From NCBI RefSeq assembly GCF_016462415.1, contig NZ_JAEMTF010000043.1, forward strand, positions 1 through 36,484: DNA of 36,484 nt, written 5' to 3'. This document shows, in pieces, positions 1-36,484 of the stretch; the stretch's first letter is position 1; the number at the start of each line of letters is the position of its first letter. The translations under genes were made by a program, and so were the position numbers. Source of the stretch: Williamsia sp. (GTDB taxonomy: Bacteria > Actinomycetota > Actinomycetes > Mycobacteriales > Mycobacteriaceae). The notes below the pieces were generated by a model, which was not told where the DNA came from, did no database searches, and saw only the letters and a list, made by a program, of their open reading frames with translations.

Positions 1-157
1 TCCCGGAATGGCAGAACCGCTGTCGCTTGTGCTGGTGTTTTCGCAGTGGACATCGCGTCGACCGTAGCCCGTTCGTGTGGTGGATGGGAACCGAATGGAG
101 TGGTTCACAGGATCGAAAAGACCTATCCGACACTGCAGAAAAGCGCTCTACCTCCGC

Positions 158-922
158 TTACGTGGGATGTGCAGGTGGCATCACCGGTGCGGTGAAAGAT
201 GTTTCGTCCGGTAGCAGACGCGCCAGTCCGTCACGCATGTGAGCGATCATCAGTTCATCTGCACGCGATGTGTCGCCGTCGACGATGGCCGCGACGATGT
301 CGGTGTGTTCGTCGATGCGGGCCTGTGCCGATGCGTACGTCCCGCGCATCGCGCCCAAACACATTCGCGTCTCGACGAGGATCGTCTCGTGGATGCGTGA
401 AAGCCTGGGGCTGCGGGCACATTCGACGAGCAGCGCGTGAAAACTCATGTCGGAGTCGGCGATCTCCGGGCCGTTGGGGTCGTCGGCGAACGACTGCATG
501 CGATCGATGGCCTGGTTCAGCGCTGCGATGTCGTCGGGATCGCGACGTGCGACGACCTGCGCCAGTGCAGCGCGTTCCACCGCTGAACGCGCGACGTACA
601 TGTCATTGATGTCGGCGTCGTCCATCGAGATGACGAACAGTCCGCGGTTGCGGTAGCTGACCAGCAACCCTTCCTGGGTGAGCCGCTGCATGGCCTCGCG
701 CAGCGGGCCACGACTGACCCCGAGGTCGGCGGCGAGCCCGGCCTCGGTGAGCTGGGATCCCGGCGGGAAGTCACCGGCGGCGATCGCCGTCCGCAGTTTG
801 CGCGCGATGATCGCGGGCGTCGACTCCTGGACCAGCGGTTCGAGCACACGTTTGCGCGGTGTCCCCGAGATGACGCCGCCGGTGTCGGACACCGCCGCGT
901 CGCTCACAGCGCGGTCGCTCAT
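158..922 (-). CDS. GntR-family (FCD/FadR-type) transcriptional regulator
   Basis: 254-residue DNA-binding regulator. An N-terminal winged helix-turn-helix (about residues 30-95, with the typical segment LGVSRGPLREAMQRL) is followed by an all-helical FCD ligand-binding domain rich in Asp/His/Arg. FCD regulators usually sense a carboxylic acid and repress a neighbouring catabolic operon. The ATG at 922 is chosen because it overlaps the stop of the DUF3830 gene as ATGA, giving translational coupling. A longer reading frame further upstream only shadows that gene. As the last gene of the amidase-DUF3830-gntR operon it probably controls its own operon through the palindrome at 2866-2887. The inducer is unknown. 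Confidence 0.93.
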   Translation of the reverse strand: MSDRAVSDAAVSDTGGVISGTPRKRVLEPLVQESTPAIIARKLRTAIAAGDFPPGSQLTEAGLAADLGVSRGPLREAMQRLTQEGLLVSYRNRGLFVISMDDADINDMYVARSAVERAALAQVVARRDPDDIAALNQAIDRMQSFADDPNGPEIADSDMSFHALLVECARSPRLSRIHETILVETRMCLGAMRGTYASAQARIDEHTDIVAAIVDGDTSRADELMIAHMRDGLARLLPDETSFTAPVMPPAHPT

Positions 923-1422
923 GTCTCCTCGATTCGTTCGTAGCGCAGCGTCTCCCCGCGTGCCCCACCCATCCAGATGTCGTTGCACGCGGCGGCGAAC
1001 TCGTCGAGACCCTCGACGATGGTGGCGAACACGTTGCCCGGCACCCAGCCGACGTCGCCGTTGAGCAGAAGGTTGTTGCGGCCGTAGAAGACCGCCAGGT
1101 CGACCAGCAGTCGATGTTCCCCGGCGGCGCTGCCGGTCTCGTAGCCGTAGGCCGGGTTCTCCAGCACTCCGTCGAAGGTGAAATAGCAGAGGTCGCCGGG
1201 GATGGGCGTCACGGTCGAGTTCTCCAGACCGGGTTCGGCCGGGGCGAATCCGGGTACGAGGGTGTAGATCTCGTTGCGGGCGAACTTGCCGTGGTAGACC
1301 TGCCCACCGAGGGGCAACGCATCCCACACCGCGCCCGCTGTCGTCGGCGCCTCGACATCGAGCAGGCGGGCCACGGCACTCACCTTCCGTGCAGTCAGCG
1401 TCACCCGGAGGTAGCGACTCAT
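919..1422 (-). CDS. DUF3830 family protein (cyclophilin-like fold)
   Basis: 167-residue protein matching DUF3830, a family predicted to have a cyclophilin-like fold. Visible hallmarks are an early beta strand (YLRVTLTARKVSAV), a central FARNEIYTLVP segment, and a C-terminal LVDLAVFYGRNNLLLN followed by a GNVFATI helix. The family has no established reaction; its members commonly sit beside amidases, hydantoinases and Asp/Glu racemases. It starts at an ATG overlapping the amidase stop (ATGA), and its own stop overlaps the gntR start, so the three genes are one coupled operon. A role in handling the amidase substrate or product is inference only. Confidence 0.85.
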   Translation of the reverse strand: MSRYLRVTLTARKVSAVARLLDVEAPTTAGAVWDALPLGGQVYHGKFARNEIYTLVPGFAPAEPGLENSTVTPIPGDLCYFTFDGVLENPAYGYETGSAAGEHRLLVDLAVFYGRNNLLLNGDVGWVPGNVFATIVEGLDEFAAACNDIWMGGARGETLRYERIEET

Positions 1423-2831
1423 GCCGAGACCCTTTCTCGCAGTGTCGGAACGGCGGTGACCGCCTCGACCGCGGCCGCGACGGCCAGGACCAGTGCGTCG
1501 GAGTGCCGCGGACCGACGATCTGCAGTCCGGTGGGGAGTCCGTCGACGAGGCCGTTGGGCACGGTGATCGCGGGCTGGCCGGTCAGATTGAAGGGGTAGG
1601 TGTACGGCGTCCACGATGTCCAGTCCGGATCGGCGCCCTCGGGCGAATCGCGACCGGCCTCGATGGCCACCGTCGGCATCGAAGGAGTGAGAAGAATGTC
1701 ATGGGTCTCGTGGAACAGCCCCATCCGCCGCCCGAGGTCCATCCGTACCGCCGTGGCGGCGATGTAGTCCGCGGCCGAGAAGTCCCGGTGTCGGTCCAGC
1801 GCTGCGGCGAGGTTGGGGTCGATGCGCTCGAGAGCACCCGGACCGTACGAATCCACCACGGTCGCAGCACCACTGAACCACAGCACGTGGTACGCCCACA
1901 CCGGGTCCGACATCTCCAGGTCGACCTCCTCGACCGTGGCGCCGAGGTCGGCGGCAGCCGCGATCGACGCCAGGAAGCGCTCGCGCACAGCGGGATCGGT
2001 CGTGCCGTATCCCATGTCGGAGCTGTAGGCGACCCGCAGACCGGACAGCGATCCACCGGCGAATCGCTGTGCCGCGGAACTGAAGTCCTCGGTGGCGGCC
2101 GGCAGCGCCCACCAGTCGCGCGCATCGGATCCGGAGATGACGGTCAACATCTCGGCGACGTCGCCGACCGTGCGCGCCATCGGTCCGACGTGCGCCAACG
2201 TCCCGAAGGGGCTGGCGGGGTAGATGGGTACCCGACCGTGGGTCGGCTTGAACCCGACGACACCGCAGAACGCGGCGGGGATACGGATCGAGCCGCCGCC
2301 GTCGGTCCCCACCGACAACGCTCCCAGGCCGGCGGCCAGTGACGCCGCGCTACCGCCGCTGGAGCCACCGGAGGTACGGGAGTGGTCCCACGGATTGCGG
2401 GTGACTCCGGTGCGCGGGCTGTCGGTGACACCCTTCCAGCCGAACTCAGGTGAGGTCACCTTGCCGACGAGGACGGCACCGGCCTCGCGCAACCTGGCGA
2501 CCGCGGGTGAGTCCTCGGTCCATTCGCTGCTGTCGGGGTCGATGAGCATCGACCCCCGCAGCGTCGGCCAGCCCGCCGTGTAGAGCAGGTCCTTGATGGT
2601 GACCGGGACACCGTCGAGCGGACCGATCGGCGTCCCGTCGGCGTGGCGCTGCGCCGATGCGCGCGCCGCGGTCAGGGCAGAATCGGGGTCGACCAGGCAG
2701 AAGGCGTTGATCGCGGGGTCGTGCTCGTCGATCCCCGCCAGGACGTCGGCGGTTGCCTCCACAGGGGACAGCTCACCGGCGGCGTAGCCGCGTGACAACT
2801 CACGCGCGCTCAACCACCGGGGCGACGTCAT
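1419..2831 (-). CDS. Amidase (amidase-signature family)
   Basis: 470-residue cytosolic amidohydrolase of the amidase-signature family, which hydrolyses carboxamides to acid plus ammonia through a Ser-cisSer-Lys triad. The triad is visible as Lys80 (VTIKDLLYTAG), cis-Ser157 (SGGSSGGSA) and nucleophile Ser181 (TDGGGSIRIPA), with the expected 24-residue spacing between the two serines. Length is normal for the family. It is the first gene of the operon with DUF3830 and gntR. Its ATG lies 35 bases from a perfect 22-bp palindrome in the divergent intergenic region. The substrate cannot be read from sequence. A second amidase with the same triad lies at 3726-5159. Confidence 0.93.
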   Translation of the reverse strand: MTSPRWLSARELSRGYAAGELSPVEATADVLAGIDEHDPAINAFCLVDPDSALTAARASAQRHADGTPIGPLDGVPVTIKDLLYTAGWPTLRGSMLIDPDSSEWTEDSPAVARLREAGAVLVGKVTSPEFGWKGVTDSPRTGVTRNPWDHSRTSGGSSGGSAASLAAGLGALSVGTDGGGSIRIPAAFCGVVGFKPTHGRVPIYPASPFGTLAHVGPMARTVGDVAEMLTVISGSDARDWWALPAATEDFSSAAQRFAGGSLSGLRVAYSSDMGYGTTDPAVRERFLASIAAAADLGATVEEVDLEMSDPVWAYHVLWFSGAATVVDSYGPGALERIDPNLAAALDRHRDFSAADYIAATAVRMDLGRRMGLFHETHDILLTPSMPTVAIEAGRDSPEGADPDWTSWTPYTYPFNLTGQPAITVPNGLVDGLPTGLQIVGPRHSDALVLAVAAAVEAVTAVPTLRERVSA

Positions 2832-2865
2832 CGATGATTCCTCCGCAAGAAGTAGGGTCCGCTTT

Positions 2866-2887
2866 GGTAGATTGTCGACAATCTACC
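2866..2887. promoter_or_regulatory. Perfect 22-bp palindrome, probable GntR operator
   Basis: Each arm reads GGTAGATTGTC and the two arms are exact reverse complements with no spacer. The core TTGTCGACAA fits the TTGT-N2-ACAA style of sites bound by FCD-type GntR regulators. It lies in the 128-bp gap between the divergent amidase (2831, minus) and racemase-family gene (2960, plus), so one bound dimer could control both transcripts. Assignment to the gntR at 158-922 is inferred from proximity and core type. Confidence 0.7.
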
Positions 2888-2959
2888 TCGGTGACCGTAC
2901 CGGGTGCCACCGGTTCGATCCATCGGCCCGGGATGAGTTCGCCATGGAGGTGCGACGAC

Positions 2960-3682
2960 ATGGGAGTTCGCGTCGGGATGCTCTACCCCGGATCGAGCGC
3001 GGAGGACGAGTACCCCCGGCTCGAACGCCTCCTCGGCGACGGAGTCGAACTCCCCGTCGTCATCACCAGTGTCGGCGTGGACGCCCACGAGGTCGCCGCA
3101 CTGCTCGACCTGGGACGGAGCGAGCGGCTGTTGACCGGCGCACGGGCCCTCATCGCCGACGCGGCGCGCCCAGACGCGGTGATGTGGGCGTGCACCTCGG
3201 GCAGCTTTGTCTTCGGCTGGGACGGCGCGCACCGACAGGCCGCCGAGATCGCCGACGACCTCGGGGTCCCCGCCGGTTCCACCTCGATCGCCTTCGTCGC
3301 CGCGTGTCGGGCGCTCGGACTCGAGAAGGTCGCGGTCGCGGCCACCTATCCCCACGACGTGTCGCGTCACTTCGTAGAGTTCCTGGCCCACGGAGGCATC
3401 GGGGTGACCGAGCTGGTGTCGCACGACATCCCGACCGCCGAACTCGCCGGCGAGCTGGGCCATGACGAGGTGCTCGAGTTGGCCCGCAGCAACGACTCGT
3501 CCGCCGCGCAGGCGGTTCTGATCCCGGACACGGCGCTGCACACCGTCGCGTGGATCGACGAGCTGGAGACGCTGCTGGGCAAACCGGTGCTGACCGCCAA
3601 TCAGGTGACCGCCTGGTACGGCCTCCGGTTGACCGGTGCGCGCGTGACCTGCCCTGGTCTGGGGTCGCTGTTCCGACGGTGA
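2960..3682 (+). CDS. Asp/Glu racemase / maleate isomerase-family protein lacking second Cys
   Basis: 240-residue member of the Asp/Glu/hydantoin racemase superfamily (maleate isomerase and arylmalonate decarboxylase branch). The first catalytic cysteine is present (Cys78, MWACTSGSF). The C-terminal PVLTANQVTAW motif typical of the branch is also present. At the position of the second catalytic cysteine, where the paralogue at 5175-5930 has SCTNLPT, this protein has PDTALHT (Asp190). The chemistry may therefore differ from a two-cysteine isomerase. The ATG at 2960 is preferred over an in-frame ATG at 2933 because GGAGG ends 9 bases before it. It is cotranscribed with the amidase 43 bases downstream and probably shares the palindromic operator. 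Confidence 0.85.
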   Translation: MGVRVGMLYPGSSAEDEYPRLERLLGDGVELPVVITSVGVDAHEVAALLDLGRSERLLTGARALIADAARPDAVMWACTSGSFVFGWDGAHRQAAEIADDLGVPAGSTSIAFVAACRALGLEKVAVAATYPHDVSRHFVEFLAHGGIGVTELVSHDIPTAELAGELGHDEVLELARSNDSSAAQAVLIPDTALHTVAWIDELETLLGKPVLTANQVTAWYGLRLTGARVTCPGLGSLFRR

Positions 3683-3725
3683 CGTCGCCGCGGTGGAACG
3701 TTCGTGTACCGCTACAGTCGATCGG

Positions 3726-5159
3726 ATGACGACCGAAGCGAGCCGGGTCCACGCCTTCACCGACGATGCACTGGGCGATCTCGATGCCACCGGCGTCGCC
3801 GCCGCGATCGCCTCGGGCGACATCAGCTCGGCCGACGCCGTCGACGCGGCCATCGCCCGTGCCGACGCCGTGAACGATCGGATCAATGCGATCCAGACCC
3901 CCGACTTCGACCGGGCCCGCGGATTCGCACGGAGCCCCGGTGCCGGGGTCTTCGCCGGCGTGCCGACCTTCGTCAAGGACAACACCGACGTCGCCGGGCT
4001 CCCCACCGACCAGGGCTCACTGGCGATCAACGCGACACCCGCGCCGCGCAACGCCGGCTTCACCGATCAGTTCCTGTCCACCGGGATGATCAACCTCGGC
4101 AAGTCGACGCTGCCGGAGTTCGGGTTCAACGCCAGCACCGAGTACGAGACGTTGCCCCCGACCCGGAACCCCTGGCACACCGGCCATTCCAGCGGTGCGT
4201 CGTCGGGTGGATCGGCGGCACTGGTGGCCGCGGGCGTGGTGCCGATCGCCCACGCCAACGACGGCGGCGGGTCGATCAGGATCCCGGCCGCGGCGTGCGG
4301 ACTGGTGGGACTGAAGATGACCCGCGGTCGCGAGATCATCGACGCCCACGCCGCCGACCTGCCGGTCAACATCATCTCGAACGGTGTCGTGACGCGATCG
4401 GTGCGCGACACCGCCACCTTCGTTGCCCAGATCGAGAGGTACCGGTCGGTCGAGCACCTCGCGCCGGTGGGCCTGGTCGAGGGGCCGGGAACGCGGCGAC
4501 TGCGGATCGGTGTGGTCGACCGGTCGCTGCCGGACACCCCGGTCGATGCCGAGACGCAGGCCGCGGTGCGCGAGACCGCCCGAGTCCTCGCCGACCTCGG
4601 GCACGACGTCACCGAGATCGGATTGCCGTTGTCGGAGAAAGACCTCGAGGCGTTTCGACAGGACTTCGAGCACTACTGGGCGCTGATGGGGTTCTCGATC
4701 CAGAAGTTCGGCAAACGCGTGATGGGCCCGGGATTCGATCCGACGAAGACCGACGCGCTGACCCAGGGGTTGTCGCGGATGTTCATCCGGCACTTCTGGC
4801 GGACCCCGCAGGCGATCTGGCGCCTGCGACAGTCCGAGGCCAAACACCACAGGGCCTTCGCCGATGTCGACCTGATGGTGTCACCGGTCGTCGCGCACAC
4901 GACACCCGAGATCGGACATCTCTCTCCCGCCAACGGTTTCGACGTCCTGTTCCCCCGCCTGCTCGCCTACGTGAGCTTCACACCGCTCAACAACGCGACC
5001 GGCGGACCGGCGATCTCGCTGCCGACCGGACGTACCGGCACGGGGCTGCCCATCGGGGTGCAGCTCGCCGCCGACCACGGCGACGAGGCCACGATGCTCG
5101 AGGTGGCCTTCGAACTCGAGGCCGCGACGCCCTTCCGCCGGATCCAGGACGCCGACTGA
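3726..5159 (+). CDS. Amidase (amidase-signature family)
   Basis: 477-residue amidase-signature hydrolase. Lys84 (TFVKDNTDVAG), cis-Ser159 (SSGASSGGSAA) and Ser183 (NDGGGSIRIPA) form the triad, again with 24-residue serine spacing. It is clearly diverged from the amidase at 1419-2831 (for example PTRNPWHTGHSSG versus VTRNPWDHSRTSG), so this is not a recent duplication. The start at 3726 avoids an upstream in-frame ATG at 3693 that would add 11 residues with no family resemblance. It lies 43 bases after the racemase-family gene and is convergent with the second racemase-family gene. It probably acts on an amide produced or consumed in the same pathway; the substrate is unknown. Confidence 0.92.
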   Translation: MTTEASRVHAFTDDALGDLDATGVAAAIASGDISSADAVDAAIARADAVNDRINAIQTPDFDRARGFARSPGAGVFAGVPTFVKDNTDVAGLPTDQGSLAINATPAPRNAGFTDQFLSTGMINLGKSTLPEFGFNASTEYETLPPTRNPWHTGHSSGASSGGSAALVAAGVVPIAHANDGGGSIRIPAAACGLVGLKMTRGREIIDAHAADLPVNIISNGVVTRSVRDTATFVAQIERYRSVEHLAPVGLVEGPGTRRLRIGVVDRSLPDTPVDAETQAAVRETARVLADLGHDVTEIGLPLSEKDLEAFRQDFEHYWALMGFSIQKFGKRVMGPGFDPTKTDALTQGLSRMFIRHFWRTPQAIWRLRQSEAKHHRAFADVDLMVSPVVAHTTPEIGHLSPANGFDVLFPRLLAYVSFTPLNNATGGPAISLPTGRTGTGLPIGVQLAADHGDEATMLEVAFELEAATPFRRIQDAD

Positions 5160-5174
5160 GGCGTTCGGCGCCGG

Positions 5175-5930
5175 TCAGGCGGCCGACCCCCGGGCGAACA
5201 ATGACTGCTCGGCAAACGTGTACCCCGTTGCGACGGTGGGGCGTTCGGAGACGCGGACCGCATCCTGCAGGCTCGCCCACGCCGTGACCTGGTTGGCCGA
5301 GAGCACCGGCTTGCCCAGTTCGTGCTCCAGCATCGCCAACACGTCGTAGGTCGGCAGGTTGGTGCACGAGACGAAGACCGCGTCCGCGTCGTCGGAATCG
5401 GCAGCGCGGATCAGATCGCAGGTGACGCCGTACGGGATGGTCCAGATGTCGTGGTCGCGACCCAGCCCGGCCTGGCTGACCACCGAGCGGCCCGACTCCG
5501 CGAGGTAGTCGCACAGGAGATCGGTCAACGCCGTCACATACGGCGTCGCCACCGCGATGCGACCGAGATCCATCGCATCCAGCGCCCGCAGCAGCGCCTC
5601 GGAGGTGGTGACGGCCGCGGGCGCACCGGCCATCCGCATACAGGTCGAGATGGCGCTCGCGCCGGCCATGCCGCGGACGAAACTGCCCGACGCGCAGGCA
5701 TATCCGACCGCCGACGGGCGGACCGCCATCACCGATCGCACGGCCTGGTCGATGGTCGCGTGATCGGCCAGTTCCGAGCACAGTTCGACGTCGACCGGAT
5801 GCGGCAGATACGGGGTCCGGGTGATGTGCAGCGAGACGGAGTCGGGCATCCACCGCCACAGCTCACGGTCGAGGGCCATGTCGAAGGGACACACCATCCC
5901 GATGCCGATCTGACCCACCTCGTCCGTCAT
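5175..5930 (-). CDS. Maleate isomerase / Asp-Glu racemase-family protein
   Basis: 251-residue protein of the maleate isomerase/arylmalonate decarboxylase branch. It has both catalytic cysteines: Cys79 (GYACASGSF) and Cys189 (VFVSCTNLPT), then the conserved PVLSANQVTAW segment. Two-cysteine members catalyse cis-trans isomerisation or racemisation at a carbon next to a carboxylate without cofactor. It ends 15 bases from the stop of the convergent amidase and starts at the ATG at 5930. With the one-cysteine paralogue and two amidases nearby it suggests breakdown of an amide of an unsaturated or substituted dicarboxylate, for example a maleamate- or malonamide-type compound. That is inference; no other pathway enzyme is visible. 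Confidence 0.88.
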   Translation of the reverse strand: MTDEVGQIGIGMVCPFDMALDRELWRWMPDSVSLHITRTPYLPHPVDVELCSELADHATIDQAVRSVMAVRPSAVGYACASGSFVRGMAGASAISTCMRMAGAPAAVTTSEALLRALDAMDLGRIAVATPYVTALTDLLCDYLAESGRSVVSQAGLGRDHDIWTIPYGVTCDLIRAADSDDADAVFVSCTNLPTYDVLAMLEHELGKPVLSANQVTAWASLQDAVRVSERPTVATGYTFAEQSLFARGSAA

Positions 5931-6060
5931 GTGCCGATGATGACACGTGACGGCGACCGCGACAACAGCTACATCGCCGCAGGTGACGGGCTGTTCTCGA
6001 CGGGCTCGGGGTCGTTGCGGTCAGCGCAACTCGGCCGGTCGGACTCCGGTGCGGCGCGGT

Positions 6061-6945
6061 CTATTTCTTGGTGGTGCCCGGCAGCATCCCCGAATCGATG
6101 ATCGGCTTGACGTACCGCTTCGACTCGGCGATGAGGTCGTCGAAATCCGACAGCCCGGCCCATGCAGCGGCCGCGGCGTCGTCGGTGAGATGCTCGACCT
6201 CGCCGTACAGTTCGGCTCCGGTGGCGCTCAGCGTCTCACCCTCGGCGGTCCTCTCGACGAGACCGCGGGTGGCCAGGGCGTCGGCGGCGACATCCCACTG
6301 CTCGTCCGACCAGCCGCGCGTGATCTGCGACATCTTCTTGCCGAGACCCCGTTTGCGGACGGTCGGATCGGGATGGCGCGCCTCGTGGAACACCACGGCC
6401 TCGAGGCGGTCGAATCCCGCACCGACGAGCGCGGCGATGTGGCCGTCGCCGCGCCACTCCCGCAGGATCGCCGTGGCGTGCCACAACCGGAGGTGCGGCG
6501 TGTCCGGCGCCGCCGACTCGACCCAGGCCGACGCGAGTGTGCGACCCGCGTACGAGACCGAGGCGCCGATGTCGTAGAAGCGGTCGGCGAGGGTCGACAG
6601 CTCCGGGTCGTCGATCCGCTCGCCCAGCGCGACGGTCAGCACCTCGTCGAGCATCTGGAACCGACGATCGATGATCTTGTCCAGGCCGTACGCCTTCGAC
6701 GCGGTCCACCCGGGATCGATGACCGATGGGCTGAAGTTGAAGAACGCCGCCGACACCACCGACGGCACGCACTCACCGAGCGGGGCGCCGCGCGCACCGA
6801 CGTACCAGGCGTAGGCATCGAGCCCGGTGTCCTCCTGTGCCTGCTGCAGTCCCGAATTGAAGTACGCCAGCACATTCATCGGCTCGAGGGTCTGGTAGGC
6901 GATGCGGGCACGACCACGCGCCTGGTCATCGAATCGGTACGTCAC
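6061..6945 (-). CDS. SCO6745 family protein
   Basis: 294-residue actinobacterial protein of the SCO6745 family, recognised by the ARIAYQTLEPMNVLAYFN start and an alternating helical architecture ending in a winged-helix-like segment (GWSDEQWDVAADALATRGLV). Members are widespread and of unknown function; the predicted helix-turn-helix has led to suggestions of a regulatory role. The GTG at 6945 is taken as start because the homologous region begins just after it (TYRFDDQARGRARIAY). A further upstream reading frame to 7089 has low-complexity, Trp/Arg-rich sequence and overlaps the divergent permease. It may be a bystander to the catabolic genes on its left. Confidence 0.8.
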   Translation of the reverse strand: MTYRFDDQARGRARIAYQTLEPMNVLAYFNSGLQQAQEDTGLDAYAWYVGARGAPLGECVPSVVSAAFFNFSPSVIDPGWTASKAYGLDKIIDRRFQMLDEVLTVALGERIDDPELSTLADRFYDIGASVSYAGRTLASAWVESAAPDTPHLRLWHATAILREWRGDGHIAALVGAGFDRLEAVVFHEARHPDPTVRKRGLGKKMSQITRGWSDEQWDVAADALATRGLVERTAEGETLSATGAELYGEVEHLTDDAAAAAWAGLSDFDDLIAESKRYVKPIIDSGMLPGTTKK

Positions 6946-7037
6946 GCGCCTCACTGTGCCAGAGTGATTTCTCGCGAGCGTGTGGAACCACCGCCGAGCG
7001 CACCCGAGACGATCACCGACCACGTGATGAGGGGCCC

Positions 7038-8438
7038 ATGACCACCACCAAGAGCGAGCCCGGTTCACTCGGAGCCAGCCTGAAGCCACGACACATCACC
7101 ATGATCTCCATCGCGGGGGTCATCGGTGCCGGTCTCTTCGTCGGATCCGCCACCGCGATCGAGGCCGCCGGACCCGCGGTCATCATCTCCTACGCACTCG
7201 CGGGAACGCTGGTCGTCTTCGTGATGCGGATGCTCGGCGAGATGGCCACCGCCAACCCCGACACCGGGTCGTTCTCGGTCTACTCCGAACGGGCCATGGG
7301 CCGCTGGGCCGGCTTCTCCGTCGGGTGGTTGTACTGGTGGTTCTGGGTCCTGGTGATACCGGTCGAGGCGACCGCCGCGGCGTCCATCCTCAGCCGGGTG
7401 ATCGGCAGCGAGCAGTGGGTGTGGGCGCTGGCCGTCACACTGCTGCTGACGGCGACCAACCTCGCCAGCGTCGGCAACTACGGCGAGTTCGAGTTCTGGT
7501 TCGCCCTCATCAAAGTCGTTGCCATCGTTGCCTTCATCGTCATCGGCGTACTGGCCATCGTGGGCGTATTCCCGGGCTCGGACGTGAGCGGGGTGAGCAA
7601 GCTCTGGGAACCCGACGGCTTCCTGCCCAACGGGTTCGGCGCGGTGATCGCAGCGATGCTCACCACCATGTTCTCGTTCATGGGCTCGGAGATCGTCACC
7701 ATCGCCGCCGCGGAGTCCCCCGACCCCGCCAAGGGCATCAGCAAAGCCGTCAACTCCGTGATCTGGCGGATCTTCCTGTTCTACATCGGCTCGATCTTCG
7801 TCGTGGTGGCACTGGTGCCCTACGACAGGCTCGACGACGGCTCGTACCAGACGGTGTTGCAGGCCATCGGGATTCCGGGTTCTGCGCGCATCATGGACAT
7901 CGTCGTCCTGACCGCGGTCGCGTCGTGTCTCAACTCGGCGCTCTACACCGCCTCGCGGATGCTGTTCTCGCTCGGTGCGCGCGGCGACGCGCCCTCGGTG
8001 GTCCGTCGACTCACCGGCAACGGCGTCCCGTGGGTCGCCGTCATCGCGTCGATGGTGCTCGGATTCCTCGCGGTCGTCGGCAATTACGTGTTGCCCGACA
8101 AGATCTTCGGATATCTGCTGGCCACGAGTGGCGCGGTGGCTCTGTTCATCTACCTCGCGATCGCCGTCAGCCAGCTGAGGCTGGGCCGGTCGATGCGTGC
8201 CTCCGGCGAGACACCGCCGGTACGGATGTGGCTGTTCCCGTATGCGACATCGGCGGTCATCGTGTTCATCGTCGTGGTGCTGGTCCTGATGGCCTTCGAC
8301 GAGAACCAGCAGCAGGCCATCTCGTTCTCGGTCGCGCTGGCCGTGATCATCGTCGCGATCGGCATCTACCGACAGCGCACGTTGGGCAGCTCGAACGCCG
8401 CGGGCGACTCGACCACCGAGAAGGATTCGATTGTCTGA
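7038..8438 (+). CDS. Amino acid permease (APC superfamily, GABA permease-like)
   Basis: 466-residue integral membrane transporter with about 12 hydrophobic segments. The N-terminal sequence (KPRHITMISIAGVIGAGLFVGS) and the following SYALAGTLVVFVMRMLGEMA place it in the amino-acid transporter family of the APC superfamily, close to gamma-aminobutyrate and aromatic amino-acid permeases that import by proton symport. A GAGGGG ribosome-binding sequence precedes the ATG by a few bases. The 3' end overlaps the TTG start of the dihydroxyacetone-kinase gene by 8 bases, so the two are one operon. Pairing an amino-acid-type permease with a DhaKL kinase is unusual and may mean the true substrate is not a standard amino acid. 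Confidence 0.92.
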   Translation: MTTTKSEPGSLGASLKPRHITMISIAGVIGAGLFVGSATAIEAAGPAVIISYALAGTLVVFVMRMLGEMATANPDTGSFSVYSERAMGRWAGFSVGWLYWWFWVLVIPVEATAAASILSRVIGSEQWVWALAVTLLLTATNLASVGNYGEFEFWFALIKVVAIVAFIVIGVLAIVGVFPGSDVSGVSKLWEPDGFLPNGFGAVIAAMLTTMFSFMGSEIVTIAAAESPDPAKGISKAVNSVIWRIFLFYIGSIFVVVALVPYDRLDDGSYQTVLQAIGIPGSARIMDIVVLTAVASCLNSALYTASRMLFSLGARGDAPSVVRRLTGNGVPWVAVIASMVLGFLAVVGNYVLPDKIFGYLLATSGAVALFIYLAIAVSQLRLGRSMRASGETPPVRMWLFPYATSAVIVFIVVVLVLMAFDENQQQAISFSVALAVIIVAIGIYRQRTLGSSNAAGDSTTEKDSIV

Positions 8439-10092
8439 CAACGACCCCCGCACCGATCGCCCCGCGCACACCTATGTGTCGGTCCACGCGGACCGGTTCC
8501 TCACCGACGCGATCGCCGGCTTCGTCGCCGCGCAGGACCACATCGAATGGGAGTCCGACCCCGGTTTCCTGCACCGCACCGACCGCACCGACGACGGGGT
8601 CGCCCTGGTGTCGGGCGGCGGTTCCGGCCACGAACCCATGCACGCGGCGATGATCGGTGCGGGCATGCTCGACGCCGCGTGCCCGGGCCTGGTCTTCACC
8701 TCCCCCAACGCGCTGCAGATCGCCGGTGCCACCCGCCACGCCGACCGCGGGGCGGGCGTACTCCACATCGTCAAGAACTACACCGGTGACGTGATGAACT
8801 TCCGGGTCGCGAGGAACATGGTCCGCGACGAGGTCGCCACCGACCACGTGCTCATCGACGACGACGTGGCGACCGAAACCGACCACGACGGTCCCGGCCG
8901 CCGCGGTACCGGGGCGACGGTGATCGTCGAGAAGATCTGTGGGGCGGCCGCCGCACGCGGCGACGACCTGAGCACCGTCGCCGAGCTCGGCCGTCGGGTC
9001 GCGGCCGGGTCGCGCAGTTTCTCGGTCGCATTCGCGCCGTGCACCGTGCCCGGCGCGAGCCGGCCGAGTTTCGACCTCCCGCCGGGCGACATGGAGTTCG
9101 GGGTCGGAATCCACGGCGAGGCCGGCGTCGACCGGCTACCGCAGCAACCCGCCGACGAACTGGTCGCGGGCATGCTCGACCGGATTCTCGCCTCCCTGTC
9201 GCCCGGCGACGGTGAGCCGCTGATCGCGTTCGTCAACGGCCTCGGCGCCACACACCCGCTCGAGCTCAACGTGGTGTTCGACCAGGTCGTCCGCCAGCTC
9301 ACCGACCGCGGACACGAGGTCCGCCGAAACATCGTCGGGACGCTCGTCACCGCGCTGGACATGGCGGGTTTCTCGATCACGCTGGTGCGCTGCGACGACG
9401 AGATCGTCGACCTGTTCGACGCGCCCACCGGCGCACCCGGATGGCCCGCGCAGACCGCGACCGGCGGGTCACGCCCGGTCGACGTGGGCTTCGCCGAGCC
9501 CGACGATTCCGCCGACACCGGCGACGAGTCGCCCTGGTTGAGCGCGTTCGTCGGCCGGGTCCAGGAGTCGATCGACGAGCTGACCGAACTCGACCGTCAG
9601 GCCGGCGACGGTGATTTCGGCACGAACATGGCTGCGGCCCTGGGTCATTTCAGCGTGCCACTGCACGGGACGGATCCGGACGTGTTGCGCGCTCTGAGCA
9701 CGTCGTTCCTCGTGCGCGCCGGGGGCACCTCGGGCGCGCTGTTCGGACTGTTCTTCGCCGAACTCGCCCGCGCCTTCGACGACTCGGACGATCGGGGTGA
9801 CGCCCTGCGCACCGGGGTCGCCGAGGCATTGCGACAGATCCAGGACCTCGGCGGCGCCGACGTCGGGGACAACACCCTTGTCGATGCCCTGTCCCCCGCC
9901 GCCGACGCCCTCGCCCGCGGTATGTCGCTGTCCGACGTCGCCGCGGCGTCGGCCGACGGGGCGGAGTCCACCCGCGAACTGGTCGCGTCGCGCGGCCGCG
10001 CGAGCTACGTCGGCGATCGAGCGCGCGGTGTAATCGACCCCGGCGCGTTGGTGATCTCGTGGTTCTTCGGCGCGGCCGCCGAGCGCGCCTGA
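8431..10092 (+). CDS. Dihydroxyacetone kinase family protein (DhaK-DhaL fusion)
   Basis: 553-residue ATP-type kinase with both domains fused. The DhaK domain (about 1-330) carries GGGSGHEPMH and His228 (GIHGEAG), the histidine that covalently holds the ketose as a hemiaminal in this family. The DhaL ATP domain (about 365-550) shows LDRQAGDGDFGTNM with Asp388, Asp393 and Asp395 at the 5- and 2-residue spacing of the Mg-binding aspartates. Related enzymes phosphorylate dihydroxyacetone, erythrulose or other short ketoses. Translation appears to start at a TTG overlapping the permease stop, implying coupling. The exact substrate is open; there is no DhaM gene, as expected for an ATP-dependent fusion. 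Confidence 0.93.
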   Translation: MSDNDPRTDRPAHTYVSVHADRFLTDAIAGFVAAQDHIEWESDPGFLHRTDRTDDGVALVSGGGSGHEPMHAAMIGAGMLDAACPGLVFTSPNALQIAGATRHADRGAGVLHIVKNYTGDVMNFRVARNMVRDEVATDHVLIDDDVATETDHDGPGRRGTGATVIVEKICGAAAARGDDLSTVAELGRRVAAGSRSFSVAFAPCTVPGASRPSFDLPPGDMEFGVGIHGEAGVDRLPQQPADELVAGMLDRILASLSPGDGEPLIAFVNGLGATHPLELNVVFDQVVRQLTDRGHEVRRNIVGTLVTALDMAGFSITLVRCDDEIVDLFDAPTGAPGWPAQTATGGSRPVDVGFAEPDDSADTGDESPWLSAFVGRVQESIDELTELDRQAGDGDFGTNMAAALGHFSVPLHGTDPDVLRALSTSFLVRAGGTSGALFGLFFAELARAFDDSDDRGDALRTGVAEALRQIQDLGGADVGDNTLVDALSPAADALARGMSLSDVAAASADGAESTRELVASRGRASYVGDRARGVIDPGALVISWFFGAAAERA

Positions 10093-10093
10093 C

Positions 10094-10744
10094 GTGTCGG
10101 TGACCGACCGTCGATCGGGGGTTCGACTCGCGGCGTGGGCGTGGCTGATCGGCGGGATCGTCTACTTCCTCACCGAGGCCGTGGCCGCGGTCCGCTACCC
10201 GGACTACAGCTACTCCCGGGACTACATCAGCGCGCTCGGTGTCCCGAACACGTCGCCGTCGGCGGTCCTGATGAACCTCGGCGCGTTCGTCGTCCACGGC
10301 ATCCTGTTCGCCGCCGGCGGCATCCTGCTCGTCCGCGCGATCGGACGGACGAGTCGGGGACGTACCGCGTTCGTCGTGCTCACGGTGATCAACGGCGTCG
10401 GCAACGTGGGAGTCGGGGTGTTCCACGCCGGGGCCAGTCCCCTGCACGGCTTCGGTGCGCTGCTCGCGATCGTCGGAGGCAACGCGGCCATGATCGTCGC
10501 AGGCAGGGTGTTCGCCGAGATCGGGGCGCCGCGCTGGTACTGCGTCGCCTCCCGTGTCGCAGGCGTGATCGGTATCGCGAGCTTCGTCGCGCTCCTGGCC
10601 ATCGCGGGCGCGGACACCGGCCTCGAGGGCGCCGTCGAGCGCGGCGCCGTCTACTCGATCATCGGCTGGGACATCGTCACCGGCCTGGTGCTGCTGCTGG
10701 TCCTGCCGGGTCGGCGGGCCGCGCAGCCCCCACCTCGCGGGTAG
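10094..10744 (+). CDS. DUF998 family membrane protein
   Basis: 216-residue multi-pass membrane protein of DUF998. About six hydrophobic segments can be seen, beginning LAAWAWLIGGIVYFLTEAV and ending at GWDIVTGLVLLLVL. The SRDYISALG segment after the first helix and NVGVGVFHAG in the middle are family features. The start is a GTG one base after the kinase stop, so it is in the same operon as the permease and kinase. Function is unknown for the family. Confidence 0.85.
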   Translation: MSVTDRRSGVRLAAWAWLIGGIVYFLTEAVAAVRYPDYSYSRDYISALGVPNTSPSAVLMNLGAFVVHGILFAAGGILLVRAIGRTSRGRTAFVVLTVINGVGNVGVGVFHAGASPLHGFGALLAIVGGNAAMIVAGRVFAEIGAPRWYCVASRVAGVIGIASFVALLAIAGADTGLEGAVERGAVYSIIGWDIVTGLVLLLVLPGRRAAQPPPRG

Positions 10745-10761
10745 AAGTGCACTATGGGGTG

Positions 10762-11448
10762 ATGACTGATTTATCCGGCACAGTGTTCGTCGTCGTCGGC
10801 GCCACCGGCGCCCTGGGTTCCCGCATCGCCACGTTGCTCGCCGACGCCGGCGCGACACTGACGATCTCCGGTCGATCGGCCGACAAACTCGACGCACTGG
10901 GTATCGACGGTGCACACACCGTCACCGCGGACCTGCGTGAGCCGGCCGCGGCGGCGCAGGTCATCGACGCCGCCAAGGAGAAGCACGGTCGGATCGACGG
11001 CGTCGTGAACGCGGCCGGGGTCGCGGCCTTCGGGCCAGTGGCCGAGATCGACGACGACACCGTCGACGACCTGGTACTCATCGACTTCCTCGGACCGCTG
11101 CGTCTGCTGCGGGCAGCGTTGTCCGCCGTCGAGGAGGGCGGCGTCGTCGTCGGGATCAGTGCAGTTCTGGCCGAACAGCCCGTCGCCGGGATGGCGACCT
11201 ACTCCGCGGTGAAGGCGGCCGCGTCGACGCTGTACATCGCGGCGGCAAAAGAGGCGCGCCGCAGCAAGATCCGCGTGGTCGACGTCCGGCCGCCGCACAC
11301 CGAGACCGGACTGGTCGACCGGGCCATCGCCGGCGATCCGCCGAAGATGCCCGAGGGCATCTCACCGGACGCGGTCGCGAAGCGCGTCCTGTCGGCCATC
11401 ACCGGCGGCGAGCGCGAAGTGCCCAGCAGCGAATTCGATGCGGAGTAG
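10762..11448 (+). CDS. SDR family NAD(P)-dependent oxidoreductase
   Basis: 228-residue classical short-chain dehydrogenase. It has the cofactor motif GATGALG near residue 14, NAAG in the middle, a Ser in GISAV and the catalytic YSAVK. It reduces or oxidises a carbonyl/alcohol with NAD(P); substrate unknown. The ATG at 10762 is chosen since SDR homology starts at once (TDLSGTVFVVVGATG); the much longer in-frame extension upstream lies inside the DUF998 gene in another frame and is a shadow. It contains a rare TTA leucine codon at position 4. It is the probable last gene of the permease-kinase operon, 17 bases after the DUF998 stop. Confidence 0.9.
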   Translation: MTDLSGTVFVVVGATGALGSRIATLLADAGATLTISGRSADKLDALGIDGAHTVTADLREPAAAAQVIDAAKEKHGRIDGVVNAAGVAAFGPVAEIDDDTVDDLVLIDFLGPLRLLRAALSAVEEGGVVVGISAVLAEQPVAGMATYSAVKAAASTLYIAAAKEARRSKIRVVDVRPPHTETGLVDRAIAGDPPKMPEGISPDAVAKRVLSAITGGEREVPSSEFDAE

Positions 11449-11574
11449 TACCACCGCGATCTGACCGACAGCGCAGCCTCTCCGTCGACGCCGGGAACAT
11501 TCGACTCTCCCCACGGCATCGAAGTGTCATCCGCCGGTTCTCGCCGGACGACACGCACCGAGAGGCTCGACCCG

Positions 11575-12996
11575 ATGACGCACCCCATGAGTGGCGCCGC
11601 GCGCCGCCACATCCGGCGATTCGTCGCCATCACCACGTTTGTCCTGGCGATGCTCGTGGCCGCACCGCTGGCGAGCGGCATCGTCACCGGTTTCGGCGAG
11701 ACGTCGGCGTCGGCGACCACCGGTTGCGATGCAACGGCCGCGAGCCTGACCGCCGAACTGGCTGGGTTCGAGGCCAAGGTCACCGCGTACAACGCCGAGG
11801 TCGGGGCTCTGAACGCGGCAGGCGGAGGCACCCCCGGGCAGGTTGCCGCCTACGACGCACGCAAGGCCCAGCTAGTCGCCGAGGGCAACGCGTTCATCGC
11901 CAAGACCACACAGTGCCAGTCGGCCGGTGTCGGCTCGGGAGTGGCGAGACCCCGCCTTCCCGGTGAGCCGTCGTCGTCGAGGCCCGCGCCCGCTGCCGCC
12001 CCTGCGGCCCCGCGTGCGCCGCCGGCCCCGACAGCGTCTGCACCCCCGGTCCGGACCGCACCGCCGGTCGCCCAGCGGGCACCCGCTGCACCATCACGTC
12101 CGATTGCACCGGCCCCCAGGGCGGCGCCGTCGAGTGCGACGCCGCAGTCACCCGGCGCAGCGCGGCCGAACACCGCGACTTCGGCGGCCCCCGAGCCTGT
12201 CGACTACGGCAGCACTCCGCAGAGCCGTGTCAGCGATCCCGCGTTCCAGAAGCGGTACTACGACTCCGCTGGACGGCGCAAAGATCAATACGCCACCGAC
12301 GATTTCGGGAACCCGATTCCGCAGGCACGGATCGACAGTGCGGGCCGGTGGACGCCTGTCGACGAGAAGATCGACATCAAGGCCCGTCCCGGGATGGCCC
12401 GGCAGGTCCCCGCGCTGCACACCGATCGCGCTGCGATCGATCCCATCGCGAAGGAACGTGCCGCAGCACTCGGGCAACTCAGTGCGGCCCGGCAACGATT
12501 CGACGACGAGGTGAAGCGAAACGGTGAGCCGTCACCCGCGGCCGAGAAGGCGCTGAAGGAAGCACACGACCGGGTCACCACGGTGGGCGCGACGTTCGGC
12601 GAGGCGTCGGCCCGGGCCGCCATCCACCAGGAATTCCCGACCGAGAGATACGACGTGGAAGAGCTGACCGACCGCGACCACATGGGTGGACCCGGTGAGC
12701 CCGACCAGCTGTACATGGTCACCCCCAGGGACGGGGGCAAGCCCTTCCCGGTCCTCGTCGAGGCCAAGTCGCCCAGCAGCAGCCTGGGGTCGAGGCTCTA
12801 TGAAGGTAAGCGCGTTCAGCAGGGCACCACCGAATACGCTGAGAGCATCGCCGAGGCCTTGCGCACGAAGAATGCGAAACTCGCACGGGCCATCGGTCAA
12901 GGTCTTCGCTCGGGCACTCTGCGATACCTCCTGGTGCGGGCCACGGTGACTCCGGACGGGTCGTGGGCCGGGACCAGCATCCAGACCTTCCGGTGA
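11575..12996 (+). CDS. Secreted protein with C-terminal PD-(D/E)XK nuclease-like toxin domain
   Basis: 473-residue predicted exported toxin. In order it shows a basic N-terminus and hydrophobic Sec signal peptide (about 1-48, ending near SASA), a helical two-cysteine domain (Cys51, Cys114), a Pro/Ala-rich linker (about 118-208), a linking region, and a C-terminal domain from about 335. That last domain has Glu343 (FGEAS), Asp377 (GEPDQLYMV), Glu396 and Lys398 (VLVEAKS) and then RVQQGTTEY. This is the E-D-ExK-Q pattern of restriction-endonuclease-fold nucleases. The ATG at 11575 has AGAGG 9 bases upstream; a GTG at 11524 is less likely. The next gene encodes an Imm49 immunity protein, which supports a polymorphic-toxin role. 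Nuclease activity and target are inferred. Confidence 0.75.
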   Translation: MTHPMSGAARRHIRRFVAITTFVLAMLVAAPLASGIVTGFGETSASATTGCDATAASLTAELAGFEAKVTAYNAEVGALNAAGGGTPGQVAAYDARKAQLVAEGNAFIAKTTQCQSAGVGSGVARPRLPGEPSSSRPAPAAAPAAPRAPPAPTASAPPVRTAPPVAQRAPAAPSRPIAPAPRAAPSSATPQSPGAARPNTATSAAPEPVDYGSTPQSRVSDPAFQKRYYDSAGRRKDQYATDDFGNPIPQARIDSAGRWTPVDEKIDIKARPGMARQVPALHTDRAAIDPIAKERAAALGQLSAARQRFDDEVKRNGEPSPAAEKALKEAHDRVTTVGATFGEASARAAIHQEFPTERYDVEELTDRDHMGGPGEPDQLYMVTPRDGGKPFPVLVEAKSPSSSLGSRLYEGKRVQQGTTEYAESIAEALRTKNAKLARAIGQGLRSGTLRYLLVRATVTPDGSWAGTSIQTFR

Positions 12997-13025
12997 CGCA
13001 TCCGCGCCGACCATGAGAGGACATC

Positions 13026-13889
13026 ATGCCCACCGATCGCCACCCCGTCGATCACGACGAGGCACGACGCCAGGCCGGCGAAACGGCCGAGGTGCTCTTC
13101 GATGGCGAGATACCGGACATCACGAGCGGAGTGGCCGAGGTCCAGACAAGCGCACCCGGTTTCGCAGAGGCACTCGCCTTGTGGCTCATCGCGAACGATC
13201 CATCCGCGCAGGAGGTACGGACGATCGACGCGGCGGCGTTGACGTCCGACCTCACCGCCGGCATGTTCCTGGCTGCCGCGGTAGAGCCAGGTGCCCCTTT
13301 CTCGGTCACCGTGAACGGCTCGCCGATGACGTTCCATGGGAACGGCATTCACTTCCACATCGCGCTCGACACGTGGATGCCGGTCTACTGGTGGTACCGG
13401 CTGTCCCGCAGCACTCAGTCGCGTGCGGCGGTCAATGTCCTGACCAGGGACCAGATCCTGCGGGACGGGCACTGGGCGCGGCACCGGGTGCACATGTACG
13501 ACGCGTTCATCGCCCTCGACAACGACGAACCGGACTGGATCGACCACGTCCACCTCGCGCTCGAGACCGTCGGCCGTCCCGCTCCCACCGACGGCATGGA
13601 AGCGCAGTACATCCACAAACCGTTGCTCCACATGCTCATCGCCATCGACGACGACAACCAGGACGCGTTCACCGACGCCCTCGTCACGGGTATCGAGACC
13701 CACCGCAGGTACTGGACCCGAAACGAGAAGTTCGCCGCTGACTGCGAAGGCTTCACCTCGATCCCCCTCGCCGCGATCTGCGCCCTGGCTGTCGACCGCG
13801 GACTCACCATCGCGGTCGAATCCGACTACCTGCCCAGTGGGCTCATCGCGCCCAGCTGGTACCCGGTGATGAAGGGTTCAGTCGGGTAG
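13026..13889 (+). CDS. Imm49 family immunity protein
   Basis: 287-residue protein recognised as immunity protein 49, a family found next to polymorphic-toxin genes. Signature stretches are FTDALVTGIETHRRYWT, a run of small hydrophobics SIPLAAICALAVDRG, and VESDYLPSGLI near the C-terminus. There is no signal peptide, so it should act in the cytosol, as expected for protection from a nuclease toxin delivered by sister cells. A GAGAGG ribosome-binding site lies 5 bases before the ATG, and the gene begins 29 bases after the toxin stop, so they form one operon. Its 3' end overlaps the convergent SnoaL-like gene by 12 bases. Confidence 0.9.
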   Translation: MPTDRHPVDHDEARRQAGETAEVLFDGEIPDITSGVAEVQTSAPGFAEALALWLIANDPSAQEVRTIDAAALTSDLTAGMFLAAAVEPGAPFSVTVNGSPMTFHGNGIHFHIALDTWMPVYWWYRLSRSTQSRAAVNVLTRDQILRDGHWARHRVHMYDAFIALDNDEPDWIDHVHLALETVGRPAPTDGMEAQYIHKPLLHMLIAIDDDNQDAFTDALVTGIETHRRYWTRNEKFAADCEGFTSIPLAAICALAVDRGLTIAVESDYLPSGLIAPSWYPVMKGSVG

Positions 13890-14294
13890 GACATCGGCGA
13901 TCGGCGTGTTCTGTCCGGCGGCCACCCACCACTGACCGTCGCGCTCGACCAGCACGTACATCGCCATCTCGGACAAGCCACCGGTGATCGCACGGCGCGC
14001 GATCTGCGCCACCACGACGCCGGCGCTCGGCGCCACGACCTGCGCGAGTTCGAAGACCGACCGCGGTTCGGCGGGGGTGCCGTGCATGAACGAGCGGTGA
14101 ATGGCGTTCAGTGCCTCGAACCCGTTGAGCACCTCCCCTTTCGGCGACCCCCAGAGGACGTCGTCGGCGAAGGTCAGGTCATAGGTGTCCGCGTTGCCGG
14201 TGTCGTGACCGTGTTGCAGGTGCTCGAGGAGCCCGGCGACGGCGTCGTGGTCGCGGCCGGTGTCGAGTGCGGGTCGGTCTGTCGTCTCGTTCAT
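13878..14294 (-). CDS. SgcJ/EcaC-type SnoaL-like (NTF2-fold) protein
   Basis: 138-residue small protein of the SnoaL-like/DUF4440 group with an NTF2 cone fold: an N-terminal helix pair (AVAGLLEHLQHGHDTGNAD), YDLTFADDVLWGSPKGEVLNG, and a beta-rich C-terminus ending WWVAAGQNTPI. Members labelled SgcJ/EcaC are small-molecule binding proteins or minor enzymes, often of unknown substrate. The ATG at 14294 is preferred over one seven codons upstream. It is convergent with and overlaps the imm49 stop. No functional link to its neighbours is evident. Confidence 0.85.
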   Translation of the reverse strand: MNETTDRPALDTGRDHDAVAGLLEHLQHGHDTGNADTYDLTFADDVLWGSPKGEVLNGFEALNAIHRSFMHGTPAEPRSVFELAQVVAPSAGVVVAQIARRAITGGLSEMAMYVLVERDGQWWVAAGQNTPIADVLPD

Positions 14295-14429
14295 GGTTCG
14301 ACGGTAAAACCTCAAGTCAGCTTCACGTCAACACCGACCGAGGGACCGATGACTTCTGGGATGTCGTCGAGTCGGTATCTGTGTGGCACCGATCCGCACG
14401 CCGCCACCGTGCTCGATGAGAGGATCGAC

Positions 14430-14783
14430 ATGACAATCGCTCACCTGCTGGCCGTCGTACCCGTCCGCGACATCGACATCGCGAACGACTGGTACGGGAA
14501 GCTCTTCGGCCGCCCGGCCACCAACAACCCGATGCCGAGTCTCGTGGAATGGCAGGTCGTGGACAACGGCTGGGTTCAGGTCAGCGTCGACACCGAACGA
14601 GCCGGATCGGGCCTGCTGAACCTCGCCGTCGACGACATCGACGCGCACGTCGCCGAACTGGCAGCGCGCGGATTGACCGCCGGTGAGATCCAGACCGTGA
14701 CGAAAGGGGTTCAGCTGTCGGCGATCACCGACCCCGACGGCAACACCATCACCGTCATCGGAGGCTTTCGCGAAACGTACTAG
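14430..14783 (+). CDS. VOC (glyoxalase/bleomycin-resistance fold) family protein
   Basis: 117-residue single vicinal-oxygen-chelate module pair: VVPVRDIDIANDWYGKLFG at the N-terminus, LLNLAVDDIDAHVAELAARGL in the middle, and ITDPDGNTITVIGGF at the C-terminus, the usual DPDGN turn of VOC proteins. Such proteins are glyoxalase-like enzymes or drug-binding proteins; the function here is unassigned. A GAGAGG site 6 bases before the ATG at 14430 decides the start over an in-frame ATG at 14349. It is convergent with the tetR gene 17 bases downstream. Confidence 0.88.
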   Translation: MTIAHLLAVVPVRDIDIANDWYGKLFGRPATNNPMPSLVEWQVVDNGWVQVSVDTERAGSGLLNLAVDDIDAHVAELAARGLTAGEIQTVTKGVQLSAITDPDGNTITVIGGFRETY

Positions 14784-14800
14784 ACGGAAAGTGCGGCAGG

Positions 14801-15463
14801 TCAGACGTTCTCGACCGACGCACGAAACGCGTCGTAGGTGGACTGCAGCGCCTCGGCGCGCGCGTCGGCGTCACCCATCTGCATCGCGTCCGGGCCGCAC
14901 AACCGGTCCATCGCCAGGTGCATCAACGACATCCACACGGTGACGACGACGCGGACCGAGAGGTCCTCGGCGTCGGCTCCGGTGCGGGCGGCGATCTTCT
15001 CGCTGAGCCGACTGAACTTCGCCTCGCTCATCTCGGCGCCACGACCGCTCACCGACGGCGACGACAGAGCGATCCGGTTCATCACCTCGAAGCGATCGAG
15101 ATCGACATTCGACGCGGCCGGGCAGTTCCCACACATCACCGCGGTGTGCGCGTTGAGCAGGGCCTGGAACTCGTTGCCGGTCCGCGGTTCGGCGTCGAGA
15201 GCGGCCGCGACGGCGGTGACCATGTCGTCGATGGGCGCGAGGATGACGTCTTCCTTGGTCGCGAAGTAGCGGTTGAACGTGCGCGGTGAGATGTCCGCGG
15301 CGTCCGCGATCTGCTCGACCGTGGTCGCATCGAATCCCTGGCTGTCGCACAGTTCCAACGCGACCTCGATGAGCCGAGCCCTGGTCTGGAGCTTCTTGCG
15401 TTCCCGAAGACCGGCTCTGGCCTGGGGGTTCTCCGACTCGACGACTGTCACGAACGCAAGCAT
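14801..15463 (-). CDS. TetR family transcriptional regulator
   Basis: 220-residue repressor-type regulator. The N-terminal TetR helix-turn-helix is at about 28-75 (TTVEQIADAADISPRTFNRYFATKEDVI), followed by a helical ligand domain with a CGNCPAAS segment. It is divergent from the DHA2 exporter gene at 15597, the classic arrangement of a drug-efflux repressor and its pump. It probably binds the repeat-containing 133-bp gap (15493-15554) and is released by a pump substrate. The start at 15463 is the first ATG; a GTG four codons later is possible. Confidence 0.92.
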   Translation of the reverse strand: MLAFVTVVESENPQARAGLRERKKLQTRARLIEVALELCDSQGFDATTVEQIADAADISPRTFNRYFATKEDVILAPIDDMVTAVAAALDAEPRTGNEFQALLNAHTAVMCGNCPAASNVDLDRFEVMNRIALSSPSVSGRGAEMSEAKFSRLSEKIAARTGADAEDLSVRVVVTVWMSLMHLAMDRLCGPDAMQMGDADARAEALQSTYDAFRASVENV

Positions 15464-15492
15464 ACTCGCCGTATCGGCACTTTTCTGCAGTC

Positions 15493-15554
15493 AGCGCCAA
15501 TTGTCTATTTCCGACTTCTGGCGCTTGACGACTTCTGTCTGACTCTGCCACTAT
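15493..15554 (+). promoter_or_regulatory. Candidate exporter promoter and TetR operator
   Basis: Within the tetR-MFS gap, AGCGCCA (15493-15499) is repeated inverted as TGGCGCT (15519-15525). CGACTTCTG occurs twice in direct orientation at 15512 and 15529. TTGACG (15525-15530) and CACTAT (15549-15554), 18 bases apart, form a plausible -35/-10 pair for the exporter, so the repeats would overlap the promoter. Assignment to TetR is by position only. Confidence 0.4.
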
Positions 15555-15596
15555 TGCTCTCAGCCACTCGCCAACCCACCAGAGATTCGAGGAATC

Positions 15597-17102
15597 GTGG
15601 CAATCAGAGACTCAACCGACCTTCTCGCCGACACAACGTCGACGACCCCCGACACCCCGTCCACCGGCGGCAATCGCAAATGGTGGGCCCTGGGCATCAT
15701 CGCCTTGGCGCAACTGATGGTCGTCCTCGACGCCACCATCATCACCATCGCGCTGCCGTTCGCCCAGACCGATCTCGGCATCTCCGACGCCAACCGCCAG
15801 TGGGCCCTGACCGCCTACACGCTGCTGTTCGGCGGACTGCTGCTCCTCGGCGGGCGCATGGCCGACTACCTCGGACGACGCAAGATGTTCCTCATCGGAC
15901 TCGCCGGCTTCGCATTGTCCTCCGCCGCAGCGGGTCTCGCCTGGAACGGCGCGTCGTTCTTCGCCGGACGCGCACTCCAGGGCGTGTTCGCGGCAATGCT
16001 CGCACCGGCAGCACTGTCGCTGATCACGGTGACGTTCGTCGAGCAGAAGGAACGTGCCCGCGCGCTCGCGGTCTACGCCGGTGTCTCCGGTGGTGGCGCG
16101 GCGATCGGTCTCATCGCCGGTGGCGCTCTCACCGAGTACTTCTCGTGGCGCTGGACCCTGCTCATCAACACCCCGATCGCCCTGATCGCCGCCATCGGCG
16201 GACTGATCCTGGTGATCCGCGACCAGCCCGTCACCCGACGCGGCAGCTACGACCTGCCCGGCGCCGTGACGGTCACCGCCGCATTGGTCAGCCTGGTCTA
16301 CGGCTTCACCAAGGCCGCCGAATCCGGTTGGGGCGCAGCATCGACGGTGTCGCTGCTGATCGCCGGCGTCGTCCTGCTCGCCGCGTTCATCGCCATCGAG
16401 ATGCGCGTGTCCAATCCTTTGCTCCCGCTGCGGATCCCGGGTGAGATCAACCGCGGTGGCGCGTTCCTGATCTCGTTCATCGTGCCCATCCCCATGTTCG
16501 CGATGTTCCTGTTCCTGAGCTACTACTTCCAGAACACGCTCGGCGAGACCCCGCTGCGCACCGGCGTCCTGTTCCTCCCGTTCCCGATCTTCATCGTGAT
16601 CGGTGCCGGACTGGCCAGTTCGCTGCTCCCGCGTTTCGGACCGCGCGCACTGCTGGTGGGCGGATCGGCCCTGGCCACCGCGGGCCTGCTGTACCTGGCC
16701 CAGCTCGACACCGACTCCACCTGGCTCGTGAACGTTCTCCCCGCGATGATCCTGATCGCCGCGGGCATGGGACTGGTGTTCGTCTCGATGCAGACGGTCG
16801 CGCTGCATCGCGTCGACGCCGACGACTCGGGAGTGGCCAGTGCACTGGTCAACACCACCCAGCAGATCGGCGGCTCGATCGGCCTGGCGCTGCTGAGCAC
16901 CATCGTCGCGCAGGTGTTCGCCGGTCGGCCGAACACCGACACACCTGCGGGCCTGAAGGAGGCGAACATCTTCAGCTACGACGTCGCCTTCTACTCCGGA
17001 GCGGGCTTCATGGCCGTCGCCCTGGTGGTCGCGCTGTTCACGATCCGGATGCGCAAGCAGGATCTGGCCGACGAGTCACCGGATCCCCTGCTCGTCGCCT
17101 GA
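15597..17102 (+). CDS. DHA2 family MFS drug/multidrug exporter
   Basis: 501-residue, about 14-helix major-facilitator antiporter. Visible family motifs include LMVVLDATIITIALPFAQTDL (DHA2 motif in helix 1), GGRMADYLGRRKMFLIG (motif A loop) and GVSGGGAAIGLIAGG (motif C, antiporter). It exports a hydrophobic compound in exchange for protons; QacA/EmrB-type relatives give drug tolerance. The start is a GTG with a CGAGGA ribosome-binding site 4 bases upstream. It is divergent from a TetR regulator that probably represses it. A strong hairpin follows at 17153-17188. Confidence 0.93.
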   Translation: MAIRDSTDLLADTTSTTPDTPSTGGNRKWWALGIIALAQLMVVLDATIITIALPFAQTDLGISDANRQWALTAYTLLFGGLLLLGGRMADYLGRRKMFLIGLAGFALSSAAAGLAWNGASFFAGRALQGVFAAMLAPAALSLITVTFVEQKERARALAVYAGVSGGGAAIGLIAGGALTEYFSWRWTLLINTPIALIAAIGGLILVIRDQPVTRRGSYDLPGAVTVTAALVSLVYGFTKAAESGWGAASTVSLLIAGVVLLAAFIAIEMRVSNPLLPLRIPGEINRGGAFLISFIVPIPMFAMFLFLSYYFQNTLGETPLRTGVLFLPFPIFIVIGAGLASSLLPRFGPRALLVGGSALATAGLLYLAQLDTDSTWLVNVLPAMILIAAGMGLVFVSMQTVALHRVDADDSGVASALVNTTQQIGGSIGLALLSTIVAQVFAGRPNTDTPAGLKEANIFSYDVAFYSGAGFMAVALVVALFTIRMRKQDLADESPDPLLVA

Positions 17103-17152
17103 GCACCATCTCGGTCGCCGGACCCCCATCCCGGTGTCCGGTCCGGTGACAA

Positions 17153-17188
17153 CGAAGGGCCGCCTCGAGACATCGAGGCGGCCCTTCG
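17153..17188. terminator. Strong bidirectional hairpin terminator
   Basis: CGAAGGGCCGCCTCGA and its perfect reverse complement form a 16-bp GC-rich stem around a GACA loop, placed between the convergent MFS gene (stop 17102) and SDR gene (stop 17207). A short T run follows on the plus strand. This fits a shared factor-independent terminator of the weak-U-tract actinobacterial type. Confidence 0.85.
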
Positions 17189-17206
17189 CGTTTCGCTTCC
17201 GCGGAG

Positions 17207-17989
17207 CTATTCGACGTGCGGTTGTCCCGTCGACGCGCTCGTGCCGCCGTCGACGGTGAGCATCGTGCCGGTGATGTACCGGGCATCGTCGGACGCCAGG
17301 AACAGGACCGCGGGCGCGACGTCGTCGGGCTCACCGGGGCGACCCAGCGCGATGCGATTGACGAACGGGGCCAACGACTTCTCGTCGCGGCCCATCCCCT
17401 CGGTCATCTCGGTGAGGGTGAACGCCGGGCCGACCGCGTTGATCCGCACGCCGCGGCCGCCGTAATCCAGTGCCAGCGAGCGCACGAACCCGTTCACCGC
17501 GTGCTTGGTGGCGTTGTACGCCGCCTGTCCCCAGTCGCCGCCGATCCCGGACACCGACGACACCGCGATGAGGTTCCCGCCGGTCTTCACCAGCTCCGGC
17601 AGCGTCGCCTGCGCGACGTGCACGAATCCGTCGATGTTGACCCCGCGCAGGAGCGCCCAGTTGTCGTCGGACATGTCGACGATGTCGCCGCCACCGTCAT
17701 GGACCCCGGCGTTGCTGACGACGACATCGATGCGGCCGAACTCCGTCAGGGTCGCCGCGACGAGTGCGTCGACGTCGGCGCGCTTCGAGACGTCTCCGGT
17801 GACCACCAGGGCGGAACCGTCGGCGGCCTCGCCGACCGTCTCCTCCAACGGATCGCGACGGCGACCCGAGACCACGACCGTGGCGCCGTTGGCCAGGAAC
17901 GCCCGCGCGATCGATCGGCCGATGCCGGTCCCCGCGCCGGTGATGATCACGACCTTGTCGTCGACTGCGTATGTGTTGATGGTGCTCAT
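17207..17989 (-). CDS. SDR family oxidoreductase
   Basis: 260-residue classical SDR with cofactor motif TGAGTGIG (about 17-24), NAG at about 95, catalytic Ser in VSSVSG and YNATK, and a C-terminal YITGTMLTVDGG typical of FabG-like dehydrogenases. It oxidises or reduces an unknown alcohol/carbonyl. Its ATG overlaps the stop of the upstream SDR-like gene (ATGA), so the pair is translationally coupled and probably controlled by the divergent HxlR regulator. Confidence 0.92.
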   Translation of the reverse strand: MSTINTYAVDDKVVIITGAGTGIGRSIARAFLANGATVVVSGRRRDPLEETVGEAADGSALVVTGDVSKRADVDALVAATLTEFGRIDVVVSNAGVHDGGGDIVDMSDDNWALLRGVNIDGFVHVAQATLPELVKTGGNLIAVSSVSGIGGDWGQAAYNATKHAVNGFVRSLALDYGGRGVRINAVGPAFTLTEMTEGMGRDEKSLAPFVNRIALGRPGEPDDVAPAVLFLASDDARYITGTMLTVDGGTSASTGQPHVE

Positions 17990-18705
17990 GCGCTGCGTGC
18001 GCCTCCCTCTACGTGGATGGTCTCACCGCTGACGAACCCGGCGGTCAGCAACCAGGTTGCTGCATCGACGATGTCACCGGCCGCGCCGATGCGTCCGACC
18101 GGGTTGGCGCCGGCGACGCCGTCGAACAGTGCGGCGCGGTCGGCGTCGGGTAGTCCGTCCCAGGTCCCGGAGTCGATGATGCCCGGTGAGATGGCGTTGA
18201 CGCGGATGGGTGCGAGCTCCTTCGCGAGGTGGCTCACCGCGAACGACACCGCGCCGTTGGTGATGCCCATGATCGACTTGCCGGGCGACGGCTTCCACGC
18301 CGCGACACCGGAGAACAGGACGATCGAGCCCGTCGCCGGCATCGCCGGAGCGAAGTGCTTGGCCAGCAGCAGCGGGCCGATCACCTTGGCCTCGAAGGCG
18401 GTGACCACCTTGTCGTGGTCGAGTTCGGGCACCGCGACGTTGTGGTGGGCGGCGGCGGTCGCGACGATGTGGTCGACCGCTACCAGTTCGGCGGCCGCCG
18501 CGCCGATGCTCGACTCGTCGGCGATGTCGATGGTGATGCCGCGCGCGTTCTCGAGGCCGTCCGCCGCCGTCACCGCGGCCTCGTGGTCACGTGCTCCGAT
18601 GACCACCCGTGCGCCGAGTCCGGCCGCTCGGGTCGCGATCGCCAACCCCAGATTCTTCGCGCCACCGACCACCAGCACCGTGCGTCCGTCGAGTGTGTTC
18701 GTCAT
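17986..18705 (-). CDS. SDR-fold protein without the catalytic Tyr/Lys
   Basis: 239-residue Rossmann-fold protein of the SDR superfamily. The N-terminal VVGGAKNLGLAIA cofactor loop, FSG at Ser132 and a C-terminal GFVSGETIHVEGG are present. Where an active SDR has Tyr-x3-Lys (as YNATK in the next gene), this one has MGITN: Met146 and Asn150. It may be catalytically inactive, use another residue, or act as a partner subunit of the coupled SDR at 17207-17989. The ATG at 18705 begins exactly at the homologous region; an in-frame upstream extension would run into the promoter gap. It is divergent from the HxlR regulator. Confidence 0.85.
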   Translation of the reverse strand: MTNTLDGRTVLVVGGAKNLGLAIATRAAGLGARVVIGARDHEAAVTAADGLENARGITIDIADESSIGAAAAELVAVDHIVATAAAHHNVAVPELDHDKVVTAFEAKVIGPLLLAKHFAPAMPATGSIVLFSGVAAWKPSPGKSIMGITNGAVSFAVSHLAKELAPIRVNAISPGIIDSGTWDGLPDADRAALFDGVAGANPVGRIGAAGDIVDAATWLLTAGFVSGETIHVEGGARSA

Positions 18706-18758
18706 GTTCGTTCCCTTCCGATGTCGTCGTAGGCTCACACCGGAGACGGTATGGATTT

Positions 18759-18770
18759 GATACCGGTATC
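18759..18770. promoter_or_regulatory. Palindrome in SDR-hxlR divergon, candidate HxlR operator
   Basis: GATACCGGTATC is a perfect 12-bp palindrome, with a further GGTAT at 18748-18752 ahead of it, in the 101-bp gap between the divergent SDR-like gene (18705) and hxlR (18807). The GTA/TAC spacing resembles sites of MarR/HxlR winged-helix regulators. Binding by the adjacent regulator is inferred. Confidence 0.55.
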
Positions 18771-18806
18771 TACAACGAAACCGTCCACCACCAGGGGTGA
18801 CACGCA

Positions 18807-19181
18807 ATGTCGAAGGCATACAACGTGATGGCGCCGACGTGCCCGAGCCGCGTCGTGCTGCATCGGATCGGGGCCCGGTGGACGGTGTTCGTCGTCACCG
18901 CACTGGCCGACGGAGCGATGCGGTTCAGCGAGCTGAAGCACCACATCCAGGGCATCACGCCGAAGGTGCTGACCGAGACGTTGCGCGCGCTGCACCACGA
19001 CGGCCTCGTCGACCGCATCGACCGGGGCGGTCAACCGCCGCATGTCGAATACGCGCTGACCGACCTCGGCCGCTCACTGCTCGAACCGTTGGCCGCAGTG
19101 CGTGAGTGGGCCGAGAGTCACGTCCCCGAGGTGCAGGCCGCGAACGCCCGAAACGAGAACACCCGGCACGACGTCGGATGA
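18807..19181 (+). CDS. HxlR family winged-helix transcriptional regulator
   Basis: 124-residue regulator of the HxlR/YodB type. CPSRVVLHRIGARWTVFVV at the N-terminus contains the single conserved cysteine (Cys12) that redox-sensing members use. The winged helix follows (RFSELKHHIQGITPKVLTETLRAL) and then the wing YALTDLGRSLLEPL. Such proteins often respond to reactive carbonyls, quinones or oxidants and control a divergent oxidoreductase, as here with the SDR pair. AGGGGTG lies about 8 bases before the ATG. A hairpin overlaps its stop codon. Confidence 0.92.
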   Translation: MSKAYNVMAPTCPSRVVLHRIGARWTVFVVTALADGAMRFSELKHHIQGITPKVLTETLRALHHDGLVDRIDRGGQPPHVEYALTDLGRSLLEPLAAVREWAESHVPEVQAANARNENTRHDVG

Positions 19182-19195
19182 GACGTCGCGCCGGG
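19162..19195. terminator. Hairpin terminator spanning the hxlR stop codon
   Basis: CCCGGCACGACGTC (19162-19175) and GACGTCGCGCCGGG (19182-19195) form a 14-bp stem with one A/C mismatch around a 6-base loop that contains the hxlR TGA. It sits between convergent hxlR and clpB and may serve both. There is no long T tract. Confidence 0.6.
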
Positions 19196-19232
19196 CGCTG
19201 TGTCGTGCGGGTCTGATCGCCTCGGACTCCGG

Positions 19233-21797
19233 CTAGCCCAGGACCAGGCTCTCGCCGTCGGCGCTGGTGTTGACCGGCACGACGTCGCCGTCGTGGATGT
19301 CGCCGGCCAGCAACCCACGTGCCAGCTGATCGCCGATCGACTTCTGCACCAGCCGTCGCAGTGGCCGCGCGCCGTAGAGCGGGTCGAAACCGCGTGCGGC
19401 GAGCCACTTCTTGGCGTTCGCCGACACCTCGAGCTGCAGTCGGCGCTGGGCCAGACGTGCGGCCAGCGACCCGATCTGGATCTCGACGATCGACTCGAGT
19501 TCGGACTCGTTCAGCGCGTCGAAGATGACCACGTCGTCGAGCCGGTTGATGAACTCGGGTTTGAAGGCCGAGCGGACCGCCGTCATCACCTGGTCCTTGG
19601 TCCCGCCTGCTCCCAGGTTGGACGTGAGGATCAGGATCGTGTTGCGGAAGTCCACCGTCCGACCCTGACCGTCGGTGAGGCGTCCTTCGTCGAGCACCTG
19701 CAGCAGGATGTCGAACACGTCGGGGTGCGCCTTCTCGATCTCGTCGAAGAGCACCACCGTGTACGGCCGACGACGCACCGCCTCGGTGAGCTGGCCGCCC
19801 GACTCGTACCCGACGTAGCCCGGAGGGGCACCGACGAGCCGTGCGACGCTGTGCTTCTCGCCGTACTCGCTCATGTCGATGCGCACCATGGCGTGCTCGT
19901 CGTCGAACAGGAACTCCGCCAACGCCTTCGCCAGCTCGGTCTTGCCGACACCGGTCGGCCCGAGAAACATGAACGAACCCAGCGGCCGGTTCGGGTCGGC
20001 GACACCGGCCCGTGACCGCCGGACCGCGTCGGAGACGGCCTCGACCGCCTCACGCTGTCCGACGACGCGGGCACCGATCTCGTCCTCCATGCGCAGGAGC
20101 TTGGTGACCTCACCCTCGAGCATGCGCCCGGCGGGGATACCGGTCCACGCGGAGACGACCTCGGCGACGTCGTCGGGACCGACCTCCTCCTTGAGCATGA
20201 CCGAATCACCTGCGGGCGCGCCCTTGTCGGCCGCGATCGCGAGTTCTTTCTCCAGCACCGGGATCTGGCCGTACCGGAGTTCGGCGGCACGTCCGAGATC
20301 ACCGTCGCGCTCGGCGCGGTCGGATTCACCGCGCAGCGTCTCCAGCTTCTCCTTCAGGTCACGGACACCGTCGATCGCCTGCTTCTCGCCCTGCCAGCGC
20401 GCCGAGAGCTCGTTGAGCTTCTCGCGCTGATCGGCGAGTTCGCGCCGCAGCTTCTCCAGACGCTGCTTCGACGCCTCGTCGGTCTCCTTGTCGAGCGCGA
20501 CCTCCTCGACCTCGAGCCGACGCACGATGCGTTCGACCTCGTCGATCTCGACGGGGCGCGAGTCGATCTCCATGCGCAGACGCGACGCGGCCTCGTCGAC
20601 GAGGTCGATGGCCTTGTCCGGCAGGAACCGCGACGTGATGTAGCGGTCACTGAGCGTCGCCGCGGCGACGAGCGCGGAGTCGGTGATGCGGACACCGTGG
20701 TGCACCTCGTAGCGCTCCTTGAGTCCACGCAGGATGCCGACCGCGTCCTCGACCGAGGGCTCGCCGACGTAGACCTGCTGGAAACGACGTTCCAGCGCAG
20801 CGTCCTTCTCGATGTATTTGCGGTACTCCTCGAGCGTGGTGGCACCGACCAGCCGCAGCTCACCACGCGCGAGCATCGGCTTGATCATGTTGCCCGCGTC
20901 CATCGCGGAGTCGCCGGTGGCGCCGGCGCCCACGATGGTGTGCAGCTCGTCGATGAAGGTGATGACCTGTCCGGCCGAGCCCTTGATGTCGTCGAGGACG
21001 GCCTTGAGCCGCTCCTCGAACTCGCCGCGGTACTTCGCGCCGGCGACCATCGACGACATGTCGAGGCTGACGACGGTCTTGTCGCGCAGGCTCTCCGGCA
21101 CGTCGCCGGCGATGATGCGCTGGGCGAGACCCTCGACGATGGCGGTCTTGCCGACGCCGGGTTCGCCGATGAGCACCGGGTTGTTCTTGGTTCGTCGGCT
21201 CAGCACCTGCACGACGCGACGGATCTCGGTGTCGCGACCGATGACCGGGTCGAGCTTGCCCTCGCGGGCCTGCGCGGTGAGGTCGGTGGAGTACTTCTCC
21301 AGCGCCTGGTAGGTCGATTCCGGGTCCGGCGAGGTGACACGTGCGCTGCCGCGGACGGCCACGAACGCCTCGCGCAGGGCCTGCGGGGTGGCGCCGACGT
21401 CGTGCAGCAGCTTTGCCACCTCGGAGTCACCGGTGGCCAGACCGACCACGAGGTGTTCGGTGGAGACATACTCGTCGTCGAGCTCCCCGGCGAGCTGCTG
21501 GGCGGCGGTGATCGCCGCGATCGTCTCGCGGGTGAGCTGCGGTGCGGAGCTGGCACCGGATGCGGTCGGCATCCGGGACACCAGGTTCTTGGCCTGCGCC
21601 TTGACCGCGACCGGGTCGACGCCGACGGCCTTGAGCAGCGGCGATGCGATGCCCTCGGGTTGATCGAGCAACTCGACCAGCACATGGGCCGGTCGGACGT
21701 CGGGATTGCCGGCGGCGGTCGCCGACTGCACCGCGGCCGACAGTGCGGCCTGCGTCTTCGTCGTCGGGTTGAACCCGCCGGAGTTGGGAGTGGTCAT
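19233..21797 (-). CDS. clpB: ATP-dependent disaggregase ClpB
   Basis: 854-residue Hsp100 chaperone, close to the usual 850-860. It rescues aggregated proteins with DnaK in the cytosol. Domains in order: Clp N-terminal repeats (about 1-145); first AAA+ module with Walker A GEPGVGKT near 206 and Walker B-type FIDELH; a long Glu/Arg/Lys-rich coiled-coil middle domain (about 410-520) with [16 protein letters not shown], which separates ClpB from ClpA/ClpC; second AAA+ module with [19 protein letters not shown] near 605; and a C-terminal small domain. AAGGTGAG precedes the ATG. A perfect HAIR site lies 74-94 bases upstream, indicating HspR repression released by heat or protein damage. Confidence 0.98.
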
Positions 21798-21870
21798 GTG
21801 CTCACCTTCCTAGGTCTTGCGTGAAGTGTCTCGGGTCGAATGACCCATCGAGTCCTACAACGCACAAGAA

Positions 21871-21891
21871 CTTGAGTCTGTTCCACTCAAG
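21871..21891. promoter_or_regulatory. HAIR element (HspR binding site) upstream of clpB
   Basis: CTTGAGT-N7-ACTCAAG is an exact match to the HspR-associated inverted repeat known from actinobacterial dnaK and clpB promoters. It is centred about 84 bases upstream of the clpB ATG, a typical operator position. Confidence 0.93.
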
Positions 21892-22514
21892 TATGCGGAT
21901 GCGGCACGTTCCCCGCAATCACGACCACCCGCACTGCCGCGATCGCGGAGACTCCGGACTTGTAGCCCGGGAGTCCTGACTGTCGACCAAGATCGCCACA
22001 TCGGCACCACGAATAACAAGTCCTGCGCTGCGGCGCTACACAAGGCGGGGGTCGGGATGTTCGCCAGAGTGCGGCTGCCTCCTGATCGTCAGCAACGGTC
22101 GGGGATCGCTCGGCGCGGCAATGTTCCCAGCGGTCACGCCGGTCCGAAGTTCGCCCTAAGCTCAGTAGGATCGCGCGCGCATCGTGTCGTCCTGGGTCAC
22201 CGGCCACGCCCTTGGATGACTGGCGATCACGCACCACCCACGCCTTCCGCCGACCCCGCCACCACTATGAGCTTTTGACCGGTCACTCCGAGCTCACCAG
22301 GGCCGTCTTGAGTTCGGCAAACGCCGGTAACCCCCGGCAAATCCGAGCAGCCAGACACGGCTTAATGGCCCGGACTCCGCCGCAGGAGGACTGAAAGACA
22401 GGACGCTTCGCGCGAAGTCGGAACTCCTGTCGAAACCGCCTGGCGTTTCGCGCGCTTGCAAGGTCATTGTGCGGCCCGGTGTCGTCACCTGCGGCTTGGA
22501 CTACACCGGATGTG
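21892..22514. other. Gene-free stretch between clpB and the biosynthetic cluster
   Basis: About 620 bases. Short open frames occur on both strands, but none has a convincing ribosome-binding site, a recognisable family or codon usage like its neighbours. Visible structure is limited to a nested inverted repeat at 22397-22431 and a pair CCGGTGT (22476-22482)/ACACCGG (22503-22509) just past the stop of the MDR gene, which may end the leftward operon. This is the left junction of the AfsA/FAS-like cluster and a candidate site for an insertion scar. I see no complete tRNA, integrase or att-like duplication. Confidence 0.5.
22397..22431. repeat. Nested inverted repeat downstream of the MDR gene
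   Basis: GACAGGA (22397-22403) pairs with TCCTGTC (22425-22431). Inside lies the perfect 12-bp palindrome CTTCGCGCGAAG (22406-22417). As RNA this could fold as a two-part stem. It lies 84 bases beyond the stop of the leftward operon, so it may be a terminator, or it may be unrelated. Confidence 0.4.
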
Positions 22515-23516
22515 CTAGCTGCGCCTCACGGCCAGAACTATCTTTCCCGTAGTCCCACCCGCCTCGAGGACGCGCTGCGCCGAGGCAGCGTCGTCGAGGT
22601 CGTACAGCGAATGGATCGGCACCGTAATGTCTTTCGCAGCGACATGAGCAACCGCCTTGTCAAGTGCTTGCTTGACCAGTCGCGGTCGCCGACGGGCGAA
22701 TGCCAGCGTGCTGTGGCCGATGATCCCCGCGCTAGCGAACCATAAGGTGTTGGCACTGAGCTTCGAGTCTTCGCCGCCGGATGCGTTGCCCATTGCGATC
22801 AATCGTCCTCCCGGCGCGAGTCGTTCTAGGTCGCGAGTCCTATTGGCGCCGCCGACGGGGTCGATGATGACGTCGAATTCTGCGTCACCGAGGTCCGCTT
22901 GAGAATTGGCGCGCACAACCACTCGGGTGTATCCGTGCTCGAGTGCGCTCCTCGACTTCGCCTTGGTACCCACAGTTCCGGTCACCGATTTGATGCCCGC
23001 CATTCGAGCGACCTGCCCGAACTGGGTACCGAATCCACCTGCAGCGGCATGGACCAGTACCGCATCACCCGGTCTCGTCCGTGCGACGTGTTCGGTAAGT
23101 AGGACCGCGGTCACCGTGTTCGATGGCATCGCCGCGTAGATCTGCAGCCGCTGCGCATCGAGATCATCGCCCGGGATCGCAGCCACGAGTTGCGAATTGA
23201 CACAAACTACCTCGGCGTACCCGCCCGAGTCGGTAATGGTCAGGGCGACCACCGCGTCACCCACGGCAAACTCGGTATCCCCCGGACCGATTTCCCGCAC
23301 GTGACCAGACACCTCGATCCCGGGGGTGAACGGTAGTGCGACGCCGATCGCCCCACGTCGGTACATCACCTCGGCAAAGTTGACACCGGCATAGGCGACA
23401 TCGATGGTCACCTCACCGGGGCCCGGTCGCGGGATCGCGACATCGGATACCGATAGCACCTCGGGGCCGCCGAAACGTTCGATCGTTACGGCGCACATTG
23501 TCTTCGAATCTGCCAT
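22515..23516 (-). CDS. MDR/quinone oxidoreductase-type enoyl reductase-like protein
   Basis: 333-residue medium-chain dehydrogenase/reductase of the zinc-free quinone oxidoreductase class. A GroES-like domain contains YAGVNFAEVMYRRG and LPFTPGIEVSG. The NADPH-binding motif HAAAGGFGTQFGQVA lies at about 156-170. PKS enoyl-reductase domains have the same architecture and loop, so a trans-acting enoyl reductase is a plausible role beside FabF/FabD/FabG/ACP, but quinone or alkenal reduction cannot be excluded. The ATG at 23516 is 5 bases after the stop of the preceding gene; an ATG at 23498 is an alternative. It is the last gene of the leftward biosynthetic operon. Confidence 0.88.
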   Translation of the reverse strand: MADSKTMCAVTIERFGGPEVLSVSDVAIPRPGPGEVTIDVAYAGVNFAEVMYRRGAIGVALPFTPGIEVSGHVREIGPGDTEFAVGDAVVALTITDSGGYAEVVCVNSQLVAAIPGDDLDAQRLQIYAAMPSNTVTAVLLTEHVARTRPGDAVLVHAAAGGFGTQFGQVARMAGIKSVTGTVGTKAKSRSALEHGYTRVVVRANSQADLGDAEFDVIIDPVGGANRTRDLERLAPGGRLIAMGNASGGEDSKLSANTLWFASAGIIGHSTLAFARRRPRLVKQALDKAVAHVAAKDITVPIHSLYDLDDAASAQRVLEAGGTTGKIVLAVRRS

Positions 23517-23521
23517 CGGAT

Positions 23522-23902
23522 TCAGAGGATTTCCGCGTCGGTGAACACATCGCGGGCGATCCACAGCGCACTGACCGCTCGTGGATGACCGGCGTAGAGG
23601 GCGACATGGAAAATGGTCTCGACGATCTCGGTTGGTGTGAGTCCGACGTTGAGCGCGCCGTTGATGTGTGTGGCGAGTTGACGTTCTGCCCCTCCGATCG
23701 CTGTCAGTACCGCGACGTTAATCATCTGCCGCTGCGCGAGGGTGATCCCCTCGCGACCGTAGACATCGGCGAAGCCGGCTTGCACTACGTACTCACCGAA
23801 ATCACTGCTGATCTCGTCGAAGCTCGCGCGGGTGGCGCGGGCCCTGTCCTCGCCGAGGATCCGGTTCATCAGTTCAAGTCCTCGAGTTGTTCGATCAGTC
23901 AT
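23522..23902 (-). CDS. Carboxymuconolactone decarboxylase family protein
   Basis: 126-residue all-helical protein of the CMD family, PcaC-like rather than AhpD-like: the C-x2-C pair of AhpD is absent. It shows the GITLAQRQMINVAVLTA helix and HINGALNVGLTPTEIVETI, then ALYAGHPRAVSAL. Classical members decarboxylate 4-carboxymuconolactone; many others in biosynthetic clusters have unknown or cyclisation/decarboxylation roles. ACGGAG lies about 8 bases before the ATG at 23902. It lies between the FabG- and MDR-like genes, so it probably acts on an intermediate or product of this line. No other catechol or protocatechuate pathway genes are nearby. Confidence 0.88.
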   Translation of the reverse strand: MTDRTTRGLELMNRILGEDRARATRASFDEISSDFGEYVVQAGFADVYGREGITLAQRQMINVAVLTAIGGAERQLATHINGALNVGLTPTEIVETIFHVALYAGHPRAVSALWIARDVFTDAEIL

Positions 23903-23954
23903 GTCGTGCACTCCGTTTCTGACGTTGTTGGACGGCGACGCGAAGCGTCGCCGA

Positions 23955-24665
23955 TCAAAGACCCATGCCGAATCCGCCGTCGACCGGTAGCACCGCACCG
24001 GTCACGTAACCCGCCTCCGGGCTGGCAAGAAAGTGAATTGCAGAGGCGATTTCATTGGGTGTCGCGAGGCGACCCACCGGTGTTGCCCTCATTACGTCAG
24101 ATCGCCGGGCTTCCGACAGCGACGCCGTCATGTCGGTGTCAACAAATCCCGGCGCCACGACGTTTACCGTGATGCCGCGGCTGGCCACCTCGTGCGCCAG
24201 CGATCGGGCCAGTCCGGTCAACCCGGCTTTGGATGCCGAGTAAGCGCTCTGGCCCCGCGCACCGGTGAAGCCGATCACGCTCGACACGAGAACAATCCGT
24301 CCGCCTCGCCGCGCCCGCAGCATCGAGGTAGCCGCGCGTCGCACCACGCGATAGGTGCCGGTTAGGTTGACCTGCAGTTGAGCATCGAACGCCTCAGTGT
24401 CCGTTCCCAGTACGAGTCCGTCGTGCGCACTGCCCGCGTTCGCCACCAGGACCTCGGTGCTCCCGTGCTCGCGCTCCGCGATGTCGAACGCTCGATCAAC
24501 GTCACCGTCGTTGGCGATGTCGCACTGCAGCGAGAGGGCGCCTACCACATCGGATGCAGAGCGGGATGTGACAGTCACATTGTCGCCCTGGTCGAGGAAT
24601 TGCTGGGCAACCGCCAGCCCGATACCGCGCGTTCCTCCCGTGACTACGACAGCGCGCGCACTCAT
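23955..24665 (-). CDS. 3-oxoacyl-ACP reductase FabG-like SDR
   Basis: 236-residue SDR that should reduce beta-ketoacyl-ACP to the hydroxy form with NADPH. It has TGGTRGIG (about 9-16), NAG near 77, Asn100, Ser129 (VSSV) and Tyr142/Lys146 (YSASK), and ends YVTGAVLPVDGGFGMGL as FabG proteins do. Length is a little under the usual 240-250. Its ATG at 24665 overlaps the FabD stop (ATGA), so it is translationally coupled to the acyltransferase. This context makes a role in the dedicated acyl chain more likely than housekeeping. Confidence 0.93.
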   Translation of the reverse strand: MSARAVVVTGGTRGIGLAVAQQFLDQGDNVTVTSRSASDVVGALSLQCDIANDGDVDRAFDIAEREHGSTEVLVANAGSAHDGLVLGTDTEAFDAQLQVNLTGTYRVVRRAATSMLRARRGGRIVLVSSVIGFTGARGQSAYSASKAGLTGLARSLAHEVASRGITVNVVAPGFVDTDMTASLSEARRSDVMRATPVGRLATPNEIASAIHFLASPEAGYVTGAVLPVDGGFGMGL

Positions 24666-25606
24666 GCCACCCGCCGATCTGTTCGCGCGAGGAACTCGTC
24701 GACGTGTTGCGGTGTGGCGCATCGATGCGCGCCCACACCTGGCAGGGATCTGCGGGCCAGGTTGGTCAGCACCTTTCCTGGCCCCACCTCGACTACTTCC
24801 GTGATGCCGAGTCGGAACAGCGTCTGCTGGCATTCCAACCAGCGCACCCGGCCGGTGAGCTGGCGGCCAAGCAGCTCGACGATCTCGGTCGCGGCAGTGT
24901 GTGGCGCAGCATCGACGTTGCAGACCACAGAACACTGGGCGTCGTCGAACGGTGCCAAATCAAGAGCACGGCCGAGTCTTGTTGCGGCAGGAGCCATCAA
25001 CGGCGAATGGTAAGCCCCGCCCACCAACAGCCGCCGTACGAGCCGGGCGCCCGCGTCCCTGAGATCGATCTCGACGTTAGCGACCGCCGCCTCAGTCCCG
25101 GAAATGACGATCTGGTCTGCCGAGTTCTCGTTGGCGGGCCAACAATCGCCATGCCGATCACAGATCGCTGCGACCGTTGCGGCGTCCAGACCAACCGAGG
25201 CGGCCATTACACCCAGCCGGTCCTGCGCAGCGCTGGCCATCGCGGCGCCGCGCTCTGCGACGAGCATCACACCGGCCTCGAAAGTCAGGGCACCTGCGGC
25301 CACCAACGCGGAATATTCGCCAAGGCTGTGACCCGCGACGGCTGCGGGAACAATATTGCGTCCCGAGTTCGCAGCCCGCGCGCGGAGATGATCGAGTGCA
25401 ATACAGCTGAGCACGAACGTGGCCACTTGAGCAGCGAACGGCGCACGCAGCTCGTCGTCGTCACACGACAGCAGCAGACGTTCGACATCGACGCCAAGCA
25501 GCTGCCCCGCAGTGTGCGCCAACTCGAAGGACTCTGTTCGGCGCCACGGCTCACCCATTCCTGCGCTCTGCGAACCCTGCCCAGGGAAGATCAGTCCGAT
25601 TGTCAT
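24662..25606 (-). CDS. Malonyl-CoA:ACP acyltransferase (FabD-like)
   Basis: 314-residue acyltransferase that loads extender units from CoA to the ACP. GQGSQ (9-13, oxyanion loop), nucleophile Ser94 in GHSLGEYSAL, Arg119 in AERGAAM (carboxylate-binding, so a malonyl-type substrate) and His200 in GGAYHSPLM form the expected active site. Length matches FabD. The ATG at 25606 begins directly before the IFPGQGSQ motif; longer upstream reading frame lies in the fabF gene. It is coupled to fabG downstream and lies 16 bases after fabF. It presumably serves the ACP encoded two genes upstream. Confidence 0.94.
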   Translation of the reverse strand: MTIGLIFPGQGSQSAGMGEPWRRTESFELAHTAGQLLGVDVERLLLSCDDDELRAPFAAQVATFVLSCIALDHLRARAANSGRNIVPAAVAGHSLGEYSALVAAGALTFEAGVMLVAERGAAMASAAQDRLGVMAASVGLDAATVAAICDRHGDCWPANENSADQIVISGTEAAVANVEIDLRDAGARLVRRLLVGGAYHSPLMAPAATRLGRALDLAPFDDAQCSVVCNVDAAPHTAATEIVELLGRQLTGRVRWLECQQTLFRLGITEVVEVGPGKVLTNLARRSLPGVGAHRCATPQHVDEFLARTDRRVA

Positions 25607-25622
25607 ATCTCGTCCAATCTGG

Positions 25623-26864
25623 TCACGCTGCGGTGAGGACGACGACGGCGTTGTGCCCGCCGAAGCCGAATGAGTGGCTGGTCGCCACCTCGACCGCCGC
25701 CCTGCGCGGCGATGTGTGGACGATGTCGAGATCCACCGCCGGGTCCACGGTGTCGAGGTTGGCAGTCGGGGGAATCTCATCGGACTGGACAGCCAAAATC
25801 GTGTACGCCGCCTCGATGGCACCGGCGGCACCAAGAGTGTGCCCGGTGACGCCTTTGGTGGATGTGACGATGGGGCGGTCTCCATAGACGGCACGGATTG
25901 CCCGGGCCTCGGTCACGTCATTAAGCGGCGTCGACGTGCCGTGCGCATTGATGTGATCGACATCATTCGGCTGAACGTGAGCATCCTGCAGAGCCAACCG
26001 AATCGCAGAGACGGCGGCAGATCCCGTCGGATCGGGAGCAGTGGGGTGATAGGCGTCGCACGATGCGGCGAAACCCTGGACGCGCGCACGCACCCTCGCA
26101 CGTCGGGCACGGGCATCGTCGGGCCGTTCCAAGACCAGAATCCCCGCACCCTCGCCGGCCACAAACCCGTCACGATCGCGGTCGAACGGGCGCGATGCGG
26201 TCGACGGATCGAGACTGCGTCGAGACAATCCACCGAGACGGTCGAGGCTGCCCATAATGAACGGGCTGATCGCCGATTCTGCGCCACCCGCTATCACGAC
26301 GTCGGCCGAATCGGCGAGGAGCAAGTCACGCGCGATGCCAATGGCGCTCGCGCCGGACGCGCATGCGGTTGCTGCGACCAAACTCGGCCCGTGCGCACCG
26401 AGATCGATGCTCACCGCTCCGGCCACCATGTTCAGCATGGCCATCGGCACAGTCAGCGCCGACACGGCATCGATACCCGATCGCATCATCACCTGGTGCT
26501 GTTTCTCCCAGGTCTGAGACCCGCCGAGGGAATTACCCACGACGACGGCGACACGCGCACCGTCCCATGACGACGAGTCGAGGCCGGCGTCGGCCACCGC
26601 CTGCCGTGCCGCTGCCACCGCCAGCTGACTAAATCGGTCCAGCCGCCAGGCGACGCGACGCCCCAGCACCCCGTCAGCGTCAAAATCGAGGGCACGGCAG
26701 GAAAAGTTGACACTGCGCCCCTCCAGAGCAGGATCCGCAGTCGCCGTCGACCGCGCCGCGCATAGAGTCGCCCAGTTCGCATCCACGCCGATGCCCGCTG
26801 GCGTGATCAATCCCAATCCGGTCACCGCGACGTCCCTGACCAGCCCGCCAGGGCGCGCGATCAC
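25623..26864 (-). CDS. Beta-ketoacyl-ACP synthase II (FabF-like)
   Basis: 413-residue elongating condensing enzyme. Cys168 (ATACASGAS), His308 (NAHGTSTPLND), Lys337 and His342 (STKGVTGHTLGAAGA) give the complete Cys-His-His set, so this is an active KS rather than a chain-length-factor. There is no partner KS-beta gene, which argues against an aromatic type II polyketide and for aliphatic chain extension. Translation starts at a GTG overlapping the ACP stop (GTGA), so ACP and KS are made in step. Confidence 0.95.
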   Translation of the reverse strand: MIARPGGLVRDVAVTGLGLITPAGIGVDANWATLCAARSTATADPALEGRSVNFSCRALDFDADGVLGRRVAWRLDRFSQLAVAAARQAVADAGLDSSSWDGARVAVVVGNSLGGSQTWEKQHQVMMRSGIDAVSALTVPMAMLNMVAGAVSIDLGAHGPSLVAATACASGASAIGIARDLLLADSADVVIAGGAESAISPFIMGSLDRLGGLSRRSLDPSTASRPFDRDRDGFVAGEGAGILVLERPDDARARRARVRARVQGFAASCDAYHPTAPDPTGSAAVSAIRLALQDAHVQPNDVDHINAHGTSTPLNDVTEARAIRAVYGDRPIVTSTKGVTGHTLGAAGAIEAAYTILAVQSDEIPPTANLDTVDPAVDLDIVHTSPRRAAVEVATSHSFGFGGHNAVVVLTAA

Positions 26865-27100
26865 GCCGCGCTCCTCTGTAGGAACACATCGACGAAGCCG
26901 TCGAGCGTGGCCGCGTCGCCGATCTCTTTCTCGGAAAGGGCGACACCCGATTCAGCCTTGAGGATGAGAGCGAGTTCGAGAAGCATCAGCGAGTCGAAGC
27001 TCAGTTGATCGTAGGGCGCTGTGAAGGAGATCTCGTCACGCGGGACGCCGAAATCGTCGACTAGGACCTCGACCACTCGGGTACGGATGTCAAATGCCAT
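26861..27100 (-). CDS. Acyl carrier protein
   Basis: 79-residue acidic helical carrier. The phosphopantetheine attachment serine is Ser37 in LSFDSLMLLELAL, here FDSL instead of the common ADSL. Helix I (DIRTRVVEVLVDDFGV) and helix IV are recognisable. It tethers the growing acyl chain for the FabF, FabD, FabG and FabH proteins encoded beside it. Its start codon lies inside the end of the fabH gene (11-base overlap) and its stop overlaps the fabF start. No phosphopantetheinyl transferase gene is in the window, so a host enzyme must modify it. Confidence 0.94.
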   Translation of the reverse strand: MAFDIRTRVVEVLVDDFGVPRDEISFTAPYDQLSFDSLMLLELALILKAESGVALSEKEIGDAATLDGFVDVFLQRSAA

Positions 27101-28166
27101 TGCTGTCTCCTCTGTCGGATTTCGTTACTGCCGCCTCACCCTGTTGGGGAGGAAGTTCGGGCCAGATCAAAATTGTGGAACCCCACGTCGCCCCGCCCCC
27201 GAACGCGCTGAGCAGAACGCGTTCACCCGCGCGGATCTCGCCGCGAGCATGCCCGTCTCGCAGGGCGAGCGGGATCGACGCAGCGGCGGTGTTTCCGACC
27301 TGGTCGAGGTTCACCACCACTCGATCGACGTCGAGACCGAGCTGAAGGGCGACCGCGCGCAGGATGCGGATGTTGGCCTGATGGCCGACGAAACGGTCGA
27401 TGTCGGCGACCGTGAGCCCACCGCGCGCCAGCACCGACTGCGCCGATGAAGTCATACGTTCGACCGCGTGCATGAAGACCGTGCGGCCCTCCATTCGGAA
27501 GTACATGTCGTCTTCAGCGGCAGCGACCCCGAGCCCTCGTTGCCTCGAACCACCCGCCGGAACGGTGATCAGATCCCGTAGCGAACCGTCACTGCCTAGA
27601 TCGACGTGTCCCACTGCACCGGGTTCGTTCGAGAAGCCAGCTCGGAGAAGCACAGCGCCGGCACCGTCACCGAACACCGACATCGTGGCCCGGTCGTCTC
27701 GGTCGAGGATCGTAGAGAACGTGTCAGCGGCGATGACGAGAACCGTGTGCGCGCGACCGCTCTCGATGTACCCGGCCGCCACGGACAGGGCGTATAGAAA
27801 GCCGCTGCAGACGGCGGCTAAATCGAAAGCCGGCACCGTTCCGAGTCCCAACGCCGCGGCGACCTCGGGCGCAGTTGCGGGGCACGGACGATCGGGAGTC
27901 GTGGTCGCAAGGACGACCACGTCGACGTCTGCCGTGCCAGCCGATTCCAGTGCCTGGGCGCCGGCTTCCACAGCGAGATCCGACGTGGCCCGCTCGGGTG
28001 CCGAGATCCGTCGCTCCACGACGCCCGTGCGGCTGCGAATCCATTGATCGTCGGTCTCCAACCATGTGGCCAGGTCGTTATTGGTGAGCATCGCCGAGGG
28101 CACACTGGCGCCGACGCCGGCAATTACCGACGAGCGGCGACGGCCGGTTTCCGGCCCGCGACTCAC
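27090..28166 (-). CDS. Beta-ketoacyl-ACP synthase III (FabH-like)
   Basis: 358-residue initiating condensing enzyme that joins an acyl-CoA starter to malonyl-ACP. The triad is intact: Cys120 (AAVCSGFLYAL), His262 (FVGHQANIRIL) and Asn292 (QVGNTAAAS). The TRTG-like SRTGVVERR segment and DDQWI near the N-terminus are also typical. The GTG at 28166 is chosen because it overlaps the AfsA-like stop (GTGA); the open frame continues upstream only as a shadow. It is somewhat longer than the usual 315-335. Its presence implies a starter chosen for this pathway rather than chains taken from the host synthase. Confidence 0.93.
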   Translation of the reverse strand: MSRGPETGRRRSSVIAGVGASVPSAMLTNNDLATWLETDDQWIRSRTGVVERRISAPERATSDLAVEAGAQALESAGTADVDVVVLATTTPDRPCPATAPEVAAALGLGTVPAFDLAAVCSGFLYALSVAAGYIESGRAHTVLVIAADTFSTILDRDDRATMSVFGDGAGAVLLRAGFSNEPGAVGHVDLGSDGSLRDLITVPAGGSRQRGLGVAAAEDDMYFRMEGRTVFMHAVERMTSSAQSVLARGGLTVADIDRFVGHQANIRILRAVALQLGLDVDRVVVNLDQVGNTAAASIPLALRDGHARGEIRAGERVLLSAFGGGATWGSTILIWPELPPQQGEAAVTKSDRGDSNGI

Positions 28167-29158
28167 GAGCGCACCCGTTCCGGATCTGCGGCGGTGCGTG
28201 CTCCAAACGCCTTGGCGAAAGGCGTCGCCGGCTCGTGTTCGACCTCGACCTCGAACACCGCGGCCGACGACTCGCACTGCACTACCTCTATCTCCACCAA
28301 GCCCTCGGCGGACACCCTGCGAGCAATCATCGTGGCCGGCTCGTCGAGCTCCAAGAAGCGTCGAAACTCTGCAGTCAATCCGTTGACGGATGAGCCGCCA
28401 GTGGTCGCCAGGGCGAGTTGTTTAGCCGCCTCGGTCACACCCAGTCCCGGCACGTGATCGAGAGAGTGGTCGAAGATCGACGGGTGATTCACCGCCGCCG
28501 ACAACGTCGCCTGCATGCCGCCATCTCTGTGTGGGGCCAAGTTGTGGATCATGATGTTGTTCGGGTCCCGACGACCGACACCCACCGGCGGTCGCATCGG
28601 CGTGAAGTCGAGACGATCCGAGGTCGGTGGATCCCCGATACGACGCATACGGCGCAGCGCGGCATAGGAATCCGGGCTCAGGTAGGTGGCGGTCATCCGA
28701 ACGGTGCCGACGAGGAAATCGTCGACCTCCAGAGCCATCGAGTACGCATACCCACGGGCAGCACCCCGATCACGGATGCACTCGGCAGTGATGGTGATTC
28801 GCAACTCTCGAGGACATCGGCCATCGCCTACCGAAGGCGCTACCACATCAAGGTCCCAGTGGTTGAGGATGAACTTGTGGTCGATCGGAACCTCGAACGC
28901 CAGGTGTGCGCAGCATGTCTCCGCTTGTCGGCAGCACTCGAGCAGCAGCATCGGATCCAGACGGTCCGCGCAGTGGTCGGAGAAATAATGGTGGCGCCGT
29001 GGCAGCTGGCAGCATGCAACAAAACTGTTAGCTCCGGTGGTTGCGAAGTCGGTGAGAAAGACCTCACCGACCGCCGCACGGTGAACCCACCGGCGGTCTA
29101 CCGGTTGGGTTGAGATCTCGTCGAGAGTGGCGCGCGGCGCCGTTATCGTCTGCTTCAT
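28163..29158 (-). CDS. AfsA-like protein (A-factor biosynthesis hotdog domains)
   Basis: 331-residue double-hotdog protein resembling AfsA/ScbA. Repeat 1 (about 24-160) includes VHRAAVGEVFLTDF, RRHHYFSDH and DPMLLLECCRQA. Repeat 2 (about 198-310) includes NHPSIFDHSLDHVPG followed by Glu243 in VTEAAKQ, the catalytic-helix pattern of the family. In streptomycetes AfsA joins a beta-ketoacyl group to dihydroxyacetone phosphate, the first committed step to gamma-butyrolactone signals; some relatives belong to other natural-product clusters. AGGAG lies 9 bases before the ATG at 29158, which decides the start over upstream in-frame ATGs. It is the first gene of the leftward operon and is coupled to fabH. 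Product class is inferred from family. Confidence 0.85.
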   Translation of the reverse strand: MKQTITAPRATLDEISTQPVDRRWVHRAAVGEVFLTDFATTGANSFVACCQLPRRHHYFSDHCADRLDPMLLLECCRQAETCCAHLAFEVPIDHKFILNHWDLDVVAPSVGDGRCPRELRITITAECIRDRGAARGYAYSMALEVDDFLVGTVRMTATYLSPDSYAALRRMRRIGDPPTSDRLDFTPMRPPVGVGRRDPNNIMIHNLAPHRDGGMQATLSAAVNHPSIFDHSLDHVPGLGVTEAAKQLALATTGGSSVNGLTAEFRRFLELDEPATMIARRVSAEGLVEIEVVQCESSAAVFEVEVEHEPATPFAKAFGARTAADPERVRS

Positions 29159-29440
29159 GCGGATTGACTCCTGTGACTCTGTCGGGCAGAAACCTGTTGG
29201 CGCAAAGTGACTGGACAGACTGTGCTGGGAAGCAACGTCGGTCACCTCAGGAAGTCTCATCGTCGGCGCACCGGTGAACCAGACCCGCCCGTGCCTGGTA
29301 CTGCGAAGGCATGGTGCCCGGCGGCCGCGCCGCTGACTGGCCCTCCCAGAGCCATGCTTGTCCGAGCCTGGCCCACGTAGACGATCCGGGCCAGAGTGAG
29401 TTCGTCGGCCAGGTGACGACGACACGAGAGGAGCCCGACC
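29159..29440. promoter_or_regulatory. Divergent control region of the biosynthetic cluster
   Basis: 282-bp gap between the two arms (AfsA-like gene leftward, KAS III-like gene rightward) that must carry both main promoters. I see no clear consensus -35/-10 pairs and no obvious AT-rich 22-bp autoregulatory element of the kind bound by butyrolactone receptors. A distant 7-bp inverted pair, CTGGCCC near 29337 and GGGCCAG near 29388, lies upstream of the right arm. Confidence 0.5.
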
Positions 29441-30496
29441 ATGTACGCCACTTCACCCCCGATCGGGCTTCGTGCGACGACGTGGCTACCGGTGAGCACC
29501 GAATCGGCAGCAGACCGGGTGGACTCGGGATTTCTTTCACAGACTGAGGTCCTCGAGTCGGGCTACCGCGAGCTGCCGGTGAGCGTCGAGGCGCCGCCAA
29601 TCATGGCGGTGCGGGCCGGACGAGCTGTAGTCGACGGCAGCGGCGTGGACCCGTCACAGATCACCCTGAACACACACGCCTGGATCTACCACCAAGGCCA
29701 CGATTTCTGGGCGCCGGCGCACCATGTCGCGTCCGAGCTCGGTCTCTTGAACGCGATGCCGGTCGGTATCTCGCAAATGTGCAACGGCGCGGGTATCGCA
29801 CTCGAACTCGCCGTGGACCACCTACGCTCTCCGACGCGGGGTGACACCGTCTTGATGACTACCGCCGACCGGTTCTGCGAACCCGGATTCGACCGTTGGC
29901 ACGGGGATTACGGACTCTGGTACGGCGACGGTGCCACTGCCGCACTGCTCCGATCTACACCGGCCGACGGCGACTTACATCTGTTGTCGGTGGCGACGGA
30001 CGCCGATTCGTCCGCCGAGAAAATGCACCGGGGCGACGACGAGTTCACCGATTCGCCGATGGCTATCTCCAGCGTCATCGACATCCGGCGTACGAAGCGC
30101 GCCTATCTGGCGCGGCACGGCAAGGATGCGTTCGCCGCCACGGTCGCCGATCGAATCCCAGCGCTGCTGACCACCGCTTTCACCGCCGCCGGTCTATCTC
30201 CAAACGACCCTCAACTCGCATCGGTCGTTCTGCCCAGGTTGGGAAGCAAGGCACTCACGGCCGCATACCGGCCAGCCGTCGCCCAGGTGACCCGCGCCCC
30301 GGTACGCGACGTCGGCGCGGCGACCGGACACCTCGGCGCTGGCGATCTGATCGCCAATATGGCGCTACTCGAGGACGATTCGCTATGTCCACCTGGACAG
30401 ATGGCGGTCGTGCTGTCCGCCGGCGGCGGGTTCAGTTGGACCGCTGCAGTCATCCGCAAACCGTCACCGACAACCACCGATAAGAGAAAGAGCTGA
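29441..30496 (+). CDS. KAS III-like protein with non-canonical active site
   Basis: 351-residue thiolase-fold protein of the ketoacyl-ACP synthase III group. The nucleophile is kept (Cys114, ISQMCNGAG) and DYGLWYGDGATAALL fits the family core. The FabH histidine position reads VVLPRLG (Pro265), and the GNT asparagine motif reads GHLGAGD (His297, Asp302). Such KAS III relatives in biosynthetic clusters often act as acyltransferases forming esters or thioesters rather than decarboxylative condensing enzymes; that role is inferred here. GAGAGG precedes the ATG by about 8 bases. It contains a rare TTA codon (in GDLHLL). It is the first gene of the rightward arm and ends one base before the monooxygenase start. 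Confidence 0.85.
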   Translation: MYATSPPIGLRATTWLPVSTESAADRVDSGFLSQTEVLESGYRELPVSVEAPPIMAVRAGRAVVDGSGVDPSQITLNTHAWIYHQGHDFWAPAHHVASELGLLNAMPVGISQMCNGAGIALELAVDHLRSPTRGDTVLMTTADRFCEPGFDRWHGDYGLWYGDGATAALLRSTPADGDLHLLSVATDADSSAEKMHRGDDEFTDSPMAISSVIDIRRTKRAYLARHGKDAFAATVADRIPALLTTAFTAAGLSPNDPQLASVVLPRLGSKALTAAYRPAVAQVTRAPVRDVGAATGHLGAGDLIANMALLEDDSLCPPGQMAVVLSAGGGFSWTAAVIRKPSPTTTDKRKS

Positions 30497-30497
30497 C

Positions 30498-32114
30498 ATG
30501 ACACCTCATTGCATCGAGAAGGATGTCCTGATCGTCGGCGCCGGCCCTGTCGGCCTCGTCATGGCGTGCGAGCTGTTACAGCAAGGCTTCTCCGTTCGCC
30601 TCATCGAGCGCGGATCCAGTTCGGCGGTCCACTCACGCGCTGTCATCACCTGGCCGCGCAGCCTGGAGCTACTGCGGCGTATCGGTGTTGCCGACGAACT
30701 GGCGGACTCCGGCGCGCATCTGGATTCGGTGTCGTACTACTCGGGCGATCGACGCCTGGGCGTGCTGAAGATGAGCAAGCTGAACGACACTCCGTACCCC
30801 TTCGGGCTGTGCAATCCACAGCATCGGACCGAGGAGATCATCCGTCGGCGGGTTGTGGAACTCGGTGGGCACATCGAGTCGAACGTGGCCCTGATCGGAC
30901 TAGATAACACCGGCGCCCGGCCCGTTGCCACCTTGCTGCGGTCCGGCGATGGCACCATCGAGCACGTAGAACCGGATTGGCTCATCGGCGCCGACGGGTC
31001 ACGCAGCACAGTGCGCGAGCTGCTGAACATCCAGTTCGCCGGAACCGGCCAGGACGTGCTGTTCGCCATCTGCGATGGCCCACTCGAGGCGTCGTTGCCC
31101 GAGCACGAGATGCTGTACTGCTACCGCGACGGCGGAGCCATGGGACTGGCACCGTTCGGGGACGGGATCTTTCGACTCGCATGCGCGGTCCCGGTATGGA
31201 ACGACGACGACACTCCACCACGAGAACTCTTTCAGGAGAACCTCGATCGCGTCGTCCCTTTCGATGCGCGCGTCGGCGAGCTGCAGTGGACCACAGTGTT
31301 TCGGGCACGGCGCCGGACTGCGGCGCAGTTCCGGTCGGGCCGATGCTTCTTGATCGGCGACGCCGCACACATCTTCAGCGCCGCCGGCTCGCAGGGCATG
31401 AACACCGGCTTTCAAGACGCAGTGAACTTGGCCTGGAAGCTCGCAGGCGTTCGGGCCGGAACGCTATCGGCGACGATCCTTGACACCTACGATCACGAGC
31501 GCCGCCATTCCGCAGAACGGGTGTCCTCGATAACTGCGAAGCAGACGAGCTGGGGCTTGATTCGTCGCCCCGCTCGTGTAGCGGTTCGAGACCTTCTGGT
31601 GCGCGGTGCAGAGCGCACGGGGACCTTGCAACGAGTTGTGACGCCACTGATGAGTCAGCTGACCACCAATTACGCGTCCAGTGGGGAATCCGCTCGTGCC
31701 GACATCCGGTGGTGGCCGCGCTCGGTGCGCCCAGGCGAACGGCTTCCGGTGTTCTCCCAGGCGATCTCGACCGGCGATGGGTGGCCCATCATCGCTGCCG
31801 ACCGACTCACCGTGGCTCTATGGTCCGGGGGCACTCGCGACGTGGAATGGCAACGGACCTGCACCGCCATAACCGATGCCCTCGACCCAACGATCCCGGT
31901 GGCCGATCTGTCGGGGTGGCCGGCGTTCACGCGTCTGCTGCCAGCGGAACGGTGCGCGCTTCTCTTGCGCCCCGACGGACATGTGCACGATCTGTGTCGT
32001 GATCCCGACACAGCACAGGTTCGTCAGATGCTGGCCCTCGCTGGAGTGGGAACTGCCTATGAGGGCACCGCACAACGGGTCGACAACATTGAGCCAGCCG
32101 AGGTCTCACTATGA
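30498..32114 (+). CDS. FAD-dependent monooxygenase (p-hydroxybenzoate hydroxylase fold)
   Basis: 538-residue class A flavoprotein monooxygenase using FAD, NAD(P)H and O2. It shows the dinucleotide motif GAGPVG (14-19) with Glu37 for ribose, the DG motif GADGSRSTVREL (165-176) and the GD motif IGDAAHIFSAAGSQGMNTG (286-304), plus a C-terminal thioredoxin-like extension as in PgaE/RdmE/MhpA. These enzymes hydroxylate aromatics or perform epoxidation or Baeyer-Villiger-like oxidations in polyketide pathways. The ATG follows the previous stop after one base, and the stop overlaps the next gene (ATGA). A rare TTA codon occurs in the first helix (ELLQQG). Confidence 0.93.
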   Translation: MTPHCIEKDVLIVGAGPVGLVMACELLQQGFSVRLIERGSSSAVHSRAVITWPRSLELLRRIGVADELADSGAHLDSVSYYSGDRRLGVLKMSKLNDTPYPFGLCNPQHRTEEIIRRRVVELGGHIESNVALIGLDNTGARPVATLLRSGDGTIEHVEPDWLIGADGSRSTVRELLNIQFAGTGQDVLFAICDGPLEASLPEHEMLYCYRDGGAMGLAPFGDGIFRLACAVPVWNDDDTPPRELFQENLDRVVPFDARVGELQWTTVFRARRRTAAQFRSGRCFLIGDAAHIFSAAGSQGMNTGFQDAVNLAWKLAGVRAGTLSATILDTYDHERRHSAERVSSITAKQTSWGLIRRPARVAVRDLLVRGAERTGTLQRVVTPLMSQLTTNYASSGESARADIRWWPRSVRPGERLPVFSQAISTGDGWPIIAADRLTVALWSGGTRDVEWQRTCTAITDALDPTIPVADLSGWPAFTRLLPAERCALLLRPDGHVHDLCRDPDTAQVRQMLALAGVGTAYEGTAQRVDNIEPAEVSL

Positions 32115-32944
32115 GCACCGAGCCCGCATCCACCCCCGTTGCCCGTCGATTCGCGGGCAAGGCCGCATTGGTCACCGGCGCCGACCGTGGAACCGGCCAG
32201 GCGCAAGCCATCCGACTCGCCGCGGAGGGTGCCGATTTAGCTCTTGTGGTCCAGACCGGGACCGCAGACGAAACGGTGGACGCCATCTCCGCCCGCGGTG
32301 GTTCGGTTAGCGTCCACGCCGCCGACGTTCGCGATCTGTCGGCAACCCAAGGGGCGATCGATGCCGCGGCGGACTCGCTGGGCAGGATCGACATCGTCTG
32401 CGCCACTGCGGGCGTCAATGGCGGTAACGCCCCGATGTGGGAGATCGAACCGGAGATTTTCCGAAACACCATGGAAACGAACATTTTCGGCACATGGCAC
32501 GTACTGCGCGCCGCGGTGCCCCATGTCCTCCGGCAGGGCCCCGGCGGCGCAGTTATTGTCATGGGTTCGACGACCGAAGCGCGAGGAGTAGGTACCGCAA
32601 GCCATTACGCCGCAAGCAAACACGGCGTCCTCGGTTTGATGCGCTCACTGGCTGCCGAGCTGGGTCCACGCGGGATCCGGGTCAACGGAATAGTACCCAC
32701 CAACATCGACACCGTCATGTTCCACAACCCGGAGACCTACGCGCTGCTCCTACCTGACGAAGAGTCGCCCGACCGTGCGCAGGTCGCCGACGCAGCGCGC
32801 CGATGGCACGAGTTGCCAATCGGGTGGGTGGGTTGCGACGACATCGCAGCGGCGACCGCGTTCCTCGCCTCCGACGAGGCTCGATACATCTCCGGTACAT
32901 CTTTGCGCGTAGACGGAGGACTTCTCAACAAGTGGCCGGGCTGA
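32111..32944 (+). CDS. SDR resembling mycofactocin-coupled dehydrogenases
   Basis: 277-residue SDR with TGADRGTGQAQAIRLAAEGAD at the N-terminus (given here as VTGADRGTGQ then AIRLAAEGAD), catalytic Ser in MGSTTE, YAASK and a long C-terminal insertion FHNPETYALLLPDEESPD. The GADRGTGQA loop, SKHGVLGLMRSLAAELG and the FLASDEARYISGTSLRVDGG end resemble SDRs that hold NAD tightly and pass electrons to mycofactocin, although the N-terminal insertion of those enzymes looks shortened. No mycofactocin genes are in the window. The start overlaps the monooxygenase stop (ATGA). It likely reduces or oxidises the cluster product or an intermediate. A TTA codon is present (GADLALV). Confidence 0.88.
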   Translation: MSTEPASTPVARRFAGKAALVTGADRGTGQAQAIRLAAEGADLALVVQTGTADETVDAISARGGSVSVHAADVRDLSATQGAIDAAADSLGRIDIVCATAGVNGGNAPMWEIEPEIFRNTMETNIFGTWHVLRAAVPHVLRQGPGGAVIVMGSTTEARGVGTASHYAASKHGVLGLMRSLAAELGPRGIRVNGIVPTNIDTVMFHNPETYALLLPDEESPDRAQVADAARRWHELPIGWVGCDDIAAATAFLASDEARYISGTSLRVDGGLLNKWPG

Positions 32945-33006
32945 AGCGCACTCTGGCCCCACGTTCAGAGCCCACCGCGCACTCCCCTAACGACTGAGGA
33001 CACGAC

Positions 33007-34446
33007 ATGACACAACGGACTACCCCCGAGTCGACGGACGTCAACCAAAGCCTGACCCTGACGGTGGTGTGCATTGGATTCGCGATGGTGATCGTCGACA
33101 CGACCATCGTCAACGTCGCATTGCCCGCCATCAGAGACGATTTCGGCAGCGACCTGAGCACCCTGCAATGGGTCGTCGACGGCTACATTATGGTTCTCGC
33201 CGCGCTACTCCTCTCCGGTGGAGCGATGGTCGACCGCCTCGGTGCAGCTCGGATGTTCCGGGTCGGCGTCGCCCTGTTCACGATCGCATCAGTGTTGTGT
33301 GGTTTCGCACCCGACAGCATGGTGCTGATCTCCGCCCGGCTCGTCCAGGGGGTCGCCGCCGCGCTCCTCATGCCGGCGGCCATGGCCCTGTTGACTCAGG
33401 CCTATCCCGAGCCTGCGTCGAAAGCGCGTGCGGTGGCACTGTTTACGACGGTGGCCGGCAGCCCACAGGCATTCGGGCCGGTACTTGGCGGGTTGCTGGT
33501 CTCGACCATCGGCTGGCGCAGCATCTTCTTTCTCAACATCCCGGTCGGCACGGTGACCTTGCTGCTGGCCAGCCGGGGCGGGCTACCCCGCCCTGCTCTC
33601 CGTGCAGACCGTGGCACCGATGTTGCCGGCCAAGTGCTCGCCGTCCTCGCCCTCATCTCGGTCACCGGCGCACTGATCGAGGCCGGCGAGAAAGGCATCA
33701 CGTCGGTCGTACCCATCACCGCGGCGGTGTCGGCAATCGTGTTCACCATCGCGCTCGTCCTTCGCGAGCGGTCGGCGCGTTCGCCGTTGCTCCCGGCCAA
33801 ACTCCTCGGTGCCCCTGGACTGTCGGCGTACGTTGTGGTCGGCCTGTTGCTCTTTGGCGCCTATTACGGACTGGTGTTCGCGCTCAGTCTCTACCTGCAG
33901 CAGGTTCACCATTTGAGCGCCTTCGCCACCGGTCTACAGTTCTTGCCCTCTGCGCTGCCGATCTTTTTGCTGCCGGTGATCGCCGGACGCCTAGCCAACC
34001 GGTGGGGCCCGCAACGTGTGGTGATCACAGGCCTGGCGACAGCCGCGGTGGGCGCCCTCTCCCTGCTGGCTGTCGGTTCCTCGAGCAGCCCGCTCATGCT
34101 TTCGATCTCTCTGTTCTTGCTGGGATGCGGCGTGGGTCTGACGGTCGGGCCCCAGATCACGTTGGTCATCAATGCGGCGCCACCTCAATACGCAGGGATC
34201 GCGAGCGGGTTACTCAACGCCGGACGCCAAACCGGAAGCGTATTGGGTGTGGCGGTACTCGGCGCCCTTGCAGGCGCAAGCGACCGTGTCGCAGGCCTGC
34301 ACGGTGCCGTGGTGACGGCCGCAGTAATCCTCGCGGTTGCCGTCCTGTTGGGCGGGTTGTCACGGCGAAGCCGTTCGGACGAAAAACCTCACCGCAGCGA
34401 GCCGGCCAACGCCGGGCGGGCCGACGACACGACCCGGGTCTCGTGA
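33007..34446 (+). CDS. DHA2 family MFS exporter
   Basis: 479-residue, about 14-helix proton antiporter. Motifs: GFAMVIVDTTIVNVALPAI in helix 1, GGAMVDRLGAARMFRVG loop motif A, and VAGSPQAFGPVLGGLL around motif C. The last 25 residues are a polar tail. It most likely exports the product of this cluster or gives self-protection. GAGGACACGAC precedes the ATG, 62 bases after the SDR stop, within the same rightward arm. Its stop overlaps the GTG of the HAD phosphatase gene. It contains a TTA codon (SGLLNAG). It is distinct in sequence from the DHA2 pump at 15597-17102. Confidence 0.93.
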   Translation: MTQRTTPESTDVNQSLTLTVVCIGFAMVIVDTTIVNVALPAIRDDFGSDLSTLQWVVDGYIMVLAALLLSGGAMVDRLGAARMFRVGVALFTIASVLCGFAPDSMVLISARLVQGVAAALLMPAAMALLTQAYPEPASKARAVALFTTVAGSPQAFGPVLGGLLVSTIGWRSIFFLNIPVGTVTLLLASRGGLPRPALRADRGTDVAGQVLAVLALISVTGALIEAGEKGITSVVPITAAVSAIVFTIALVLRERSARSPLLPAKLLGAPGLSAYVVVGLLLFGAYYGLVFALSLYLQQVHHLSAFATGLQFLPSALPIFLLPVIAGRLANRWGPQRVVITGLATAAVGALSLLAVGSSSSPLMLSISLFLLGCGVGLTVGPQITLVINAAPPQYAGIASGLLNAGRQTGSVLGVAVLGALAGASDRVAGLHGAVVTAAVILAVAVLLGGLSRRSRSDEKPHRSEPANAGRADDTTRVS

Positions 34447-35171
34447 CGACACCGCCACGCGGCATCGCATTCTTCGACGTCGACGAGACACTCATCACCA
34501 CCAAAAGCATGTTCCGCTTCCTCGAATTCTTTATGGCAGCGGTTGGCAGACCGCCCGCCGTCTATGCGGCCGCGATCCGGCGTCTGACCGACGCTGCACA
34601 CCGGGGCGTTCCGCGCCGTGAGACGAACGCGTTGTTTTACGAAAACCTTGCCGGGTGGAATCGTCAGGACATAGCCGACATAGGGCAGGCATGGTTCAAC
34701 GCCGAAATGCGCTTGGGGCACCTCTTCCACCCGCCGGTCGCACAGCGGCTGGCTGTGCACCAGGCACAGGGCACGCCGACGGTGTTGGTTTCTGGATCGT
34801 TCTCGGCCTGCCTCGATCCAATCGGACGGCATGTAGGAGCTGATGAATGGTTCGGAACGGTTCCCACGGTCGACGACGATCGATACACCGGCGCCGTGTC
34901 GTCGGTTGTGATCGGACCTGACAAGGGGCGGATCGCACGTCGACTCATCGCATCGCGTGACGTGGCAGCGGAGCACTGTTGGGCATACGGAGACCACGCC
35001 TCAGACATCGACCTGTTGCGGTCGGTGGGACGGCCGTTCGTGGTCGGCTCCGATCCGGCGCTGCACACTGCAGCGAGGATCGGCGGGTGGCAGGCGCTAG
35101 ACGGTATCTCCACCGCCCGGCCGGCTCTCGTGCCTGCTACCCAGATTGCAGGTCCGGCGGCGAGTATTTAG
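34443..35171 (+). CDS. HAD-IB family phosphatase (SerB-like)
   Basis: 242-residue haloacid dehalogenase-superfamily hydrolase. Motif I is FFDVDETLI (Asp12, Asp14), motif II VLVSGSF (Ser117), motif III Lys161 (GPDKGRIA) and motif IV YGDHASDIDLL (Asp184, Asp188), so a Mg-dependent phosphatase with all catalytic residues. The GTG at 34443 overlaps the exporter stop (GTGA); the long open frame upstream is only the exporter gene read in another frame. In gamma-butyrolactone pathways a phosphatase must remove the phosphate brought in from dihydroxyacetone phosphate, and this enzyme is a candidate for that step. A general phosphomonoester substrate is the alternative. The last four bases overlap the convergent regulator. 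Confidence 0.9.
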   Translation: MTTPPRGIAFFDVDETLITTKSMFRFLEFFMAAVGRPPAVYAAAIRRLTDAAHRGVPRRETNALFYENLAGWNRQDIADIGQAWFNAEMRLGHLFHPPVAQRLAVHQAQGTPTVLVSGSFSACLDPIGRHVGADEWFGTVPTVDDDRYTGAVSSVVIGPDKGRIARRLIASRDVAAEHCWAYGDHASDIDLLRSVGRPFVVGSDPALHTAARIGGWQALDGISTARPALVPATQIAGPAASI

Positions 35172-36007
35172 ACGGCGGTCTGTTCGGCGGCTGACCGGGC
35201 GAGCTCAGCGAGCTTGACAGCGGTCGGGCTTCCTTTGGGCGCCGACCACGTGACGACAGTCAATCGGGGGTCCGCGGGAAGTGGCAGGCCGGTGTAGAAC
35301 ATATCCAGAACACCGACTTCGGGATGGTTAATGACGCGGCGGCCGTGCGACCGCGGCTTGACCTCGTGTTCATTCCAGAACTTGGCGAACAATTCGCTGG
35401 CTTCCAGCATCTGCTCGATCAGTTGCGAAAGTCGCGGTTCGTCGCGGTGATGGGCAAGGTCGTACCGGAGCCAGGCCACCTGATCTCGCGCCACCTCGTC
35501 CCAGTCCCCGTACAGCGCGACCGCATCGGGCTCGAGGAACAGACGGCGCGTCACGTTGGTGACCTCCACGCGGCCGTCGATACCGAATGCTCTGGCCCCC
35601 ACTGCGTTCGAGGCGACGACGTCCGTCCACGGCGTTAGCACGAAAGCGGGAAGCGTATCACTGAGGGAACGGATCAGTTGATGCAATTCGGTCGGGATGC
35701 TAACCGGATCGACCCGTCCGCTTGCACTCTCGATCACCGCTATCCGGTACAGGTAAGACCGCGTCGAGCGGTCAAGATCCGATGCGTCAGCAATCGCGTT
35801 GAGAACCGACACAGACGGATTGAGCGCTCTGCCCTGCTCCAATTTGGTGTAGTACTCCACGCTCAGGCCAGCAAGCTCGGCAAACTCTTGTCGTCTAAGA
35901 CCAGGCACTCGACGGTTGAGATTCGTTCTCTCACCCGGAGCAACTGTCATCTTCGCCCTGTTCGATTTCAGAAAGGACGCGAAGGCGTCGTCCAACGGAT
36001 GTGGCAT
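35168..36007 (-). CDS. XRE family regulator with MmyB-like ligand domain
   Basis: 279-residue regulator. The N-terminal helix-turn-helix is at about 30-62 (RRVPGLRRQEFAELAGLSV then YYTKLEQGR). The rest is the MmyB-like ligand-binding domain with DVVASNAVGARAFG, a central RDQVAWLRYDLAHHRDEPRL and a C-terminal PEVGVLDMFYTGLPLP. MmyB, from the methylenomycin cluster, is a positive regulator, and such domains are thought to bind fatty-acid-like ligands. The ATG at 36007 has GGGGGT 9 bases upstream; an upstream in-frame extension lacks homology. Convergent with the HAD gene by four bases, it is the obvious candidate cluster regulator. No AfsR/ArpA-type butyrolactone receptor is present. Confidence 0.9.
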   Translation of the reverse strand: MPHPLDDAFASFLKSNRAKMTVAPGERTNLNRRVPGLRRQEFAELAGLSVEYYTKLEQGRALNPSVSVLNAIADASDLDRSTRSYLYRIAVIESASGRVDPVSIPTELHQLIRSLSDTLPAFVLTPWTDVVASNAVGARAFGIDGRVEVTNVTRRLFLEPDAVALYGDWDEVARDQVAWLRYDLAHHRDEPRLSQLIEQMLEASELFAKFWNEHEVKPRSHGRRVINHPEVGVLDMFYTGLPLPADPRLTVVTWSAPKGSPTAVKLAELARSAAEQTAV

Positions 36008-36484
36008 TGTTTTATACCCCCGGCAACGTTGGTCATGGTTCAGCAGCAGTGTGCGCCCGTTAGGACGCAGCATCGACGATTGTTAGTTAGTCCCCATAGT
36101 AAGTTGTACAGGGGTGCGGGGGAGTCCTTGATCCTGTTTGCGTCGTTCGCGTAGTTCACACCTCTTGCAACGGGTCGGACGGGCGGCATGACCATTCGGA
36201 CCGTTCTCCTCCGTGTCCGATCTCGGTGGGCGACACTCGTCAGGCCTCAGTCGTGTCGGAACAGCACAGAGCTACGTGACATCGCGCCGAACGCACACTT
36301 TCCCCGCCCACCCTTGGCCGCCTGGTGCGCCTACCGCCCGAAGCGTTACCCATCGAACCGCCGCCCTACTGTCGACTGGGTCGGCGTTATTACGGCGCGA
36401 CCTAGTCCCCGGCCGACCGGTTCCCGAAGGGTTGACATCCTGCCATTGGGAAATGACACTCTCCGGGTGTGTGACGCGGCGCAC
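36008..36484. other. Gene-free right end of window
   Basis: About 480 bases with no recognisable gene. A minus-strand open frame beginning at the window edge (36272-36484) could be part of something larger, but it shows no family and atypical composition, so it is not called. The stretch holds the upstream region of the MmyB-like regulator and, near its end, a candidate rightward promoter. Confidence 0.5.
36432..36460 (+). promoter_or_regulatory. Candidate sigma-70-type promoter pointing out of the window
   Basis: TTGACA (36432-36437) is followed after 17 bases by GACACT (36455-36460). The -35 box is a perfect consensus; the -10 box keeps only A at position 2 and T at position 6. It could drive a gene beyond the right edge. 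Confidence 0.35.

Follow-up and report, generated by a model that had tools for sequence, protein, structure and literature searches.

Gene content and borders of the locus

The window, i.e. the whole stretch of DNA that was analysed, is an entire Williamsia contig ending at position 36,484, and cluster content was counted up to this point. At 22,515 to 36,007, a left arm of eight genes, a divergent right arm of five genes and one convergent XRE regulator gene add up to 14 genes. This arrangement had been proposed in a sequence-only reading and is borne out, as open frames are present at the coordinates below for all 14 genes and Pfam domains above the cut-off were found in 13 of them. The exception is the acyl carrier protein (ACP), which was recognised by its DSL site and weak NCBIfam matches.

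21,897–22,514, no strand: left island border; homology to sister genomes beside clpB stops at 21,894–21,934
22,515–23,516, minus: zinc-type MDR oxidoreductase, enoyl/quinone reductase-like (ADH_zinc_N_2, 62.2 bits; ORF open to 23,564)
23,522–23,902, minus: carboxymuconolactone decarboxylase-like protein (CMD; PF02627, 63.5 bits; NCBIfam PcaC, 77.2 bits, below the cut-off of 155.7; ORF open to 23,998)
23,955–24,665, minus: FabG-type ketoreductase (PF13561, 187.6 bits; one FabG subfamily model, 232.8 against a cut-off of 222; ORF open to 24,935)
24,662–25,606, minus: FabD, malonyl-CoA:ACP transacylase (PF00698, 93.4 bits; fabD, 244.4 bits, below the cut-off of 260.9; GHSLG motif; ORF open to 25,894)
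25,623–26,864, minus: FabF, KAS II (PF00109/PF02801; Cys/His/His motifs)
26,861–27,100, minus: ACP, 79 aa (DSL site at residue 36; weak NCBIfam ACP matches)
27,090–28,277, minus: FabH, KAS III (ACP_syn_III; fabH models above cut-off; Cys/His/Asn motifs)
28,163–29,158, minus: AfsA-type butenolide synthase, double hotdog (two PF03756 domains; candidate ATG at 29,158; ORF open to 29,425)
29,159–29,440, no strand: possible divergent promoter region between the arms, placed by candidate start codons
29,441–30,496, plus: second KAS III, DpsC/CerJ type (ACP_syn_III; Cys114, His297, Asp302)
30,498–32,114, plus: class A FAD monooxygenase (FMO; PF01494, FAD_binding_3, 231.9 bits; best solved match 4k2x, a polyketide oxygenase)
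32,111–32,944, plus: SDR, nearest to a mycofactocin-coupled subfamily (PF13561, 168.9 bits; TIGR03971, 253 bits, below the cut-off of 300)
33,007–34,446, plus: predicted DHA2-family MFS exporter (PF07690, MFS_1, 179 bits; TIGR00711, 226.9 bits, just below the cut-off of 230.2)
34,443–35,171, plus: predicted HAD-IB phosphatase (PF12710, 116.5 bits on ORF 33,069–35,171; TIGR01490, 130.5 bits, above the cut-off of 98.3)
35,168–36,007, minus (convergent): XRE regulator with MmyB-like ligand-binding domain (PF17765, MLTR_LBD, 140.5 bits, plus HTH_31; ORF open to 36,073)

Position 36,007 is an ATG inside the XRE frame, which itself opens at 36,073. The candidate divergent promoter region contains a single imperfect inverted repeat (29,367–29,413) as a putative element, and no tRNA was found in the window. 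Pfam and NCBIfam searches of the 14 genes gave no match to a dehydratase family, and the MDR is the sole candidate enoyl reductase in the cluster. Thus, the type II FAS set is not complete, and of the earlier proposal of a complete private set coupled to AfsA, the private character is retained in view of the synteny described below while its completeness is not. A TetR-type receptor domain (ArpA/ScbR/GblR) was found by Pfam in none of the 14 genes on this contig, which ends at 36,484.

The block is absent from the corresponding site in four sister genomes (blastn), and the second KAS III was found in none of seven sister genomes at an E-value of 1e-20. The 14-gene set was probably gained by horizontal transfer and is read as a biosynthetic cluster whose exported product would be a small metabolite of the butenolide or furan type. 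A DHA kinase gene at 8,431–10,092 was considered as a supplier of dihydroxyacetone phosphate (DHAP) and rejected; it lies outside the island and is not counted as a member because it is found in seven of the eight genomes of the genus, including the genome studied here. Searches against plasmids returned AfsA and KAS III records among their matches.

Conservation of the gene block

Comparison of gene order across actinobacteria, as suggested in the sequence-only reading, revealed a syntenic block. In Nocardia sp. alder85J, 13 of the 14 genes occur in identical order and orientation with protein identities of 43–79%, the SDR being 79% identical to its counterpart; the MDR is the gene without a match. 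This collinearity indicates that the 14 genes behave as one unit, more than chance neighbours would.

A search with the second KAS III yielded 44 named loci, 17 with AfsA and 27 without. The former are from Streptomyces, Actinokineospora, Kitasatospora, Microbacterium, Rhodococcus and Nocardia, and encode FabH (17), HAD (17), FabF (16), AKR (16), FMO (16) and MFS proteins (14). Among the 27 loci without AfsA, which served as a control, the counts are three for FabH, three for HAD, one for AKR and 14 for FabF. A second control of 38 AfsA-selected loci without KAS III, which represent one family and are in some cases shorter than 20 kb, contains FabH, FabF and HAD once each, AKR four times, FMO 12 times and MFS 13 times. 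Since FabH, HAD and AKR are rare in both control sets, they are, by these counts, specific companions of AfsA plus KAS III, whereas FMO and MFS, which are more common in the second control, are weak markers.

In several other genera, the core genes form a single run. The KAS III itself mostly occurs elsewhere, as 27 of the 44 named loci and 15 of 19 further stretches have no match to the Williamsia AfsA. FabH, FabF, HAD and KAS III are encoded together with an AKR at L091/L165 (L091 is Frankia) and L166, which belong to two genomes from a single genus; neither AfsA nor AvrD was found there in about 20 kb. AfsA is therefore not indispensable to this gene package.

The AfsA-type protein

Both hotdog domains of AfsA pass the Pfam cut-off (two PF03756, 141.8 bits), and the NCBIfam AfsA/ScbA/BarX equivalog NF041195 is passed marginally with 202.7 bits against a cut-off of 200. 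Glu163 is conserved in all 62 aligned AfsA rows. An Arg of the second domain is present in 57 of the 62 and is replaced by Lys335 in Williamsia and by Gly in the Nocardia sister; it is found in 36/36 stand-alone and 21/26 cluster AfsAs. The other conserved residues (E163, R166, Q167, D319, H320, D323, H324, E332, Q336) are retained. We equate the two hotdog-helix residues, Glu and Arg, with E78 and R243 of ScbA, so that the Arg replaced by Lys335 would correspond to the presumably catalytic Arg243; a paper on the role of E78/R243 was not found in the literature searched. As the common Arg is missing from the Williamsia and Nocardia AfsAs, their substrate or activity may differ.

In an AfsA tree, 24 of the 26 cluster AfsAs fall on one branch with modest support (89/77), long branches including L054, L092 and L116 being flagged by the tree program. 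Cluster AfsAs thus mostly separate from the stand-alone proteins, and they carry a Thr at the position of an Ile in the latter. The labels were set by script, a cluster being defined by at least two of FabH, FabF and KAS III within 9 kb; L123 was moved by hand into the cluster set because its stretch is short, and L120, the window itself, was dropped. The cluster set contains L054, which has another PKS-like neighbourhood, and the second paralogues L106 and L167. Near-copies were left in both sets, and L059, one of the stand-alone rows, contains a stop codon within its sequence.

A structure model of AfsA is of medium confidence (mean pLDDT 69, pTM 0.67). Its PDB neighbours, which include thioesterases and dehydratase/hydratase folds (TM by query 0.29–0.48, rmsd 6.7–13.6), support a hotdog fold and nothing beyond. 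Sequence searches gave no solved AfsA homologue at E-values up to 1.

FabH, FabF, ACP and the second KAS III

FabH and FabF share 38% identity with paralogues in their own genome as opposed to 67–72% with their Nocardia counterparts (for FabF, 72% to Nocardia and 38% to the best paralogue), which suggests that they are private copies dedicated to the cluster. Homology of FabH begins near residue 48, with a candidate GTG start at 28,166. The 79-aa ACP, compared with NCBIfam only, matches ACP models at E-values of 7e-5 and weaker, below their cut-offs, and is 59% identical to the Nocardia ACP. A dedicated FabH and an ACP thus stand beside the butenolide synthase gene.

The best PDB matches of the second KAS III are DpsC (4xs7, E 1.4e-45) and CerJ (3s3l, 8e-39). 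It has the H-x4-D motif, and Cys114, His297 and Asp302 are invariant with L036 and L037; it can thus be classed as DpsC/CerJ-type by sequence relationship and by its Cys/Ser-His-Asp residues, whose roles in this protein are assumed. While DpsC and CerJ sit with aromatic type II PKSs, the Williamsia protein adjoins AfsA.

Relationship to known butenolide and furan pathways

The AvrD family (PF05655) has no match in the Williamsia genome. Nevertheless, four of nine AvrD loci encode a FabH that is 54–61% identical to that of Williamsia, with L210 at the top (61%), whereas the other five have no match to it. L210 also encodes an ACP, a histidine phosphatase, an FMO, a CMD-family protein, an AKR, a KAS III, an XRE and an MFS protein. 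Its FMO is 38% identical to that of Williamsia, the match between its KAS III and the second KAS III is just 25%, and BLASTP gave no alignment between the two CMD proteins. In the FabH tree, from which L223 is absent and in which L195 was labelled 'o' by script though it is from the genome of L210, deep forks are weakly supported.

In the methylenomycin (mmy) system, Mmr is an MFS protein and MmyB the regulator. According to the available text on S. coelicolor, MmyD has been proposed to act on acetoacetyl-MmyA made with MmyC, which is supported by an mmyD deletion (PMC12593393). Features in common with Williamsia are a butenolide synthase, MmyD being paired with MmyA and MmyC, a flavin monooxygenase, an MFS gene (the resistance gene mmr) and an MmyB-type regulator. 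In contrast, MmyD is AvrD-like, the malonyltransferase comes from primary metabolism and MmyO is LimB-like; KAS II is not mentioned in the available text, whereas Williamsia has FabF (PMC12593393).

The sphydrofuran island of S. ambofaciens GI-9 encodes, in the accessible part of its description, a KAS III-family protein, AKRs, CMD, an FAD monooxygenase, a phosphatase, an ACP, KAS III, KS, MFS, HTH regulators and the butenolide synthase AvrD (PMC11195616). The authors set the cluster at genes 3924–3936, so that the KAS III-family gene 3923 lies outside. The islands share a butenolide synthase beside KAS III, ACP, KS, CMD, FMO, phosphatase, MFS and HTH genes, but AvrD, a histidine phosphatase, AKRs and a thioesterase in sphydrofuran contrast with AfsA, HAD and FabG/SDR in Williamsia, and FabD, present in Williamsia, is not listed in that part (PMC11195616). 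This likeness refers to the S. ambofaciens gene list, and the protein identities given above come from L210 alone.

AfsA/DHAP butenolide chemistry has been demonstrated for the AfsA-like domain of gladiostatin biosynthesis (PMC7756379, available part). Gladiostatin/gladiofungin and Williamsia have in common an AfsA family member, in the former acting in chain release to a butenolide, and a candidate phosphatase gene; however, the former AfsA is a C-terminal domain of a trans-AT modular PKS while that of Williamsia is free-standing with FAS II enzymes (PMC7756379, PMC7756420). Replacing a Glu of GlaE by Ala, with the AfsA domain as the target, did not alter gladiofungin production (PMC7756420, available part).

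By gene content, the Williamsia design is kin to the sphydrofuran and methylenomycin pathways, with a different ring-forming enzyme (AfsA instead of an AvrD-type protein). The salinipostin spt cluster of Salinispora combines an AfsA homologue with pathway-specific acyl enzymes. A published AfsA plus private FAS cluster of the Williamsia kind was not found in the literature searched, which covered few subscription journals. The earlier statement that the architecture was not recognised as a characterised pathway stands to this extent, but has to be qualified by the two parallels.

Proposed pathway and alternatives

The product of the cluster is most likely a small ring compound, a butenolide or furan, assembled by dedicated fatty-acid enzymes. 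Going by the protein families, FabD would load malonate on the private ACP, FabH would initiate and FabF elongate the chain, and FabG, perhaps also the MDR, would reduce it. Dehydration, if any, would be borrowed from primary metabolism. AfsA would then condense the β-ketoacyl chain with DHAP or a related sugar phosphate, releasing a phosphorylated butenolide, from which the HAD enzyme, which accompanies AfsA in all 17 KAS III-selected loci, presumably strips the phosphate. The FMO, the SDR and the CMD-like protein may catalyze ring oxidation, reduction and possibly decarboxylation, and the DpsC/CerJ-type KAS III may attach a second acyl unit or provide the starter. Export would proceed via the MFS protein, under regulation of the cluster by the MmyB-type XRE.

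In a bolder version, which we consider speculative and rather improbable, the Arg-less AfsAs of Williamsia and Nocardia use a new condensation partner or reaction, are fed by the private FAS II and are followed by a finishing DpsC/CerJ-type acyl transfer. This would yield a new class of diacylated butenolides or furans, and AfsA and AvrD would be release modules that can replace each other on a single dedicated FabH family.

A pentulose (phosphate) could also replace DHAP as the partner with which AfsA condenses the chain. The resulting skeleton would resemble that of methylenomycin or sphydrofuran, and MmyD/AvrD have been proposed to use such a partner. The resemblance of FabH and gene content to some AvrD clusters, the CMD and FMO of the sphydrofuran island (PMC11195616, available part) and the loss of the Arg, which could signal a new partner, agree with this route. 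It is nonetheless unlikely, as the AfsA members named in the available text of PMC7756379 are reported or proposed DHAP users and the Williamsia protein belongs to AfsA, not AvrD.

That the cluster feeds an acyl supply of its own into an A-factor-type γ-butyrolactone (GBL) signal for communication between cells appears quite unlikely. AfsA passes the ScbA/BarX model, if marginally, the SDR and phosphatase could complete a GBL, and the ligand of an MmyB-type domain may be an acyl compound. However, the FMO, CMD and exporter go beyond what a GBL needs, and cluster AfsAs tend to separate from stand-alone AfsAs. Of the two products named in the sequence-only reading, an AfsA-type signal is thus the less likely, given the lack of a TetR-type domain among the 14 genes and the presence of tailoring genes and an exporter, and the other acyl product is favoured in the form of a butenolide or furan. 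The design also differs, as that reading had held, from the gbl locus of R. jostii RHA1, which shares the AfsA/GblA family with Williamsia but consists of gblA, gblR and gblE with non-conserved flanks; Rhodococcus GBL loci comprise gblA, gblR and often gblE, and the available text mentions no private FAS for gbl (PMC5735094).

It is very doubtful that AfsA has given up butenolide synthesis to act in place of the absent hotdog dehydratase, or to handle acyl groups, in a small polyketide or fatty-acid pathway of type II. The absence of any dehydratase family match, the double hotdog with dehydratase/hydratase folds and thioesterases among the model's neighbours, and the missing Arg would fit, but the remaining conserved residues are intact and HAD still accompanies AfsA. 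Finally, two unrelated operons that are neighbours by chance, conceivable from the divergent arms and the common gene families, are highly improbable and already disfavoured by synteny, since both arms are kept in order in Nocardia and the core genes form one run in several other genera.

Implications for AfsA-containing loci

AfsA enzymes are usually read as signal makers. If an AfsA subfamily is tied to a private FAS II in several actinobacterial genera, some loci flagged as 'butyrolactone' would make tailored, exported products. Because similar FabHs serve both AfsA- and AvrD-type clusters, the interchangeability of the two butenolide synthases as release modules becomes testable.

Gene content and layout

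The sequence-only reading had described 14 genes in two divergent arms with one convergent regulator, and these are present at 22,515-36,007 of the window:

Left arm, minus strand, 8 genes: MDR, CMD-like protein, FabG, FabD, FabF, ACP, FabH, AfsA
Right arm, plus strand, divergent, 5 genes: second KAS III, FAD monooxygenase, SDR, DHA2 exporter, HAD phosphatase
Convergent, 1 gene: XRE/MmyB regulator

The start choices of several left-arm frames are overlong. Judged from the onset of homology, AfsA may start at 29,158, in which case some 280 bases would separate it from the divergent KAS III start at 29,441. The ACP serine was found in the cluster proteins, together with motifs of FabF, FabH, and FabD that we take to be the active sites of these enzymes. 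The private chain-building set claimed earlier stands, but "complete" is too strong a word for it because no dehydratase family was matched among the 14 genes.

Conservation as one unit

A conserved syntenic block, proposed earlier as a test of the cluster, was found in Nocardia sp. alder85J (locus L076), in which 13 of the 14 genes have the same order and orientation as in the window. By its gene order, the cluster is one conserved unit.

Identity of the genes of Nocardia L076 to those of the window
Left arm: CMD 58%, FabG 59%, FabD 56%, FabF 72%, ACP 59%, FabH 67%, AfsA 43%; MDR, no match in the L076 block
Right arm and regulator: KAS III 58%, FMO 68%, SDR 79%, MFS 70%, HAD 57%, XRE 56%

A single named scan with a three-sequence KAS III alignment yielded 44 loci, 17 of which hold a match to the window AfsA; these include two Rhodococcus contigs, L104 and L107, which by their length are those also fetched as L037 and L036. 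The most frequent companions are FabH (17), HAD (17), FabF (16), AKR (16), FMO (16), and MFS (14); for MFS, FMO, AKR, and SDR, some of the hits lie near 30% and could be generic. XRE (4), FabD (4), FabG (3), CMD (2), SDR (2), and MDR (2) are rarer, as is ACP (6), which is short and easily missed. In the 27 control KAS III loci without AfsA, FabH and HAD each occur three times, AKR once, and FabF 14 times; many of the FabF-bearing ones look like type II PKS loci. KAS III is carried by 2/40 AfsA-selected loci, and the other 38, a second control, hold FabH, FabF, and HAD once each, AKR four times, FMO 12 times, and MFS 13 times.

It counts against the overall reading that the AfsA-less setting of KAS III is the commoner one. 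KAS III was found at E 1e-40 in 26 of 394 genomes of a class-wide sample, and AfsA in 4 of the 19 foreign stretches fetched. Also against it, L091/L165 and L166, from two genomes, hold FabH, FabF, AKR, HAD, and KAS III, with neither AfsA nor AvrD, a second butenolide synthase family, found within the fetched 20 kb. Of the relatives found, only one has the full layout of the window.

L098, outside the 17, holds a divergent AfsA recognized by Pfam and by comparison with other cluster AfsAs; its 465-aa frame (6880-8277) has a single AfsA domain match in the C-terminal part and adjoins HAD, FabH, and KAS III. L091 has a response-regulator-type gene upstream of FabH. The KAS III of S. himastatinicus (L113, 10001-11067) is matched in two pieces, with a stop inside the range, and the gene is possibly broken or frameshifted. 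Seven loci without AfsA (L096, L099, L101, L102, L105, L114, L115) each carry two DpsC/CerJ-type KAS III genes, in some cases accompanied by an SDR.

The AfsA group

Of the 62 AfsAs compared in a tree, 26 are from FAS-associated loci and 36 are stand-alone. One branch takes 24 of the 26 FAS-associated sequences with a support of 89/77, below the strict threshold. The cluster label requires 2 changes on this tree versus a mean of 20 in shuffles. The two sequences off the branch come from L106 and L167, each a cluster with two AfsA genes, and are the second paralogues there; these are highly divergent and carry Lys in place of the second-domain Arg. The window AfsA pairs with that of Nocardia (100/100).

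Window position 170 is Thr in 23/26 cluster rows versus Ile in 35/36 stand-alone rows. Position 335, presumably ScbA Arg243, which is reported as catalytic, is Arg in 36/36 stand-alone AfsAs; the 26 cluster AfsAs have Arg in 21, Ser in one, Gly in that of Nocardia, and Lys in three, namely that of the window and both second paralogues. The remaining conserved residues are kept. A structure model with fold search is consistent with a hotdog fold and too weak for geometry.

A smaller group of AfsA, MFS transporter, and FAD monooxygenase recurs in L038-L040, L044-L048, L063, L073, and L074, with AfsA at about 9.5 kb in most, and in the sister genomes G001, G003, and G004; no FAS genes are among its matches.

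Island border and private enzymes

In four of seven sister genomes of the genus, the DNA beside clpB is 81-91% identical to the window up to 21,894-21,934, to the right of which the fetched sister sequence (14-15 kb) shows no further match of at least 100 bases. By this border the cluster is an island, seen from the left only as the contig is exactly the window and ends at 36,484, 477 bases past the candidate XRE start codon. Contamination as its source is unlikely because clpB and the cluster share one contig. At E 1e-20, none of the seven sister genomes matches the second KAS III; counting the own genome, some KAS III match occurs in 22/401 family genomes and AfsA matches in 111/401, the best-scoring foreign AfsAs being 31-38% identical, with short pieces up to 48%. 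The dihydroxyacetone kinase gene (Dak1-Dak2) at 8431-10092 was rejected as an island part, since it is found in 7/8 genus genomes; by family, this kinase makes DHAP.

For FabF and FabH, the best paralogues in the own genome reach 38% identity, versus 72% and 67% for the Nocardia counterparts; by these identities, both enzymes are private to the cluster.

AvrD-type relatives and predicted reactions

AvrD (PF05655) occurs in 9/384 class genomes. Four of the nine fetched AvrD loci (L206, L208, L210, L212) hold a FabH 54-61% identical to that of the window; the other five hold no such FabH. L210 contains AvrD, FabH (61%), ACP, histidine phosphatase, FMO (38%), a CMD family protein that does not align with the window's CMD, AKR, KAS III (25%), XRE, and MFS. 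This content resembles that listed in the gene table of the sphydrofuran island (PMC11195616). A tree of 32 FabH rows places the FabHs of AvrD clusters among those of AfsA clusters and sets both own-genome paralogues, grouped with L054, apart at 100/100. Its deep forks have weak support (27/73), and the FabHs of some AfsA loci (L092, L169) make up a further divergent group.

Every reaction of the proposed pathway is one that we infer. AfsA/DHAP chemistry has been demonstrated for the AfsA-like domain of gladiostatin (PMC7756379). The second KAS III may transfer an acyl group to a hydroxyl, a reasonable role because it best matches DpsC and CerJ and keeps Cys114, His297, and Asp302; a role as starter enzyme would be a reasonable alternative.

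No published cluster of this design was found in the literature searched, which does not prove its absence. The analysis establishes which gene families are present, that their order is conserved, that the cluster AfsAs largely group together, that the cluster has private enzymes, and that it is an island. The cluster is real, acquired, conserved, and of the butenolide synthase type. It is an AfsA variant of a known cluster type, and its logic is closest to that of sphydrofuran and methylenomycin, which have AvrD at the place held here by AfsA.
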